A stretch of 64,000 bases of DNA from Acidaminococcus hominis (GCF_900291475.1 NZ_OLMM01000004.1:1-64000); one strand, 5' to 3'; positions 1 to 64,000 are shown, counted from the stretch's first letter. Numbers and translations: made by a program. Notes: generated by a model from the sequence alone, not told the origin.

Positions 1-1548
1 GGCTCATCACGGAAAATTGGGGGATACGAAATCTAAGACAGAATTTAAAAACTGAAAAAAGGTATTGAAAAAGAGCACGGGATGCTCCATTCTAAGTAAT
101 AGCGACAAAACTACGAAAGGAATGATCCACGTGCTCTCAACCTCAAGTATAGCAAATTTATGCAAAAACATACAGGACAATTTTAATATTCCTACGAGTA
201 TTGCTTCTCTTTTTGAAGAGATCATAGATGTAAATAGTACCCGGCCTACAGCCGACGTTGTATGCCCTTGCTGCGGCGGTAAGGTCCATGTCCATGACAA
301 CCCTGTAACTACACTTAAAGACATGCCCTGGATACCCGGAAAGCCACGGATTCTTCGTGTGAGATTCCACCGCTACCGGTGCCAAAAATGCGGGCATACC
401 TTCAATGAAAACATAACCTTTAAGTATCCTGGAACCAGAGTCACTTCTCGTGCCGCTTTATGGATCAAGATTTTGCTTATGCATCAAATGACGATTAAAG
501 CAGTCAGCGATTTGACCGGTATCCATTGGGGAACAGTTTCTAAAATCCATAAGGAAATTATGGACGAGGCTCTCAAAACGCGAAGCGAGGAACTTCGCAA
601 AAGTGGCTACCGTCCTAAGCATCTTGCCGTTGATGAGTTTGCAATGCACAAAGGCCATACTTACGCAACCTGTGTTATGGACCTTGATATGGGAGACATC
701 CTCTGGGTTGGTGCGGGACGCTCTATAGCTGCCTTTACAAAGTTTTTTGAAGAGACAGACCTGGAGTATTTGTCTGAAGTAGAAGCTGTCGCAATGGACA
801 TGAACGCATCGTTCAACACCCTGGTAGAAAAGTATCTGCCTCATGCGGCAATAGTATACGACCGCTACCATATGCAAGCCCAGTATGGACGAGATGTGCT
901 GGGAGCCGTAAGGCTGGAGGAAGCAAGACAGCACAAAGAGAAAGCCGATAACCTAAAGCTTGGGATTACAGAGAATATTGCTGAAGAGCAGGCAACAAAA
1001 GCAGAGGATTCAATTAAAGAGGAGAATCGGCTTTACAAGGAAGTAAAACAAGCTCGCTGGACGCTGCTTTGCAAGGAAGAAACACTAAGCGATAAAAAGG
1101 CAGAAAATCTCAAGGAAATCCTTAAAAAACATGAAAATTTGACAGTTTGCCATACAATGAAAGAGGAACTAAGTGATCTATTCGAGCTTAGAAACCCCGA
1201 TTTAGCTGCCGTAGAATGGGAAAAATGGTTTAAAGGAGCCGAGGAGAGCAACATACCGCAGCTGCAAAAGTTTGCCCGCTTAAAGCGAAAACGCAAAGAG
1301 GGTTTGATTGCTCACTCAGCCCATCCGATTACCACAGGAAAGCTTGAAGGCTTCAATAACAAGATTAAGGTTGCAAAACGAATAGGGTATGGATACAAAA
1401 ATGATGAATATTTTTTCACTCTGATTCGATATTCAGCATTACCATCTATACGAAACGGCACTGTCTAGAGATTGCGACAGTGGGATGTTGCTAGACATAA
1501 AAGAAGGATGGCAGAAATCTGCCATCCCACAATAAAACGTGAAGAGCC
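1..1548 (+). mobile_element. ISL3-family insertion sequence
   Basis: The left terminal repeat begins at base 1 (GGCTCATCACGG...) and the right end at 1527-1548 is its imperfect inverse (GGCTCTTCACGT... on the complement). One transposase fills the space between them. A 9-10 bp stem hairpin (GGATGGCAGA / TCTGCCATCC, 1506-1527) follows the transposase stop and may terminate its transcript. The element is clearly more AT-rich than the surrounding genes, as expected for an acquired IS. The 8-bp target duplication typical of this family cannot be checked because the left flank lies outside the window. Confidence 0.85.
122..1468 (+). CDS. ISL3-family DDE transposase
   Basis: Transposase of about 448 residues. 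The N-terminal part has a zinc-ribbon-like cysteine set (CPCCGGKV, then CQKCGHTF) followed by a helix-turn-helix (ISDLTGIHWGTVSK-like, VSDLTGIHWGT here). The catalytic part shows candidate DDE acids in LAVDEFAMHKG, VAMDMNASF and the C-terminal TGKLEGFNNKIK. A charged helical insertion lies between the second Asp and the Glu, as is usual in ISL3 enzymes. No frameshift or internal stop is seen, so it is probably active. The start is uncertain: ATG at 122 is preceded by AAAGGA almost without spacing; a TTG at 65 or a GTG at 131 are alternatives. Confidence 0.88.
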   Translation: MIHVLSTSSIANLCKNIQDNFNIPTSIASLFEEIIDVNSTRPTADVVCPCCGGKVHVHDNPVTTLKDMPWIPGKPRILRVRFHRYRCQKCGHTFNENITFKYPGTRVTSRAALWIKILLMHQMTIKAVSDLTGIHWGTVSKIHKEIMDEALKTRSEELRKSGYRPKHLAVDEFAMHKGHTYATCVMDLDMGDILWVGAGRSIAAFTKFFEETDLEYLSEVEAVAMDMNASFNTLVEKYLPHAAIVYDRYHMQAQYGRDVLGAVRLEEARQHKEKADNLKLGITENIAEEQATKAEDSIKEENRLYKEVKQARWTLLCKEETLSDKKAENLKEILKKHENLTVCHTMKEELSDLFELRNPDLAAVEWEKWFKGAEESNIPQLQKFARLKRKRKEGLIAHSAHPITTGKLEGFNNKIKVAKRIGYGYKNDEYFFTLIRYSALPSIRNGTV

Positions 1549-1805
1549 CATTTTTTTCCGCTGCTTTTGCTGCCCCCAAAGCCCCGCAGCACCAAGCAGT
1601 GACGGCGGACAAAGCCCAAATTCCGTTTTTCAGGCGTTTTATTGTATTGGTAAATCTCCCCCCCTACCATTTTTTAAAAAGCGTTCCTTACAAGCGAATT
1701 TCATCGCTTAGACAGGTGATTTTTTATAGAATGCCCGCCCTGTCAGCCAAATTTCCGCCGCAGCCCCCCTGTTTCCGATTTAGCCCGCTGACTCAAAACA
1801 AAAAA

Positions 1806-1843
1806 AGAAGAGCCTCCCCTGGTTTCCCAGGGAAAGCCCTTCT
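1806..1843 (-). terminator. Rho-independent terminator of gltS
   Basis: On the minus strand a 17-pair stem (AGAAGGGCTTTCCCTGG with its partner, including G-U pairs) closes a 4-base loop and is followed by seven T residues. It lies about 20 bases past the gltS stop. The rest of 1549-1864 shows no gene or other signal I can support. Confidence 0.85.
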
Positions 1844-1864
1844 CGAAAGGAGCCTGATTCAATA

Positions 1865-3067
1865 TCAGCCGAAGATATTGACGAAGGTCATGATGATACT
1901 GGAGTTTACAAAGTCGACGAACATGGCGCCTACCAGAGGTACACAGAAGAAGGCACGGGAAGCAGGACCATAGACAGCCGTAATGGCACTCATGTTAGCC
2001 ATGGCGTTAGGCGTAGCGCCCATACCGAAACCGCAGACTGCGGATACTTCAACAGCTGCATCGTAGTCTCTGCCCATAACATTGAATACTACGAAGTAGG
2101 TGAAGAAAGCCATTACCACAACCTGAACGACTGCAATAGCGGTCAGTGCGCCAGCGATGTCGAACAGTTCCCAAATTCTCAGGCTCATCAGGGCCAGGGA
2201 CAGGAAAATGTTCAGACCAACATCACCCACGGTACCAACTTCGGACATAGGAACGTTCAGACCGTCAACGTTATCGGCAATGTTCCGGATAACAGCGGCA
2301 ACCAGCATGGAGCCGATGTACCCAGGGAACACCAGGCCAACACTGGTGAAACCTTTGGAAACGATGGTACCAATACCCATGGCAACCAGGATTTCGCCGG
2401 TAGCCAGCATGATTTTTTCGCCGGTCATAGGGATGACCACTTTTTCTTCCATGCTGTTGCTGCCTTCACCGTTAGGATCGGATTCGTTTTCCTTGCTTCT
2501 CAGGTTATGTTTTACCAGCAGTTTGTGGGCAATAGGACCACCCATCAAGGAACCGGAAATCAAACCGAAGGTAGCCATGGCAATAGCCACGGTGGTAGCT
2601 CTTTGCACGCCAATGCTTTCCAGGAAAGGACCAAAGGCACCGGAAGTACCATGGCCGCCAACCAGAGGAATGGAACCTGCGCACAGGCCCAGCAGAGGCT
2701 GCAGGCCAAAAGCAGAAGCCATGCCTACACCCACGATATCCTGTAAGGTAATCAGAACTGCGCAGATGATGGTCAAAATCAGTACGTCACGGCCGCCTTT
2801 TTTCAGCAACGCAACGCTGGCGGAGAAACCAACACTGGTGAAGAAGATGTTCATGAAGAAGCTCTGCTGCACCGTATCCAGTTTGATTGGCCCAACGCCG
2901 GATTGATGCAAGGCCAGGTTGACCAAGGCGAACAGGATACCGCCGATTACAGGGTTAGGAATACAATAGGTTTGCAAAAATTTGATATGGGCTTTCAGGT
3001 ATTTCCCTAAATAATACAGTAGAATACCAACGGCCAAAGTTTGATAGGAATTCATTGCCAATGCCAT
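1865..3067 (-). CDS. gltS: Sodium/glutamate symporter GltS
   Basis: Inner-membrane carrier that takes up glutamate with sodium. The 400-residue length and about ten hydrophobic segments fit the ESS/GltS family. The two re-entrant loop motifs are visible: GLCAGSIPLVGGHGTSGAFG near residue 125 and GFGMGATPNAMANM near residue 345. The initiator ATG at 3067 follows AGGGGG with good spacing; a second Met four codons later is possible. It lies 37 bases downstream of holA on the same strand and has its own terminator. A glutamate carrier fits an amino-acid-fermenting Acidaminococcus-like host, but that link is inference. Confidence 0.93.
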   Translation of the reverse strand: MALAMNSYQTLAVGILLYYLGKYLKAHIKFLQTYCIPNPVIGGILFALVNLALHQSGVGPIKLDTVQQSFFMNIFFTSVGFSASVALLKKGGRDVLILTIICAVLITLQDIVGVGMASAFGLQPLLGLCAGSIPLVGGHGTSGAFGPFLESIGVQRATTVAIAMATFGLISGSLMGGPIAHKLLVKHNLRSKENESDPNGEGSNSMEEKVVIPMTGEKIMLATGEILVAMGIGTIVSKGFTSVGLVFPGYIGSMLVAAVIRNIADNVDGLNVPMSEVGTVGDVGLNIFLSLALMSLRIWELFDIAGALTAIAVVQVVVMAFFTYFVVFNVMGRDYDAAVEVSAVCGFGMGATPNAMANMSAITAVYGPASRAFFCVPLVGAMFVDFVNSSIIMTFVNIFG

Positions 3068-3104
3068 TTGCTTTTCCCCCTAACAACTCATATTTTGTTT
3101 TGAT

Positions 3105-4202
3105 TCACTTCTTTGCTACCAAGTCAATTAAAATTTCCTCAAGCCGCGACCAGGTCCGTCCCCCTTGACGAGAATCCGCCGCTGTCTGTGCTAAAGCGAC
3201 CATGCATTTTTGTAAGGATTCAAGGCTAAAATTATTGCAATGGGCCATGGTCACCTTGACAGCGTACGGATGCATCTTCAATTGGGCGGTGATCGTTTCT
3301 TGGCGAGCACCTTTTTCCATCATTTCTTTTACCAAAAGCAATTTGCGGATACTGGAGACCAGCCGGAGCTGAATGGGAACAATCCCGCCGCTGCCGGCAT
3401 TTTTTCTTTCTTCCGCCAGAAGGTCCAAAACCTTCGTCAGGTTCCGTTCCTCCACTGCGTTCCCTAAGGCAAAACCGGAAATTTCCGGTGCCTGCGAAAA
3501 CATCTGCAGCACATCTTCGGCCTGCCAGATTTTTCTCTGCCCTGCGTAAAGGTTCACTTTGGCGATTTCCTGCTGCAACTGCAGCAGGGGTACAGTGTCA
3601 AAAGCAGAGACATAATCCAGGACCAGGTTCAGAGCCTCCGGACTAAACCGGGCTCCGTAGGAATTCGCCTGTTCCAGTAACCAGGGCCGCAATTGATATG
3701 CTTTGAGGGTGGGGCATTCTGCCAATACCACGGCTTTGCTCATGTTTTTGAAAAAGGCTGATCGCTTATCCAATTTCGGACACAAGCAAAGGACAAAAGT
3801 GTATGCGGGCACGTCGCTGAGCAGTTCCATGAACTGCTGCACTGCCGTCTGCCCTTTGTCAGTTTTCCCCCCGGTGCTTTTTTTCTTGCCTTTCTGCTCC
3901 CCAGCGCCATGCTTGGGCAGCAGCCACGGGTTTTCCACAAGCACAAAATTGATTCCCCCAAAGAAGGATTCCGTGTTGATGGCTTCCCGCAGTGCGTTGA
4001 TTTCAAACTTGTCCTGGAATCTCCATACGGAAACTTCCTGACCCTCGGCATCTGCCTTCTCCTTCAGGAGTTTGCCTAAGGCAGCTTTGCCGGCTTTTTT
4101 GTAATAGTCCTCGTCCCCCCAGATAATTACTGCGTGGGGCAGGTCTGAAGTTTGCCGCAGGCTTTCCAGGAATTGATCCGCTGCTACATTCACGCTATCC
4201 AC
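3105..4202 (-). CDS. holA: DNA polymerase III delta subunit
   Basis: Clamp-loader subunit that opens the beta clamp during replication. The 365-residue protein has the family layout: an N-terminal AAA+-like region without a functional P-loop (HAVIIWGDEDYYKKAG), a long helical middle, and a C-terminal collar domain (IPIQLRLVSSIRKLLL, then YAVKVTMAHCNNFS). A lysine-rich insertion (KGKKKSTGGKTDKG, near residue 105) is unusual and probably a flexible loop. It starts only 2 bases after the comEC stop. The comEA-comEC-holA order is common in Firmicutes. Confidence 0.93.
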   Translation of the reverse strand: MDSVNVAADQFLESLRQTSDLPHAVIIWGDEDYYKKAGKAALGKLLKEKADAEGQEVSVWRFQDKFEINALREAINTESFFGGINFVLVENPWLLPKHGAGEQKGKKKSTGGKTDKGQTAVQQFMELLSDVPAYTFVLCLCPKLDKRSAFFKNMSKAVVLAECPTLKAYQLRPWLLEQANSYGARFSPEALNLVLDYVSAFDTVPLLQLQQEIAKVNLYAGQRKIWQAEDVLQMFSQAPEISGFALGNAVEERNLTKVLDLLAEERKNAGSGGIVPIQLRLVSSIRKLLLVKEMMEKGARQETITAQLKMHPYAVKVTMAHCNNFSLESLQKCMVALAQTAADSRQGGRTWSRLEEILIDLVAKK

Positions 4203-4204
4203 TC

Positions 4205-6523
4205 CTAGAAAAATTCTTGCTGCCAGCGGCAGCTAACCCATTCGGGCCCATTACCGTCAAAAATCACTTTGATGGCCCCCAGCTGATCCGTCCTGGCCAC
4301 CGGTATCGCTAACCGGTGGAGTTTGTCCAGGGTTTCCTGGTGGGGATGCCCAAAGCGGTTTCTCCGTCCTGCGCTGATGACAGCCAAACGGGGATGGACC
4401 GCCTGCAAAAAAGCTTCTGCCGATGAAGTCCGGGATCCGTGGTGGGATACCTTCAGCACATCGCTTGCAATCGGAGCAGTGGCTGCGGACAATTCAATAC
4501 TTACTGGCGCATCGCCGGTAAACAGAACACTGTCCGTGCCATGACTTACACGCACCACTGCAGAGCTTTCGTTTGCGTCGCCTCCTTCCCCTATTGTACT
4601 AGGTGCTTCTACAACATATATTATACATTGTTTTAACCTAATTGTTTGCTTTGTGCGTATTTTGGATACAATTTCGACAGATTTGAATTTTGTACCGATT
4701 CTGATTGCTTTTTCCACGTCCGAACTGGGCTTTTCCACTGGCAAAAAAAGCTTATGTATTTTTACCCACCGGGCCACACCAGCTAGTCCTCCTGCGTGGT
4801 CATGGTGCCCGTGGCTAAGGATGGCAACATCTATGTATTCAATTCCCAGATGCCGGAGCACGGGCACGATGATTCTCTCCCCAGTATCAAAATTTTTGGT
4901 CAATCCTCCCGTATCGATTAAAATTGTTTCTCTTTCCGGGGTTACCACCAAGGCGCAGTCTCCCTGGCCCACATCCAAAAAATATACGGAGAACGGCTGA
5001 GAACGCCAAGAATTATAAGCAAATAGGATGCAGAGAGAAATACCCGAACATAATACTGTATACAATCTTAATTTTTGCATTTTTTCGCGTTTTTTCCAAG
5101 GTCCAAAAATGGCAAAAAGAATGAGAAAATACAGGAGCATTCCTCCCCACAGTCCACTTCCAGTGGTCACTTGGGTCCCAGGCAAATTAGACAGAATTTT
5201 CCCTAAACCTAGGGAGAATCCTAATAGCTGCGCTGTTCCTGTCAGAATTACACGACCCAGCACCCCTCCGCCAAGGTTAAATAAAAGGGTTCCCAAAGCA
5301 GACCCAGCCATGCAAACAGAAAGCAGTGGAACCAAAATAATGTTAGCGATGACAGATACAAGTGATAGGAAATGAAAATGGGCAATGAGCAGCGGCAAGC
5401 TGAACACTTGGGCGCTGAGGGGAACTGAAAGTGCTTCACTCAGGGGAAGGTTTAAGTATTTATTTAAGCGTTCTGCCACGGGTTTCTGGAGCAGCATCAG
5501 GCCCAGGGCCGCCGTAAAAGAGAGCTGGAACCCGATATCCCAGATCCAAAAGGGATGCCAGGACAGCAGGAGGATGGCAGCAAGGCCCAGGAAAGCCGTT
5601 CCGTCCGCCCGCCGGTCCAGCACCTGCCCCAGGAGCACGCCCGCTCCCAAGAGGGCCGCCCGGCATACGGAGGGCCGCACCCCGCAGAGAATGGTGTAAC
5701 TCAAAAGGAACCCCAGCCCCAAAACCACCACCGCCGGACGGGGCAGCCGCAGCTGCCTGCACAGGGTCAGCAGCAGCCCCAAAAACAGGGCCACGTGGCT
5801 GCCCGACACCGAGAGCAGGTGGCTGAGACCGCAGCGCTGGAACAGCCGCAGGGTGTCTGCCGCGATTGCCCGGCTGCCCCCCAGCAGCATCCCTTCCAGC
5901 AGCGCACTGTCCCCCGGCGCCATGGCCTCCCGCACCCCCTGGCGCAGCTTTTCCCCAAAGCCATAAATTTTCTCCTGCCAGTTTTCCTCCCGGCTGAGAA
6001 AAGTCAGGTCCTTCCCTTCTCCCTGGAGGCTGCCCCCCTGGCGGTTGGCCGCCGCCTGGACCTCCGGCCGGGGCTGCCCCGGATTGTAGAAGCCATCCGG
6101 GGGCTGGAATTTGCCCCTAACCTGGACCAGGCCTCCAAAAGAAGGCGGTCCCTGCCACTTTTTTAGGTATACCCGGACCCTTCCCCGGGACTCCGCCAGC
6201 TGAAAGGAAAGGGAGCCGTACTGTCCCTGGGAAAAGGAGCCCGGCACCGGCCGCCCGGTAAGGACCACCTGCCGGTCCGCCAAATGGGCCATTCTCTGGG
6301 CTGCCGGGACGGCCCTGCCTCCCAAAAGGCCTCCCGCCCCCAAAGCGGTTCCCAGATACAGCGCCAGCAGCAGCCGTTTCTGCCGGACCCGGGGTGACGC
6401 CAGCAGCGCCCCCAGGGCCAAAATTGCCGTTACAGCCGCCCAAACCGGCCAGGGCACCACCTGGTTTACCCCTGCCGCAATTCCCGCCGCAAACGCCAAC
6501 GAAGCCAGCAGCATGGCGTTCAT
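4205..6523 (-). CDS. comEC: DNA internalisation channel ComEC/Rec2
   Basis: Membrane channel for single-stranded DNA uptake during transformation. The 772-residue protein has an N-terminal membrane segment, the DUF4131/OB-like region, the Competence domain (RCGLSHLLSVSGSHVALFLG, several following helices) and a C-terminal metallo-beta-lactamase-like domain with FLDVGQGDCALV, LIDTGG and SHGHHDHAGG, the metal-binding histidines. The start at 6523 is chosen because that ATG (MNAMLLAS) follows the comEA stop directly (TGA-A-ATG); an upstream extension of the frame is low-quality sequence overlapping comEA. The gene is intact, so natural competence is possible if pili are also present. Confidence 0.92.
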   Translation of the reverse strand: MNAMLLASLAFAAGIAAGVNQVVPWPVWAAVTAILALGALLASPRVRQKRLLLALYLGTALGAGGLLGGRAVPAAQRMAHLADRQVVLTGRPVPGSFSQGQYGSLSFQLAESRGRVRVYLKKWQGPPSFGGLVQVRGKFQPPDGFYNPGQPRPEVQAAANRQGGSLQGEGKDLTFLSREENWQEKIYGFGEKLRQGVREAMAPGDSALLEGMLLGGSRAIAADTLRLFQRCGLSHLLSVSGSHVALFLGLLLTLCRQLRLPRPAVVVLGLGFLLSYTILCGVRPSVCRAALLGAGVLLGQVLDRRADGTAFLGLAAILLLSWHPFWIWDIGFQLSFTAALGLMLLQKPVAERLNKYLNLPLSEALSVPLSAQVFSLPLLIAHFHFLSLVSVIANIILVPLLSVCMAGSALGTLLFNLGGGVLGRVILTGTAQLLGFSLGLGKILSNLPGTQVTTGSGLWGGMLLYFLILFAIFGPWKKREKMQKLRLYTVLCSGISLCILFAYNSWRSQPFSVYFLDVGQGDCALVVTPERETILIDTGGLTKNFDTGERIIVPVLRHLGIEYIDVAILSHGHHDHAGGLAGVARWVKIHKLFLPVEKPSSDVEKAIRIGTKFKSVEIVSKIRTKQTIRLKQCIIYVVEAPSTIGEGGDANESSAVVRVSHGTDSVLFTGDAPVSIELSAATAPIASDVLKVSHHGSRTSSAEAFLQAVHPRLAVISAGRRNRFGHPHQETLDKLHRLAIPVARTDQLGAIKVIFDGNGPEWVSCRWQQEFF

Positions 6524-6524
6524 T

Positions 6525-7163
6525 TCACACCTCCAGCCGGTCCTGGAACTTGGCCAGGGTGCCCCTGCCGATGCCGGACACCTGCAGCAGGTCTTCCACC
6601 GACTGGAACGATGCCTTCTGCCGCTGGGCAATGATCCGCTGGGCCAGGGAAGGACCAATGCCCGGCAGGCTTTCCAGTTCCTCCGCCGTGGCCGTGTTTA
6701 CGTTGACCTTTCCGCCCGTTAGGGCTGTGCCGGCAGCGGCGCCTGCGGCCGCCCCGGAACTGCTGCCGGAGCTGCTTTTTGCCAAGCTGCCCTTACTGCT
6801 GCTTTTCTTATTTTTGGTTCCCTTCTGAAAGGGTACATTCACCTGGCACCCGTCCTTGCACTTTTTGGCCAGGTTCACCCGGGTTTCATCAGCGTCTTCC
6901 GTCATTCCCCCGGCCTGAACAATGGCCTCCTGGTACCGGATGCCCGGCTTGACGTAGTACAGGCCCGGAGCCTGGACCGCACCGCTGACATACACGCAGA
7001 TTTTCGCCGTTTCCCGCCGCTTCTGGGTTTCCGTCGCCTCCTGGCTTACCGGCAGGGTCCCCTGGTGCAGCTCCCTGGGCTGCTGTTCCCACAGGCCAAA
7101 CCCCAGACAAGCCAAAATAATGCCGCCAATCACCAGCCATTTTTTCTTTTCCCATAAGTTCAT
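6525..7163 (-). CDS. comEA: Competence DNA receptor ComEA
   Basis: DNA-binding protein that hands incoming DNA to ComEC. The 212-residue protein has one N-terminal membrane anchor (residues about 9-25), a SLBB domain (ICVYVSGAVQAPGLYYVKPG), a low-complexity Ser/Gly/Ala/Lys linker near residues 115-150, and a C-terminal pair of helix-hairpin-helix motifs (VNVNTATAEELESLPGIGPS and LLQVSGIGRGTL). It is followed at once by comEC, so the two are translationally coupled. Confidence 0.93.
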   Translation of the reverse strand: MNLWEKKKWLVIGGIILACLGFGLWEQQPRELHQGTLPVSQEATETQKRRETAKICVYVSGAVQAPGLYYVKPGIRYQEAIVQAGGMTEDADETRVNLAKKCKDGCQVNVPFQKGTKNKKSSSKGSLAKSSSGSSSGAAAGAAAGTALTGGKVNVNTATAEELESLPGIGPSLAQRIIAQRQKASFQSVEDLLQVSGIGRGTLAKFQDRLEV

Positions 7164-7184
7164 AGGTACCTCCTTTATTGCAGC

Positions 7185-7232
7185 AAAAAGGGCAGGTCCC
7201 TTCCTGTCGTTTCGATAGGAAAGAATCTGCCC
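7185..7232 (-). terminator. Terminator between leuS and comEA
   Basis: Read on the minus strand, GGGCAG pairs with CTGCCC and an inner CTTTCCT pairs with AGGAAGG. The hairpin is followed by five T residues. It separates the leuS transcript from comEA-comEC-holA. Confidence 0.75.
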
Positions 7233-7305
7233 GGAGTTCGATGTGTACAGGATATGAGTAGGTAGTTTCTATATACAGTTTTGCCAGGCGTCTAGCGCAG
7301 CCTGC

Positions 7306-9798
7306 TTATTTCTTTACGACAATGTTTACCAGACGGCCGGGAACGGCAATCACCTTCACCACTTTGCCGGCGCCGATTTCGTTTTTGATTTCCCCATTGG
7401 CCAGGGCCAGTTTTTCCAGCTCTTCCTTGGTGATTTCAGCCGGCGTCATGATCCGCACCTTGGGTTTGCCGTTGATTTGGATCAGCACTTCCACCTCGGA
7501 GACCTTGATGGCTTCCGGATCGTAGCTGGGCCAGGGTTCCTTATGGATGCTCTGGGTGCTGTCAATGGCATCATGCCACAGTTCTTCCGTAATATGGGGC
7601 ACGAAGGGAGCCATCACCAAGAGCAGCTTGGAAATGGTTTCGTAAATCAGGCCCGCATTGACGTTTTCTGCCTTTTCCTTGTAGGCGTACAGGGCATTCA
7701 CCAGTTCCATCATGGTGCTGATAGCCGTATTGAAGTTGAACCGGGTGTCGATGTCCTCGGTAATCTTCTTGATGCTGGTGTGCAGAATGTGGCGCAGTTC
7801 CTGATCCTGTTCGTTCAGGTTCTGGGTATCGTAGCTGGTCACGTGCTGAGCCAGTTCATTTTTGAAGTGGTACACAATCCGCCATACCCGGTTCAGGAAG
7901 CGGAAGGAGCCTTCCACGCCCTGGTCACTCCATTCCAGTTCCCGTTCTACCGGAGCTGCGAACATGATGAACAGCCGGGCCGTATCGGCGCCGTACTTGC
8001 CTACGATTTCTTCCGGAGAAACCACGTTGCCGATGGATTTGCTCATCTTGGCCCCGTCTTTGATAACCATGCCCTGGGTCAGCAGGTTGGTGAAGGGTTC
8101 GTCCGCTTTCACAAGGCCTGCATCGTGGAGCACCTTCAGGAAGAAACGGGAGTACAGCAGATGGAGAATGGCGTGTTCAATGCCGCCAATGTATTGGTCC
8201 ACGGGCATCCAGTGGTTGACCGCTTCCTCGCTGAAGGGAGCCTGGTCATTGTGGGGATCCGTGTAGCGCAGGTAGTACCAGGAAGAACACAGGAAGGTAT
8301 CCATGGTGTCCAGTTCCCGTTTGGCAGGACCGCCGCATTTGGGGCAGGTGCAGTTGACGAATTCTTCGCTGGTTGCCAGCGGAGACTTGGCCCCGGCATC
8401 AAACTTCACATCGATGGGCAGCCGTACCGGCAGGTCCTTTTCGGGAACCAGCACTTCGCCGCAGTGAGGGCAGTAGACCACAGGAATCGGGCAGCCCCAA
8501 TACCGCTGCCGGCTGATCAGCCAGTCTCTCAGACGGTAGTTCACCCGTCTCTTGCCCAGGCCCTTTTCTTCCATATAGTCGATGATGGCGCCAACAGCCT
8601 TGTGCATTTCCATGCCGGTGAAGGGACCGGAGTTGACCAGCACGCCGTCTTTTTCTTCGTAGGCGTCGGTCATTTCTTCCAGCTTCAGTTCCTTGTCCTT
8701 GGGCTGCAGGGTCAGGATTTTCTTGATGCCGTATTTGGTGGCAAACATCCAGTCACGATGGTCGCCGCTGGGCACGCCCATTACAGCGCCGGTGCCGTAG
8801 TCCACCAGTACGTAGTTGGTGATCCAGATCTGCACCTTTTCGCCAGTCAGCGGATGGATGCAGTCGTGACCCGTATACATACCCAGTTTTTCCGATTCAC
8901 TGGAGGTTCTTTCAATATCGGAGGTATTGCGCACTTTGTCGCAGAAAGCTTCCAATTCAGCTTTCTTGGGGTTGTTTTCCAGCAGTTTGGCTACCAGCGG
9001 ATGTTCCGGCGGAATAACCACAAAGGTAACCCCGTAGATGGTATCCGGCCGGGTGGTGTACACAGCCAGTTTGGTGCCCAGATCCGGGCAGTCAAAGGCA
9101 AATTCCAGACCTTCGCTGCGGCCAATCCAGTTGCGCTGCATGGTCTTTACCCGTTCGGGCCAGCCCGGCAGCTTATCCAGGTCCTCCAGCAGCCGTTCTG
9201 CGTAATCGGTAATCTTGAAGAACCATTGGGACAGGTTCTTCTTCTCTACCGGGTTGTCGCAGCGCCAGCATTTGCCGTCGATAACCTGTTCGTTGGCCAG
9301 TACCGTGTTGCAGTGGTCGCACCAGTTTACGGCAGCTTCCTTCTTTACAGCCAGGCCCCGTTTGTACATCAGTTCAAAGAACCACTGGGTCCATTTGTAG
9401 TAATCTTCCTTGCAGGTGGTCACTTCCCGGTCCCAATCGTAGGACAGACCCAGCTCTTTTTGCTGGCGGGTCATGTTGGCAATGTTTTCCATGGTCCACT
9501 TGGCAGGGGGAATGTGGTGTTTGATGGCTGCGTTTTCGGCAGGCATGCCAAAGGAATCCCAGCCCATGGGATGGAGAACATTAAAGCCCCGCATGGTGCG
9601 GAAGCGGGCTACCACGTCACCGATGGAATAGTTCCGGACATGGCCCATATGCAGATTGCCGGAAGGATAAGGGAACATTTCCAGCACATAATACTTGGGA
9701 CGGGGATCATCATTATTGACCTTGTAGGTCTTGTGCTCGGCCCAATACTTTTGCCAGCGCGATTCAATCTCGTGCGGCTCGTACTTTTCGTTAAACAT
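7306..9798 (-). CDS. leuS: Leucyl-tRNA synthetase
   Basis: Class I synthetase that charges tRNA-Leu. The 830-residue length and segments fit bacterial LeuRS: HIGH-type signature HMGHVRNYS near residue 49, the zinc-knuckle cysteines, the CP1 editing domain with TTRPDTIYG, and KMSKSIGN in the catalytic C-terminal half. The AGGAGG ribosome site sits 7 bases before the ATG at 9798; the in-frame ATG two codons upstream almost touches the AGGAGG and is rejected. The 155-base gap to the divergent phosphoesterase gene holds both promoters; I see no T-box there. Confidence 0.97.
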
Positions 9799-9953
9799 GC
9801 ACATACCTCCTAGAGAAGAAAACCCAGCTGTACACCTTGCATAAGTCTCCGAAATTCAGTAACATATGAGTATTACAGTGGTTTTACCCATGTATAATAG
9901 ATTTATTATATATTTCGTATGGGATAAAGTCAACGCAGGAAGGAGTGGTACAA

Positions 9954-10655
9954 ATGGCTCTATACGCCATGGGAGATCTGCATTTTTCAGGAGAACCCCC
10001 TACAAAGCCCATGGAAGTCTTTGGAGACCAGTGGCTCCACCACCGCCAGAAAGTGCTGTCCAATTGGCAGGAAACCCTGACCGAGGACGACACCATGCTG
10101 CTGTGCGGGGATACTTCCTGGTCCATGGAACTGGAGGACGCCGTCCGCCGGGACCTGGGAGCCCTGGCCGCCCTGCCCGGGCAAATTGTAATTTTAAAGG
10201 GAAACCACGATTATTGGTGGACGTCCCTGAGCAAAATGCAAAAGGCCGTACCGGAGAAAATCCATTTTCTCCACAATACCTTTTACCAAAAGGGGGACGT
10301 GGCCGTCTGCGGCACCCGGGGCTGGAACCTGCCCTCCATGCCCCAGTTCGGGGAACACGACGAGCTGATCTACAACCGGGAAATCCAGCGGCTGGAGCGC
10401 TCCCTGGCCGGTGCCCGGGCAGCCGGAGCGGTGCATCTCATTGCCGCCCTCCACTACCCGCCCCTGTACAATCCCGAAGAAGTCTCCGGCTTTACGGAAC
10501 TGTGCCGCAAGTACCAGGTGGAACAATGCATCTACGGCCACGTCCACGGAGACGCCGCCCATTTTCTCAACCTGTTCCAGGGCGTCCGGGACGGCACCCA
10601 GTACCGGCTGGTAGCCGCAGACTATATCGACTTTCGGCCTGTAAAGATTTTGTAG
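9954..10655 (+). CDS. Calcineurin-like metallophosphoesterase
   Basis: Cytoplasmic protein of 233 residues with the metallophosphoesterase metal ligands in order: MGDLHF, GDTSW, GNHDYWW and, near the C-terminus, GHVHGD. The physiological substrate is not evident. The ATG at 9954 is preferred because AGGAAGGAG ends 8 bases before it; a GTG three codons upstream lies inside that ribosome site. It precedes lgt by 21 bases on the same strand and is probably co-transcribed. It also runs divergently from leuS. Confidence 0.88.
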   Translation: MALYAMGDLHFSGEPPTKPMEVFGDQWLHHRQKVLSNWQETLTEDDTMLLCGDTSWSMELEDAVRRDLGALAALPGQIVILKGNHDYWWTSLSKMQKAVPEKIHFLHNTFYQKGDVAVCGTRGWNLPSMPQFGEHDELIYNREIQRLERSLAGARAAGAVHLIAALHYPPLYNPEEVSGFTELCRKYQVEQCIYGHVHGDAAHFLNLFQGVRDGTQYRLVAADYIDFRPVKIL

Positions 10656-10676
10656 CCCCAAAGGAGGCACCTGAAT

Positions 10677-11525
10677 TTGCATCAATACCTATTTTTCATT
10701 GGAAATTTCCCCATCCGTATGTACGGCATCATGCTGTGCATCGCCATTTTTATGGCCTCCTCCGTGGCGTATTTCCTGGCCTGGCGGGATGGCCGGGGCT
10801 GGGAACAGTACCTGCCGGACATCGGCATCTACGGCGGCTTCTGCGGCCTGGTTGGCGCCCGGCTCTGGGACGTCTTCTTCTTTGACTGGGCCTATTACAG
10901 CCACCACCTCAGCGAAATCCCCTTCGTCTGGCAGGGAGGCATGGCCATCCAGGGCGGCATCGTAGGCGGTGTTTTGGCTGGCGCCCTGTACTGCCGCTAT
11001 CACAAGGTGAATTGGCTGGAAATGCTGGATATCATCTGCCCAGCGCTGTTCATCGGCCAGTCCATCGGCCGCATGGCCAACCTGCTAAACGGGGACGCCT
11101 TTGGCCACCCCACCGGCGGCAATTTCGGGCTGCTCTATCCGGAAGGCACCCTGGCCCACAGCACCTACGGCAATGCGCCTCTGTGGCCCGCTGAGGTCTG
11201 GGAAGGCCAGATTGACGTGATTCTCTTTGCCATCCTGCTGCTGTTCCAGACCACCCGTCCCAAAAAAGGCCAGCCCAGCTGCCTGTACGTGATGCTCTAC
11301 TCCCTGCTCCGGTTCTTTTTGGAATTTCTCCGGGGAGATTACGTACGCCCCATGCTCTTTGGGCTGAAATCCGCCCAGGTCACCAGCCTGTTCTTCTTTT
11401 TGGCGGCCCTCGCCCTGTTTATCTGGGCCGGGACCCAAAAGCCCCCTGCCCCCCAGCCTGTGGAAATATCCCCGGAAGAAGCTGCCGGCACCAAAGCCAA
11501 GGGGAAGGGCAAAAACCGGAAATAA
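10677..11525 (+). CDS. lgt: Prolipoprotein diacylglyceryl transferase
   Basis: Inner-membrane enzyme that transfers diacylglyceryl from phosphatidylglycerol to the lipobox cysteine of prolipoproteins. It has 282 residues, about seven membrane segments and the Lgt signature in the form GQSIGRMANLLNGDAFG near residue 130. The start is a TTG, placed by AAGGAGG nine bases upstream. The C-terminus ends in a Lys/Gly-rich tail. Likely substrates in this window are the cyclophilin and GH114-like lipoproteins. A bidirectional terminator follows. Confidence 0.93.
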   Translation: MHQYLFFIGNFPIRMYGIMLCIAIFMASSVAYFLAWRDGRGWEQYLPDIGIYGGFCGLVGARLWDVFFFDWAYYSHHLSEIPFVWQGGMAIQGGIVGGVLAGALYCRYHKVNWLEMLDIICPALFIGQSIGRMANLLNGDAFGHPTGGNFGLLYPEGTLAHSTYGNAPLWPAEVWEGQIDVILFAILLLFQTTRPKKGQPSCLYVMLYSLLRFFLEFLRGDYVRPMLFGLKSAQVTSLFFFLAALALFIWAGTQKPPAPQPVEISPEEAAGTKAKGKGKNRK

Positions 11526-11559
11526 GCACTCTCAGGGATTGGGGCTAACCCCCTAAAAC

Positions 11560-11603
11560 AAATGGACTAGGAAACGTGAAAGCCACGTTTTCCTAGTCCA
11601 TTT
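11560..11603. terminator. Bidirectional terminator between lgt and the ADP-ribosylglycohydrolase gene
   Basis: AAATGGACTAGGAAACGTG pairs with CACGTTTTCCTAGTCCATTT around a short loop. T runs follow on the plus strand and A/T tracts flank the other side, so it can serve both convergent genes. Confidence 0.85.
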
Positions 11604-11607
11604 TTGC

Positions 11608-12387
11608 TTAGGCATTTTCCCACTTCTTCAGTTCCGGCAGGTAATACTTTCTTGCTTCCACCACTAGCAGCGGAGGAATGCCAAAGAACGGTTCTCCAAT
11701 AGCGCCTGCAATGGCCGCCAGGGTATCGCTGTCCCCGCCCAATGACACCGCATTGCGCAGCCCATCCTCAAAGGAGTCCGCGTCAAGAAACGAAACAATT
11801 CCCTGGGGCACCGAGTTGTCGCAGGAGGAATCTCCCCGGTAGCTGTCCCGGATGCCCTCCACCGTAAAATGCAGATTGTAGTACCGGCCGGCATAGGCGC
11901 CCAGGCCGTCCTTGTCCGCCCCTTTGCGGGCCAGAAACGCGCACCCGGCCACCGCCTTGGCGGCCTTATAGGCACTGGGATGGTTGTGGCTTACCCGGGC
12001 GGACACCATCGCCAGATGTTCCACTTCTTCCAGGGTCCGGCCAAAATACGCCGCCGGAGCCACCCGCATGGCCGCTCCGTTGCCAAAACTGCCATAGGGC
12101 CCCAGCTCCTTGTGCTGCAGCCAGTACAAAAACTTGCTGCCGTAGCCGGCGTCAGGGTACCGCAGCCCGATGTTCCGCATAAAGTGGGCCAAAAGACCTT
12201 CCACGTAGGCGTCCTCCCCCAGCCTGCCTTCCTGCTGGGCCTTGGCAAAGGCCTCCGCCACCGCACAGGTCATCAGGGAGTCGTCGGTCACCCGGCATTT
12301 GGCAGAAAACAAGGGAAACTCCTTACTTTTAAACCCGGTCCATTCGTAGGCCGAACCTACCAGGTCCCCGATAAATACCCCTTCCAT
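11608..12387 (-). CDS. ADP-ribosylglycohydrolase family protein
   Basis: Predicted hydrolase of 259 residues. The N-terminus MEGVFIGDLVGSAYEW, the TDDSLM motif near residue 35 and the C-terminal GGDSDTLAAIAGA carry the acidic magnesium ligands of the DraG/ARH fold, so it probably removes ADP-ribose from a protein or small molecule. The substrate is unknown. Its ribosome site (GGAGG) overlaps the end of the exodeoxyribonuclease gene upstream, which suggests coupling. It is far from the macrodomain/sirtuin cassette at 51-53 kb; a joint role is only a possibility. Confidence 0.85.
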   Translation of the reverse strand: MEGVFIGDLVGSAYEWTGFKSKEFPLFSAKCRVTDDSLMTCAVAEAFAKAQQEGRLGEDAYVEGLLAHFMRNIGLRYPDAGYGSKFLYWLQHKELGPYGSFGNGAAMRVAPAAYFGRTLEEVEHLAMVSARVSHNHPSAYKAAKAVAGCAFLARKGADKDGLGAYAGRYYNLHFTVEGIRDSYRGDSSCDNSVPQGIVSFLDADSFEDGLRNAVSLGGDSDTLAAIAGAIGEPFFGIPPLLVVEARKYYLPELKKWENA

Positions 12388-12399
12388 CTGCCCGCCTCC

Positions 12400-13155
12400 T
12401 TACGCCTTATACTGAAGCTCCACCGGACAGTGGTCGCTGCCCAGTACGTCGGAATGAATGATCACATCTTCAATATTTTCCGCCCCGTTCTGGGATACCA
12501 GGAAATAGTCGATTCTCCACCCTGCGTTCCGTTCCCGGGCCTTGAACATATAGGACCACCAGGTATAGGCTTCCGCCTTGTCCGGATACAGCCGCCGGAA
12601 AGAATCCACAAAGCCCCCTGCCAGGAACTGCTGGAACTTGGCCCGCTCCTCGTCGGTAAACCCGGCGTTATGGTGGTTGCTGTCCGGATTCTTCAGATCA
12701 ATGGGCTGGGCAGCCACATTCAAATCCCCGCAGACAATCACCGGCTTGGTTTTGGCCAATTCTTCCGCATAGGCCTGGAAGGCATCCTCCCACACCATCC
12801 GGTAATCCAGCCGTTCCAAGCCCCGCTTGGAATTGGGGGTATACACGCAAATCAGGTAAAAGCTGGGGTACTCGGCGGTAATCACCCGGCCTTCGTTGTC
12901 GTGCTCCGGGATATTCAGGCCATAGGTTACCGAGAGAGGCTCCGTCTTGCTGAAAATAGCCGTACCGGAATACCCCTTTTTCTCGGCACTGTTCCAGTAC
13001 TCATAGTAGCCCGGAAAGGCAAAAGCCGCCTGTTCCCGCTGCATTTTCGTTTCCTGGACGCAGAAAATATCTGCATCCGCTGCCTGCATAAAATCTGCAA
13101 AGCCCTTATTCATACAGGCCCGCAGCCCGTTTACATTCCAGGTAATCAGTTTCAT
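12400..13155 (-). CDS. Exodeoxyribonuclease III / AP endonuclease
   Basis: Base-excision repair nuclease of the ExoIII (Xth/ExoA) family, 251 residues. Visible motifs include MKLITWNVNGLRA, the metal ligand in FCVQETK, CGDLNVA, and the C-terminal WRIDYFLVS and GSDHCPVEL with the catalytic Asp-His pair. It lies 2 bases after the membrane-protein gene and in front of the ADP-ribosylglycohydrolase gene. Confidence 0.95.
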   Translation of the reverse strand: MKLITWNVNGLRACMNKGFADFMQAADADIFCVQETKMQREQAAFAFPGYYEYWNSAEKKGYSGTAIFSKTEPLSVTYGLNIPEHDNEGRVITAEYPSFYLICVYTPNSKRGLERLDYRMVWEDAFQAYAEELAKTKPVIVCGDLNVAAQPIDLKNPDSNHHNAGFTDEERAKFQQFLAGGFVDSFRRLYPDKAEAYTWWSYMFKARERNAGWRIDYFLVSQNGAENIEDVIIHSDVLGSDHCPVELQYKA

Positions 13156-13157
13156 AT

Positions 13158-13871
13158 TTATCTCCTATCTCCTTCCCCTGGCTTCATCAGAGGAAAGACC
13201 AGTTCCAGCACCAAAAAGCCCAGCGCCCACAGCAGATAGTAGGCGTAGAAGGGCAGTACGAAAGAATAACTTACCACGCAGGCCCAAAAGCCCAGGGTAA
13301 CCAGCAGCAGCCCCAGGGTAAAGAGCCACCGTTTCCGGTAGGTCACCCCGCAGGCTGCATAGTGGCAGCCCAAAAGCAGGTAGAACACCTGCTGGAGCAG
13401 GGCCGCCCCCAGACTTCCCAGGTCCGGATCCTCCACGCACCACACCGCTCCGCCCAGGAGCAGCACCGGCCACAGGGTCCACAGCAGGCCCTGGGGCTGG
13501 AGCATTTCCCGCCAGCCGAAGTGCCGCCAGACATTGCACAAAATCAGGGGCACCGTCAAAAGGAACCACCCTTCTAGCAGCGGATACTCCACCTTCAGGG
13601 GCCAGCTCAGAGGCAGCAGGTACACCGTACCCACCAGCAGCGCCAAAACCGCCAGCCCCCAGCTGGTCCCTTCCTGCCGCAGCCGGCTGGCCAAGGGCAG
13701 CAGCAGCCAGGCCCCGGAACACAGCCACAGCAGCAGCACCAGTTTATAGGGAGCGTACCAATCCACCGCCGGGGTCACGAAAGTGGTAACGCAGTTAAAA
13801 AGCAGCATCACCCAAAAGAGCAGGTCCACCCGCTCTTTTAAAATCAGTTTAAGGACTTCCTTATTGGCCAT
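13158..13871 (-). CDS. Integral membrane protein of unknown function
   Basis: A 238-residue, very hydrophobic protein with about seven membrane segments rich in Leu, Trp and Tyr (for example WVMLLFNCVTTF and the C-terminal FYAYYLLWALGFLVLELVF). I do not recognise a family. The start at 13871 (MANKEVLKL) overlaps the recO stop by 11 bases; a longer frame starting at 13946 lies entirely within recO and is not credible. Position suggests co-transcription with recO and the ExoIII gene. Confidence 0.7.
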   Translation of the reverse strand: MANKEVLKLILKERVDLLFWVMLLFNCVTTFVTPAVDWYAPYKLVLLLWLCSGAWLLLPLASRLRQEGTSWGLAVLALLVGTVYLLPLSWPLKVEYPLLEGWFLLTVPLILCNVWRHFGWREMLQPQGLLWTLWPVLLLGGAVWCVEDPDLGSLGAALLQQVFYLLLGCHYAACGVTYRKRWLFTLGLLLVTLGFWACVVSYSFVLPFYAYYLLWALGFLVLELVFPLMKPGEGDRR

Positions 13872-14610
13872 GAGCAGTATTCTCCATCTGGGCCAGAAAG
13901 TCCAGGCTGTGCAGGGGCCGGTCCGTCTGGTACACAATAAACGCATGGAGGATTTTCTCCATTTCCATCAGTTCCCGGCCCCGCACCGTAAAGTTGGGCG
14001 GCTGGGCCAGGTCCAGCTGCAGCAGCTGCTCCATCAGGTCCCGGGTCCCCAAGGACATGGGCAGCTCCTCCCCCAGGGCACAGTTTTTGCACAAAAAGCC
14101 CCCCTGGACCAGGCTGAAAAAGCCGTCCTCGGTAACCGGTTCATTGCAGCTGGTGCAGCTATCCAAAATAGGCTGCAAGCCGCACAGGGCCAGCAGCTTC
14201 AGCAGCGTGCTGTCCGTTACCAGCCGTTTGTTCCGTTTGGGCAGCAGCCGGTAGGCATCTACCAGCAGCTGGAAAATCTCCTCCTGGGGTTCTTCGTCCC
14301 CCAAAAGACTTTCCGCCGTTTCTCCGATAATGGCCCCGTAGGCCAGCCCTTCCCAATCCATTTCCGCCGGCCGCTCCAGGCTTTCGCAGCCCCGCAGGGT
14401 AGCAAAACGCCGCCCGGGCAAAAGGGAAACCTGCAAATGGGCAAAGGGCTGCACCAGCCGCCCGCTCTGGTTCCGGGCGTAGGCCGCCCCGTAGGCAATA
14501 AACGGGATTTTCCCGTGTTCACGACAAAAGCAGACTGCGAACTTATCCGCAGTCTGCCAATTTTTCACCCGCAATACAATTGCTTCGTCTTGATATACTT
14601 CACTGCTCAT
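13861..14610 (-). CDS. recO: DNA repair protein RecO
   Basis: Recombination mediator that helps load RecA on SSB-coated DNA. The 249-residue protein has the N-terminal OB fold (EAIVLRVKNWQTADKFAV), a helical C-terminal part, and a zinc-finger CTSC...CKNC near residues 150-175. It overlaps the CBS-domain gene upstream by 11 bases and the membrane-protein gene downstream, giving a tightly packed operon. The era-recO neighbourhood is typical of Firmicutes. Confidence 0.93.
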   Translation of the reverse strand: MSSEVYQDEAIVLRVKNWQTADKFAVCFCREHGKIPFIAYGAAYARNQSGRLVQPFAHLQVSLLPGRRFATLRGCESLERPAEMDWEGLAYGAIIGETAESLLGDEEPQEEIFQLLVDAYRLLPKRNKRLVTDSTLLKLLALCGLQPILDSCTSCNEPVTEDGFFSLVQGGFLCKNCALGEELPMSLGTRDLMEQLLQLDLAQPPNFTVRGRELMEMEKILHAFIVYQTDRPLHSLDFLAQMENTAHGQ

Positions 14611-15490
14611 GGACAGCCGCTTCTTTCTCCTGGTCGTCTTTTTTCAGGGGAATGACCCGGACCCGGAGCACCCGGAACCCGGTAGAATCCAGCACCTCAA
14701 ACTTGTAGCCGTTGGCTTCCACACTGTCACCCACCACGGGCTGCCGGCCAATGAGGCCAAACACATAGCCCCCGATGGTATCCTCTTCCGGTTCATCAAA
14801 CTGGATGCCCATGATTTCGGACACCTCATCCAAAAGCACCAGCCCGTCAAACACATAGGACCCGTCCGGCATCTTGTTGATTTCCGGCATATCCGTATCG
14901 TGTTCGTCCTGGATGTCCCCAACGATTTCCTCCAGCAGGTCTTCCATGGTAACAAGTCCCGCCGTGCCGCCGTATTCGTCGGCCACCGCAGCCATCTGCA
15001 CGTGCTTGTGCTGCATCAATTGGAGGATTTTGGCAATGGACATACTTTCCGGCACCACGTCGATTTCCCGCATGATGCTGGTCCAGTTGAAATCCGGTTT
15101 CTGATAGTCCGCATTCATCAGTTCCCGGATATGGATAATCCCCAGAATGTGGTCCCGGTCTTCCCGGCACAGAGGATACCGGGTATGGCCCGATTCCTTG
15201 ATGACCGCCAGGTTTTCCTCCACCGTATCATCCACAAACAGGCAGACCATATCCTGCCGGGGCACCATGACCTCCCGGGCCACCCGGTCCGCAAAGTCAA
15301 AGACATTATCGATCAGCCGGCTTTCCACCGGGTCGATGCTGCCGCCCTTTTCGCTGGCACTGACCATTTTCCGCAGATCATCTTCGGAATGGCTGGTGCC
15401 GGGATGGACCGGTTCAATTCCCATAAAATGGAACAGACCCCGCCCCAGATGATAAAAGACATAGGCAAAAGGATATAAAATTGGTTTCAA
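14600..15490 (-). CDS. CBS-pair / CorC_HlyC domain protein, short form
   Basis: Protein of 296 residues with a CBS pair (about 65-190: EVMVPRQDMVCLFVDD, then YGGTAGLVTMEDLLEE) and a C-terminal CorC_HlyC domain (EDTIGGYVFGLIGRQPVVGD). Relatives usually have a DUF21/CNNM membrane domain of about 150-200 residues in front; here only its last stretch remains (KPILYPFAYVFYHLGRGLF). The frame is blocked by a TAG a short way upstream, so it is short like E. coli CorC. The start is a TTG with a weak AGGG site. A role in magnesium/cobalt handling is inferred from the family only. Confidence 0.85.
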   Translation of the reverse strand: MKPILYPFAYVFYHLGRGLFHFMGIEPVHPGTSHSEDDLRKMVSASEKGGSIDPVESRLIDNVFDFADRVAREVMVPRQDMVCLFVDDTVEENLAVIKESGHTRYPLCREDRDHILGIIHIRELMNADYQKPDFNWTSIMREIDVVPESMSIAKILQLMQHKHVQMAAVADEYGGTAGLVTMEDLLEEIVGDIQDEHDTDMPEINKMPDGSYVFDGLVLLDEVSEIMGIQFDEPEEDTIGGYVFGLIGRQPVVGDSVEANGYKFEVLDSTGFRVLRVRVIPLKKDDQEKEAAVHEQ

Positions 15491-15614
15491 TATGCGCCCT
15501 AGTAAAGGCCCCGAGTCTATAGGACATCTCTCCTTCTATAGTATTTTAACATAACAATTTTTATAAATTACAGCACTACTTAGTAAATAATTATACAATA
15601 ACAGCCCATTCCGG

Positions 15615-16541
15615 TCAATATTGGTTATGGTCGCTGGCCAGGCCCAGGCGCTTCAAATCGCCCTCTTTTTCCCGCCATTTGGGCCGTACCTTCACCCAAA
15701 GCTCCAGGTACACCCGGCTGCCCACCAGGTCTTCAATATCCAGCCGGGCACGCTTGCTGATTTCCTTTAGCATACTGCCCTTATTGCCAATCAGAATGGC
15801 CTTTTGGGAATCCCGTTCCACAAACAGGTCGGCCCGGACGTAGACCATGCCGTTGTCCCGTGTCTTCATTTCCTGGACCTGCACCGCCACAGCGTGGGGC
15901 ACTTCGTCCCGGGTCAGCTGCAGCACCTTTTCCCGGATGATTTCGGCGGCCATGACCTTTTCCGGCTGGTCCGTGTACATATCCTCCGGATAGAAATCCG
16001 GTCCGTAGGGCAGGCAGCCGATGATTTCCTCAAGCAGGGCGGAAAAATCCGTATCTTCCAGGGCCGACAGGCTGACCACCGTCTTAAAATCGTATTCCTT
16101 TTGGAACCGGGCAATGATGGGCAAAAGCCGGCTCTTGTCCCCCAGCTGGTCAATCTTGTTCAGCACCAGAATAGCCGGTACCCGGCAGGAATTGCGCAGC
16201 CGTTCCAGAATGGTTTCCTCACCCTTGCCGAATTTCTCGCTGGCATCCACCACGTACAGCACCAGGTCCACATCCTGGATGGCGCCTTCCGCAGCCCGCA
16301 CCATATGTTCCCCCAGCTTGTCCTGGGGCTTGTGCAGCCCGGGAGTATCCAGGAAAATCACCTGAGCCTCAGCGGTGCTCAAAATGCTGAGGATCCGGTT
16401 CCGGGTGGTTTGGGGCCGGTCAGAAATAATGGCCACCTTTTCCCCCACCAGTTTATTCACCAGGGTGGATTTCCCTGCGTTGGGGCGGCCTACCACAGCC
16501 ACAAAGCCCGCCCGATGTTGTTTTTGTTCAGCAGCTTCCAT
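15615..16541 (-). CDS. era: GTPase Era
   Basis: Ras-like GTPase that binds 16S rRNA and checks 30S assembly. Motifs seen: G1 GRPNAGKST, switch region TTRNRI, G3 DTPG, G4 NKID, and a C-terminal KH domain with GNKGSMLKEI. Length is 308 residues from the ATG at 16541, which is preferred because AAGGA lies 7 bases upstream; the longer start at 16565 overlaps the cdd end region. It is the last gene of phoH-ybeY-cdd-era. The 124-base gap to the CBS gene is AT-rich and may hold a promoter for the latter. Confidence 0.96.
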   Translation of the reverse strand: MEAAEQKQHRAGFVAVVGRPNAGKSTLVNKLVGEKVAIISDRPQTTRNRILSILSTAEAQVIFLDTPGLHKPQDKLGEHMVRAAEGAIQDVDLVLYVVDASEKFGKGEETILERLRNSCRVPAILVLNKIDQLGDKSRLLPIIARFQKEYDFKTVVSLSALEDTDFSALLEEIIGCLPYGPDFYPEDMYTDQPEKVMAAEIIREKVLQLTRDEVPHAVAVQVQEMKTRDNGMVYVRADLFVERDSQKAILIGNKGSMLKEISKRARLDIEDLVGSRVYLELWVKVRPKWREKEGDLKRLGLASDHNQY

Positions 16542-16567
16542 GCAAATTTCCTTTCTGCTTGTCATGC

Positions 16568-16948
16568 TTATAGGTCAAAACTGTAGGGCAGCAGTTCTTC
16601 CAAAGAAGTTTCCTTCACGTCGCCCTTCAGGTTGGTCAAATAAATTACAGGAATCTGAAATTCCGCCATCACCTGCCGGCAGGCCCCGCAGGGAGCTACC
16701 GGCGCCGGGGTGTCCGCCGTTACACACAGGGCCGCAAATTCCCGTACCCCTTCCTTTACCGCCGCAAAAATAGCGTTCCGCTCGGCACACACTGTCAGCC
16801 CATAGGAAGCGTTTTCGATATTGCAGCCGGTGAAAATCCGTCCGTCCTTGGCTCGTACTGCCGCCCCCACCCCAAAGTGGGAATAGGGAATATAGGCGTT
16901 TTCCCGGGCCTTCACCGCCGCCTGGAACAATTCCGCATCAAGCGCCAT
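16568..16948 (-). CDS. cdd: Cytidine deaminase
   Basis: Pyrimidine-salvage enzyme that deaminates cytidine and deoxycytidine. The 126-residue protein shows the zinc site: CAERNAIF (Cys and catalytic Glu) and PCGACRQVM (two Cys), plus the substrate-binding CNIENASYG. This is the usual homotetrameric size. It lies between ybeY and era. Confidence 0.96.
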   Translation of the reverse strand: MALDAELFQAAVKARENAYIPYSHFGVGAAVRAKDGRIFTGCNIENASYGLTVCAERNAIFAAVKEGVREFAALCVTADTPAPVAPCGACRQVMAEFQIPVIYLTNLKGDVKETSLEELLPYSFDL

Positions 16949-16949
16949 C

Positions 16950-17432
16950 TCAGCCTCCGTACTTTTCTTCCGCCAGGTCCAGTTCCCGGAGCACCTGCTC
17001 CTCCCGGGCCCGCATTACCTGCTTGTCCGCTTCTTCCATATGGTCATAGCCCAGGAGATGCAGCATCCCATGGACCGCCAGGTAGGTCATTTCCCGGTTC
17101 AGCCCATGACCAAACTCTTCCCCCTGCTCTACGGCCCGGGGAGCAGAAATGATCACGTCCCCCAGCAGATGCTCGGCTTCCCCGTCTTCCACTTCCGGTT
17201 CCTCGTCCCCCTCGTCCAGGGCAAAGGAAAGCACGTCCGTGGGACGGTCGATGCCCCGGTAATCCCGGTTCAGCTGGTGGATTTCGTCGTTGTCCACAAT
17301 GGTAATATCCACTTCCGTGTTGTCCGTCAGCTTCTCCAGCCGGGCAATGATGTCCATGGCCTTTTTCAGGGTTGCTTCCAGTTCTTCCGGTACCTGAATT
17401 TCTTCTTGGTTATTCTCCAGTGTTACGATCAT
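16950..17432 (-). CDS. ybeY: Endoribonuclease YbeY
   Basis: Zinc-dependent RNase involved in 16S rRNA 3' maturation and ribosome quality control. The hallmark HGMLHLLGYDH with three zinc histidines is near the C-terminus, and DVLSFALDEGD precedes it. The ATG at 17432 gives 160 residues and overlaps the phoH end by 23 bases; the frame is open further upstream to 17480 but that extension is only basic residues read through phoH. Confidence 0.94.
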   Translation of the reverse strand: MIVTLENNQEEIQVPEELEATLKKAMDIIARLEKLTDNTEVDITIVDNDEIHQLNRDYRGIDRPTDVLSFALDEGDEEPEVEDGEAEHLLGDVIISAPRAVEQGEEFGHGLNREMTYLAVHGMLHLLGYDHMEEADKQVMRAREEQVLRELDLAEEKYGG

Positions 17433-18420
17433 GGTTTTTCGCCTGCTCCTTTTCTTTCTTCTTCCGGTCGTAGTTTTCATAGGCCTTGATAATGGCCCCT
17501 ACAATCTCGTGGCGCACCACGTCCCGCTCGGAAAATTGGATAATCCCGATTCCCGGCACGTTCCGCAGCACATATGCCGCATTGGTAAGCCCTGACTGTT
17601 TCCCGCTGGGCAGATCCACCTGGGTAGCGTCCCCGGTGATGACCAGCTTGGAGCCAAAGCCAAACCGGGTCAGGGCCATGCGCATCTGTTCCGCCGTGGT
17701 GTTCTGGGCCTCGTCCAAAATGATAAAGGCGTCGTTCAGGGTACGCCCTCTCATGTAGGCCAGCGGCGCCACTTCGATGGTGCCCCGGGCTAGGTGCTTC
17801 TGGAATACTTCCATACCCAGCATTTCGTACAAGGCATCGTACAGCGGCCGCAGGTACGGGTCCACCTTTTCCTGCAAATCCCCCGGCAGAAAACCCAGTT
17901 TTTCTCCGGCTTCCACCGCAGGACGGGTCAAGATGATCCGTTCCACTTCCTTATTTTTTAACGCCTTCACCGCCATGGCCACTGCCAGGTACGTTTTCCC
18001 CGTGCCCGCCGGCCCAATGGCAATGGTAATATCATTTTCCCCAATGGTCTTCAGATACTGGAGCTGGCCCAGGGTCTTGGCCTTGACCTGCTTGCCCCGG
18101 AAGGTGGTCAGCACCGTATCCGTGTACAGGGTATGGAGCTGGCTTTCCTTGCCCCCCAGCACCAGCCGCAGCCCGTACTTTACATCGTGCTCCGTAACCG
18201 GCAGCCCCTGGCGGTACAGGTACAGCAGTTCAGAAACCAACTTTTCCGTATAACCCACCGCTTCTTCCGAGCCGGAAGCAATCAATTCATTGCCCCGGGG
18301 AATCAGGGTGCAGTCCAACTGCTGCTGCAAAAGACGCAGGTATTCGTCATTTTCTCCCAGCACGGCCACCATTTCCCGGGAATCCCGGAAAGCAAACCGT
18401 TTTTCTAGTTGTTCTGTCAA
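17410..18420 (-). CDS. PhoH-like ATPase
   Basis: Cytoplasmic P-loop protein of 336 residues. It has Walker A GPAGTGKTYLAV near residue 133, Walker B FIILDEAQN near residue 228, and LVITGDATQVDLP; the N-terminal region resembles the RNA-binding PhoH extension. It is linked to RNA metabolism through its constant neighbour ybeY. It lies 17 bases downstream of the cyclophilin gene on the same strand. Confidence 0.92.
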   Translation of the reverse strand: MTEQLEKRFAFRDSREMVAVLGENDEYLRLLQQQLDCTLIPRGNELIASGSEEAVGYTEKLVSELLYLYRQGLPVTEHDVKYGLRLVLGGKESQLHTLYTDTVLTTFRGKQVKAKTLGQLQYLKTIGENDITIAIGPAGTGKTYLAVAMAVKALKNKEVERIILTRPAVEAGEKLGFLPGDLQEKVDPYLRPLYDALYEMLGMEVFQKHLARGTIEVAPLAYMRGRTLNDAFIILDEAQNTTAEQMRMALTRFGFGSKLVITGDATQVDLPSGKQSGLTNAAYVLRNVPGIGIIQFSERDVVRHEIVGAIIKAYENYDRKKKEKEQAKNHDRNTGE

Positions 18421-18436
18421 ACTCCGCTCCTCCTGT

Positions 18437-19018
18437 CTAGTCCAGCGTTTTGATGGTAATGGTCTTGATGATTACCGGTTCCACCGGCTTATCCTGGGCA
18501 TCGGTCTTTACCTTGCCAATGGCCTGGACCACGTCCATGCCTTCGACGACCCGGCCAAAAGCCGCATGCTTGCCGTCCAGCCAGGGCGTGGCTTCCAGGG
18601 TAATGAAGAACTGGCTGCCCCCGGTATTAGGGCCCCGGTTGGCCATGGAAAGGATGCCCGGGCCGCTGTGACGAATCTGGTCAGAAAACTCATCAGGAAT
18701 GGTGTAGCCAGGCCCCCCGGTGCCATTGCCCTGGGGATCGCCCCCCTGGATCATGAAGCCATCAATCACCCGGTGGAAGGTCAGCCCATTATAGAAGCCC
18801 GATTCCGCCAGTTTGATGAAATTGGCGCAGGTTTTGGGTGCTGCCTCCGTGGCTAACTGCACCTGGAACTTTCCTTTACTGGTATCAAACAGCGCAAGCA
18901 CCCGCTGGGGTTTGGCATTTGCCTTGGTGCTGGCAGCCTTGGGAGCCTCCGCACTGCCGCAGGCAGCCACTGCCACACAAACGGCGAACAGCAGCAGGGT
19001 CACAAATTTTTTCCACAT
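18437..19018 (-). CDS. Cyclophilin-type peptidyl-prolyl isomerase, lipoprotein
   Basis: Extracytoplasmic prolyl isomerase of 193 residues. The signal peptide ends in a lipobox (VAVAAC, Cys near 20), so it should be anchored in a membrane. The cyclophilin core is complete: [27 protein letters not shown] with the catalytic Arg, then GSQFFIT and [20 protein letters not shown]-like ribosome site GGGAGG lies 8 bases before the ATG. A perfect TATAAT on the minus strand (19142-19147) is the likely -10 element. Confidence 0.93.
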
Positions 19019-19190
19019 AGAGAATACCTCCCTTATTGTCTTCAGCAGCTGCCCAGCCGCCCGGTTTCAGGCTTTCCGCGGCTCAGGAAAAAAGACCTCC
19101 GGCCGTTTTCTCCGGCAGTCTGCAAACTTGCATATGTAATCATTATATCGTTTCTAAGGTAAAAAAGAAACAGGAAACCCCGTATTGCCC

Positions 19191-19219
19191 TTGACAATAA
19201 CGCCACTTTCGGGTAAAAT
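19191..19219 (+). promoter_or_regulatory. Promoter of tRNA-Val
   Basis: TTGACA at 19191-19196 and TAAAAT at 19214-19219 with a 17-base spacer, 15 bases before the tRNA. This is a near-consensus vegetative promoter. Confidence 0.85.
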
Positions 19220-19234
19220 TATCTCATTGTTTAA

Positions 19235-19311
19235 GGAACTATAGCTCAGATGGTTAGAGTATCACGTTGACATCGTGGGGGTCACTGGTTCGAGTCCAGT
19301 TAGTTCCACCA
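19235..19311 (+). tRNA. tRNA-Val (anticodon GAC)
   Basis: A 77-base cloverleaf can be drawn: acceptor GGAACTA/TAGTTCC, D arm GCTC...GAGT, anticodon stem TCACG/CGTGG with loop TTGACAT (anticodon GAC), T arm ACTGG TTCGAGT CCAGT, and an encoded CCA end. The anticodon reads GUC/GUU valine codons. It has its own promoter and terminator. Confidence 0.95.
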
Positions 19312-19322
19312 TTGAAAATTTA

Positions 19323-19352
19323 TCCTGTCGCTGCGGCGGCAGGATTTTTTTT
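19323..19352 (+). terminator. Terminator of tRNA-Val
   Basis: TCCTGTCGC / GCGGCAGGA hairpin followed by eight or more T residues, 12 bases after the tRNA. Confidence 0.85.
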
Positions 19353-19386
19353 CGTCTGAAAGGCGCTCCCCTAACCCCGCCCCGGA

Positions 19387-19438
19387 CAAAAAGGCATACC
19401 GCTCTCGCCGCCAGCAGCTTGAGCAGTATGCCTTTTTT
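19387..19438. terminator. Bidirectional terminator after the 839-residue cyclase
   Basis: AAAAGGCATACCGCTC pairs with GAGCAGTATGCCTTTTTT around a GC-rich loop. T runs are present in both directions. It closes the minus-strand GGDEF/EAL gene that ends at 19516. Confidence 0.75.
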
Positions 19439-19515
19439 GCGTATCTTTCCCTGTTAGCCCCACAGGGGTTTTCTACATATAAGTTAGTGTACAAAAACTT
19501 GTTTCTAAAATTTTT

Positions 19516-22035
19516 TCACCGGAACTTGTGCAGGAATACCAGGTAGTACCGGAAATGGTCGTTCTTACCAATGGGCAGAATCCGGGCCACCAAATGCCGG
19601 GGCTCCAATTCTCCCGGACAGGTATACCGGAAGGAAATCAAATGGCCGCTGTCCGGCCGGCCGTCTGCCCGATGGAAGGCCGTAAGCAGGTCCTGTCCCG
19701 GTTCATCGGTCAGAATGTTGTCCACCACGCTCAGGGAAGGATCCTGGGGGGACCGCCCCACCAGCCGGTAGTACGCCCGGTTCATCTGGCGCATCCGGAT
19801 TTGGCTGTCATCATTTTTCACGGAAATAATGGCCATGGGCCCAATAATATCGTTGAGCCGGGCCTCGCTGATGATATTCTCCGCCAGCAGGTGGTACACC
19901 GTCAGCGTTCCTACGTTCAGGCTCAGCATGGACTGGTCCTTGGGCGGCTGGGTCAGCCCCGGCGTTGCCAGCAGTCTCCGGAAAGCCCGGCATTCCAGCG
20001 GCCGGTACCAGTAGAAGCCCTGGGCGCAGCCGCCGCCCTGCCGGATCACCATCTGGGCCTGCTCCGCGGTTTCAATGCCAGCCACGTTGACAATCAGCCC
20101 CTGGCGTTCGGCCAAGTTCATCAGACTTTCCAGCACCTTCTGCTTATACTCTTCCGAAATATCCTGGCGCTGGTTCCAGCTGAACTTTACCCCCCGCACC
20201 TTCAAGGTGGGCAGTACCTGGAGGGAATCATATTCCATGCCAAACTGGTCCATGACCGTAAAGACCCCTTCATCGTACATATTGTCCACGCAGCTGTGGA
20301 CCAGGGAGTTGCGCCGGTAATCCCGCTCCTTGATTTCTAAAATCAACAGCTCATAGGGCAGGTCATACTTCTCCAATAGCTGCCGAATCAGCCGGGGGAC
20401 GTTTCCCAAATAGAAATCCTTGGCATTGACGTTCACAGCCAGCGGAATGGGTTTCCGCCCCTTGTCCAGCAGTTCCCGCTGGAGCTTACAGGCTTCTTCC
20501 CACAGATAGGAATCCAGTTGGAAAATAAAGGCGTCCTGTTCCATTTCGTCCAGGAAATGGGACGGTTCCAGAATCACCCCGCCCCGAATCCACCGGGCCA
20601 GCAGCTCTGCCCCGATAATCTTATTGGTCTGGGGATTCACAATGGGCTGCAAAAACGGCGTAAATTCTCCCTTGGCCATAGCTTCCACAAACAGGCTTTC
20701 TTCCTTATTGGTGCTGCGGCAGATCAGCCGATGCTGGCTCTTTTCATTGTACATCTGCTGGTCCGCAGCCCGGAGCACCGCATCAAAGCCCTTGCGCACA
20801 TCAGGGGCCCAATACAGGCCCATGGAATTGTTCAGGTTCCGCTCCGCCAAATGCCGGCGAATCTGCTGGCCCAGGGCGTAGAAAGCGTCTTTGGACAGGC
20901 CCTGCCACACCACCACAAACTCGTCCCCGCCTATGCGGAATACCGTGCCCCCAAACCGGTAGCGCATCAGAGCCTCTGCCATATCGCACAGCAGCCGGTC
21001 CCCCCAGCTGTGGCCCATCTGATCGTTGACCTGTTTCAGGTTATCCAGGTCCGCAAACAGCACCCCAATACTTTCTTCCGGATCAATGGTCTGGCTGTAC
21101 CGGTCAAAGGCATTCCGGTTCAGGGCCCCAGTCATCTGGTCAATGGAACTGTTGGCCCGGAGGTGGTACACCGAGTTCCGATTGGCAAACATCATGATCA
21201 GGGACGTCTTCAAATGGCTCACCAGCATCCGGGTAGGTCTCATCCGGTCCCGGGGCACGTTTTCCAGGCATACCACGCACAGCCGCCGGTGGTTGAAATA
21301 AATGGGCAGCGCCGCCAGGCTCTTGAGCCCATAGGAAGTCAGCACCGCCAGCGCTTTTTCATCTTCGCACGGGCACCGGGACAAATCACTGATAAACACA
21401 CTGCCGTATTTCGCAAACAGGCCATCAATGGTCTCTCGCAGTGCTGCGTAATCCCGCTGGGGAACCGTCCGCTCCCCCACCCCGGCCTCGCCGCTGGTAC
21501 TCCAATAATACGGGGCATGGGAATCCCCTTCAAAAATAAACACTTTTTCTGCCTGGGAAAACAGTCCCAAATACCGCAGAAAATGCAGGAAAATCTGGTC
21601 TGGATCTTCCTGTTTCATGGCCCGGCGGACAATCCGCTGGAGCAGCCGCAGGGTATTCTGTTTTTCCAATTCGTATTTCAAATGGGTAAACCGTGCCCGG
21701 ATCAGGTCATCCTCCGCCGGCAGGGAAATCACGTCCACTGCACCCAGGGAGAACGCTTCTTCCTGTTCTTTCGCACTGGCATTTTCCAACAGCAGAGCCA
21801 CCGGAATATGGTGACACACCGGATCTGTGTGCATCCGGCGCAGGGCGTCAAGCCCCCGCCCCTGGGTGGGTGCCAGAATAATAGCATCCACCCGGCGTTC
21901 CTGGTGAAGCCGCGCCAGGGCAGACGCAGCATCGGACTCTGTCAGAAAGCGAAAATTCTCCTGCAGCAGCCCTTTCAGCCAGGCTTGGCGCCGATCATCG
22001 GCCACCAATAATAAACGAATAGTATTCCCTCTCAT
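19516..22035 (-). CDS. Diguanylate cyclase with degenerate EAL (copy 2)
   Basis: Predicted c-di-GMP synthase, 839 residues. Order: receiver-like fold without a phosphoacceptor Asp (IIL-APTQGRG in its place), GAF domain (about 145-290), GGDEF domain with intact IGGDEFVVVW, EAL-like domain, and a C-terminal PAS domain (MAIISVKNDD). The EAL part has lost catalytic residues: ELLARW, MDQFGMEYDSL instead of DDFG, and NVAGIETAEQ where the family has AEGVET. RFGG stands where a product-inhibition RxxD would be. It is a full-length paralogue of the gene at 26047-28566. Its signal is unknown; closeness to the pel operon suggests it feeds PelD. Confidence 0.88.
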   Translation of the reverse strand: MRGNTIRLLLVADDRRQAWLKGLLQENFRFLTESDAASALARLHQERRVDAIILAPTQGRGLDALRRMHTDPVCHHIPVALLLENASAKEQEEAFSLGAVDVISLPAEDDLIRARFTHLKYELEKQNTLRLLQRIVRRAMKQEDPDQIFLHFLRYLGLFSQAEKVFIFEGDSHAPYYWSTSGEAGVGERTVPQRDYAALRETIDGLFAKYGSVFISDLSRCPCEDEKALAVLTSYGLKSLAALPIYFNHRRLCVVCLENVPRDRMRPTRMLVSHLKTSLIMMFANRNSVYHLRANSSIDQMTGALNRNAFDRYSQTIDPEESIGVLFADLDNLKQVNDQMGHSWGDRLLCDMAEALMRYRFGGTVFRIGGDEFVVVWQGLSKDAFYALGQQIRRHLAERNLNNSMGLYWAPDVRKGFDAVLRAADQQMYNEKSQHRLICRSTNKEESLFVEAMAKGEFTPFLQPIVNPQTNKIIGAELLARWIRGGVILEPSHFLDEMEQDAFIFQLDSYLWEEACKLQRELLDKGRKPIPLAVNVNAKDFYLGNVPRLIRQLLEKYDLPYELLILEIKERDYRRNSLVHSCVDNMYDEGVFTVMDQFGMEYDSLQVLPTLKVRGVKFSWNQRQDISEEYKQKVLESLMNLAERQGLIVNVAGIETAEQAQMVIRQGGGCAQGFYWYRPLECRAFRRLLATPGLTQPPKDQSMLSLNVGTLTVYHLLAENIISEARLNDIIGPMAIISVKNDDSQIRMRQMNRAYYRLVGRSPQDPSLSVVDNILTDEPGQDLLTAFHRADGRPDSGHLISFRYTCPGELEPRHLVARILPIGKNDHFRYYLVFLHKFR

Positions 22036-22177
22036 CCTTGTAACCTCACTCGGTTGGTACGCAGAGCCGCCCAGCGGGCACCCCTGCCGTTTTCATGGTT
22101 TCTGCCCGTTTCCCCACAAAACAGGCGCTGCTATCCTACTTAGCTTGCTTGTTACAGCTTTCTCTCTAAATCTATTC

Positions 22178-23875
22178 TCAGACAGGCTTTTCCAGCCCTG
22201 CCGCCATTTCTTTTTTGTCTTTCTCTTTGCCCAGCAGTGCCTGGCATTTCCTGCTGCATTCCGCCAAACTTTCGTCGTAAGGCTGGGGCCGTCCCAGCAA
22301 ATAGCCTTGGGCCAGCTCGCAGTGTTCCCGGCGGAAGAAGTCCAATTCCTCCTCCGTCTCCAGACCTTCACCCAGGGTCCGAATCCCCAGGGCATGGTTC
22401 ATGGCCAGCACTGCCGCCAGGATTTTCTGGGCCTTCACCGTAAAGGGCTCCAGAAACATCCGGTCCAGTTTCACCACGTCAAAATCGTGAGTTTTCAAGG
22501 TATTCAAGGAAGAATACCCGCTGCCGAAGTCGTCCATCCACACCTGGTACCCAGCCCGGCGCAGCCGTTCCATTTCCTCCGTCATGCGAAGGCCCTGGTC
22601 CAGCAGCAGACTTTCGGTAATTTCCACCTGGAGCATATTGCGGGGCACCCCGTACTTCAGGGTATTTTCTTCCAGCACCTCATAGGCATCGCACAGGAAG
22701 AAGTCCAGCCGGGACAGGTTTATCGAAACCGGGTACACCGGCTTTCCGGCCTCCACCCGCTGCCGGTACTCCCGGCAAACAGAGGCAATCATATGCCGGT
22801 CCAGCTTGTCAATCTGCTGGGAATCCTCCAGCGAACCGATAAAGTCCGCCGGCATCAGCAGCCCCCGCTCCGGATCGATCCACCGGGCCAGGGCTTCAAA
22901 GCCCACGGGCTCCAGGGTGTCCAACCGCACCACCGGCTGGTAGTAGGGCCGAATCCAGCCCTTTTGTACCGCTTCGTCAATATGTCCCACCACATAGCTG
23001 CGGATGGCCATACGGCCGGCCATAAGGTCGGTCCATTCATAGAAATAGGTGTCCAACCGTCCCCGGATGCTTTCGCAGGCCATCCTGGCCCGGTCCAGCG
23101 CCTGGTGCAGATCTTCCCGGGGATCCATAATCCGGTAGCCTCCAAAGTGGAAGGCCACCACCCGGTCGGAATATTCCTGCCGGAGAATCTCCCGGACCTC
23201 CTGGACCCGGTCCCGGACCCGGAGAGCATCCGTCAGGATGGCGAACCGGTCGTCCGCAATGCAAAAGACAAAATCATTGGCAAAGACCTGCTGCAGCACC
23301 GCGGCACAGCGGGCAATCAGCTGATTTCCTGCCTCTATGCCGTACTTGATGTTGTACAGCTTGAACCGCTCCACATTAAAGAAAATCAGATTCAGGGCCG
23401 GCATGGCCATCCCTTCCTGATACATCTCCAAAAATTGGCTGGCATAGGACAAAAAGCGCCGGGTGCCGGTCATGGCATCCTGCTCCACCCCGGTTTCTGA
23501 CATGGGCAGGCTGAAGCCATAGTGCAGCCGTTCTCCCTCCGGTGTCACCACCAGCCGGTCCACCGCATCTACGTGGCGGATCCGGCCCTTTTTGGTGACC
23601 ACCGTATACCGCATCCGGTAGTACAGCTCCCGGCCCTTTTCCTCCTTCTGGAGGCGCTGGCGCAGGCTTTCCCGGTCTTCCGGCCGTACCATGGTGTACA
23701 TATTGTCAGCCAGATATTCCCGCAGCTCTTCTTCACTTGCACAATCGTAGAAGGCCACCATATACGGGTTCACATACAGGAGTTCCCCGGTTTCCCGGGA
23801 AATGACCACGCCCCCCGGCATACAGTCCAAGCCCTGGGCGATGGCAATACCCCTTTTGTTTTCCTTATCTGTCAT
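22178..23875 (-). CDS. c-di-GMP phosphodiesterase with degenerate GGDEF (copy 2)
   Basis: Predicted EAL-type c-di-GMP hydrolase, 565 residues: PAS domain (about 15-130), GGDEF-like domain in which the signature has become ADDRF, and an intact EAL domain. Catalytic features seen: FEALARW, the Asn of SINLSRLDF, EITES, DDFGSGYSSL, KLDRMF, GEGLETEEE and AQGYLLG. The decayed GGDEF may bind GTP or be structural. It is a paralogue of the gene at 24189-25862. A perfect TATAAT on the minus strand at 24100-24105 may drive it, giving a leader of about 200 bases with no other signal I can support. Confidence 0.88.
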   Translation of the reverse strand: MTDKENKRGIAIAQGLDCMPGGVVISRETGELLYVNPYMVAFYDCASEEELREYLADNMYTMVRPEDRESLRQRLQKEEKGRELYYRMRYTVVTKKGRIRHVDAVDRLVVTPEGERLHYGFSLPMSETGVEQDAMTGTRRFLSYASQFLEMYQEGMAMPALNLIFFNVERFKLYNIKYGIEAGNQLIARCAAVLQQVFANDFVFCIADDRFAILTDALRVRDRVQEVREILRQEYSDRVVAFHFGGYRIMDPREDLHQALDRARMACESIRGRLDTYFYEWTDLMAGRMAIRSYVVGHIDEAVQKGWIRPYYQPVVRLDTLEPVGFEALARWIDPERGLLMPADFIGSLEDSQQIDKLDRHMIASVCREYRQRVEAGKPVYPVSINLSRLDFFLCDAYEVLEENTLKYGVPRNMLQVEITESLLLDQGLRMTEEMERLRRAGYQVWMDDFGSGYSSLNTLKTHDFDVVKLDRMFLEPFTVKAQKILAAVLAMNHALGIRTLGEGLETEEELDFFRREHCELAQGYLLGRPQPYDESLAECSRKCQALLGKEKDKKEMAAGLEKPV

Positions 23876-24099
23876 GTCTCTTCCTCCGCAGCTTCAGGTA
23901 ACAGCAACAGCGGCAGCAGCCCTGTTGTGCGTACAATGTCTGCTACAAGATTCCAGGAAAAGCCGCTTTTCTGCTTGCTTTTATCCTGTAGTTGTACAAT
24001 ATCCCTGTGGATGGCTGCCCGCACTCCTTTCTATCCTGGCAAGCCCTAGAATGAGACCCTGAAGGGCTCAACAAATCCCTTTGCAATTATTTTATCAGG

Positions 24100-24105
24100 A
24101 TTATA
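24100..24105 (-). promoter_or_regulatory. Candidate -10 element of the phosphodiesterase gene at 22178-23875
   Basis: TATAAT on the minus strand inside an AT-rich stretch, in a 313-base gap between the two phosphodiesterase genes. The -35 region is not clear, so the call is tentative. Confidence 0.4.
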
Positions 24106-24188
24106 ATATACTATATTTTATCCAAAAAGAAAAGTCGATTTTCATTGTTGGCAAGTGCCCTCAAGCCGCACACTGCCTTCTTGTACGT

Positions 24189-25862
24189 TTATTTCAAACC
24201 TGCTTTCCGCAGCTGCTGCAGCCGCTTTTGGCAAGCCGTAATACTGTCCTCATAGGGCAATGGCACCCCTAACAGATACCCCTGCACAAGCTCGCAGCCC
24301 TGGGCCCGGAAAAATTCCAGCTGCTCCCGGTTCTCCACCCCTTCTCCCAGGGAACGAATGCACAAAAGCCGGGTCATCTCCAGCACATTTTCCAGGATTT
24401 TCTTTCCCCGCTCCGTAAAGGGCCTGAGAAATTCCTTGTCCAGCTTCATCAGGTCAAAATTGCAGCTTTTCAGGGTATGCAGGGACGAATAGCCGCTGCC
24501 AAAATCGTCCATCCACACCTGGTAGCCCGCTTCCCGGAACCGGTTCACTTCTTCGGCCATCCGACCTTCCTGCCCTACCAGCAGAGTTTCAGTGATTTCC
24601 ACCCGAAGCATATTCCGGGGCACCCGGTACTCTTTTACATATTTTTCCAGGGTGGCAAAGGCATTAATCAGGAAAAAGTCCAGCCGGGACAGGTTTAACG
24701 ATACCGGATACACCGGCTTGCCGGCGTCCACCCGCTGCCGGTACTCCCGGCACACGCAGCGGATCATCTGCTGATCCAGCTTGTCGATTTGGTGGGACGT
24801 TTCCAAAGGCCCAATAAAGGCATCGGGCAAAAGCGTTCCCCAGCTGGGTTCCTGCCAGCGGGCCAGAGCTTCAAACCCGACCAGTTCCAAGGTTTTGGCC
24901 CGGACCAGGGGCTGATAATACGGCCGAATCCAGTCCTTCTCCACCGCCTCATCAATGTGGCTCACCACATAGCGGCGAATCTGCACCTTTTCCCGGACAG
25001 GAGCCGTAGCTTCCTGGTAAAACTCCTCCGGCTTTTCCCGCAGGTTGTCGCAGGCCGTTTCCGCCCACAGCAGAGAACGGTACATATCCTCCCCGCCCAT
25101 CCTGGGCAGGTAGCTGCCAAAGTGGAACATCACCACCTGGTCAGGATATTCTTCCCGCATTTTGGCATGGGCCTGCTGGATTTTTTCTTCCAGCTGCTTC
25201 ACCGGCGCCAAAAGGGCAAACCGTTCCTCCGATAAATTGAACAGAAAGGTTTCGGAAAAAACTTCCTGAAGAATGGCCGCGCAGCGGCTGATCAGTTTTT
25301 CCGTAGCTGCTGCCCCATACTTCAGGGAGTAGATCTTATAATGGTCCACATGAAAGGCCACCACCGCCAGGTTGGGATTTTTCCCTCCCTGCTGCATCAG
25401 CGCCGGCAGCTGCCTGGCATAGTCAAAAAACTTCCGTACCCCGGGCAGGGCGTCCTGATTCAGTACCGGATCATCCCCCGGCACATTGAAAATATAATGG
25501 AGCCGCCTTCCTGAGGCTTCCACCACCAGGTAGTCCAGGGCATCCACGTAGCGCAGCCGCCCGATGCGGGTCTTCACGGCGTAGCGGATATGCTGAAAAG
25601 TGCTTGTGCCTTCCCGGAACTGCTTCATCACCTGGAACAGCTCCCGCCGTTCTTCCGGCCGGACCATCCCGGTAAGCACGCCCCCCGTCAGCTGACGAAA
25701 CTCTGCCTCAGTGGCACAGTCCATAAACTCAATTACATATTTATTTACGTATAAAATACTGCCTTCCGGATCCTCCACGCAGATGAGGACACCCCCGGGT
25801 AAATGATCCAGACAGCTGGCCAGCAGCTCTTTTTTGTTTTTTTCTTGCTCGCTTGCATTCAT
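24189..25862 (-). CDS. c-di-GMP phosphodiesterase with degenerate GGDEF (copy 1)
   Basis: Predicted EAL-type c-di-GMP hydrolase, 557 residues from the ATG at 25862, which GAGGAG places 8 bases upstream (a longer frame to 25943 lacks such a site). PAS domain (VEDPEGSILYVNKYV), GGDEF-like domain with SEERF instead of GGDEF, then an intact EAL domain: FEALARW, SLNLSRLDF, EITET, DDFGSGYSSL, MKLDKEF, GEGVENREQ, VQGYLLG. It follows the first cyclase by 184 bases. That gap includes a small CCGG hairpin with T-rich tail and an 8-pair hairpin (25936-25955) in the leader. Confidence 0.88.
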   Translation of the reverse strand: MNASEQEKNKKELLASCLDHLPGGVLICVEDPEGSILYVNKYVIEFMDCATEAEFRQLTGGVLTGMVRPEERRELFQVMKQFREGTSTFQHIRYAVKTRIGRLRYVDALDYLVVEASGRRLHYIFNVPGDDPVLNQDALPGVRKFFDYARQLPALMQQGGKNPNLAVVAFHVDHYKIYSLKYGAAATEKLISRCAAILQEVFSETFLFNLSEERFALLAPVKQLEEKIQQAHAKMREEYPDQVVMFHFGSYLPRMGGEDMYRSLLWAETACDNLREKPEEFYQEATAPVREKVQIRRYVVSHIDEAVEKDWIRPYYQPLVRAKTLELVGFEALARWQEPSWGTLLPDAFIGPLETSHQIDKLDQQMIRCVCREYRQRVDAGKPVYPVSLNLSRLDFFLINAFATLEKYVKEYRVPRNMLRVEITETLLVGQEGRMAEEVNRFREAGYQVWMDDFGSGYSSLHTLKSCNFDLMKLDKEFLRPFTERGKKILENVLEMTRLLCIRSLGEGVENREQLEFFRAQGCELVQGYLLGVPLPYEDSITACQKRLQQLRKAGLK

Positions 25863-26046
25863 AGCAATTCTCCTCAATAGACAAAGGGGCCGCAATATAG
25901 TATGGCCAGCGCAAAAACCTTCTTGCCCGCGAGCCTTCTGCAAGTAGTTGCAGAAAAGAATAGTTTTAACTCTGTTAGCATATACTATACACTGATTTCA
26001 ATATAAAAGAAAGACCTTATAGTAAAAATAACCGGCTTATTCCGGC

Positions 26047-28566
26047 CTACCGCCGGTACTTGTGCAGCAGTACCAGATAATACCGATACTCCTGATTTTT
26101 CACAATAGGAATAATTTTGGCTGCCAGGTGCTTGCGCTCCTGAGTCCGGGGCACCCGGTAATAGAAGGAAATGACGTGCCCCTTGCTCAGCCGCTTGTCC
26201 GCTTTCCGGAAAGCGCTGACCAGGGTCTCTCCCCGCCGGTCCAAAGGGATATCCGGCAGCTGGGAATTTTCCGGGCTCATGGCGTCCTGGCCCAACAGGT
26301 TATAGTAGGCCTGGTTTACCTGACGCACCCGCACGACGCTGTCATCGTTTTTCACCGACACAATGGCCATGGGGCCAATCAAATTGTTCAGCTTGGTTTC
26401 GCTGAGAATATTCTCGTTCAGCAGACTGTACACGGTCAGGCTGCCCACATTGTGTTCCATCAGCAGCCGTTCCATATTCTGCACCATATCCGCCTTGCCC
26501 AAAAGAGCCTGGAAGGATTGGGGGCTCATCGGATGATACCAGTAGAACCCTTGGGCGCAGTTGCACCCCTTCTTGACCAGAAACTCGTCCTGTTCGCTAG
26601 TTTCAATTCCCGTCACCACCGCCAGAAGCCGGTAGCGCTCCGCCAGATTCAGCATACTGCTGATAATCTGCTGCTTGTAGTCTTCGCCAATATCCAGCCG
26701 CAGATGGTAACTGAATTTCACGCCCCGGATTTTCAGGCTGCCCAGGGTTTGCAGGGAATCGTACTCCAGCCCGAACTCGTCCAAAAAAACAACCAGCCCT
26801 GCGTCATATAGGGCATCTGCCCCGCTGCGCACCAAAGGATCCGACCGGTATTCCGCTTCCCGGATTTCAAAAAATATTTCCCTGCGGGTAAGCCCGTATT
26901 TTTGCAGCAGCTTCTGGATGGTTCCGGGTACATCGCCCTGAGAAAAATCCCGGGCGTGGATGTTCACAGATAAAGCCAGCGGCCGAATCCCCTGATTCAG
27001 CAGCTGCCGCTGGTACCTGCACACCTGTTCCCAAATATACTGGTCCAGCTGGAAGATAAAGGACGTTTTGGCCATATCCTCCAGGAACTGTACCGGTTCC
27101 AGCACCACCCCGCCCCGGACCCACCGGGCCAGCGCTTCGCCGCCGATTACCTTCCGGTTCTGGGGATTCACCACCGGCTGAATGCCAAAGGTAAATTCCC
27201 CCTTTTGCAGGGCCTGCTCAAAGGGCTTTACCAGCGTGTCCGGGCTTTCCGCTTGGGCCTTCCGCTGCTGCTTGTTGGCATACATTTTTTGGTCCGCCTG
27301 CCGCAGAATGGCTTCAAACCCCTGGGCCAGATCCGGCGCCCAGGTAAAGCCCAAGGACAGCTGCAGCTTCCGTTCTGCCAGCTGCCGTTCCAGCCGCCGG
27401 CCAATGTCCTGGAAGTCCTTTTCCGTCAGGCCCTGCCACAAGATGACAAATTCGTCCCCGCCAATGCGGAACACGTTGCCCCCATGGCGGAACCGCAGCA
27501 GGGCTTCTGCTGCATCGCAGATCAGCCGGTCCCCCCAGTCATGGCCCTGTTCATCGTTTACCCGCTTCAAATTGTCCACATCGGCAAACATGACCCCCAG
27601 GCTCTTTTCCGGTTCCAAAGAAGTACTCACCCGGTCAAAAGCATTCCGATTCAGGGTCCCCGTCATCTGGTCCACCGCACTGTTGGCCCGGAGATGGAAC
27701 ACCGTATTCCGGTTGGCAAACAGCATGATCAGCGGCGTAATGGCCTGCTCCAGCAGCCGGCGCATTTCCCGGATCCGGTTTTCCGGCACATTCTCCAGGG
27801 AGATGACGCACAGCCGCCGATTACGAAATTCCACCGGAAACGCCACCAGATTCCGTATGCCCAGCTTCCGGAACAGTTGCTGGGTCTCCCTGCGGCCCTG
27901 GGCCACCTGGCTCGTATCCTCAATGGCCAGACTGCCGTACTGGGCAAACAAAGCTTCCATGGTCTTTTCCATGGCCTTAAAATCCTGGGGTGCCACGCTT
28001 CTCAGCCGGGTGGTCAGGTTATCCTTCCGGAACCAGGCGTAAGGAGCCCGGGAGTGCCCTTCAAAAATAAAAGCTCGCTCCGCCCCCGTCATCAGCCCCA
28101 CATACCGCAAAAAGCAGTGGAAGGACTGCTCCGGGTCTTCCTGCTTCATGGCCCGCCGCACCAGCTTCTGGAGCAGCTCGCTGTTTTTCTTGCTTTCCAA
28201 AGCGTAGCGCAAATGGGCAAACCGGGCCTGGACAAAAGGGTCCCCCATGGGCAGGGGCATTACATCAAACGCTCCAAAGGAGAAACTCTCCTCCATTTTC
28301 TGGGAGCTGGCCTGCTGCACCACAAATAATACGGGAATCCGATGGTACTCCGGATCGTCGTGGAGCTGCTGAAAGTCCTGGAGCGCTTGTCCCGGCGCCA
28401 GCACCACCACAATGGCATCAATATGATTTTCCTGACAGAGCAGTTCTGCGGCCTGGGCCCCGGTATCCGCTTCCACAATGGTAAACTGATCCCGGATCAG
28501 CTCCGCCAGTTCCCGGCGTTTGGGACTATCCCCCACCGCCAGCAATTTAAATTTTTTCTTTGCCAT
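26047..28566 (-). CDS. Diguanylate cyclase with degenerate EAL (copy 1)
   Basis: Predicted c-di-GMP synthase. The ATG at 28566 (MAKKKFKLL) has AAGGG 9 bases upstream and gives exactly 839 residues, the same as the paralogue at 19516-22035. Order: receiver-like domain lacking the phosphoacceptor Asp (AIVVVLAPG), GAF, GGDEF with intact IGGDEFVILW, EAL-like, PAS. The EAL motif region reads GEALARW but the metal-binding DDFG is DEFG, KxD is VKFS, and AEGVE is VTGIE, so hydrolysis is unlikely. RHGG replaces the RxxD inhibitory site. It is the gene nearest the end of the pel operon, 143 bases away on the same strand. Confidence 0.88.
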   Translation of the reverse strand: MAKKKFKLLAVGDSPKRRELAELIRDQFTIVEADTGAQAAELLCQENHIDAIVVVLAPGQALQDFQQLHDDPEYHRIPVLFVVQQASSQKMEESFSFGAFDVMPLPMGDPFVQARFAHLRYALESKKNSELLQKLVRRAMKQEDPEQSFHCFLRYVGLMTGAERAFIFEGHSRAPYAWFRKDNLTTRLRSVAPQDFKAMEKTMEALFAQYGSLAIEDTSQVAQGRRETQQLFRKLGIRNLVAFPVEFRNRRLCVISLENVPENRIREMRRLLEQAITPLIMLFANRNTVFHLRANSAVDQMTGTLNRNAFDRVSTSLEPEKSLGVMFADVDNLKRVNDEQGHDWGDRLICDAAEALLRFRHGGNVFRIGGDEFVILWQGLTEKDFQDIGRRLERQLAERKLQLSLGFTWAPDLAQGFEAILRQADQKMYANKQQRKAQAESPDTLVKPFEQALQKGEFTFGIQPVVNPQNRKVIGGEALARWVRGGVVLEPVQFLEDMAKTSFIFQLDQYIWEQVCRYQRQLLNQGIRPLALSVNIHARDFSQGDVPGTIQKLLQKYGLTRREIFFEIREAEYRSDPLVRSGADALYDAGLVVFLDEFGLEYDSLQTLGSLKIRGVKFSYHLRLDIGEDYKQQIISSMLNLAERYRLLAVVTGIETSEQDEFLVKKGCNCAQGFYWYHPMSPQSFQALLGKADMVQNMERLLMEHNVGSLTVYSLLNENILSETKLNNLIGPMAIVSVKNDDSVVRVRQVNQAYYNLLGQDAMSPENSQLPDIPLDRRGETLVSAFRKADKRLSKGHVISFYYRVPRTQERKHLAAKIIPIVKNQEYRYYLVLLHKYRR

Positions 28567-28709
28567 ACTCTCCATCCCTTCCCAGGCAGCCCTGGAACTG
28601 GTTCCGGCCAGGGGGAAGGGAATTCCTTCCCTGCTCGGCCGCACTCCCCTTAAAGACGAAAATCCCCGTTGTCTATAGCAAGCGTACCCTTTGCCAACGT
28701 TTCGTGATT

Positions 28710-29693
28710 CTATTTATAGGTTTGCCATGCATCCATTACATCCAAAAACACCCCGTCAAAGCCAGCGTTCAGAATCTGGTCCAAATAGGCCCCGTCGCTG
28801 CCGTACAGCAGGTGCTTCCACTCCGGCCGCCAGTACTTCACCCGGTAGCTTCCCGGCCAGTCCGGGTTGGGTTTGCCCACCCAGTCCGGAGGCTTGGTCT
28901 TCCAGTCAGGCTGCCAGTAGGGCCGGTAGTCCGCCGCCTCCCCTACGCTCAGATAGCACAACACCAGCCGCCGCCCGCCCTGGGGCTTGTCCTGGAGCAT
29001 GGCCGTTTCTGCCGGAGTCAGCGGTTTATCCCCGTAATACAAATCCACCACCACTGCGTCGTAGGGCGTCTTTTGCAGGGCAGTCAAATAGTCCAGCCGA
29101 GTCGCAAAATTTTCCGGATTCAGCAGGAACAGAAAATTCTCTGCGTCCTGCACCCTGCGGATGTCCCGGCTGCTTACCCGGGGCACCTGTCCCTGGGGCA
29201 GCTGGGCCAGATTTCTATCCCCTACGGCCATGCTTACATAGCCGTTTTTGTGCCCCAGGGCCTCATCCTTTTCCTGCAGCTCCGGGTCCGGTATATAATC
29301 CAGGGTCCACACCGCCTTCCCCGCCTTCTGGGGCAGGGCGAATACCCCTTTTAGGAATTCCAGCATGGACTTCTCCTGGGGCTGGGGTCCCTGGTCACTT
29401 TCTGTATAAAATACGGATTCCGTGAGAAAGCCGTCCAAAGCTTGGACCAGCTTGTCCACATTTTCCTTGGGGTTGTCCGGCGTTACCTCCAAAAGGCCCG
29501 CCGCCCCGTTGCCCACCAGCTGGAAGCCGGGCCGCTTTGCCTTGGCATACTGCCCCAGTTCTCCCGCCAGCTGGATCATTTCCGTTTGGGGATTCACCGG
29601 GTTTGCCGCTTCCGGCGCCACCGCTGCTTCCCCGCAGCCCGCTGTGAAGGTCAGGAGACCTCCCAGCAGCCAGCCTAAAATTTTCTTACGCAT
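28710..29693 (-). CDS. GH114-like glycoside hydrolase lipoprotein (PelA hydrolase analogue)
   Basis: Protein of 327 residues with a lipoprotein signal (LLTFTAGC, Cys near 19) and a TIM-barrel-like C-terminal half of the endo-alpha-1,4-polygalactosaminidase type: YDAVVVDLYYGD, LCYLSVGEAADYR, YWRPEWKHLL and GFDGVFLDVMDAW carry the expected Asp/Glu residues. Pseudomonas PelA joins a hydrolase of this kind to a deacetylase; here the deacetylase is a separate gene in the same operon. The ATG at 29693 is set by AAGGAG 6 bases upstream. It is the last gene of the operon and begins 11 bases after the barrel gene. Likely role: trimming Pel during export. Confidence 0.82.
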   Translation of the reverse strand: MRKKILGWLLGGLLTFTAGCGEAAVAPEAANPVNPQTEMIQLAGELGQYAKAKRPGFQLVGNGAAGLLEVTPDNPKENVDKLVQALDGFLTESVFYTESDQGPQPQEKSMLEFLKGVFALPQKAGKAVWTLDYIPDPELQEKDEALGHKNGYVSMAVGDRNLAQLPQGQVPRVSSRDIRRVQDAENFLFLLNPENFATRLDYLTALQKTPYDAVVVDLYYGDKPLTPAETAMLQDKPQGGRRLVLCYLSVGEAADYRPYWQPDWKTKPPDWVGKPNPDWPGSYRVKYWRPEWKHLLYGSDGAYLDQILNAGFDGVFLDVMDAWQTYK

Positions 29694-29704
29694 ACCTTCT
29701 CCTT

Positions 29705-31843
29705 TTAGAAGGACTGGTTCAGGGTGCACAGCACCTTCCAGCCCCGATAGGAACCGCCACGGTCATCCTTCCGACGGAACCGTTCCCCGTCCAGACTCAG
29801 ACGATTTTTGGCGCCCAGCTGCCAGCTAAAGCCCAGCAGCAGGGAATAGTATTTATAGGCACCGCTGTTGAGTTCCAGCCGCAGCGGATCCCAGTTGGAC
29901 GTCACATCTTTATACCCCGCCAGGATATGCCATTCCTGCCGCTCATTCATATGGTGCAGCCAACCGGCCCCGGCACTGAGCCGGTGTACCGCCTGATTCC
30001 GGTAGCCCCAGCCGGCACTGACCAGGTTCCAAATGCCGTACAGGGACAGTTCGTCCCGCTTTGTAATTTGGTCATTGTAGAACCAGCTCAGCTCCCAATC
30101 GTCCCCTTCCCGGTAGTGCAGCCGGCTGTCCCGGCCCCAGAATTCCCGGGTTACAGTTTGGGTGCCCCCTTCGCCGCCCTGGGGGCCGCCCTTACCGTTA
30201 TGCAGCGTCCTGGGCACTTCCACTTCCCGCAGCTCACTGAAAATGGTGTCCTGGTAGGAGCTCTCCGCATGGCTGTGGACCACCCCCAAACGGTATTGGG
30301 TTTTGGGCCCTGCATGGAGGTAGCTGACCTCCTGCTGGAAAGCATTCCCCGGGTCCACCTGGGCCCCCGGCACTTCCTTGGAATAGTCGTAGCTCCGGCG
30401 GAGCGTGTACTGGACGCTGGCCGCCAGACTGTCCCGCTCCGTAAAGTGGTGGATCAGTTCAAGGCCCGGGGTCACCTGGAACCCTGCACCAAAATCCGTC
30501 ATCCGGGCCAAATCATTTCCCACCACGGCATTTTGGTAGATGGCACTCTGCCCCGTAGGCAGATTAAACAGCAGCTGGTAGCGGACGCTGTTTTGCTTGT
30601 GGTCATTGCGCAGTTCGGCACTCAGCTGGGTATCCGCCCAGCCCGACACGCTGCCGTGGCTCTTATGGGTATCCGATTGCACATAGCCCGTAGAAAGGCC
30701 AATATCCACCCGGTGGCCGCTAATCCGTCCTGCCTGGTAAAAATTCAAGGGAATAAACAGCTGATGCCCGGATTCCCGGCCCTTCCAGCTGTCAAATTCC
30801 ACGCCGGTCTGCCAGCCCGCCCCTTCCCCAAAATGGGCCAGGGCGTAGTCCGCCCGCTGCCGCTCCTTCAGGGCGCTGCGGGCCCAGTTCTCCGCGTCGT
30901 CCAGCCATTTGGCCGCTTCGGAATCGTAGGCCTGGGCTTCTGCCTCGTCTTTTTCCGCCTGCTGCTTTTCCACCGTCAGTTCCACGGCCTGCTGCTGGTA
31001 GTCCCGGACCTGTTCCCGGGCATCCCGCTCGGCGTCTTCCGCCTGCTCCCGGGCATCCGTCAAAGCGTCCAGCTGCTGCTGGAGCGCATCCAGTCTCTGG
31101 TCCGCTGCATCCAAAGCCTCGCTGGCCGCATCCATCTGCTGGGCCAAGCGGTCCAGTTCTGCCTGGGCTTCCTGCTCCGCCGCATCCTCCTGCCCGTTCA
31201 GCTTGTCCAGGGCATCGTTCACCATATCTTCTGCGTCCAACAGCCGGTTCTGTTCATAATTTACGGCAGTCAGCGCCTGCTTTACCAAAGCTTCTTTTTG
31301 GGCGTCCTCCGCCCGGAGGGCCTCCGTATCCCGGTTCTCCACGGCCTTTTCCTTGGCCTCGTAGGCCGCTTCCCGTTCCTTGGCAGCCGCCTCCTTGGCA
31401 TCCCGGTCCGCCTGGGCCGCCTGCACGGCCGGGGTAAACTGCACCACCGCCCGCTGGGCCGCCAGCGCCGCGTGGGTCCGCTTGGCACTTTCTGCCTGGG
31501 CCTTTTGCAGGGCGGCTTCCGTTTCTGCCAGGGCTTTTTTCACCGCGTTCAAATTGGCCAGCACCTGTCCCAGGTTCACTGCCGCTTCCCGGCGGCCTTT
31601 CTGGGCCTCAGCAAGACCTGCCCTGGCCTGTTCCAAATCCACCCGAGCCCGTTTCACATCGGCCTGGGCCTGGTGATAATACCGGATTTCCTCCCGGGAT
31701 TGGCGCAGGCTGTCCAGTTGGGACCGGACATCGTGGAGCACATCCCGGGAGGCCGCAAACCCCAGGGCCGGCACGCCCCAGGTTCCAAGCCCCGTAATCA
31801 CCGCCAGAAGGCCCGCTGCTTTCCGCTTCGTTTGCTGGTTCAC
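29705..31843 (-). CDS. Outer-membrane coiled-coil / beta-barrel protein, candidate Pel exporter
   Basis: Protein of 712 residues. A signal peptide ends at about residue 31 (LGFAA). Residues about 33-330 are a long Ala/Glu/Gln-rich coiled coil, and residues about 345-712 alternate polar and aromatic residues as in a beta-barrel, ending in Phe (LCTLNQSF), the usual outer-membrane insertion signal. The start overlaps pelG by 4 bases (ATGA). In Pseudomonas the equivalent step uses PelB, a TPR-plus-barrel porin, with PelC. By position and layout this protein is probably the export pore with a coiled coil replacing the TPRs. I know of no close named relative, so the function is inference. Confidence 0.75.
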   Translation of the reverse strand: MNQQTKRKAAGLLAVITGLGTWGVPALGFAASRDVLHDVRSQLDSLRQSREEIRYYHQAQADVKRARVDLEQARAGLAEAQKGRREAAVNLGQVLANLNAVKKALAETEAALQKAQAESAKRTHAALAAQRAVVQFTPAVQAAQADRDAKEAAAKEREAAYEAKEKAVENRDTEALRAEDAQKEALVKQALTAVNYEQNRLLDAEDMVNDALDKLNGQEDAAEQEAQAELDRLAQQMDAASEALDAADQRLDALQQQLDALTDAREQAEDAERDAREQVRDYQQQAVELTVEKQQAEKDEAEAQAYDSEAAKWLDDAENWARSALKERQRADYALAHFGEGAGWQTGVEFDSWKGRESGHQLFIPLNFYQAGRISGHRVDIGLSTGYVQSDTHKSHGSVSGWADTQLSAELRNDHKQNSVRYQLLFNLPTGQSAIYQNAVVGNDLARMTDFGAGFQVTPGLELIHHFTERDSLAASVQYTLRRSYDYSKEVPGAQVDPGNAFQQEVSYLHAGPKTQYRLGVVHSHAESSYQDTIFSELREVEVPRTLHNGKGGPQGGEGGTQTVTREFWGRDSRLHYREGDDWELSWFYNDQITKRDELSLYGIWNLVSAGWGYRNQAVHRLSAGAGWLHHMNERQEWHILAGYKDVTSNWDPLRLELNSGAYKYYSLLLGFSWQLGAKNRLSLDGERFRRKDDRGGSYRGWKVLCTLNQSF

Positions 31844-33309
31844 AAGGACCCTCCTTTCTGGGATTCCTTCACCCCATAGAGTTTATCCCGCAAATGGGTC
31901 ATAAACGAAACCCTGGGCCGGTAAAACATGGGCTGGCCGCAGAAAATATAATAATTCAGCCGGTCCGCAAAATGGTCCAGGCTGTGCAGCCCGTAGAACA
32001 GGGCAAGGCCGCTGGACAGGAAGAAGGTAAAGCCGTAGCTGCTCTCCCCAAACAGGGCAATGCCCCCCAGCCCCAGTACCAGGGTACCCAGAAAGTACAG
32101 CCCCATCAACCGCAGGGCCTGCTCCTGGGCATCAAAGTACAGGAACAGGATGCTGATGACTTCCGTAACCCCGGTAAAATACGCCGCCATCAGAAGAATA
32201 TCATACAAATTGGCTGCCTCAAAATCCACGTTGGCCAGAGTCAGCACATAGGTTCCCCCGGCCAAAGCCAGCAGGGTAAACAGGAACTGGAAGCCCATGA
32301 GCTTGCGCAGTTCAAACCACATGGTAAACAGCAGGGTCTGCCGGCCATCCTCAATATCCCGATAATTGCCCTTATGGATAATGGCATCAAAATAAATGGC
32401 GTACCGGTCGTAAAATTCCGTTTCTGCAGATACCACAAACATGGTTCTAAGGGGCAGAATGGACAAAAAGGCATAGCAGGTAATGATGTCGTACACCGGG
32501 GCAAACCGGTAGGTTCCTCCCACCACCGTGCCCCAGGAACCCTGCCAAATCATCAGGTTGGGGAGAAACAGCCCCAGGGAATAAGCCATGGCCTCCAGGA
32601 ACACCTTCCAATGCTGGTCCAAAATGGAGAGAAACCAGAACACCCGGCCCTGCCGGGGCGGTCCAAAATAATCGTACAAAGCCAGGTAGAAGGTCAGCAC
32701 AATCATGCCCATGCCCACATCCACTCCAGCCACGCCGCAGCGGGCAGCCGGCAGCTCTCCGCCGGTTAGCAAAACCCCGGTGACCAATACCCCTGCCACT
32801 GCCCCTGCCAGATAGCCCAGCACCAGCCCCTTAAACTGGCGCACCGCCGTCAGGTACACCCCCTGGCTCCAAATCAGCAGCATCTCACTGAAAAACAGGT
32901 ATCCCAGCACCTTGTCCACCCAGGGAAGGGGACTGGGCAGATAGAACAAAAAGGCCGCAAGGGCCCCCAGGCCCAAAAGCAGGGCGTTGATACCAAACAG
33001 GGACGCCGTAATGTCCCCGTACCGCTTTTCACTAAGACAATCCGCCAGATACCGGGTCTGCACCGTCACAAACCCGCTGGACAAAATCTGGGAAAACACA
33101 AAGGCATACACCGTAGTGCCAATAAACAGGTCGGACTCCACCTTAGGAACCCGGGCGTGGGCAAACAGGGCCTGAATGGCCAGCATCAGGCCCGCCAGCA
33201 GGATAAATGGCCCCGTGGTAATCACCAAAGAGGCAGAATACGCCTTCAGCTTCCCGGTGGCGGTCCGGGCCTTGAACAATTTTTTTAATTCGAAGCCAAC
33301 GCCTGCCAT
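31840..33309 (-). CDS. pelG: Pel polysaccharide membrane protein PelG
   Basis: Inner-membrane protein of 489 residues with about 12 membrane segments and the characteristic N-terminus MAGVGFELKKLF, typical of PelG, a MOP-superfamily flippase-like protein. With PelD, PelE and PelF it forms the inner-membrane synthesis and transport complex for the GalNAc/GlcNAc-type Pel polymer. It overlaps pelF by 25 bases and the barrel gene by 4 bases, so translation is coupled. Confidence 0.92.
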   Translation of the reverse strand: MAGVGFELKKLFKARTATGKLKAYSASLVITTGPFILLAGLMLAIQALFAHARVPKVESDLFIGTTVYAFVFSQILSSGFVTVQTRYLADCLSEKRYGDITASLFGINALLLGLGALAAFLFYLPSPLPWVDKVLGYLFFSEMLLIWSQGVYLTAVRQFKGLVLGYLAGAVAGVLVTGVLLTGGELPAARCGVAGVDVGMGMIVLTFYLALYDYFGPPRQGRVFWFLSILDQHWKVFLEAMAYSLGLFLPNLMIWQGSWGTVVGGTYRFAPVYDIITCYAFLSILPLRTMFVVSAETEFYDRYAIYFDAIIHKGNYRDIEDGRQTLLFTMWFELRKLMGFQFLFTLLALAGGTYVLTLANVDFEAANLYDILLMAAYFTGVTEVISILFLYFDAQEQALRLMGLYFLGTLVLGLGGIALFGESSYGFTFFLSSGLALFYGLHSLDHFADRLNYYIFCGQPMFYRPRVSFMTHLRDKLYGVKESQKGGSL

Positions 33310-34736
33310 GATGCTCCCAGCTCTCCTTCCTCCCGGTAAATCCGGCGATATGAATCAATAAAATGCTCGTAGGTATAGCCCCTGAGGGTTCTTTCGTACC
33401 CGGCCTGGGCCATCTGGTGCCGCAGGGGGAAGTTCCGGGCCAGCCGGAGAATTTCCCGGGCCATGGCCTCAAAATCCAGAGGCGGCACCACAATCCCTGC
33501 ATCCCCCAGGGTATCCTGGCTGTCCCCGTAGATTAACTCCCGGCAGCAGCCCACATCCGTGGTCACAAAGGGGCGATGGGCCGCAAACCCCTCCAGCACC
33601 GACAGGGGCTGCCCCTCGCTGATGCTGGACAGCACCAATACGTCCATTTTGGGCAGGTACTCCGTCACCTGGATGGAGCCCGTAAAGGTCACCGTCTCCG
33701 TAATCCCCAGCAGCTCCGCCGTATTGACGCACAGCTGGGCGTATTCCGGGTCTTCTTCCATATTTCCCATGACGTACAAATGAGTGTCCGGCATATCCTG
33801 GTGCACCAGGAAAAACGCCCGCAGCAGGGTTAGGATATCCTTAATAGGCACCACCCGCACCACTGCCCCAACATTGATGGTGCCCCCGTGGTCCGTCAGC
33901 TCCGGAATGGGCGCAAACCGTTCCATATGGATGCCATTGGGCACAATGGCAATTTTCTTAGGGTCACAGCCCAGTTCCTTTTCGATCTGCCCGTTATGCT
34001 CAAACAAGGTGAACACATGGTCCGCCTTTTCGTAGGCAAGCTTGGCCAGGTTGTAGAAATACCGGATCCACACGGACTTGAAATCCGTCTTGGCCCAGTC
34101 GCTTTTGATGATTTCCGCTTCCCGCTCCCGGGAATAGATGCCGTGTTCGGTAATCATAAAAGGCTTGTGGTACACCGTCGCCCCAATACCTCCCAGAATG
34201 CCGCAGTAGCCCGTAGCCACACTGTGGTAGACATCCGCTTCCGGCAAATCCTGCTGGAGCAGGTAAAAAAGGGGCAGCAGCATGGACCGCAAGGTCCAGA
34301 AAAATTCCGTAAAGGGCAGGTAATCGTACCGCTCCGCATAAATTTTTCGGATAACCTGGAAAAAGTCCCCAGTCATAAAAATGTCCAACGGACTTTCCCA
34401 CTGCTTATTCCGGAAAATATCCACCAGCCCGTCCAGGTTGATGGGCTGGTCCCCCTTGACCAGTTCCTCCAGCACCTGCTGCTGGGCTTCTGTCAGGGCG
34501 TGTTCCTGCATGGTCCCTGCCTTCAGGTTCAGAATTTCGTCCAGGAACACCTCCTGGATGCCCACGCAGTTTTGCGGCAGCTTGTACTTGTAGTGTCCCC
34601 GGTCCTTGGCTTCCGCCCCAATGGAGTACACCACAAACTCATATTCCGGCAGCCCTTCCATGAGCATCTGCACCCAGGAAGAAACGCCCCCTACCACATA
34701 GGGGTAGGACCCTTCGGTCAAAAGGCAAATTCTCAT
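33285..34736 (-). CDS. pelF: Pel glycosyltransferase PelF
   Basis: Cytoplasmic GT4-type glycosyltransferase of 483 residues that polymerises Pel from UDP-sugars. The PelF start MRICLLTEGSYPYVVGGVSSW is diagnostic, the C-terminal half has PNGIHMERF and the nucleotide-sugar EX7E motif in SISEGQPLSVLE. It begins 12 bases after the end of the deacetylase reading frame and overlaps pelG. Confidence 0.95.
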   Translation of the reverse strand: MRICLLTEGSYPYVVGGVSSWVQMLMEGLPEYEFVVYSIGAEAKDRGHYKYKLPQNCVGIQEVFLDEILNLKAGTMQEHALTEAQQQVLEELVKGDQPINLDGLVDIFRNKQWESPLDIFMTGDFFQVIRKIYAERYDYLPFTEFFWTLRSMLLPLFYLLQQDLPEADVYHSVATGYCGILGGIGATVYHKPFMITEHGIYSREREAEIIKSDWAKTDFKSVWIRYFYNLAKLAYEKADHVFTLFEHNGQIEKELGCDPKKIAIVPNGIHMERFAPIPELTDHGGTINVGAVVRVVPIKDILTLLRAFFLVHQDMPDTHLYVMGNMEEDPEYAQLCVNTAELLGITETVTFTGSIQVTEYLPKMDVLVLSSISEGQPLSVLEGFAAHRPFVTTDVGCCRELIYGDSQDTLGDAGIVVPPLDFEAMAREILRLARNFPLRHQMAQAGYERTLRGYTYEHFIDSYRRIYREEGELGASWQALASN

Positions 34737-34748
34737 GGCTTCTCCTTT

Positions 34749-36590
34749 CTAGTTTTTCCAGTAGATCCGGGCCACCGGATCCGTCACTTCCACAAAATAC
34801 ACCCCGTCCTCCACCTTGTTCACCCGGCAGCCCTGGACATGGTCCAAGGTTCGCTGGGAACGCAGCAGGAAGCGGGCCGACCGAATATAGTTCCGGCAAT
34901 GGAGCACCAGCATTTCAGGAGAACGCTCCATCCGGTAATCCAAATCGTAATACGTGTCAAAATAGGGCAGGCTTTCCGATACCGTTACCGCCTTCAGCCA
35001 GGGATAGCGCTGGGACAGCTCCCGGACAAAGTCCTCCAGACTGTCGTGCATCTGCTTCCAGGACAGCTTGGCACTTTCCTCTTAGAACATTTCGTCCGGA
35101 TGGATAAAATGGTTGAAGACCCCCAGGTCATTGATGGCGCTGATTTCCCCATAGACGGCGGACTGGTCCGGTACGTACCCCGAGGAAATCCGGGGAATAT
35201 CGTAATACCCGCCCCGCTCCCGGCGAAAGTTCTGGTAATAGGCGTGCTCGTCCGCTGGCCCATCGTACAGGGAAGCAAAAATCTTCAGTTCCGGGAACAC
35301 TTTTTTCAGGGCGTCCTTGCCCATGGGGCTAAGAATATTGGAAGGCGGCACATAAACTTCAAAACTATATTCCGGATAGGCCTGGTACACATACCGGCGC
35401 AGCTCCGTTAGGGCTGCCTGGATATCTTCTTCGCTGGTCCAGGGCACGTAGTCCGGCTCATGGTCCTGGTAGCCCGGAGGCACCAGAGGCTGGTGATTGT
35501 ACCCGTGCAGGCCCATTTCCCCGCCCATGTTCAGCAAATCGTGGCCATAGACCACTAGCGCGTCCCGGGCATTCCGGCCGTTTTGCGGTTCAAAGGGCGG
35601 ATGCACCCGGTCATTGTAGCTTTCAATAATGACCCCGGTAAACTTGATTTTTTCCCGCTGGGCCAATTGCTTCATAAACGGCCACCAGGCCTTCCGGTAA
35701 AAGTCCGAGGTGGACAATCCCGTTTCCTGGTAGATTTTGTCATAATAGCCCTCCGGCACCGGCGCCGGGAAATCATCAATAAAGAAAATCTTTACCCCCA
35801 CCACCGGATACAGGGTATCCGTACCGCAGTGGGCCAGCATGGCCATCAGGATTCCCCGGTTGGACTTGTCCTCCCGTTCCACCCCGTTGTAGAAATACAT
35901 TTCTCCCTGGCCCAGGGGTTCCTGCCACACCAGGGGCACGCTGCCGCTCCGGTCGGTGATATGGACCACCGCCTCCGGGCCCAATTCCACAGGTAGTACA
36001 TAGGTATTGTAGGACCGGCCAGTGACAATTTCTTCGCCCTTGGCCCCAATGAGAAAATTGGTGCGCATGGATAGGCCCGTCACGCTTTGGGGCTTTCCGT
36101 TTCCCTTGAGGCCTGTTATGCCCAGCTGCCGCAGGGTTTCCGGGGCCAGGGGCTTATCCCCCTCCAGTTCCAGCTGCTGGAGCACCACCAGCGTTCCCCC
36201 CTGCTGCACATATTGCAGAATCTGGGGCAGGGCCGCAACGGCCCCCAGCCGGCCAGTAGTTACCACAACCCCCTGGGTATCCTGGGGAATGGCCATGCTT
36301 TGCCGCAGATCCACACTCTCAAAATGTTTCTTTTTGGCCTGGAGGGTCCGTTCTGCATTGTGTCGGCAGAACATACTCCGGACACTGGTGGGATCATAAA
36401 TGACAATATAGTTTTCTACCGGCAGATTTTCCACCTGGCTCCAATCCACCTGCACCGGCAGATTTTCAATCCGGCGGAACTTGTTGGCCGCCGGGTTCAG
36501 GTGCAGGAAGCCGTCCAGCCGGGTATATTGGAAAAAGCACCCCAAAAGGACCACCACAAAAAACAGTGCGTAAATTCCCCGCTTATTCAT
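34749..36590 (-). pseudogene. pelA: Pel deacetylase (DUF2194, PelA-type) with in-frame TAA
   Basis: One reading frame of 613 codons interrupted by TAA at 35082-35084. The first part (502 residues, 36590-35082) has a membrane anchor at residues about 7-23, a glutamine-amidotransferase-like region, and a polysaccharide-deacetylase-like domain (IFFIDDFPAP, GLHGYNHQPLVP). The frame then continues unchanged past the stop (EESAKLSWKQMHDSLEDFV...) to 34749 for about 110 more residues that look like normal protein. The total fits the DUF2194 deacetylase of Pel clusters. The gene is probably broken by a nonsense mutation or carries a sequencing error; residual function of the first part is possible. 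It overlaps pelE by 8 bases. Confidence 0.82.
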
Positions 36591-37479
36591 GGTACACCTC
36601 CCGGTCCCAGTACCGCAGCACCTTCAGAGCCTCCGGCGACAGCGCCTTGGGCAGTGCCTTCAGTTCCTGGATGCAGGCCTGGAGCGCTTCCGGCTCCCGT
36701 TTGGCCTGGTGCAACCGGATTTCCATGAGGATGGGCCGCTCGTCTTCCGGGTGACCCGCCCTAAAGCTCCGGCACACCGCTGCCGCTTCTTCCGTCCGGT
36801 GCTGGGCCAAAAGGGCCTTGATTTCTTCTTCGTAGTAAATGGATTTTTCCGGCATTTTCTGGGCCAGCACCTCCAGTACCCGGATATAGGCTTCCTGCTG
36901 CCGTGCCCGGGTAGCTGCGTCCCCGTAGCCGCTGGACAAAAACCGCTTCAGGCACCCAGCGTACCGGTCCATCAGTTCATGGTTGTCGGGAGCTGCCGTC
37001 TTTAGCTGTTCTTCCAGTTGGTGGATTTTCTCCCCCAGGCTTTCCATTTTGGCCGTCAGCAGGGACACGGCATAATAGGCAATTTCCCGATCCTCATCCT
37101 GAATGGCCCGGCGCAAAATGGCCTGGTTGGTGACCACATCCTGCTTGATAGAATCCGTAAAAAGCTGCCGCTTCAGCTGGGAATTACCCAGCAGATACAC
37201 ATCATTTAACGGCACCATATTCCCGTTGTAGTCCCGGTCCCCCAGGGCAAAGTCCGTCCCCGGGTCCCGGTCTTCCAGGGTATGGCCTCCGTTGATGCCA
37301 AAAAAGGTGGAAAATAGCTGTACCAGGGTAAGCAGCACCACGCCGGCCACGGGCACCAGCAAAACAATCAGCAGTTCTGCCAGCTTCTGGTACCGGTTCT
37401 TGCCGGACCAGTGCAGATAGCCCCCGTACAGGACTGCCGTCAGGGCATAAAGGCCCCCAAACAGTTCACTCCCGGTCAT
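36583..37479 (-). CDS. pelE: Pel membrane/TPR protein PelE
   Basis: Protein of 298 residues: two N-terminal membrane helices (about 5-20 and 30-55) followed by a cytoplasmic helical region with TPR-like units (for example MDRYAGCLKRFL and EEIKALLAQHRTEEAAAVCR). This matches PelE, which bridges PelD and PelG. The ATG overlaps the pelD stop (ATGA); a longer frame up to 37887 runs through pelD and is rejected. Confidence 0.82.
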   Translation of the reverse strand: MTGSELFGGLYALTAVLYGGYLHWSGKNRYQKLAELLIVLLVPVAGVVLLTLVQLFSTFFGINGGHTLEDRDPGTDFALGDRDYNGNMVPLNDVYLLGNSQLKRQLFTDSIKQDVVTNQAILRRAIQDEDREIAYYAVSLLTAKMESLGEKIHQLEEQLKTAAPDNHELMDRYAGCLKRFLSSGYGDAATRARQQEAYIRVLEVLAQKMPEKSIYYEEEIKALLAQHRTEEAAAVCRSFRAGHPEDERPILMEIRLHQAKREPEALQACIQELKALPKALSPEALKVLRYWDREVYHE

Positions 37480-39617
37480 AGGATATCCCTGCTTTCTCCC
37501 GTCCTGAGGCCAGCCTTTTCCAGGCGGTCCCGCACCAGCTTCAGGGTAGCCTCGGTGCAGTCCGGCAGCAGTACCCAGGCTTTGTTTTCCCACAGGCCAA
37601 TAAAGTCCTCGGCCCGGATTTTTCCTTCCAGCAGGGTATCCAGCTGTTCGTAGTCCCCGCCCTGGGGCGCCGCCACCTCCAGCAACTTGATGGCATAATC
37701 CCGCTGGAGCTCCCGGCGCTTCCGGTATTCTTCCCGGATTTTGGCAAATTCTGCTTCCTTGAGAATGCGAGTTCCTGGCAGGCACCGAGCTTTTTGGGTT
37801 TCCAGTTCCCAGGCATAGGCCCGGGCCAAAGAAGACGACACCAGCCGGGCCGTAATGGAAAGCAGATTCTGCTGGTACAGGCTCCACTGATCAAAATTCA
37901 GGTCGTACACCTGGATTACTGCCCAAACCTGCCCCTGATACAAAATGGGAGCCGCCAGGTCTGGAGCATTGGCGCTGAGCTCCCGGTTCACAAACAGGCT
38001 CTTGCCGGCCAGTACGGACTTCAAATATGGATAATCCGCCACCTTCAGGGACCGGGACTGCTTCAGCGTGTCCTGCCCCACCCGCACCTTTTGGCGCAGA
38101 TACTGCCGGTTGTGGCTCACCACGTAGATGATCACATTCTCCACGTTCAAAATCTCCGCCGTTACCACCGCCGTCTGGGTGTACAGGTTTTCCGGTTCCG
38201 CCGAATCCAGTTTCTGCAAAATATAGTACAGCCGGCCAATACTGTCGTCTGAGTTGACGATTTGCCGGTACAGCTGGTCCTTTACCTGGACATTTTCTTC
38301 AAACAAATTCCGTAAAAAGGCATACTTCTCCTGGTCGTGCTTTTCCTGCCACTTGGCCGCCGCCAGCTTAAAGTTTTCTTCTTCCCGAAAGTATGCCGTT
38401 ACCATCCCCACAAAGGCATAGGATACCAGATGGATCAAATGCTGGGGCAGGTACAGCAGCGTCAGCAGGGTGGAATCCAGCACCAACATCCGCCGGGCAA
38501 AAATCAAAACAGAAAACAATACCGCAATCAGCGCCTGTCGCTGGCCGTAGAGAAGCCCCATCACGGCAATATATACATAGCACAAATCAAAACCCGTCAG
38601 GCTGCTTACCGTGTCCCCCTGGAGATACTGGAACCCCAGCATCAGGAGCGCTCCGGCCACATTTTCCGCATAGGGCAGCCGCTCCTGGTTGAATCGGTCC
38701 TGCCAGGAATGGTGCTGCCGTTTTTCTGCGTTCTCCTGTTCCAGCCGCAGCGCTTCCTGCAAGCTGGCATAAATGCTCTGCAGCCCCGTCTTTAACGGCT
38801 GCTTTGCCCGCCAGCCAATTTCCCGGGCTGCCCGGTCACTGTTCAGCTGGGCCTGGCCGTAGGGCTGGAACTGGTCCGGGTCCACCTTGGGCAGGTACGG
38901 TACAAAGGTAGCGGCCAATTGGCAAAACTGGTCATAGGTCAGTCCCTGGCCCGTACCCAAATGCAGCAGGTCGCCCTGATAATCCCGCTGGAGCAGCTGG
39001 ATAATCCCGTAAAACAGATCCTGGGTGGCCAAAAAATCCCGGGGATATTCCTGGTCACACCGGGGCATCAGGGTATTGCCTGCCACCGCCCGGAAAAAGC
39101 TTCCGATAAAGCCACTCTGGGCCCGCTTGCCCGGCCCGTACACCTCCGGCACCCGCAAAATCGTCAGTTTCAGCTTGCTGTATTTTTTCCAGGCCAGTGC
39201 CAGCGCTTCCAGCCGGGCCAGCAGCTGTCCATGCTCCTCTGCCGGGTTGGGTGCCAGTTCTTCCGTGGCATCTTGGGTTCCCGGGGCAAACACCTCAGCC
39301 CCGGAAATCAGGAGAATCCGGTCCACCTTGCTTTTTTCTGCCAGGGACAGGATTCTTTCCAGATGGGCAGCCGTATCCGGTCCCTGTGCCGCCCGGAGAT
39401 TCACCAAAAGCAGATTGGGTTTCTGGACCTGAAAGACCTGGGCGGCCCCCTCCTCCATTACGTCCACCTGATACGTCCGTGCCCCTTCATATGTTCCCGG
39501 GTTCTTACCCAGAAACAGCACCTGCCAATTTTCCTTCTGAAACAAATTGGAAAGGTTCAGGGCCACCGTTTCCCGCATTCCAATGCACAATACCGTTCTG
39601 CGCCTAGCTGCCGTCAT
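37476..39617 (-). CDS. pelD: c-di-GMP receptor PelD fused to an epimerase-like domain
   Basis: Protein of 713 residues. Residues about 1-285 resemble an NAD-dependent sugar epimerase/dehydratase (LLISGAEVFAPG, LRVPEVYGPGKR, DFLATQDL), but the glycine-rich start is CIGMRETVA and no clear YxxxK is seen, so catalysis is doubtful. About four membrane segments follow (about 310-420), then a GAF domain and a degenerate GGDEF domain. RAED in GKIRAEDFIGLW fits the RxxD c-di-GMP-binding site of PelD. GGAGG lies 7 bases before the ATG. First gene of the operon; it should switch on PelF when c-di-GMP rises. Confidence 0.88.
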   Translation of the reverse strand: MTAARRRTVLCIGMRETVALNLSNLFQKENWQVLFLGKNPGTYEGARTYQVDVMEEGAAQVFQVQKPNLLLVNLRAAQGPDTAAHLERILSLAEKSKVDRILLISGAEVFAPGTQDATEELAPNPAEEHGQLLARLEALALAWKKYSKLKLTILRVPEVYGPGKRAQSGFIGSFFRAVAGNTLMPRCDQEYPRDFLATQDLFYGIIQLLQRDYQGDLLHLGTGQGLTYDQFCQLAATFVPYLPKVDPDQFQPYGQAQLNSDRAAREIGWRAKQPLKTGLQSIYASLQEALRLEQENAEKRQHHSWQDRFNQERLPYAENVAGALLMLGFQYLQGDTVSSLTGFDLCYVYIAVMGLLYGQRQALIAVLFSVLIFARRMLVLDSTLLTLLYLPQHLIHLVSYAFVGMVTAYFREEENFKLAAAKWQEKHDQEKYAFLRNLFEENVQVKDQLYRQIVNSDDSIGRLYYILQKLDSAEPENLYTQTAVVTAEILNVENVIIYVVSHNRQYLRQKVRVGQDTLKQSRSLKVADYPYLKSVLAGKSLFVNRELSANAPDLAAPILYQGQVWAVIQVYDLNFDQWSLYQQNLLSITARLVSSSLARAYAWELETQKARCLPGTRILKEAEFAKIREEYRKRRELQRDYAIKLLEVAAPQGGDYEQLDTLLEGKIRAEDFIGLWENKAWVLLPDCTEATLKLVRDRLEKAGLRTGESRDIL

Positions 39618-39697
39618 GGACCCGCCTCCTTTCCTTTATCACCAGTTCAGTGCCCAAAAGGGCCCCTGTTTTTTTCCTTGCCGGCATTTTCCCACCA

Positions 39698-39775
39698 GCC
39701 GTTTTCCCTTAGCTCCTTTCGTCAGTCCCCTGGATTTTAGGAATATTTTTCAGGAGACTCCCTAAGAGAAACGGC
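39698..39775 (-). promoter_or_regulatory. Structured leader RNA of the pel operon
   Basis: In the 80-160 bases before pelD, the transcript can form an outer stem of 14 pairs with one bulge (GCCGUUUCUCUUAG at 39775-39762 with CUAAGGGAAAACGGC at 39712-39698). Nested in it is a 9-pair stem (AGUCUCCUG at 39759-39751 with CAGGGGACU at 39732-39724) with an 18-base AU-rich loop, and GACGAAAGGAG lies unpaired between the two. It does not match the c-di-GMP-I or -II aptamers as I know them. Further down, GCCC UUUU GGGC lies near the ribosome site. Confidence 0.5.
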
Positions 39776-39807
39776 ATTCCTGTATTTTAGCAACAAACAT
39801 TCGTTAT

Positions 39808-39813
39808 ATTATA
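39808..39813 (-). promoter_or_regulatory. Candidate -10 element of the pel operon
   Basis: TATAAT on the minus strand about 190 bases before pelD, just upstream of the structured leader. A good -35 is not evident (GTCAAC lies at a 20-base spacing), so an activator may be needed. Confidence 0.45.
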
Positions 39814-39921
39814 CTTCTAATCATTCTACCATAGTTGACTAGGAGTTGGCCAATTCTTTTAACGCTATCCCCTGCCAAAAAGAATAAAAAGCGAAAGAAA
39901 TTCCTTCTTTCCAAATAAAAA

Positions 39922-39956
39922 CGTCAGGGAAAAATGCTTCCATTTTTTCCCTGACG
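39922..39956 (-). terminator. Terminator of the 478-residue protein gene
   Basis: CGTCAGGGAAAAA pairs with TTTTTCCCTGACG on the minus strand, followed by TTTTTA. It isolates the upstream gene from the pel operon. Confidence 0.85.
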
Positions 39957-39965
39957 CGTTCTTCT

Positions 39966-41402
39966 TTAATTACACAGCTGGTGGCTCCAGCCCAAATCAT
40001 GCCACTGTTCTTCCACCTGCTGGGCCACTTCCTGGCACAAAGCATTGCCGCAGTGCAGCGCCGCATGGACCAGGTCTTCCCCCACTCCGGGGAAGCCATA
40101 CAGCTGTCCCACTACCATAGCCAGCTGCATATAGGCCAGTTCCAGCTCCAGTTCGTCGCCGCCCGGCTGCACCCTTCCCGCTGCCAGGGCTTCTAACGGC
40201 AGTGCCTTTTCGTACAGCCCCGTCAGCTCCTGATTGTGCAATTGGTCCGTGGTTAACGCATAGGACAGCAGTTCCACATTCCCCAGCGGGTCTTCCCGCA
40301 CCAGCTTTTCCGCCGCCGGGTGGTAGGGCAGTTCCAGGGCCCGGGCCAGTTCAAACCCTTCCCCCTGCTCCATGGCCTTGATTACCACTTCCGCACAGGC
40401 GAAGGTGGTCAAAAGCTTGCCGCCCTTGGTGACCAGCCCCGTCATGCCCGGCTGGTCCTTGTGCTGCTCCCCGAACTGGACCACATGCCAAATGGTCTGG
40501 TATTCCTTCCAGCTGAGCTTCCGTTCCAGGGCCTGTTCCAAATAATGGTTCAGCAGCCCCAAGGGATCCGGCCACTCCGAAATCCCCGGAATGGGCTCAT
40601 CCTGGAGCAGCCCTTCAACCAATACGCTGGCCCCCCGGAAGGCTGCTTCCGAAATTTTCTCGGCCTGGCGCAGCACCTCATCCAGCTTCACATCCGTGGC
40701 AATCATGAGAGCCGTATATTCCGGGTTCACATCATTGTCCCAGCCCTGTTCCAACATCCAGTGCTGTACCTCCGCAGGCTCCGGATCCAGCACTTCCATG
40801 GCAAAAATCCGGCCCCAGCCGTACACGTGCTGGATCAGCTCAAAAATCATTTCCTGGGAATCATCCCACTGGACCATATTCCGCAGGGCAAACAGCGTGA
40901 ATTCATTGCATTGGGCCAGGTCCAAAATCTGGCGGCCCACTTCCATATCGTATTCCGAAGGATAGTATTCCAGCAGGGTAAGGGCAAACTTCACCAATTC
41001 AATCCGGTCCGTTTCCACTAACAGATGCTTGGCAAAATAAATCAGGTCGCCTACCACAGCCTGATCCTGCTGGCCGATGAACTCGTGGACCATGCCCACC
41101 AAAGGATTCATCAGCTCCTCATCTTCGTCAAAGAAGGCATTCAGGGCTTTCAGGGCTTCTCCAAACTGCTTGTCCCGCAGCTTTTCCAAAATCTCCAGCA
41201 GTTCCTGGCTGGTCTCTTCTCCCGGATCCGGTCCCGTCAGGTTGCCCTCCATAAAACCATCGGCATACACCAGTTTTTCCCCTGGACTGCGCCGATGGGC
41301 CCGCAGGGAAAACTCCCGAGGCAGCTTCAGATTGGGGTCCAAATTGTGTTCAATTACTTCATAAATGGAAGGGCTTGGCAGATTCATTACTTTTTCCGTC
41401 AT
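39966..41402 (-). CDS. Hypothetical helical protein, 478 residues
   Basis: I do not recognise this protein. It is acidic, almost entirely helical and without signal peptide or membrane segment. Repeating leucine-rich helices (FALTLLEYYPSEYDM, FALRNMVQWDDSQEM) suggest a HEAT/ARM-like solenoid. AAGGAG lies 7 bases before the ATG at 41402. It is transcribed toward the pel operon but separated from it by a strong terminator, so a link to Pel is not supported. Confidence 0.75.
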   Translation of the reverse strand: MTEKVMNLPSPSIYEVIEHNLDPNLKLPREFSLRAHRRSPGEKLVYADGFMEGNLTGPDPGEETSQELLEILEKLRDKQFGEALKALNAFFDEDEELMNPLVGMVHEFIGQQDQAVVGDLIYFAKHLLVETDRIELVKFALTLLEYYPSEYDMEVGRQILDLAQCNEFTLFALRNMVQWDDSQEMIFELIQHVYGWGRIFAMEVLDPEPAEVQHWMLEQGWDNDVNPEYTALMIATDVKLDEVLRQAEKISEAAFRGASVLVEGLLQDEPIPGISEWPDPLGLLNHYLEQALERKLSWKEYQTIWHVVQFGEQHKDQPGMTGLVTKGGKLLTTFACAEVVIKAMEQGEGFELARALELPYHPAAEKLVREDPLGNVELLSYALTTDQLHNQELTGLYEKALPLEALAAGRVQPGGDELELELAYMQLAMVVGQLYGFPGVGEDLVHAALHCGNALCQEVAQQVEEQWHDLGWSHQLCN

Positions 41403-41438
41403 CCGAGTTCTCCTTTTGGTTCAGCAGAGTTTCCAGTC

Positions 41439-42314
41439 CTAGCGATAGGAACTCATAGAAACTCCAATTTCAATGTTTTTATCGTCATAGCCAGAAGCAC
41501 CCAGAAAAATCTTCAGTACATCCTGATGATTCTTCATCTCGTTTTTCGGCCCGATGACAATCCGTTTGATACAGTCCGCCGCAAAGGGCATCTCCGTATA
41601 GGAAATGATTTGATCCCGCTCACCCCGGAACCGGATCTGCTGATAGGCTTTTTCATTCTGCTTTACCATGTTCCCGTTCTCATCTTTCAGGAGAATGGGC
41701 AGCCACAGTGCCCGCAGCTCCCGCTCAAATTGAAAGCTGTCGTTTTTGCAGTAGTAGCGCAGGGAAGAAAAAGCCGCATCATCTGCAATGGCCCGGCGAA
41801 TTTCCGGCCCGGTGAAATGTCTTCCCCGGGTCAGCCGCATCCGGATCCAGTTCTTGGCCAAAGGCATAAACCGTTCCGTATGGGCCTCATTCATGTAGAT
41901 GACTTCCTTCAAAAAATACTTGTTGGGGAAATCCGCATTCAAATGCACGCTGTGGGTATCGAAGTTCATCTTGGAGGGCGCAAACCCAATGGCAAACCCC
42001 CGGCCATCGTCCGCATAGGAACGCCATTGGGGCAGCAAATCCCCTTCCGAAGAAAAACACCCCAGAAAAATAAAGCAGGCCGAATGGTGATAATACAAGT
42101 CCCTGGCCTGGGCCATCTGGTCCTGGGCCACTTCCCCGTCCCGTACCAGCTCTGCCAAAGCCCGTTCAAACACCGGATCCAGCATCTGGTTTTCCCAGGC
42201 GTCATTGGTAAATGAAGCCTCTGTCAGCCACAGATTTCGGTTCTTCATAATATTCATAAATCCATCTACAGAGCAATAGTGGTAGATGATTCGATCTTCC
42301 GCAATGGGTGACAT
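41439..42314 (-). CDS. DUF2971 family protein
   Basis: Cytoplasmic protein of 291 residues. The N-terminal HYCSVDGFMNIMKNRNLWLT, the middle CFSSEGDLLPQWRSYADDGRGFAIGF and the later DSFQFERELRAL match the DUF2971 pattern, a family of unknown function often found near defence or phage genes. No such genes are adjacent here. It lies 36 bases upstream of the 478-residue protein gene on the same strand. Confidence 0.8.
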   Translation of the reverse strand: MSPIAEDRIIYHYCSVDGFMNIMKNRNLWLTEASFTNDAWENQMLDPVFERALAELVRDGEVAQDQMAQARDLYYHHSACFIFLGCFSSEGDLLPQWRSYADDGRGFAIGFAPSKMNFDTHSVHLNADFPNKYFLKEVIYMNEAHTERFMPLAKNWIRMRLTRGRHFTGPEIRRAIADDAAFSSLRYYCKNDSFQFERELRALWLPILLKDENGNMVKQNEKAYQQIRFRGERDQIISYTEMPFAADCIKRIVIGPKNEMKNHQDVLKIFLGASGYDDKNIEIGVSMSSYR

Positions 42315-42427
42315 AGTTCAGGCTTCCTTTCTACACGATTCCAGCATAGATTTTATCATATTTTCCCCTGGATAAAAAGGAATCCCGCCGGATTTGTTGA
42401 CGCAGAAAGCAGAGTTTTGGGCAAAGC

Positions 42428-42470
42428 AAAAAGACGTACCGTTTTCCAGATACTAGAAAGCGCTACGTCT
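42428..42470 (-). terminator. Terminator of pgi
   Basis: On the minus strand AGACGTA...CTTTC pairs with GAAAA...TACGTCT and is followed by TTTTTG. It lies just after the pgi stop. Confidence 0.75.
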
Positions 42471-42480
42471 GTTCTATATT

Positions 42481-43953
42481 TCAGCTAGGCTCGGGCTTCG
42501 CTGCCTGCAAAGAGGGAATCAATTTTCCCTGCATCAATTTCTTATACACTTCCACCCCGGGCTGATCATAGGCATCTACATTGGCCAGTTCCCCTTCGTA
42601 GCCAATGCTCAGCATCAGGAAATAGAATAGCTGCCCCAAATAGTATTCGTTGAGGAGCGGCAGGGAAATCAGTCCGCTTGGCCGGTTGTCTCCGGCCAGG
42701 GCCTCCTGGTTGGCCTCCAGGGCCGCCTTCAGTGCCGTCCCCACATCCAGTCCTTCGTACCGATTGTACTCCGGGATTTCCGGGAAAGGATTGTGCAGGG
42801 CAATCTTGTTCTGGCGATTCTCCACAAACAGGAACTGCACCACCTTGTCCCTGCGCCCGTCCTGGTGGAGCTGGGTCTGGGCGTGCATATCCGTGGTGCC
42901 AATGGCCACCACCGGCGTCCGGCCGTAGAACACCGTCTCCCCGTTCCGGTTCTGCCGTTTTCCCAGGGATTCTGCCAAAAGCTGCACATACCATTCTCCC
43001 AGGGCCTTCAGCCGCATCACGTAGGGCATGAAAATTTCCACCGGACAGCCATGGTTTTTGGCCGCCGCATACTTCAGCACCGCATTGCACAGGGCCGGGT
43101 TGTCCCACACGGTGCTTCCCTGGCACCACCAGTCCATATCCCGGGCGCCCTGCAGCAGTTTTTCCAGATCCATACCCAGCACCGCCGCCGTCAACAGCCC
43201 CGGGGTGGACAGTACACTGAACCGTCCCCCCACACCCTCCGGCACGTCAAACAGCGGCCACTGGTGCTCCGCCGCCAGCCGGTTGAGGGGCCCGTTGGCT
43301 GCCCGGGCGTCCGTCACCACTGCGCCTCCCACTTGGAACAGCTGCGCCTCCCGGTGCAGAGTATCCCAGAAATGGAGAAAGGCCGTCGTGGTCTCCAGGG
43401 TGGTTCCCGACTTGGAAATGGGCAGCAGCAGTACCCGGTACGCCCGGTGTTCCGTGACCTGCAGCAGCCGGGCCGCCAGTACCAGCCGCTCATATACCCG
43501 ATCCAAATCTTCCGCATCCAGGTTGTTGCCGCTAAAGAAAATTTCCGGTTCCCGGCCCTTTTCCTCCCGGGGCCAATAGGCGCTGGCGTGACAATCATAC
43601 AGCACCTTGCCCCCCAGATAGGAGCCCCCTACCCCGCAAAAAACCACCGCATCGTACTTTTGCCGCACCGCCTGCCCAAAGGCCGTCAGTTCCTGGAGCA
43701 GCTCCGGGGTATTGGGGTGCCCCTCTGCCACATAGGGCAGCCAGGCATAGTACACCGGCTCCGGGGACCCAGCCTTGGACAAATGCCCCTTGGCCAAACC
43801 CGCCTGCCGCAGCTGTGCCAGCCCTTCTGCCGCCTGCTGCACCCGCTCAGTCAGACCAGTCAGTTCTTCTGCATCAACCCATCCCTCCCCATACAGATTA
43901 GACACATCAAACACAAAACCAGAAGGCAGCGTAAACCGTCTACATTCCTCCAT
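42481..43953 (-). CDS. pgi: Glucose-6-phosphate isomerase
   Basis: Glycolytic enzyme interconverting glucose-6-phosphate and fructose-6-phosphate, 490 residues. SIS folds are evident: VVFCGVGGSYLGGK, LLPISKSGTTLETTTAF, and the C-terminal YDQPGVEVYKKLM signature with the catalytic Lys. A single gene with its own terminator; the AT-rich upstream region (43954-44130) presumably holds its promoter. Confidence 0.94.
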   Translation of the reverse strand: MEECRRFTLPSGFVFDVSNLYGEGWVDAEELTGLTERVQQAAEGLAQLRQAGLAKGHLSKAGSPEPVYYAWLPYVAEGHPNTPELLQELTAFGQAVRQKYDAVVFCGVGGSYLGGKVLYDCHASAYWPREEKGREPEIFFSGNNLDAEDLDRVYERLVLAARLLQVTEHRAYRVLLLPISKSGTTLETTTAFLHFWDTLHREAQLFQVGGAVVTDARAANGPLNRLAAEHQWPLFDVPEGVGGRFSVLSTPGLLTAAVLGMDLEKLLQGARDMDWWCQGSTVWDNPALCNAVLKYAAAKNHGCPVEIFMPYVMRLKALGEWYVQLLAESLGKRQNRNGETVFYGRTPVVAIGTTDMHAQTQLHQDGRRDKVVQFLFVENRQNKIALHNPFPEIPEYNRYEGLDVGTALKAALEANQEALAGDNRPSGLISLPLLNEYYLGQLFYFLMLSIGYEGELANVDAYDQPGVEVYKKLMQGKLIPSLQAAKPEPS

Positions 43954-44132
43954 AAAAACCCCTTCCCCCAGCCATATTCGTTATTGTTACTATATCATCT
44001 AACCTGCCTGCCGAAAAGAGGAAAGTACACGCCCCTGCAAAACCGTGCAAATTTTGCACCAGTTGGAACAAAGTACCGGGAAATCTTTAGCAAAGTAAAG
44101 CAAAGAAAAGTTTGTACGCAACAAAAAAGACC

Positions 44133-44156
44133 TGGAAAATGAACGTTCATTTTCCA
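44133..44156 (-). terminator. Perfect 24-bp palindrome / terminator of the flavin reductase gene
   Basis: TGGAAAATGAAC is followed by its exact inverse complement GTTCATTTTCCA. Read on the minus strand, GGTCTTTTTTG follows, so it probably acts as a terminator extended by flanking GAGGCT/AGGTCT pairs. Confidence 0.75.
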
Positions 44157-44176
44157 AGCCTCTTCCCTTAACGCCG

Positions 44177-44716
44177 TTACACGTTCCTGCCCAGCTCCTC
44201 TGCTTCCGCAAGCGCCGGCTGGTTCTTTACCTCTCCAGGCAGGGTCACACCTCCCGCAAACACCGTACCCCGGAGCTGCGCCTTGGCAAAGCAGTCCACC
44301 CAGCCCTGGATGACCGTTTCCGCCCCCTGGGGGGTAGCAGGATCAGCTTCCGCCGCTGCGCTGAGAAAATAAATATCCCGGAACTGATAGTCCGCAGGAA
44401 ACAGCGGGTTGGCCCGGTCCAGCAGCGTCTTCAGCTGCCCGGAGATGCTGTAATAATAGATGGGAGATGCAAAGGCAAGCACCTGGCTCTCCTTCATTTT
44501 AACCACAATCGCCGGGGCAGCATCCTTGAGCACGCATTGCTGGGTCTTTTGACAGGACAGGCAGCCAATGCAAAATTGCAGCTCCTTGCCTTGCAGGCTC
44601 ACAAACTCCACTTCATTTCCCGCTTCCTCAGCCCCTTTGGCAAAGGCCCGGGCCAACGCCTCCGAATTGCTGTTTTTCCGCAAACTGCTGGAAATCACAA
44701 GAACTTTTTTAGACAT
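44177..44716 (-). CDS. NADPH-dependent FMN reductase / flavodoxin-fold protein
   Basis: Protein of 179 residues with a flavodoxin fold. SSSLRKNSNSEALA is the FMN phosphate loop, CIGCLSCQKT holds a conserved cysteine pair, and SPIYYYSISGQLKTLLDR lies near the flavin. These iron-sulphur-flavoprotein-like reductases are common in anaerobes; the natural acceptor is unknown. It stands alone between two terminators/gaps. Confidence 0.87.
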   Translation of the reverse strand: MSKKVLVISSSLRKNSNSEALARAFAKGAEEAGNEVEFVSLQGKELQFCIGCLSCQKTQQCVLKDAAPAIVVKMKESQVLAFASPIYYYSISGQLKTLLDRANPLFPADYQFRDIYFLSAAAEADPATPQGAETVIQGWVDCFAKAQLRGTVFAGGVTLPGEVKNQPALAEAEELGRNV

Positions 44717-44869
44717 ATTTCCTCCCCCTACAGCTTAACCTCGTTTTTGTCATCGTATCGCTTTATATTATAAGCTTATACCGGTTCTATAACAAATACT
44801 TTGCCTTTATGTAGAGTCATGCCTAAAACGTATAAAAGCAGTGACCAGCTGATGTTGTTTTACCTTGTT

Positions 44870-45418
44870 TCAGCCTTCCCGGTAGGACAGCAGCGTATCC
44901 AGCGCCTTGCGTTTGGGCATGGCCGGTACCGCTGCCGGATGCCCCAAGGCAATCAGCGCCGAAACGGACTGTCCTTCCGGCACCCCCACCACCTGGGCCA
45001 CCTTGGCCTCATCATAGATGCCCATGACCACCGTTCCCAGCCCCAGCTGGTGAGCGGCTAGGCACAGGGTCTGGGCCGAAATTCCCGCGTCAAAGGACTG
45101 CCAATGGGTCCCCTTGGAGGTGGTGAAAGAACCATCTCGTTCGTACCCGGACCTGCCGTCCACGGTGGTCAGCACCACCAGACAGGGAGCGTGCAAAATG
45201 GTGTTGTAGTTGCCTTTGAAACCCAGAATACATTCTTCCGCCAGCTGGGTCAGCTTGGCCCGATCATACACCGCAATAAACCGGGAGGTTTGGGTGTTCT
45301 TCCAGCTAGGCGCATAGGCGGCCAATTGGATAATCTGTTCCAGCTCCTCATGACTTACCGGCTGGTCGGTGAATTGCCGGACGGACCGGCGCGTTTTGAT
45401 GCAATCGATGGTTTCCAT
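44870..45418 (-). CDS. Nitroreductase family protein
   Basis: FMN-dependent oxidoreductase of 182 residues. RRSVRQFTDQPV at the N-terminus binds the FMN phosphate, followed by APSWKNTQTSRF, GISAQTLCLAAHQLGLG and a C-terminal LIALGHP. Substrate unknown. It is the last gene of the alcohol dehydrogenase-HD-hydrolase-nitroreductase run, 21 bases after the hydrolase gene. Confidence 0.9.
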   Translation of the reverse strand: METIDCIKTRRSVRQFTDQPVSHEELEQIIQLAAYAPSWKNTQTSRFIAVYDRAKLTQLAEECILGFKGNYNTILHAPCLVVLTTVDGRSGYERDGSFTTSKGTHWQSFDAGISAQTLCLAAHQLGLGTVVMGIYDEAKVAQVVGVPEGQSVSALIALGHPAAVPAMPKRKALDTLLSYREG

Positions 45419-45439
45419 ACTGACTCCTTTGGTTCTTTT

Positions 45440-46303
45440 TTATTTTGTTCCTTGGCACAAGGGCTTGGCAAACTCCCGGATGGCCTGGGCAATTTCCTCA
45501 CAGCAGGATTCCAGGGCAAAATGGCCGCTGTTCACCAGTTTGATGACGGCCTGGGGCAGATCCCGCTGGAAAGCCAGAGCCCCGGCAGGAATAAAGGACG
45601 GATCGTTCTTCCCCCATACCGCCAAAAGCGGCGGCTGCTCCTTGCGCAGGTACTTCTGAAAGGCCGGGTACAGCTTCACATTGTTTTGGTAGTCGAAAAG
45701 CAAATCTGCCTGGATTTCTGCATACTCCGGCCGCTGGGTATAGAAAATATCCAGGGAATACCCGTCTGGAGACACACTGCCCGGCTCCGTGCCAAAGGTA
45801 TACTGGCCATAAATGGTCTCCGGGGCAAAAGCACTTTTGTACTGCTCCCGGAGTTCCGGCGTGGGATGCCCCCAATACGCCTTCCGAGCGGCCCACTTGG
45901 CCCCCAGCCCTTCCTCGTACACGTTGCCGTTCTGGCTGATGATGCCTCGGATCCAGTCTGGATGCCGACCGGCAATCCGAAGCCCAATGGGTGCCCCATA
46001 GTCAAACACATACAGAAAGAAAGAATGCAGCCCCAAGGCCTCCAAAAAGCCCTCCACCACTTCCGTCAGGTGGTCAAAGGTATAGGCAAAAGCCTTGCGG
46101 GAAGGAATGGCCGATTGGCCAAAGCCCGGGTAATCCGGGGCGTACATATGAAAATCCTGTTCCAGCCGGGGCAGCAGGTCCCGGAACATATGGCTGGCCG
46201 AGGGAAAGCCGTGGAGCAGCACCAGCACCGGCTTCTCCGGATTTCCAGCCTCCCGGTAAAAAATATCCAGCCCCTGCACTTTGATGGTATGAAATGTCGT
46301 CAT
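45440..46303 (-). CDS. Alpha/beta hydrolase, haloalkane dehalogenase/epoxide hydrolase-like
   Basis: Cytoplasmic hydrolase of 287 residues. It has the oxyanion HGFPSA loop, an Asp nucleophile elbow in YVFDYGAPIGLRIA, a candidate acid in WGKNDPSF and the catalytic His in NSGHFALE. The Asp nucleophile points to epoxide hydrolase or dehalogenase relatives rather than an esterase, but the substrate cannot be told. It overlaps the HD gene by 4 bases. Confidence 0.88.
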   Translation of the reverse strand: MTTFHTIKVQGLDIFYREAGNPEKPVLVLLHGFPSASHMFRDLLPRLEQDFHMYAPDYPGFGQSAIPSRKAFAYTFDHLTEVVEGFLEALGLHSFFLYVFDYGAPIGLRIAGRHPDWIRGIISQNGNVYEEGLGAKWAARKAYWGHPTPELREQYKSAFAPETIYGQYTFGTEPGSVSPDGYSLDIFYTQRPEYAEIQADLLFDYQNNVKLYPAFQKYLRKEQPPLLAVWGKNDPSFIPAGALAFQRDLPQAVIKLVNSGHFALESCCEEIAQAIREFAKPLCQGTK

Positions 46304-46806
46304 GATTTCTCCTTTAGGCCAAACATGGTATTCAGCAATTTGCGGCCTTCGGCCGTCCGAAAAATTCTATCCCGAAAATTGGCCACAGCCGTCAGCGGCA
46401 GCTGCTTTTCGTAGGCATTCACCATAAAATCCACCTCCACCAGCACCTGGAAAGCCAAACTGTCAATGGCCCCGTACTGGTGATGATGCCCCACTATAAA
46501 CTGCACCCGCTCTACCTGCTCCCGGGTATACCCCAAGGGTTCCAGTACGGAAGGAACTTCCTGTACCCCCAGGGCTTCGTGGTATTGCCGGAACGCCGCC
46601 CCATACAGGGCCTCCGCCTTCCGGGCGCCTATATCGTGGACCAGGGCCGTGGTTTCCAGGAGAAACAGTGCTTCCCCTTCCAGCCCCTCCAGCTGCCCCA
46701 ATAGCCGGGCCAGGCTGTGCACCTTCAGCAGGTGCTGCAGCCGTTTGGGATCTCCCTGATTATAAATCGCCATAGCAAGCTTCAGCCGTTCCAAGGGTTC
46801 CAGCAT
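46300..46806 (-). CDS. HD-domain phosphohydrolase
   Basis: Protein of 168 residues with an HD domain: the first His in HSLARLLGQLE, the HD pair in LVHDIGARKAEA and a later GHHHQYG. Such small HD proteins act on nucleotides or related phosphates; the substrate is unknown. GGAGG lies 5 bases before the ATG, and the gene begins 10 bases after the alcohol dehydrogenase stop. Confidence 0.85.
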   Translation of the reverse strand: MLEPLERLKLAMAIYNQGDPKRLQHLLKVHSLARLLGQLEGLEGEALFLLETTALVHDIGARKAEALYGAAFRQYHEALGVQEVPSVLEPLGYTREQVERVQFIVGHHHQYGAIDSLAFQVLVEVDFMVNAYEKQLPLTAVANFRDRIFRTAEGRKLLNTMFGLKEKS

Positions 46807-46816
46807 AAGGGCCTCC

Positions 46817-47968
46817 TTACCACAATTTCCTGTACAATTCTTTCAGCACGCCCGCATTCAGTACCCGCCGGGTATTGGCAGGACTGCCGCTGTTCATAGC
46901 GTCTTCTGCCATCTTGTCGATTTGGGCAAAGAAAGCCGCCCGGTCAACGCCGTATTCGGCCAAAGTGGGTACCTGGCAGGTCTCGCACAGGTCCCGCACC
47001 GCTGCCAAAAAGGCTTCCGCAGCCGCCTGGTCCGGCAAAGAGACCTCTGCGGCCCCCACGGCCCGGCCCAAGGCAGCAAACCGCTCATACGTTCCCGGCA
47101 GGGCGTATTCCAGGCAGACCCCCAGCAGCATGGCGTTGGAAAGTCCATGGGGCACGTGGAATAGCGCTCCAATGGGCCGGCTCATGCCATGGACCAGGGT
47201 CACCGAGGAATTGTTGAAGGCCATGCCCGCTTCCAGGGCCGCCATAGCCATTTCTTCCCGAGCCTCAGCGTTCTTCCCCTCCCGATAGGCGGTGGGCAGA
47301 TTGGCAAAAATCCGTTTCACCGCAGACAGGGCCAGGGTGTCCGTCAGAGGCTGGGCCTTTTTGGAGGTATAGGCCTCAATGCTGTGGGTCAGCGCGTCCA
47401 GGCCCGTGGAAGCCGTTACCCTGGCAGGAGCCGACAGCGACAGCGCCGGATCCACCACGGCCAGGTCCGGCAGCAGGGCCGCCCCTTTCAGCAGCATTTT
47501 TACCTGGGTTGCCGTATCAGTAATAATGGTAAACTGGGTAGCTTCCGAACCGGTGCCCGCCGTGGTGGGAATGGCAACCATCCCCGGCAGCGGCCCGGCA
47601 ATCTCCTTGCCCAGGTAATCCGACAGCTTCCCAGGATGCACCGCCAGCACCCCAATGGCCTTCATGGCATCCAGAGGACTGCCGCCCCCCAGACCTATGA
47701 GAAAATCACAGCCCGCAGCCCGGTATTCCCGGAGCCCTTCCAGAATCATGGTATCCGTGGGTTCCCCGGAAATCCCGTCGTACAGCACCAGCCCAATGCC
47801 CTGCTGCTCCAGCAGTTTTTCCACCCGGCCCGCCGTACCGTCCTTTACCGCATGCTTGCCCGTAACCAATAGAGCCTTTTTCCCATAACTTTCCAGCCCG
47901 CTGCCCAGAACTTCCAGGGCTCCCGGGCCCGTAACCACCTTTTTCGGAATGCAAAATACTCTGCTCAT
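46817..47968 (-). CDS. Iron-containing alcohol dehydrogenase
   Basis: Type III metal-dependent dehydrogenase of 383 residues. NAD binding is at GGGSPLDAMKAIGV, IPTTAGTGSEATQF, and the metal-site histidines lie in HGMSRPIGALFHVPHG. Butanol/propanediol-type dehydrogenases share this pattern; the substrate is not determined. It is the first gene of a four-gene run and diverges from a LysR regulator that probably controls it. Confidence 0.92.
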   Translation of the reverse strand: MSRVFCIPKKVVTGPGALEVLGSGLESYGKKALLVTGKHAVKDGTAGRVEKLLEQQGIGLVLYDGISGEPTDTMILEGLREYRAAGCDFLIGLGGGSPLDAMKAIGVLAVHPGKLSDYLGKEIAGPLPGMVAIPTTAGTGSEATQFTIITDTATQVKMLLKGAALLPDLAVVDPALSLSAPARVTASTGLDALTHSIEAYTSKKAQPLTDTLALSAVKRIFANLPTAYREGKNAEAREEMAMAALEAGMAFNNSSVTLVHGMSRPIGALFHVPHGLSNAMLLGVCLEYALPGTYERFAALGRAVGAAEVSLPDQAAAEAFLAAVRDLCETCQVPTLAEYGVDRAAFFAQIDKMAEDAMNSGSPANTRRVLNAGVLKELYRKLW

Positions 47969-47995
47969 ATGCTTCTCTCCTTTTGCTAATGCTAG

Positions 47996-48024
47996 TTTAC
48001 ACCCATTCAGGGCTGTGGTATATT
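47996..48024 (+). promoter_or_regulatory. Promoter of the LysR gene
   Basis: TTTACA at 47996-48001, 17-base spacer, TATATT at 48019-48024. The -10 overlaps a near-palindrome GGTATAT...ATATATAACC (48017-48039), a plausible LysR binding site in the divergent control region. Confidence 0.6.
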
Positions 48025-48085
48025 ATTAAATATATAACCTGCAATCTTATTTTTATATATCACATCAAGAAACAGGAGGCAGACC

Positions 48086-48937
48086 ATGGATCTCCAAGAA
48101 CTAAAATTTTTCCGGGCCGTTGCAGCCGAAGGCAGCCTGTCCAAAGCCGCCCAAAAACTGAACTACGCCCAATCCAACCTGTCCACCAAAATCAGCCAGC
48201 TGGAAAAAGAACTCCATACCGAACTGTTCCATCGCTGCAGCCACGGCGTCACCCTGACCCCCAAAGGAGAACAGCTGCTCCAGTATGCAGAAAAACTCCT
48301 GAACCTGGCCGCCGAAACCGAAGCCGTCCTGAAAGACGACGGCACCGCCAAAGGCAGCCTGACCCTGGGCTCCATGGAATCCACCGCCATGACCCTGCTG
48401 CCCCCGCTCCTGTCCCGCTACCATGCGGAAAATCCCCAGGTGTCCCTGCGCATCCAGACCGGCACCACTGCCGCTTCCCTCCAGGGCGTTTTGGACCATA
48501 CCCTGGACGGAGCCTTTGCCGCCGGTCCCCTGCGCCATCCCGGGCTGGGCACCAAACTGGTCCAGACCGAACGGCTGGTGCTGGTAACCCCCAAGGGCAG
48601 CAGCCGGGCCCCCGCAGAAGCCCTGCTCCGCCAGCCCCTTCTGGTGTTCCCCCAGGGCTGCTCCTACCGCAAAACCCTGGAAGCCTGCCTGTCCTCCCGG
48701 GAACTCCTTCCCGAAAAGATTATCGAATTTACCTCCCTGGGAGCCATCTTGGCCAGCGTCAGCGCCGGCCTGGGCATCAGCCTGTTCCCCGAAGCCGTGG
48801 TCAGTGCCTTTGCGGCCGCCGGCACCCTGGACCTGCAGCCACTGCCCAAGCCCTTTGACACCCTGCCCACCCTGTTCATCTATCGTAAGGACGGCTTCAT
48901 GGAACAATCCCTGCGCCAGCTATTGGCTCTTTTGTAA
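48086..48937 (+). CDS. LysR-family transcriptional regulator
   Basis: Regulator of 283 residues with an N-terminal winged helix-turn-helix (FFRAVAAEGSLSKAAQKLNYAQS) and a periplasmic-binding-protein-like effector domain from about residue 90. AGGAGG precedes the ATG. Divergence from the iron alcohol dehydrogenase run suggests it controls that operon and itself. The sequence resembles CynR/CysL-type members, but the effector is unknown. Confidence 0.92.
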   Translation: MDLQELKFFRAVAAEGSLSKAAQKLNYAQSNLSTKISQLEKELHTELFHRCSHGVTLTPKGEQLLQYAEKLLNLAAETEAVLKDDGTAKGSLTLGSMESTAMTLLPPLLSRYHAENPQVSLRIQTGTTAASLQGVLDHTLDGAFAAGPLRHPGLGTKLVQTERLVLVTPKGSSRAPAEALLRQPLLVFPQGCSYRKTLEACLSSRELLPEKIIEFTSLGAILASVSAGLGISLFPEAVVSAFAAAGTLDLQPLPKPFDTLPTLFIYRKDGFMEQSLRQLLALL

Positions 48938-49020
48938 TACAACTCTATCATAGCAAAGGAAAGCAAAAAATAAAGAGGCAATAAAAAATGGGGGGGGGAA
49001 AATAATACTTACCCCCGAAA

Positions 49021-49125
49021 GAAAAATGGCTTGCGAACTTAAATGAGTTCGCAAGCCATTTTTCTTGTTCTTTATAACTGTATCCTAACAAACTTCCTCA
49101 GGCAGTCCTGCGGACTGTCAGCCCC
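49021..49125 (-). repeat. Inverted tail of the structured repeat family, with terminator-like hairpin
   Basis: Read on the minus strand this segment is about 80% identical to 56041-56141: GGGGC, a small hairpin (CAGTCC...GGACTG), GAGGAAGTTT, and a 12-pair hairpin GGCTTGCGAACT / AGTTCGCAAGCC followed by ATTTTTC. Stem bases differ from the other copy in a paired way (GGC/GCC against GAC/GTC). It lies head to head with repeat copy B. The remaining bases after the LysR stop (48938-49020) contain only a G-run and A/T tracts. Confidence 0.6.
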
Positions 49126-49138
49126 TACAACGCTTGGC

Positions 49139-49256
49139 GCTCAGCTCCAATTCTCAAGGCTATATGCCGCAGAGAATTGGTTAATATGAGCCGTGTGATA
49201 GCGGCCTGCAAAGCGAACCCGCAGGGTGAAGCTGCGCAGCGAGCCGCGAACCACTT
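49139..49256 (+). repeat. Structured repeat, copy B
   Basis: Hairpin 1: CCAATTCTC / GAGAATTGG with a 16-base loop, then a TTA bulge and an outer GCTCA / TGAGC stem. It is followed by TGTGATAG (49194-49201), hairpin 2 (AGCGAACCC GCA GGGTGAAGCT, 49212-49233) and GCGAACCACTT (49246-49256). A second GCGAACCGCT...GGGGCC follows at 49266-49282. Same layout as copies A, C and D. No gene is present up to the IS3 element at 49390. Confidence 0.55.
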
Positions 49257-49456
49257 TGGCTAGCAGCGAACCGCTCAGGGGCCATTCATAACCGTCAGAA
49301 CTCCAGTGTTTATCAATACGGGTACTATAACTATAGTTCAGACTTTACTTGACCAGCAGCGGCCTAGCATGCCTCCTTCAAGCGTGGTATGCTATGAATA
49401 AAGTAGACTGGCATATAGTTAAACCTCCTGGATTCGTTGAAAGGAGAGTATGTAAA

Positions 49457-50155
49457 ATGTCTATATCGAAAGTCAGTGCAGAGGATAAATTAAAGGCTGT
49501 CAAAGCTGTTCTTGCTCATGAAGAATCACCAATGGTTTCTGCAAAAAGGTTAGGGGTTCACTGGAAAGCAGTACAGTATTGGGTAGATGAATATATAGGA
49601 AATGGTCCTGAGGTATTTAACAAAAGACAGGTTAAAAGTTATTCTGCTGATCTTAAGATCCAATGCGTAGAGGAATATCTTAAGGGCGAAACGACTATGT
49701 CCCAGCTGGTACAAAAATACGGATTAAAAAGTTCTCGTCAAATCAGAGACTGGTTAAAGAAGTATAATAGTCATGAGGAACTAAAAAGTTCGGGTACTGG
49801 AGGTGCCAAGATCATGACTAAAGCTAGACAAACGACCTTTGACGAGCGCGTTGAAATCGTAAAATACTGCATTGAAAACGGGAATGCTTACCATGAAACC
49901 GCTGAAAAGTTTAAGGTTTCCTACCAGCAAGTCAGAAATTACGTCTTAAAATATAATAAGTACAATACCGAAGGACTCGTAGATGGGCGCGGACACAGGA
50001 AGCCAGTAGAAGTCCCTGAAGAAGCCCCTACAGAATATGAGTGTATGAAAGCTGAACTCAAACTGGCTAATGCAAAACTCAAAGCCAAGGATATGGAGAT
50101 TGATTTCCTAAAAAAACTCGATATTGTGGAAAGGAGGCGGGATTCACACAAATAA
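49457..50155 (+). CDS. IS3-family transposase OrfA
   Basis: DNA-binding subunit of 232 residues with two helix-turn-helix motifs (AKRLGVHWKAVQYWVDEY; TAEKFKVSYQQVRNYV-like, here ETAEKFKVSYQQV) and a C-terminal leucine-zipper-like helix. AAGGAG lies 10 bases before the ATG at 49457; a longer frame from 49349 is outside the element. Near its end a run of seven A residues (50110-50116) follows CT and gives an A_AAA_AAA slippery site. Confidence 0.87.
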   Translation: MSISKVSAEDKLKAVKAVLAHEESPMVSAKRLGVHWKAVQYWVDEYIGNGPEVFNKRQVKSYSADLKIQCVEEYLKGETTMSQLVQKYGLKSSRQIRDWLKKYNSHEELKSSGTGGAKIMTKARQTTFDERVEIVKYCIENGNAYHETAEKFKVSYQQVRNYVLKYNKYNTEGLVDGRGHRKPVEVPEEAPTEYECMKAELKLANAKLKAKDMEIDFLKKLDIVERRRDSHK

Positions 50156-51069
50156 GATATGGAGCCATTTATGAAGCCATTAAAGAACTGCACGCTGAAA
50201 AGAATTACCCTATTCTTGGCCTGTGCAAATTGGGAAAAGTGTCCCGGGCCGGCTACTACAAATGGCTTCATAGAGAGCCTTCAGCACGCGAAATTGACGA
50301 CAAGGAAATTGCTAAAAGAATAGAAGAGATATACAAGGCTGACCCAGCTAAAGGGTACAGACGAATAGCTGATGACTTACGAGCCCCAAATAAGAAGATC
50401 TATCCTGACACGAAACCAATAGCAATTGGTGACGGTCGCGTTCTTCATCTTTGTCGAGTGATAAATATAAAGTCTACGATTAAATATGCCCCTAAGGGCT
50501 GCACCCAGCGTGCAATAGATCCTGCATACATTGCAGAAAATATCTTGAATAGGGAATTTAAAGCCGATGCCCCTAACCAGAAATGGTGTACTGACGTCTC
50601 AGAATTTCACTACTATGAGGGGGTAGTTGTGCATAAGGTATATCTGAGCGCGATTATTGACCTGTATGACAGACGAATTGTTTCCTATGTGATAAGCAAC
50701 CGGAACGATAAAAATTTGGTATTCAATACCTTCAATAAGGCATTGTTGAAAAACCATGGCGCGCATCCCCTGTTTCACTCTGACCGGGGATTCCAATACA
50801 CCTGCAGGGATTTCCGCAAGATGATTCTAGATGCTGGTATGACGCAGAGTATGTCACGGATAGGAAAATGCATTGATAATGGCCCGATGGAAGGCTTCTG
50901 GGGCATGCTGAAAAGAGAACGGTACTATACTCGTGACTTCGACAGCCGTAAAGCTTTGGTAACGATGATTAATAACTACATGGAGTATTACAACAGTGGC
51001 CGTTTGCAGCGGAATTTGGGCCGTTTGACCCCTATGCAAAAACATAATAGCTACCAAATGGCGGCGTAG
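50116..51069 (+). CDS. IS3-family transposase OrfB (by -1 frameshift)
   Basis: DDE integrase-type catalytic part. Acids are in WCTDVSEF, FHSDRGFQY and NGPMEGFWGMLKRE, all intact. The reading frame is open from the slippery A run, where a -1 shift would give the OrfAB fusion; a separate start (TTG at 50230) is less likely because it would lose the N-terminal helical region. AGGAGG at 50132-50137, downstream of the slip site and inside the overlap, may stimulate shifting. Confidence 0.85.
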   Translation, partial: TRYCGKEAGFTQIRYGAIYEAIKELHAEKNYPILGLCKLGKVSRAGYYKWLHREPSAREIDDKEIAKRIEEIYKADPAKGYRRIADDLRAPNKKIYPDTKPIAIGDGRVLHLCRVINIKSTIKYAPKGCTQRAIDPAYIAENILNREFKADAPNQKWCTDVSEFHYYEGVVVHKVYLSAIIDLYDRRIVSYVISNRNDKNLVFNTFNKALLKNHGAHPLFHSDRGFQYTCRDFRKMILDAGMTQSMSRIGKCIDNGPMEGFWGMLKRERYYTRDFDSRKALVTMINNYMEYYNSGRLQRNLGRLTPMQKHNSYQMAA

Positions 51070-51127
51070 AGGTTTATATTATTAGGAACTGTCTACTTGA
51101 CGGGGAGCACACCAGCGTGAAGGAGGT

Positions 51128-51160
51128 GGGGCCGAGGGGCCTCGGAGGAAGTTCCATTAT
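51128..51160 (+). repeat. Repeat-family tail right of the IS3 element
   Basis: GGGGCCGAGGGGCCTCGGAGGAAGTTCC resembles the tail GGGGCC-hairpin-GAGGAAGTT of copy A (56041-56079). It suggests that the IS3 element interrupts or abuts a repeat island. Confidence 0.4.
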
Positions 51161-51181
51161 TTCACAGCCCCATTTTTTATC

Positions 51182-52063
51182 TCATGATTTCAGCGCTCCC
51201 AGCACATCCCCCACATCCCCGTTGATGCAGATGGCCTGCTGGGCAATTTCCGTAGGAGCCCCTGCCTGACCGTAGTTCAGACAGGCGTACACCGCCTGGG
51301 GATTGTCCTTGGTCAGCCGCCAAAAAGGATACTTGATAATGCCCGGGGTGTTGAAGCCCACCCCCAGCTCCAGGTACAGGACCTTGCCCTGCCGGTGCTG
51401 CTGGCCAAACTGGTCATACCGCTTGGCCGCCCGGTACCAGCCTGCATCCTGGACAAAGGTGTCATCACTGCGCAGGTTCATGGCCATAGGCCGTCCGCAT
51501 TTGGGGCAATGGGGCACCAGTTCCTTAGGCACCTTCCGGTCCCGCTGCCGGGCGACCATTTCCCGGACCACTGCCTCGTTGTCATAGGTTTCCTGGTGAC
51601 AGGGCTCCGAGCACTGCCACAGCCCGTAGTCCCCCTGGGTGTAGAACAGTCTCTCCTTGGCAAACCCCGCCCTTTGGAAACAATGATCCACATTGGTGGT
51701 CAGGACAAAATATTCCTTGCCTTCCACCAACTGGAGCAGCTGCTGATACACCGGCTTGGGAATGGGCACGTACCGGTTATAGTAAATGTACCGGCTCCAA
51801 AAGCCCCAGGTTTCCTCCGGCGTCCGGTAGGGATAGAAACCCGCCTCGTACATATTGGAAAACTGGTAGGCAGCAATAAAGTCCGGAAACAGCTGCTGGA
51901 ACCTTTCACCGCTGTAGGTATACCCGGCAGAGGTGGATAGCCCAGCCCCTGCCCCAATCACCACGGCGTCCGCTGCCCGCAGCGCCTCCTGCAGCCGTTC
52001 CAGCTTAGCGGACTGTTCCCAGGAGCCCCTGGTAGAGGGCGTAATCCTCTGCTGTGAACACAT
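51182..52063 (-). CDS. M-class sirtuin (SirTM), predicted protein ADP-ribosyltransferase
   Basis: Sirtuin of 293 residues. NAD-binding motifs are GAGAGLSTSAGYTYSG and TTNVDHCF; the catalytic His of classical deacetylases is replaced (TQGDYGLWQC), and four zinc cysteines are in CSEPC and CPKCG. Classes with these changes, encoded next to a macrodomain, are known to ADP-ribosylate rather than deacetylate (described for lipoylated GcvH-like targets in some bacteria). No gcvH-like or lipoate ligase gene is in this window. Start ATG at 52063 overlaps the macrodomain gene by 59 bases. Confidence 0.85.
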   Translation of the reverse strand: MCSQQRITPSTRGSWEQSAKLERLQEALRAADAVVIGAGAGLSTSAGYTYSGERFQQLFPDFIAAYQFSNMYEAGFYPYRTPEETWGFWSRYIYYNRYVPIPKPVYQQLLQLVEGKEYFVLTTNVDHCFQRAGFAKERLFYTQGDYGLWQCSEPCHQETYDNEAVVREMVARQRDRKVPKELVPHCPKCGRPMAMNLRSDDTFVQDAGWYRAAKRYDQFGQQHRQGKVLYLELGVGFNTPGIIKYPFWRLTKDNPQAVYACLNYGQAGAPTEIAQQAICINGDVGDVLGALKS

Positions 52064-52796
52064 TGAAAATCACCTTCTTCACAGAACTTTCCTGCTGCAA
52101 AAATTTCCGCACGGTCCGTACCGCCAGCTGGGCCGCTGCAGCCTGGGGAAAATGGAATACCCCTGTGGAAATGCAGCAAAACGCCACACTGGCAAGCCCC
52201 TGCTGGGCCGCCAGTTTCAGGCAGCTGTTGTAGCAGGAAACCAGCAATGCCCGGTCCCGGTCCGTCACCGGGCCTTGGACAATGGGTCCCACCGTATGGA
52301 GTACATAGCGGCAGGGCAGATTGAAAGCCGGCGTCAGCTTGGCCTGGCCCGTAGGTTCCGGGTGCCCCTGCTCAGCCATCAGCTGGGCACAGGACAGCCG
52401 CAGCTCCACCCCGGCAAAGGAGTGAATGCAGTTGTCGATGCAGTGGTGGTTGGGCCGGTAGCAGCCGGTCAATCCGCTGTTGGCCGCATTGACAATGGCG
52501 TCACAGGCCAGCCGGGTAATATCCCCCTGCCACAAATAAAGCCCCGGCTCCCGGGGCTGCAGGTCTTCCACCCGCACCATGCCCCGTTCCTGGAGCCGCT
52601 CCTGCAAATAGGCATCCTGCACCGCCAGAAACTCCTGGCTCACCGGAGCCGGCGGCCGCACATTCAGCAGCCCCCGAAGCAGGAAACGCTGCTCCTCCGC
52701 ACCTTCCGGCACGGCAATTTCCTGATACTCCGGCCATTCCGCCAAAAGCTGCCGGATTAACTCCACCCGTCTTTCTTCCTGGGTCAACTTCCTCAC
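52005..52796 (-). CDS. Zinc-containing macrodomain ADP-ribosyl hydrolase
   Basis: Protein of 263 residues with a macrodomain in the C-terminal two-thirds: LWQGDITRLACDAIVNAANS, GCYRPNHHCIDNCIHS with the zinc Cys/His set, TGQAKLTPAF and SISTGVF-like CISTGVFHFPQ. Macrodomains of this type remove ADP-ribose added by the partner SirTM, so the pair forms a reversible modification unit. It begins 24 bases after the PNPOx-like gene and overlaps the sirtuin gene. Confidence 0.88.
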   Translation of the reverse strand: MRKLTQEERRVELIRQLLAEWPEYQEIAVPEGAEEQRFLLRGLLNVRPPAPVSQEFLAVQDAYLQERLQERGMVRVEDLQPREPGLYLWQGDITRLACDAIVNAANSGLTGCYRPNHHCIDNCIHSFAGVELRLSCAQLMAEQGHPEPTGQAKLTPAFNLPCRYVLHTVGPIVQGPVTDRDRALLVSCYNSCLKLAAQQGLASVAFCCISTGVFHFPQAAAAQLAVRTVRKFLQQESSVKKVIFNVFTAEDYALYQGLLGTVR

Positions 52797-52820
52797 CCCT
52801 TTCTCTGCCCGCTGCGTCAG

Positions 52821-53216
52821 TTAGAATTCATAGGGCGGTTTGCCGGAAAAGTCCGCAATCACCCCGTGGGGATCTTCCAAATAGAATACCACGAAAATCG
52901 GATTGTCCGCCGTATGGTACTGGCTCTTTACAATGGGATTCTCCATACAGGCTTCCTTGATGGCCTGATTGTCCTCAAACACCGCTTTCCCAGACAGCCG
53001 CAGCCAGGCATATTTGGGAGAAGCAACCGTCACCTGCACATAAGGATTGGCCTGCATATCCTTGTACACTTCCTTGGTGTTGTTGGTGCAGAACCACAGC
53101 TTGCCGTCCCGCTCCAGGCTAAACATAAACGGCCGGCATTTGGCCTTGCCATCCCGGCCCACCGTAGCCAGATATTGTACCGGATTCTCTTTCAGAAATT
53201 CTACTACCTTGTTCAT
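52821..53216 (-). CDS. Pyridoxamine 5'-phosphate oxidase-like flavoprotein
   Basis: Split-barrel flavin-binding protein of 131 residues (ATVGRDGKAKCRPFMF, WFCTNNTKEVYKDM, YAWLRLSGKAVF). Small relatives bind FMN or F420 and reduce unknown substrates. The ATG at 53216 follows AAAGGAGGAG; an upstream Met at 53279 lies in the promoter region. It is the first gene of the PNPOx-macrodomain-sirtuin cassette. Confidence 0.87.
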   Translation of the reverse strand: MNKVVEFLKENPVQYLATVGRDGKAKCRPFMFSLERDGKLWFCTNNTKEVYKDMQANPYVQVTVASPKYAWLRLSGKAVFEDNQAIKEACMENPIVKSQYHTADNPIFVVFYLEDPHGVIADFSGKPPYEF

Positions 53217-53260
53217 AATAGCTCCTCCTTTGGCTTCCCGTTTCCAGGAAAATCGTGCTG

Positions 53261-53330
53261 TTTGATGTAATGCTTTCATTTACATTGATAATATACCATC
53301 ATTTTGACGTAATGTAAAGAGTTACATCAA
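53261..53330 (-). promoter_or_regulatory. Promoter with flanking dyad operators, PNPOx-macrodomain-SirTM operon
   Basis: On the minus strand TTTACA (53318-53313), 17 bases, TATATT (53295-53290). The promoter lies between two related inverted arms: TTTGATGTAA...TTTACATT on one side and AATGTAAA...TTACATCAAA on the other. This symmetry around a strong promoter suggests a dimeric or tetrameric repressor. No regulator gene is adjacent. Confidence 0.7.
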
Positions 53331-53514
53331 AAATTTTGCCAGGATTTACTATTTTTTCTAAACCCAATATTCTTCCATAACCAATCTCAGGCTGCCATTT
53401 TCAAGGCTTGGTCTGAAAGTTCTCATAAAAGCCCCACAGAGCGGGCAATGCGTTTTTTTGTTGACCCACAGCATTTTTTGTCAGGGGAGCAAATACCAAT
53501 TACAAAGCCAGGTT

Positions 53515-54075
53515 TTAGCTTTCAATTTTATCACCATCTAAAGCGGACCATCCGAAACGCACTATTGATACCACAATAGCAACAATGGTTATGCTTTCGT
53601 TCAAAACGCCTCCCCAGGATTTTACCAGCACATCATAAAACAGCATGCCTGGTGCATTGACAAAAAGATTTGCCAGCCTTATTTTTCTGGCATTATTGGT
53701 CCAATAGGCAATTGTTCCCGCAATTGTCCCTATTACAGGGAGAACACTTTTCCATCCACTCCAGGTGAATATAGCTGCAAAAACCACTAATATGGAAAAA
53801 ATGACAACCCAGCCTTTCCAGCGTACCACTTTATATTCCTTGTATTTGGTAAGCATAATATTTCTGATAATGTTAATCAGCAGGCTAATACTCCCACTAT
53901 AGGCCCCAAGCATTACAAATTGTAATCCAAAAGCCAAGCAGCCCAGCGTCTGTAGAATAAACAGCTTCCGGTTTGACCTTACCTGATACGATATAAGAAA
54001 TAATATTACACCAATAAACCCTACGCCCTGCACCAAAATAGTATTCTCTCCCATATTGCTTCGAACCTCATCCAT
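53515..54075 (-). CDS. YgjV-like inner-membrane protein
   Basis: Membrane protein of 186 residues with about six helices, starting VQGVGFIGVILFLISYQVRSNRKLFILQ, as in the YgjV/membrane-protein family of unknown function. The codon pattern is more AT-rich than its neighbours, which could mean transfer. The start is uncertain between 54075 and a Met seven codons later. The 298 bases after its stop (53217-53514 region) hold the operator described separately and a short AT-rich stretch. Confidence 0.75.
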   Translation of the reverse strand: MDEVRSNMGENTILVQGVGFIGVILFLISYQVRSNRKLFILQTLGCLAFGLQFVMLGAYSGSISLLINIIRNIMLTKYKEYKVVRWKGWVVIFSILVVFAAIFTWSGWKSVLPVIGTIAGTIAYWTNNARKIRLANLFVNAPGMLFYDVLVKSWGGVLNESITIVAIVVSIVRFGWSALDGDKIES

Positions 54076-54153
54076 TCCAGTTTATAATCCGCGGCCTTAT
54101 AAACGCCCTGCAAACCTTTTCTACTTCACCAGGAGCAGCCATCTATACAAAAA

Positions 54154-54190
54154 CGGCCAGAGAAAAAGGAAATTTCCTTTTCTCTGACCG
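54154..54190 (-). terminator. Terminator of the FAH-family gene
   Basis: CGGTCAGAGAAAAGGAAA pairs with TTTCCTTTTTCTCTGGCCG on the minus strand and is followed by TTTTTG. Confidence 0.88.
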
Positions 54191-54213
54191 TTTGCGTTTT
54201 TCGCTTTTCTTCC

Positions 54214-55074
54214 TTATTTCACCGTATTCCGCAGGGTTCCAATGCCTTCAATGTAGCATTCCACCACATCCCCGCTTTTCAGGAACACCTGAGGGTGCAT
54301 CCCGATGCCCGTCCCGGAGGGAGTACCCGTGGCAATAATTGTCCCCACCTGCAAGGTCATCCCTTTGGACAGCTCGCTGATGATATAGGGAATCCCGTGT
54401 ACCAGGTACCGGGTATTGCTGTCCTGGCGCAGTTCCCCATTGACCCGGCACTGCAAGTTCAGAGCCGGCGGGAACGGGAATTCGTCCGCCGTAACAATGC
54501 ACGGTCCCAGGGGAGCGAAGGTATCCAGGCTCTTCCCAAAATACCATTGCTTATGCCGGGTCTGCAAATCCCGGGCGCTGACATCGTTGATGATGGTGTA
54601 CCCGAATACGTAGTCCATGGCATCTTCCTCGGACACATTGCTGGCTTCCTTACCAATGATCACTGCCAATTCACATTCGTAGTCCAGCTTTTCCACAAAA
54701 CCAAAGTGCCCGTCAATATAGCCATCCGGATCCACACACCGGTTGGCCCGTTTGGAGAAATACACCGGCACATTCCGTTCCCGAATCTTTTCCGGGTCGA
54801 AATCCTTGGGCAGCTCCTCATCATGGGCCCGGTAGTTGATGCCCAGGCAAATGATATCATTCCGGGGCTGGGTAATGGGAGCCAGCAGCTTCACCTTGTC
54901 CAAGGGAACTGCGCCCATTTCCATCCGGGCGATGGCCAGCAACTCTTCAAAATTTGAATGTTTCAGTAAATCATACAAATTAGAAAATTTATTTGCCGGA
55001 ATTACGTGCTTCTGGTCTTCAGAGATAATGCCCACTTGCTCGTCATTATCGTATACAAAGGTAACGATTTTCAA
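54214..55074 (-). CDS. Fumarylacetoacetate hydrolase family protein
   Basis: Protein of 286 residues with the FAH fold in the C-terminal two-thirds: ICLGINYRAHDEE, the metal-binding glutamates in DYECELAVIIGKEA, FGYTIINDVSARD and TGTPSGTG. Members hydrolyse or decarboxylate beta-diketo acids (for example 2-hydroxyhepta-2,4-diene-1,7-dioate isomerase); the substrate here is not known. The start codon is TTG, placed by GGGGAG 9 bases upstream. Confidence 0.92.
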   Translation of the reverse strand: MKIVTFVYDNDEQVGIISEDQKHVIPANKFSNLYDLLKHSNFEELLAIARMEMGAVPLDKVKLLAPITQPRNDIICLGINYRAHDEELPKDFDPEKIRERNVPVYFSKRANRCVDPDGYIDGHFGFVEKLDYECELAVIIGKEASNVSEEDAMDYVFGYTIINDVSARDLQTRHKQWYFGKSLDTFAPLGPCIVTADEFPFPPALNLQCRVNGELRQDSNTRYLVHGIPYIISELSKGMTLQVGTIIATGTPSGTGIGMHPQVFLKSGDVVECYIEGIGTLRNTVK

Positions 55075-55160
55075 ATTGTACCACTCCCCTATGTGTTGTA
55101 TATATATTTTACCTGTTTTGTGGTAAAATTACTAGGAAGAATTGGCTCTTTTTGCAAGAA

Positions 55161-55190
55161 TTGTATGTTTTTTTTGCCAAACTGTATATT
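55161..55190 (+). promoter_or_regulatory. Candidate promoter of the 61-residue protein gene
   Basis: TTGTAT at 55161-55166, 18-base T-rich spacer, TATATT at 55185-55190, 35 bases before the start codon. Confidence 0.5.
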
Positions 55191-55224
55191 TCTCTGCTAT
55201 CACTTTTCTAAAGGAAGGATTAAA

Positions 55225-55410
55225 ATGCTAAGCACTTGGTACACCGATGACGGCCATGGCGACTACAACAGAAGCTATGAGCAGCATCAAGATTTCGACT
55301 ACACCGACTACTCCACCGACCACCGGGAGAATAACTTCCGGAACTATGAGTGGAAAATTCCCAAATCCAAAAAAGAACGGATCAAAAATATTTTGAACCA
55401 CTACGAATGA
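55225..55410 (+). CDS. Small Tyr/Asp/His-rich protein of unknown function, 61 residues
   Basis: I do not recognise it. The first half is rich in Asp, Tyr, His and Gln (TDDGHGDYNRSYEQHQ, DYTDYSTDHREN), and the C-terminal third is basic and probably helical (PKSKKERIKNILNHYE). AAGGAAGGA lies 6 bases before the ATG and a plausible promoter is upstream, so it is likely expressed. It has no signal peptide or membrane segment. It is divergent from the FAH gene and followed by the repeat island. Confidence 0.65.
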   Translation: MLSTWYTDDGHGDYNRSYEQHQDFDYTDYSTDHRENNFRNYEWKIPKSKKERIKNILNHYE

Positions 55411-55486
55411 AAAAGCGTCCTGAAGGGGGTGTAAAATAACGAAACTTCTATCGTCGTTCGTTCCTTATTACCTTCAACATTTGAGA

Positions 55487-55610
55487 GTCGCATCCGGTCG
55501 TCCAGTGCAATGTAATAATGGAGGACCGGCTAATGCGACCTCTGTGATAGCATTCCAAGAAGCAAGCTCGTAGAGCGAAGCTGATTGGTACAATGCGAAC
55601 CACTATGGGG
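55487..55610 (+). repeat. Structured repeat, copy C
   Basis: Hairpin 1: outer GTCGCAT / ATGCGAC, then a CTA bulge on the 3' side, inner CCGGTC / GACCGG with extra TCC/GGA pairs. Then TGTGATAG (55543-55550), hairpin 2 AGCAAGCTC GTA GAGCGAAGCT (55561-55582) and GCGAACCACTATGGGG (55595-55610). Stem bases differ from copies A and B but pairing is kept. A CCGCAC/GTGCGG hairpin follows at 55617-55632. No gene is credible here. Confidence 0.6.
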
Positions 55611-55650
55611 AAGGTACCGCACAACGTGCGGCGGAAAGGGCGGCGACACT

Positions 55651-55776
55651 TCCTACAGCGGTTCGCTGCTAGCCATTCATTATCGCCTTGCAGGCTCAAT
55701 TCCTGGGCAGCTATCGCATGGGCCTTATTGACCAAACAGCCACTTGCAAAATTTATCTGGCTGTTTGGATGCGGCC
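55651..55776 (-). repeat. Structured repeat, copy D
   Basis: Minus strand: outer GGCCGCAT / ATAAGGCC, inner 11-pair stem CCAAACAGCCA / TGGCTGTTTGG, TCA bulge, then GCGATAG (the family GTGATAG with one change), hairpin 2 ATTGAGCCT GCA AGGCGATAAT (55700-55679) and GCGAACCGCT (about 55667-55658) followed by TAGGAAGTG. It runs tail to tail with copy C. The 145 bases from 55777 to 55921 hold no feature I can support. Confidence 0.55.
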
Positions 55777-55921
55777 GCAACGCTTGCAGGAAGCGTTCCA
55801 GACCTCTACTGGTCAAGTGACAGAGAAGTGTAGTGCTAGTATTTACATACCGAGATTTCATTTCAATACCCGTTTACCACATGACTCGTATTGACCAAAG
55901 ACTGGCCCGGCAAAGCGTTGC

Positions 55922-56141
55922 GCTCACATCCAAGAGCATGTCAGTTTATCAAAATGCTCTTGGCTAATGTGAGCCATGTGATAGTAGCCCAAGAAGCAAG
56001 CCCGCAGGGCGCGGCTGATTGGAGTGCTGCGAACCACTAAGGGGCCGTCAGTCCGTAGGACTGACTGAGGAAGTTTATTAGATACGATTATGAAGAATAA
56101 AACGACTTGCGAACTCATTTGAGCTTGCAAGTCGTTTTTTC
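55922..56141 (+). repeat. Structured repeat, copy A, with tail and terminator
   Basis: The most complete copy. Hairpin 1: outer GCTCACAT / ATGTGAGC, CTA bulge (55964-55966), inner CCAAGAGCAT / ATGCTCTTGG with a 14-base loop. TGTGATAG at 55977-55984, hairpin 2 AGCAAGCCC GCA GGGCGCGGCT (55995-56016), GCGAACCACTA (56029-56039), GGGGCC, hairpin 3 GTCAGTCC / GGACTGAC, GAGGAAGTTT, then GACTTGCGAACTCA / TGAGCTTGCAAGTC followed by six T residues, a good intrinsic terminator. The whole looks like a transcribed RNA of about 220 bases. No promoter is obvious. Confidence 0.6.
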
Positions 56142-56265
56142 TTTCGGTAGTAAGTAGTATTTCACACCCCCAGGGCGTTTTTTTGCGGCCTGGCACTTCC
56201 TTTTCCTACTCCTTTGCTAAAAATACAAAAATATTCCCCATTTTTGTCACAATTTAAAGTGTAAC

Positions 56266-56284
56266 GTTATTGAGAATCGTTATC
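56266..56284. promoter_or_regulatory. Fur-box-like site
   Basis: GATAACGATTCTCAATAAC on the complement matches 14 of 19 positions of the classical Fur box. It lies about 150 bases upstream of the cstA promoter with no other gene between, so iron control is only a possibility. Confidence 0.3.
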
Positions 56285-56431
56285 TGCTTACCGTCCATCT
56301 CCACCGTACATAAAACGGGATTTTTTCGTGAAAATTCCTTATACAGAGGACAATTTTTCGACAATTTCCTTTCCCTCTCCGTGAATGCATAACACTTTTT
56401 AGAAAAACAGTGTACAGTATACAAATAATTG

Positions 56432-56460
56432 TTGACAACCGCCTGTGCAGGTGGTAAATT
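56432..56460 (+). promoter_or_regulatory. Promoter of cstA with palindromic spacer
   Basis: TTGACA at 56432-56437, 17-base spacer, TAAATT at 56455-56460. The spacer contains an imperfect 18-base palindrome ACCGCCTGTGCAGGTGGT, a likely regulator site between -35 and -10. The leader to the cstA start is about 70 bases. Confidence 0.7.
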
Positions 56461-56532
56461 ACCTAACTATAAAGCTTTATATCCTACACACGCGGCCCCT
56501 ATCCAGGCGCCCTATTTTTTTCAAAGGAGTGA

Positions 56533-58224
56533 ATGAAGATGAACGGATTAACGCTTGTATGTCTTTCAATCGTCATCTTTGCCTGTGCCTATCTGCTCTA
56601 TGGCCGTTGGCTGGTAAAGACCTGGGGAATCGACCCCAATGCAAAAACCCCTGCTTATCGTTTACGAGATGATGAGGATTACACCCCCGCTTCCCGCTTT
56701 ACGGTATTTGCCCATCAATTTTCTTCCATTACAGGTGCAGGCCCTGTCACTGGCCCGATTATTGCCGCTATGTTTGGTTGGCTTCCCGCTTTCTTATGGA
56801 TTCTTATCGGCGGCATTTTCTTCGGTGCAGTACAGGATTTCACTTCCTTGTATGCTTCTGTCAAAAACGACGGCAAGTCCATGGGCAAGCTCATTGAACA
56901 ATACGTGGGCAAAACCGGTGCCAAAATGTTCCTGATGTTTGGCTGGCTGTTCTCCCTGCTGGTAATCGCCGCCTTCTCCGACATTATGGCCAGCACCTTC
57001 AACGGCTTTGCCAAAGACGGTGCCCTGATGGCCCCTAACGCCGCAGCCGGTTCCATCTCCATGCTGTACATCGGCGTTGCCGTAATTTTCGGCATTGTTA
57101 CCCGTCGTTTCCACATTACCGGTGCCAAGGAACTGGTGCTGGGCCTGGTCTGCATTTTCGCCATGATCAGCTTCGGTATTGCCCATCCCCTGTTTGCCAG
57201 CCGTACCACCTGGCTGTACGTCACCTACGGCTACTGCTTCCTGGCTTCCATCCTGCCCATGTGGCTGCTGATTCAGCCCCGGGACTACCTGAGCGTATTC
57301 CTGCTGCTGGGCATGATCCTGGCCGGCGTTCTGGGCATCATCGTAGGCAATCCCTCCATCAATATGCCCGCCTTCACTTCTTTTGAAGTAGGCAACCGGC
57401 CCCTGTTCCCCATCCTGTTTATCACCATCGCCTGCGGCGCCGTTTCCGGCTTCCACAGCCTGGTATCCTCCGGAACCTCCTCCAAGACCATTTCCAATGA
57501 AAAGGATATGCTTCCTGTTGGCTACGGTTCCATGCTGATTGAATCCACCCTGGGCGTAGTTTCCCTGGTTATTGCCTGCTCCGTGGCAACCAACGGCGTA
57601 CTGCCCAAAGCTACCCCCTTTGCCATCTTCGGTTCTGCCATCGGCGGTTACTTCTCCATGTTTGGTATCCCGCCCTTTATCAGCACCTGCATCGTGACCA
57701 TGTGCGTATCCGCCCTAGCCATGACCACCATTGACGCCGTTACCCGTATCGGCCGCATGATGATCCAGGAACTGATGGCCCCGGAACCCGGCGAAGTACA
57801 GCCTGCCTGGAAGAAATTCCTCAGCAACACCTACGTTTCCACCATCATCACCCTGATTCCCAGCTACCTGCTGTGCCTGGGCGGCTACCTGAATATCTGG
57901 CCCCTGTTTGGCGCTGCCAACCAACTGCTGTCCGCACTGGTACTCATCGGCCTGGCCGTCTTCCTGCGCACCACCGGCCGCAAGAGCTGGATGCTCTACT
58001 TCCCCATGACCTTCATGTTCGTGGTGACCATGAGCGCCCTGTGCCTGTCCATCTATGGCGTTTACACCAAGATTATGGCCGGTACCTTCGCCGTAATGGT
58101 GGAAGGTCTCCAGCTGGTAGTAGCCCTGGCCCTGATGTTTCTGGCCATTATGGTGGTAAAGAACTGCACCAGAGAGCTCTTTAACGCCGGCACTTCCAAG
58201 AACACCGCAGCCGTAAAATCCTAA
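56533..58224 (+). CDS. cstA: Carbon starvation protein CstA-type transporter
   Basis: Inner-membrane transporter of 563 residues, the short Firmicute form compared with about 700 in E. coli. The CstA core is seen: FTVFAHQFSSITGAGPVTGPI near residue 55, FFGAVQDFTSLYASVKNDGKS, HSLVSSGTSSKTI near residue 310, and a run of about 14 membrane helices. Members take up peptides or pyruvate; which applies here is unknown. It starts with ATG at 56533 (MKMNGL; a second ATG at 56539 is as likely, with AAAGGAG upstream). Single-gene unit with promoter and terminator. Confidence 0.92.
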   Translation: MKMNGLTLVCLSIVIFACAYLLYGRWLVKTWGIDPNAKTPAYRLRDDEDYTPASRFTVFAHQFSSITGAGPVTGPIIAAMFGWLPAFLWILIGGIFFGAVQDFTSLYASVKNDGKSMGKLIEQYVGKTGAKMFLMFGWLFSLLVIAAFSDIMASTFNGFAKDGALMAPNAAAGSISMLYIGVAVIFGIVTRRFHITGAKELVLGLVCIFAMISFGIAHPLFASRTTWLYVTYGYCFLASILPMWLLIQPRDYLSVFLLLGMILAGVLGIIVGNPSINMPAFTSFEVGNRPLFPILFITIACGAVSGFHSLVSSGTSSKTISNEKDMLPVGYGSMLIESTLGVVSLVIACSVATNGVLPKATPFAIFGSAIGGYFSMFGIPPFISTCIVTMCVSALAMTTIDAVTRIGRMMIQELMAPEPGEVQPAWKKFLSNTYVSTIITLIPSYLLCLGGYLNIWPLFGAANQLLSALVLIGLAVFLRTTGRKSWMLYFPMTFMFVVTMSALCLSIYGVYTKIMAGTFAVMVEGLQLVVALALMFLAIMVVKNCTRELFNAGTSKNTAAVKS

Positions 58225-58237
58225 TACAGTGAGTCCA

Positions 58238-58274
58238 AATCCCCGTCAGCACTAAAGCTGGCGGGGATTTTTTT
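58238..58274 (+). terminator. Terminator of cstA
   Basis: AATCCCCGTCAGC pairs with GCTGGCGGGGATT and is followed by seven T residues. Confidence 0.9.
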
Positions 58275-58340
58275 GGCAGCAGCTTTCTACTTGCCCCCTG
58301 GCACCAAATCCTGTATACTCCAACTAACAAAATTCATCTA

Positions 58341-58449
58341 GGAAGATTTTGCCATTTTCTTCTCTTCAAATCATTTCAAGGGAAGATTTCGCTATTTTCT
58401 TCCATCATTTTTCGCATTTTCCCCTGATGTGGGAAGCTTCTTCCCACAT
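58341..58449. repeat. Short direct repeat and hairpin downstream of cstA
   Basis: GGAAGATTTTGCCATTTTCTTC (58341-58362) recurs as GGAAGATTTCGCTATTTTCTTC (58381-58402), and a 10-pair hairpin ATGTGGGAAG / CTTCCCACAT ends at 58449. Function unknown. The 325-base gap between cstA and the next gene holds only this and two terminators. Confidence 0.5.
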
Positions 58450-58479
58450 GGTTTTTCCAAAAGTATTGCATAAACCCAA

Positions 58480-58525
58480 AAAGGAGCCGGACAAAAATGA
58501 AATCCATTTTTGTCCAGCTCCTTTT
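58480..58525. terminator. Bidirectional terminator, 124-residue protein gene
   Basis: AAAGGAGCCGGACAAAAATG pairs with CATTTTTGTCCAGCTCCTTT; A/T tracts flank both sides. On the minus strand it closes the gene ending at 58550. Confidence 0.85.
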
Positions 58526-58549
58526 TATTTGTCTATTTTCCCTATACTC

Positions 58550-58924
58550 TTACCGCTCCGCCTTGCCAAACCGGCCAAACAGCAGCAGCGTAATCCCTGC
58601 GGTAATGCCCAGCAAAATCACCCGGGGCGCATAGTTCCGCAACAGTATAGCCCAGGACGGAAAGAAATTGGCCACGTAGAAAGGAAACAGCCAGATTCCA
58701 AACAGTTCCCCTGCATACGTCCGCTGCAGCAGCCCGGACCGCTTCAGGGCAAAAGCCAGTACCGTCAAAGACACGGTCACCAGGAGCGCCGAGCCCCCTG
58801 CTCCCATAAGAGCCGGAAGAAAGCCCTGGGGATCCAGCAAATATTGCAGCCCCGCCTGATGAAACGCCGCCCCGGCCCCAGCACAGGCAGCCACCGATAC
58901 CAACAAAACAATCAATGCTTTCAC
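58550..58924 (-). CDS. Small membrane protein, 124 residues
   Basis: I do not recognise a family. About four hydrophobic segments (about 4-22, 38-60, 72-92 and 97-116) with short charged loops and a basic C-terminus (GRFGKAER). GGAG-type ribosome site just upstream (AAAAAGGAG). It has its own terminator and AT-rich upstream region; neighbours give no hint of function. Confidence 0.7.
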   Translation of the reverse strand: MKALIVLLVSVAACAGAGAAFHQAGLQYLLDPQGFLPALMGAGGSALLVTVSLTVLAFALKRSGLLQRTYAGELFGIWLFPFYVANFFPSWAILLRNYAPRVILLGITAGITLLLFGRFGKAER

Positions 58925-59048
58925 GTTTTACTCCTTTTTCCAGAGAGCCTTGGCTCCATAAACAATCTAACTTACAATACAATACTATACTATAGATTTT
59001 ACCACCGTGCAAGCAAATCTGCGGCCACAGGGCAGCTTCCTTTCCCGG

Positions 59049-59094
59049 AAAAAGCAGGATTCCCAGCCCCCCCAAAAGGGGACGGGAACCCTGC
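59049..59094 (-). terminator. Terminator of the adhesin gene
   Basis: On the minus strand GCAGGGTTCCCGTCCCC pairs with GGGG...GGGAATCCTGC and is followed by TTTTTCC, 78 bases past the stop. Confidence 0.85.
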
Positions 59095-59171
59095 TTTTGT
59101 TCTTCCTTACTGACTCTTTTTTTCTTAAACCCTGTGCCAAAGGCGCTCTTGCCTTCCCTTGGCCTTGTTCC

Positions 59172-62100
59172 TTAGAAGTCCTCAGTCTCAGCATTTTCCC
59201 CAGCCTGGACAGGAACGGCCTGGGTATAATCCACCAGATTGTACCGTTCCATATAGGTCAGGCCCGGATGGAAAGCCTGCTGCCAGGAATTCATGAACTT
59301 CGCTGCGTGCTGGGTGCGCATCCAGTTGTTCAGGCTGTAGCGTTCCTTGTACACATAGTAGTGAGGATCCAGCTCCAGCAGATTGCCGTTGGAGTACTGC
59401 CGGTAGCCTCGGTCGTTGAACAGGAGATATTTCCAGGCCCCGTCCCGGCCAATGGGGTTACTGTCATCCATCCAGGCAGTCAGCTGGCTCCGAGGATCAT
59501 TGAGTTTCGTATTGTTCCAGTAGCTGCTGCGGGTGGCCTCGTTGGGCAGAGGCGTGGTGCCATAGACCTCCGTGTCCATCACTCCGTTGCTGAAGTACCC
59601 GTGATCCAGGACGTAAAGCTTATCCAAATGGAGCTCACCCTGGGTGGCGGTAATGCTGCCGTTGCGCACCCACAGGTGGTCGAAACGGGCACCCGTGTTG
59701 GTACTCAGTTGGCCAATGGTCAGTTTTTCGATAGGTGCATCAGCGCTGGCACCATCGGGCTGGATGGAAAGGAACCCATCCGAACCAACACGCTGGCTTA
59801 CATTTTCCAGGCCAATATCCGCCCCGGCTACCGCAATCTGGGTGCCGGCCGTCATATGTTTCACATCCATCACTTCAGCTCCGCTGCGGACAAAGACCGC
59901 TACCAGGTTGCCATCAATGGTATCCAGGTACAGACTGCCGTCCTTCACTTCCACACCGGCATCCTTCAGAGCATAGAGGAATTGGAGGTCCACATCGTCC
60001 GTGCCGTCCTGCCGGATAGTAATGTTGCCCGTGTCCGCAGAAACCAGAGCCTGGTCACCGCCTGCTTCCCGGTGGCTGTCCTTGATATCCCCGGTGCCGG
60101 TGGTGGTCATTGCGATATTGCCCTGCTTGGACGTTACGCGAATCTGTTCTGCCGTGCCGTCAGTCGGCCCTGCAAAGAGAATATCTCCGTTGTTGGTGCC
60201 AAAGCTGGTGTCCAGCCCGGAAGTCAGGTCCTTGCGCAGGATAATGGAACCGTTCTGGTCGGCCTTCAGTTGGATATTTTCCACTGCCTCAGCGGTGCCG
60301 TCCAGGATCAGATTGCCCTGGCTGGTGGTTTCGCCGCTGATGCTGCTGCCGCTCCAGATATCACTCTGGAAGTGGAGATTGCCGTTGTCGCTGCGAGTCT
60401 GGAGGTTTTGATCGGCTTTGACGGTGTTCTGGAATTCAATATTGCCGTTGTCCGTCGTGGCTTTTACGTTTCCTTTCAGTGCCTGGGTTGTGCCGGTGAC
60501 GAGGATGTTGCCCTTCTGGGCCTCCACGCCGCTGTCGCTGGCCGTCAGGGTCGTGTCGCCGTTTTGCGAGGAAATGTCGCTATCGAGGCGGATGGAGCCT
60601 TCACTGGCCGCAGCCGTCAGGCTCGTGCCGGCCATAATCTTCTGGCCGGTCTGGCTGATGCTGCCGCTAGTGGCCTGGAGCAGGGTGGCTGCGCCGCTCT
60701 GAATATCGCCGGTAAGGTCGATGCTTCCGTTTGTCGTGTCGGCGGTAACATTGATGCCAGCTGTCAGGTCGCCAGTCATCTTGATGGCGCCGTTTTCGGA
60801 CTGGACGAGGATGTCGTTCGTCTTGGCGATTGCATCGCCGGTGAGGTCAATGCTGCCGCTCTTGGTGTCCACTTGGACGTTGTTCTTGTCGGCGGTCAGG
60901 TCGCCTACGACGAGGATATTGCCCTTCGTGCCGGCCTGTACGGTGGTGCCAGTCTGGGACTGGGTATTACCGTAGCGGTTGATGTCGCCGGTGCCAGTGG
61001 CAATGGCAGCGGTGGTGCCGGCAGTGATGGTATTAACAGCGCCCTGCTTGCCCACGGTAATGCTGCCGTCTTTGGCGTAGAGGGTGGCTGCCGTACCGCT
61101 GTTGATATTGCCATAGACTTCCACCTGGCCCTTGGTCAGGGACTGGAGGTCCGTGGTGGTGCCGCTCTGGACGTTACCGGTCTGAAGGATATCGCCGGTG
61201 GTGGTCTGGACGTCGGCGGCAGCGGCTGCCGTGACAAGGCCTTTGTGATTAATATTCCCGGTGACAGTTTGGACGGTGAGGTCGTCGCTGCTCAGGATAT
61301 CGCCGGTCTGGCTGATGGCACCGCTGTTGGTGGCGATGCGGACGTCGCCGGTTCCGGTGATGGTCTTGTCGCCCAGGTTCCAGGTCTTGACGTCGCCTGT
61401 GATAGTAATGTCACCGGTGGTGGTGGTTTCCACGGTGGTGCCGTGGGGCGATTCCACGCTGCCTGTGAGGGTAATGGTGCCATTGTCCGTTGTGACGGAA
61501 GCCGTGTTGCTGGCCCGCAGGAGGGTATGCTTCTCCGCTGTGCCGGCCGTGATGGTGCCGTTGTCCGTGTTCAGGTTCAGGAGGTCGCCGGCGGTGACGC
61601 TGCCGTCTACCACGATGTTGCCTTCGTCTGTCAGGGACTTGCTATCGTGGGCGTGAATGATGGCGTCGTCTGCCGCGCCAGTGAGATTGCCGGTGAGTTT
61701 GATGCTGCCTTCGTTGGCAACGAGGCTGGCGCTCTGTGCGGCTTTGACGTCACCGGTGATGGTAATGTCGCCAGCTTTCTTTGCGTCGCCCGTCTGGTTG
61801 GCTGCCACGTAGGCGTTCGTCTGGCTGGAGATAACCGGCGTGTCATCCAGAGTCGCCGTCAGGCTGATGTCGCCGTTATCCGTGAGCACATTAACGTTTT
61901 GGGTACTGCCTGCTTCGAGTTTGGTACCTGCTGCCGGTTTGACGGTTTGGAGACTGCCGTGGACATTGATGTCGCCGGTGCCGGTCTGGACAGTCGTACC
62001 GAGAACGGATTGCGTCAGGCCGAAGAGGTCGATGGCACCTGTGTTGGTGGAAATGGTAGCCGTGTCGCCGCTGAGGGTGAATTCGTGTTTAGTCCCATCT

Positions 62101-64000
62101 TTTTCCGCAGCTTGGCCGACGAGGATGTTACCCGTGTTGGTAGTCTTGATTTCGAGGGCCTTGGCTGCACTAGCGTTGCCTTGGAGGTTGATAGCGCCGT
62201 TATTGGTGCTGATGCTGGCAGCATCGGTGGCAGAGGTGATGTCGCCTGTGAGGGTGATGTCGCCTTTGAGGTCGTCTGCTGCATCTACCTTGTCAACGTC
62301 TTTATCGGAGGCACTGATGGTGGCTGTGCCGCCGTTTGCTGTGAAGTCGCCTGTGAGGTTGACATTTCCTTCTACTGCCTTAAGGGTTGCCAGCTTGCCG
62401 GCTGTGACGTCACCGGTAAGGGTGAGGCCGCCGCTGGTGGTGGTCTGGACTACGGAGTCGCCCAGGCTGGAGATGACCGGTGTATCCGTCAAGGTTGCCG
62501 TGAGGTCGATGTTACCCGTGCCAGCTTGGACGGTGACGTTCTGGGTAGCACCTTCCGCCAGTTCCGTACCTGCTGCCGGTTTGACAGTCTGGAGGCTGCC
62601 GTGGACATTGATGTCACCGGTGCCGGTCTGGACAGTCGTGCCGAGAACGGATTTCGTCAGCCCGTACAGGTCGATGGCGCCTGTGTTGGTGGAAATGGCT
62701 GCCGTAGCGCCGCTGAGGGTGTAATCATGCTTAGTTCCATCTTTTTCCGTAGCTTTGCCCACGGTAATGCTGCCGTTGTTCGTGGCCTTGATTTCCAGAG
62801 CCTTGGCTGCACTGGCGTTGCCCTGGAGGTTGATAGCGCCGTTGTTGGTGCTGATGCTGGCAGCATCGGTGGTGGAGGTGATGTCACCGGTCAGGGTGAT
62901 GTCGCCCTTCTGGTCGTCCTCATCATCCACGTCTGTATCGGAGGCGCTGATATTGGCCGCACCGCCGCTAGCCGTCAGCTTGCCCTTGAGGTTAACATTT
63001 CCTTCCGTTGCCGAGAGTGTCGCTGCCTTACCGGCTGTGATATCGCCAGTTACGGTAATACCGCCGCTGGTGGTGGTCTGGACTACGGCATCGCCCAGGC
63101 TGGAGATGGCCGGTGTGGTGGTGCTGGTAGAATCAAGGGTGATATTGCCCGTGCTCGTCTGGACAGTAACGTTCTGGGTCGTGCCTTTTGCCAGTTCCGT
63201 ACCTTCTGCCGGAGCGACAGTCTTCAGGCTGCCTTCAATTTTGATATTGCCCAGGGAGTTGGTCTTCACCGTAGTACCCGTTACCGAGGCGGCAGTACCG
63301 TAGAGGGTAATATCCCCTTTGTCTGCCGTGGTGTTGCCCGTGGTTTCCAGGGTAACAGTGGACGCCGTGGACGTCAGGGAACTGTCGGTTTCATCGGTGC
63401 CCACAGTGATATCGCCGGTCTGGGTCTGGAACAGGACTGCCTGGCCGGTACTCAGGGTGCCGCTATAAATAATATCGCCCGATTGGGTAATGAGCTTCGC
63501 TTCGCCGCTGGTTCCGCCCGTAAAGTCGCCGGCGGCGGTGATGGTACCGCTGGTACTGTCAATGTGGATGCCGGTTGTGGGCAGGGTCTCGTTGGCTTCG
63601 CCCAGAAGCAGCCGTTTGGCCTTCTTCGGCGTGGTTTCGGTGGCCTCAGTCTTTTCGGTGGTTTTGACCGGTGCATCGCTGGTGACGCTGCCGGTAATGC
63701 CGATGCTGCCGCTGGTGGTCCGGACGTTGACAGCCTGACCGGCTTTGATATTGCCGGTTACGGAAATCTTGCCGGTGGTAGTGATCAGGTTCACGTTGCC
63801 AGCGCCGGTGGCGTCCAGGTTACCCTTGACGCTAAGGTCACCGCTGGTGCAGGTCTGGAGGGTGGTGCCGGTTACAGACTGGGTGTTGCCGTAGATGGTA
63901 ATGGGGCCTGCTTCGCTGTTAATGGCGGCTGTGGTGCCGGCGGTAAGGTTGTTTGCCACCAGCGCCGTACCGATGGCGATGGTGCCCTTCTTCGCCTTGA
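59172..64000 (-). CDS. Giant repetitive haemagglutinin-like adhesin, C-terminal part (5' end outside window)
   Basis: The frame is open to the window edge, so at least 1609 residues are the C-terminal part of a larger secreted protein. Most of it is made of short Thr/Ser/Gly/Asp-rich beta-strand units (GDITLTGDITS, NGAINLQGNAS, TTVQTGTGDINVHGSL) predicted to form a parallel beta-helix, as in filamentous haemagglutinin/TpsA adhesins. Units of about 211-214 residues recur at least three times, nearly identical at DNA level (markers at 61999 and 62641). The last 120 residues are non-repetitive and aromatic (NNWMRTQHAAKFMNSW, ending GENAETEDF) and are not a membrane barrel, so export needs a separate partner. 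Confidence 0.8.
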   Translation of the reverse strand, partial: KAKKGTIAIGTALVANNLTAGTTAAINSEAGPITIYGNTQSVTGTTLQTCTSGDLSVKGNLDATGAGNVNLITTTGKISVTGNIKAGQAVNVRTTSGSIGITGSVTSDAPVKTTEKTEATETTPKKAKRLLLGEANETLPTTGIHIDSTSGTITAAGDFTGGTSGEAKLITQSGDIIYSGTLSTGQAVLFQTQTGDITVGTDETDSSLTSTASTVTLETTGNTTADKGDITLYGTAASVTGTTVKTNSLGNIKIEGSLKTVAPAEGTELAKGTTQNVTVQTSTGNITLDSTSTTTPAISSLGDAVVQTTTSGGITVTGDITAGKAATLSATEGNVNLKGKLTASGGAANISASDTDVDDEDDQKGDITLTGDITSTTDAASISTNNGAINLQGNASAAKALEIKATNNGSITVGKATEKDGTKHDYTLSGATAAISTNTGAIDLYGLTKSVLGTTVQTGTGDINVHGSLQTVKPAAGTELAEGATQNVTVQAGTGNIDLTATLTDTPVISSLGDSVVQTTTSGGLTLTGDVTAGKLATLKAVEGNVNLTGDFTANGGTATISASDKDVDKVDAADDLKGDITLTGDITSATDAASISTNNGAINLQGNASAAKALEIKTTNTGNILVGQAAEKDGTKHEFTLSGDTATISTNTGAIDLFGLTQSVLGTTVQTGTGDINVHGSLQTVKPAAGTKLEAGSTQNVNVLTDNGDISLTATLDDTPVISSQTNAYVAANQTGDAKKAGDITITGDVKAAQSASLVANEGSIKLTGNLTGAADDAIIHAHDSKSLTDEGNIVVDGSVTAGDLLNLNTDNGTITAGTAEKHTLLRASNTASVTTDNGTITLTGSVESPHGTTVETTTTGDITITGDVKTWNLGDKTITGTGDVRIATNSGAISQTGDILSSDDLTVQTVTGNINHKGLVTAAAAADVQTTTGDILQTGNVQSGTTTDLQSLTKGQVEVYGNINSGTAATLYAKDGSITVGKQGAVNTITAGTTAAIATGTGDINRYGNTQSQTGTTVQAGTKGNILVVGDLTADKNNVQVDTKSGSIDLTGDAIAKTNDILVQSENGAIKMTGDLTAGINVTADTTNGSIDLTGDIQSGAATLLQATSGSISQTGQKIMAGTSLTAAASEGSIRLDSDISSQNGDTTLTASDSGVEAQKGNILVTGTTQALKGNVKATTDNGNIEFQNTVKADQNLQTRSDNGNLHFQSDIWSGSSISGETTSQGNLILDGTAEAVENIQLKADQNGSIILRKDLTSGLDTSFGTNNGDILFAGPTDGTAEQIRVTSKQGNIAMTTTGTGDIKDSHREAGGDQALVSADTGNITIRQDGTDDVDLQFLYALKDAGVEVKDGSLYLDTIDGNLVAVFVRSGAEVMDVKHMTAGTQIAVAGADIGLENVSQRVGSDGFLSIQPDGASADAPIEKLTIGQLSTNTGARFDHLWVRNGSITATQGELHLDKLYVLDHGYFSNGVMDTEVYGTTPLPNEATRSSYWNNTKLNDPRSQLTAWMDDSNPIGRDGAWKYLLFNDRGYRQYSNGNLLELDPHYYVYKERYSLNNWMRTQHAAKFMNSWQQAFHPGLTYMERYNLVDYTQAVPVQAGENAETEDF

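Follow-up and report, generated by a model that had tools for sequence, protein, structure and literature searches.

The exporters PgaA, BcsC and AlgE/AlgK rely on TPRs, carried in domains or in a lipoprotein. For Pel, the closest described systems are two operons. In Pseudomonas aeruginosa, pelABCDEFG encodes PelF, PelG, a PelD with an I-site and a PelA-type deacetylase plus hydrolase, and PelB-PelC provides an outer-membrane barrel of approximately 16 strands and, in the periplasm, a long helical part (PMC12141448). The Gram-positive operon pelDEADAFG of Bacillus cereus, clostridia and streptococci has the order D-E-A(DA)-F-G, an SDR-extended PelD, a deacetylase-only PelA and a separate hydrolase, PelAH, a split between deacetylase and hydrolase that is a known Gram-positive-type arrangement (PMC7112168). 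Within the Negativicutes, OmpM of Veillonella is a trimeric porin with an SLH domain that joins a coiled-coil stalk to a 16-strand barrel (PMC10628300). In the literature examined (most subscription papers and preprints lay outside the search), papers on Gram-positive Pel do not name Negativicutes, a Selenomonas genome paper lists PelF and PelG as the only Pel proteins, and no outer-membrane protein of the kind described below is named. Outer-membrane export of synthase-made exopolysaccharides by diderm Firmicutes appears to be undescribed in that literature.

The window analyzed here is a 64,000-nucleotide stretch of Acidaminococcus hominis DNA (NZ_OLMM01000004.1:1-64000). Read from the sequence, its gene content and synteny are those of a pel operon in the order pelD-E-A-F-G, followed by the gene for a coiled-coil barrel protein and then by a lipoprotein gene, all on the minus strand:

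37476-39617, minus strand: pelD (PF01370, 3e-10; GAF, 8e-9)
36583-37479, minus strand: pelE, 298 aa from an ATG overlapping the pelD stop, with homologs in the same place in Negativicutes pel loci
35082-36590, minus strand: pelA, 5ʹ portion, ending at an in-frame TAA (PF09960 (DUF2194), 4e-105, positions 3-483)
34749-35051, minus strand: remainder of pelA, in the same frame past the nonsense codon (PF09960 positions 496-581, 2.8e-12)
33285-34736, minus strand: pelF, GT4 glycosyltransferase and Pel synthase (NF038011, 1e-115)
31840-33309, minus strand: pelG, inner-membrane exporter (PF16933, 6e-107)
29705-31843, minus strand: predicted coiled-coil beta-barrel protein, 712 aa (AlphaFold2, fold comparison, synteny)
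29708-30835, minus strand: its predicted barrel domain (profile A11)
28710-29693, minus strand: PelA-hydrolase-like lipoprotein, 327 aa (GH114, 2e-19; lipobox-like TAGC)
26047-28566, minus strand: GGDEF-EAL protein, immediately 3ʹ of the operon and co-directional with it (EAL, 6e-42; GGDEF, 1e-23)

The pelA interruption excepted, the spacing between genes is -25 to +12 bases throughout the operon. Overlaps are 4 bp between pelE and pelD and 25 bp between pelG and pelF; the barrel gene, with a GTG start after a GGAGG box, overlaps pelG by 4 bp and is separated by an 11-bp gap from the lipoprotein gene, which starts at an ATG and not at the GTG at 29729. PelF (387.6 bits against NF038011, curated cut-off 100) and PelG (358.8 bits against PF16933, cut-off 29) both score above threshold. 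The gene order and the overlapping or near-touching genes described in a first-pass annotation of this DNA are borne out by these coordinates, as is its GH114-like lipoprotein after the barrel gene, and the core that it called monoderm-like matches the Gram-positive-type arrangement (PMC7112168). Beyond that annotation are the stop in pelA, a permutation in the GH114 lipoprotein, the I-site of PelD, and congeners that lack the operon and the neighboring c-di-GMP gene.

The core operon is not new, as it is of the Gram-positive pelDEADAFG type in gene order, SDR-extended PelD, deacetylase-only PelA and separate hydrolase; in contrast to that type, pelG in the Negativicutes is immediately followed by an added gene for an outer-membrane barrel, and the host is a diderm (PMC7112168). 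The host genome encodes BamA/Omp85 and SLH proteins of the OmpM type, which mark it as diderm. With the P. aeruginosa system the locus shares PelF, PelG, the PelD I-site, deacetylase and hydrolase functions of the PelA type and, by prediction, the barrel with its long helical periplasmic part; unlike that system, it has no TPR scaffold, no PelB_C and no PelC-like gene in the operon, carrying a coiled coil instead, and its hydrolase is a separate, permuted lipoprotein (PMC12141448). We consider it likely that this is a Negativicutes Pel secretion system in which the 712-aa protein replaces PelB (and PelC) as outer-membrane exporter; the barrel would then probably be a new type of Pel export gate, taking the place of the Pseudomonas gate.

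The 712-aa protein comprises a signal peptide (about residues 1-31), long helices (36-337) and a C-terminal barrel (338-712) ending in Phe, the helical N-terminus and the barrel fold being model predictions. It matches no Pfam family. A search for TPRs finds no match, and the N-terminal half (residues about 30-335) matches coiled coils only; in the barrel-domain profile A11, Q361, P429, G431, G454 and P459 (full-length numbering) are invariant. For the full-length window protein, AlphaFold2, working from an alignment of just four sequences, places helices at 36-215 and 224-337 ahead of a barrel of 14-16 strands, with a poor pLDDT of 55. The better of two models, that of the barrel of the Selenomonas infelix ortholog, has 16 strands (pLDDT 79, pTM 0.74). 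Sequence features and AlphaFold2 thus agree with the signal peptide, the coiled coil of roughly 300 residues and the C-terminal barrel ending in Phe of the first-pass annotation, which had made its reading depend on a predicted beta-barrel; its estimate of about 16 strands is matched by the S. infelix model and only loosely by the low-confidence full-length one. A side feature of the Selenomonadaceae barrel proteins L068, L070, L072, L082, L098 and L101 is a long Arg-rich extension before the signal peptide, with repeated RMTRxRKR-like motifs.

In a VIA-align comparison, the S. infelix barrel has PelB (9h80) as its top match (Z 20.5, rmsd 3.8, 255 aligned), followed by PgaA (4y25; Z 20.0), BcsC (18.7) and AlgE (18.1). 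BamA, CdiB and porins fall within about 1-2 Z units of PelB, a near-tie that indicates a shared fold and does not prove an export function. The likeness to PgaA, BcsC and AlgE/AlgK lies in the barrel fold (Z 18-20) and in a role proposed from that fold and from genomic context; against the Pfam models of these families, the 712-aa protein shows no sequence relationship. A rough count of inside and outside charge, in which several strands are ambiguous as to side, gives an inward charge near balance or slightly positive; an anionic pore like that of PelB is not clearly seen by this weak test.

Sequence comparison separates the barrel from the PelB family. PelB_C (PF24604) is absent from the 712-aa protein and from all 28 pel-positive Negativicutes genomes searched, whereas the same model detects the two Proteobacterial pel plasmids used as a positive control at 1e-58 and 1e-37. 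Distant homology to PelB was rejected, given an hhalign probability of 5.7 over 31 columns when 24 barrel domains were compared with 8 PelB barrels (reversed-profile null, 0.2). Nor does any small outer-membrane lipoprotein ORF of PelC-like kind lie within the operon.

Fusobacteriota also carry pel operons, as in Cetobacterium somerae (L105:9409-12427) and Fusobacterium vincentii (L106:10415-13684). In both, PelG has an extra C-terminal transmembrane segment, a lipobox-like motif (LSGC or LGGC) and GYN-type repeats, and is followed by an ORF of 305-316 aa with a signal peptide, barrel-like sequence and a terminal Phe. Homology of this ORF to the Negativicutes barrel was rejected (probability 0.2), and it has no profile similarity to PelB either; it is perhaps yet another outer-membrane solution.

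The fold comparison also bears on a different reading, in which the 712-aa protein is an OmpM-like tether or a diffusion porin merely carried with pel, or a porin that imports the Pel fragments released by the hydrolase. In the same class, OmpM too has a coiled-coil stalk on a 16-strand barrel (PMC10628300), OmpM1 is among the structural matches of the S. infelix barrel (Z 17.1), and the low-confidence full-length model, which matches outer-membrane barrels, is closest to the 14-strand CymA/OmpG (Z 22). Against this, a Pfam search finds no SLH domain in the 712-aa protein, and its profile shows no similarity to the barrels of OmpM proteins from this class (hhalign probability 0.44), by which an origin from OmpM was rejected. 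The genomic distribution described next is likewise unexpected of a general porin: the gene keeps strictly to positions after pelG and close to GT2 synthases, the protein covaries with PelA and PelG, and one copy is fused to PelG. We regard the porin reading as very unlikely.

Among 380 Negativicutes genomes, pelG is found above cut-off in 59. A barrel homolog is present in 58 of these 59, compared with 11 of 320 pelG-negative genomes (Fisher p about 7e-56, indicative only, as the species are related); the single exception is a genome whose contig ends 166 bp past pelG. Conservation of the family extends to position: in 55 of the 59 genomes, the barrel gene is the immediate 3ʹ neighbor of pelG and shares its strand, and the remaining four are the truncated contig, one genome with the barrel in the same cluster (L073) and two with it elsewhere in the genome (L072 and L098). 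The first-pass annotation, which rested its case on homologs not lying mostly away from pel, is supported by this neighborhood. The barrel-only profile A11 confirms 66 genomes; with it, the matches in G334 and G229, which are among the 11 pelG-negative genomes, vanish and are put down to the coil or to chance. The usual order is D-E-A-F-G-barrel-AH, with AH first in three other families. Pairwise distances of the barrel correlate with those of PelG (r 0.87), PelA (0.92) and PelAH (0.92), compared with 0.91 for PelG against PelF. In G063 (L079:8171-11578), a single uninterrupted frame of 1136 aa encodes both PelG and the barrel; a signal-peptide-like segment lies inside it, and the product may be a polyprotein that is cleaved.

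Named members of the family occur in S. infelix ATCC 43532, S. felix and Megasphaera sp. NM10; these three loci were found by searching genome contigs with a five-sequence alignment, a single-protein search having given no match. No homologs were found on plasmids, and the family is confined to the Negativicutes as far as searched. The eight congeners searched have no pelG.

The barrel family is not restricted to pel. Barrels that are not pel-linked come from pelG-negative genomes and, as a second barrel, from one pelG-positive genome, and by profile comparison they form one family with the pel-linked barrels (probability 100, E 4.5e-79). At L084 and L085, found in pelG-negative genomes or as second barrels, genes for GGDEF, DUF2334, GT2 and a BcsB-like protein immediately precede the barrel. 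At L089 the barrel adjoins a GT2 and a polysaccharide deacetylase, the latter a weak match, with L086 and L088 alike by sequence, and at L091 it adjoins a GT2-PilZ synthase, MBOAT, an AlgX-like protein and a GH5 cellulase, a setting that L087 appears to share. For five members (L072, L082, L083, L090 and L098), no synthase neighbor is obvious.

Because the same family stands beside other exopolysaccharide synthases, it is better named the Negativicutes exopolysaccharide barrel than a Pel-specific protein, and it is probably a general exopolysaccharide exporter of this class. The TPR-barrel proteins of Proteobacteria likewise serve several synthase systems, and one exporter family serving several systems would be the simplest reading here. 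The possible third Pel architecture of the first-pass annotation is supported insofar as a different outer-membrane module accompanies the pel core, and needs widening insofar as the barrel family extends beyond Pel.

These neighborhoods also weigh on the alternative that the 712-aa protein is a surface anchor or adhesin, in which the coil is exported as a passenger or serves as a stalk that binds the matrix, while the barrel acts as translocator or holdfast, so that Pel exported by another route is retained on the cell. The classical autotransporter barrel has 12 strands, compared with 16 in the better model here. A coiled-coil passenger ahead of a C-terminal barrel is also autotransporter-like, and autotransporters are used in Negativicutes biofilms (PMC7549365). 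However, autotransporter Pfam families match none of the 24 barrel members, autotransporter barrels rank far lower in the fold search of the low-confidence full-length model, the barrel family adjoins several unrelated synthases, and the operon has no other exporter gene. An anchor or adhesin is unlikely; like the porin, it fits synteny with diverse synthases less well than an exporter does.

For the exporter, the passage of Pel through the barrel, the task of the coil and the nature of the polymer are inferences. The polymer would be Pel of the partially de-N-acetylated alpha-1,4-GalNAc type. PelD bound to c-di-GMP would activate a PelDEFG inner-membrane complex, in which PelF would polymerize the chain and PelG would move it into the periplasm for deacetylation by PelA. 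The C-terminal barrel of about 16 strands would form the outer-membrane pore, and the coiled coil of roughly 300 residues may reach across the periplasm toward the inner-membrane complex, replacing the TPR scaffold of PelB, BcsC and PgaA.

The regulatory end of this scheme can be traced in PelD and its surroundings. PelD has an N-terminal SDR/epimerase-like domain, a transmembrane region, a GAF domain and a short, degenerate GGDEF remnant. It keeps the RxxD I-site (RAED) and a second Arg in alignment with Proteobacterial PelD; these are the c-di-GMP-binding residues of B. cereus PelD (PMC7112168), and binding is predicted here from their presence. Four tandem genes of GGDEF/EAL type (19516-28644) lie downstream of the operon and are read the same way, and the two GGDEF-EAL proteins among them are paralogs (49% identical). 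For the one encoded at 26047-28566, which probably acts in c-di-GMP control, a search of eight congeners gave no comparable relative. Together with a tRNA gene that precedes them, the GGDEF/EAL-type genes form a stretch (19235-28644) adjoining the pel operon that is possibly a genomic island.

At the other end of the operon, the GH114 TIM barrel of the lipoprotein is circularly permuted. Its profile (A8, 19 homologs) aligns with TM1410 in two blocks in swapped order, 248-331 to 61-140 (2e-26) and 35-168 to 146-276 (4e-8). The N-terminal half has a further match in 5TCB, the hydrolase structure of P. aeruginosa PelA, where it falls in the C-terminal part. Truncation of GH114, as a match to one half might suggest, was rejected, since the proteins of relatives stop at this point too and the remaining half is matched once the permutation is allowed for. 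The permuted order is common to Negativicutes and Fusobacteriota pel loci. In the proposed scheme, this lipoprotein would be the PelA hydrolase, encoded apart from the deacetylase.

The pelA gene is interrupted by a single in-frame TAA at 35082-35084. DUF2194 homology, matched to position 483 before the codon, resumes from position 496 in the same frame (35051-34749), and an alignment of 24 PelA proteins shows pelA uninterrupted in 23 relatives. The motifs DD, HxxxH and HPDE, equivalent to the catalytic motifs described for B. cereus PelADA (PMC13254593), all precede the stop, with the domain tail and the C-terminal part after it. Judged by its sequence, this copy of pelA may be broken. The operon could then be decaying in this genome and make no mature Pel, whatever the barrel does elsewhere, a possibility that we place a little short of probable. 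Homology on both sides of the TAA, intact pelA in the relatives and the complete absence of pel from the eight congeners point that way. Against decay, every catalytic motif of PelA lies before the stop, the remaining operon genes are all open, an ATG downstream at 35051 could restart pelA, and the TAA may be either a true mutation or an assembly or sequencing error. Moreover, decay of this copy would leave the class-wide conclusion untouched. Some Negativicutes pel operons carry a tandem pair of pelA (deacetylase) genes (L096:2464-6150 and L073:4675-8499).

Across the class, we lean toward viewing the family as a third kind of outer-membrane exporter for exopolysaccharides, one that does without TPRs: a coiled-coil protein with a 16-strand barrel, confined to Negativicutes as far as searched, that would serve Pel, GT2-deacetylase systems and cellulose-like systems (GT2-PilZ with O-acetylation genes) alike. 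The coil would span the periplasm as a polymer guide and couple to the exporter of the inner membrane; in one lineage, this coupling would be a direct fusion to PelG. If this is true, the TPR scaffold of PgaA, BcsC and PelB would not be obligatory for this mode of secretion, and there would be an exporter to test in biofilms that Selenomonas, Megasphaera and their relatives form in mouth and gut.
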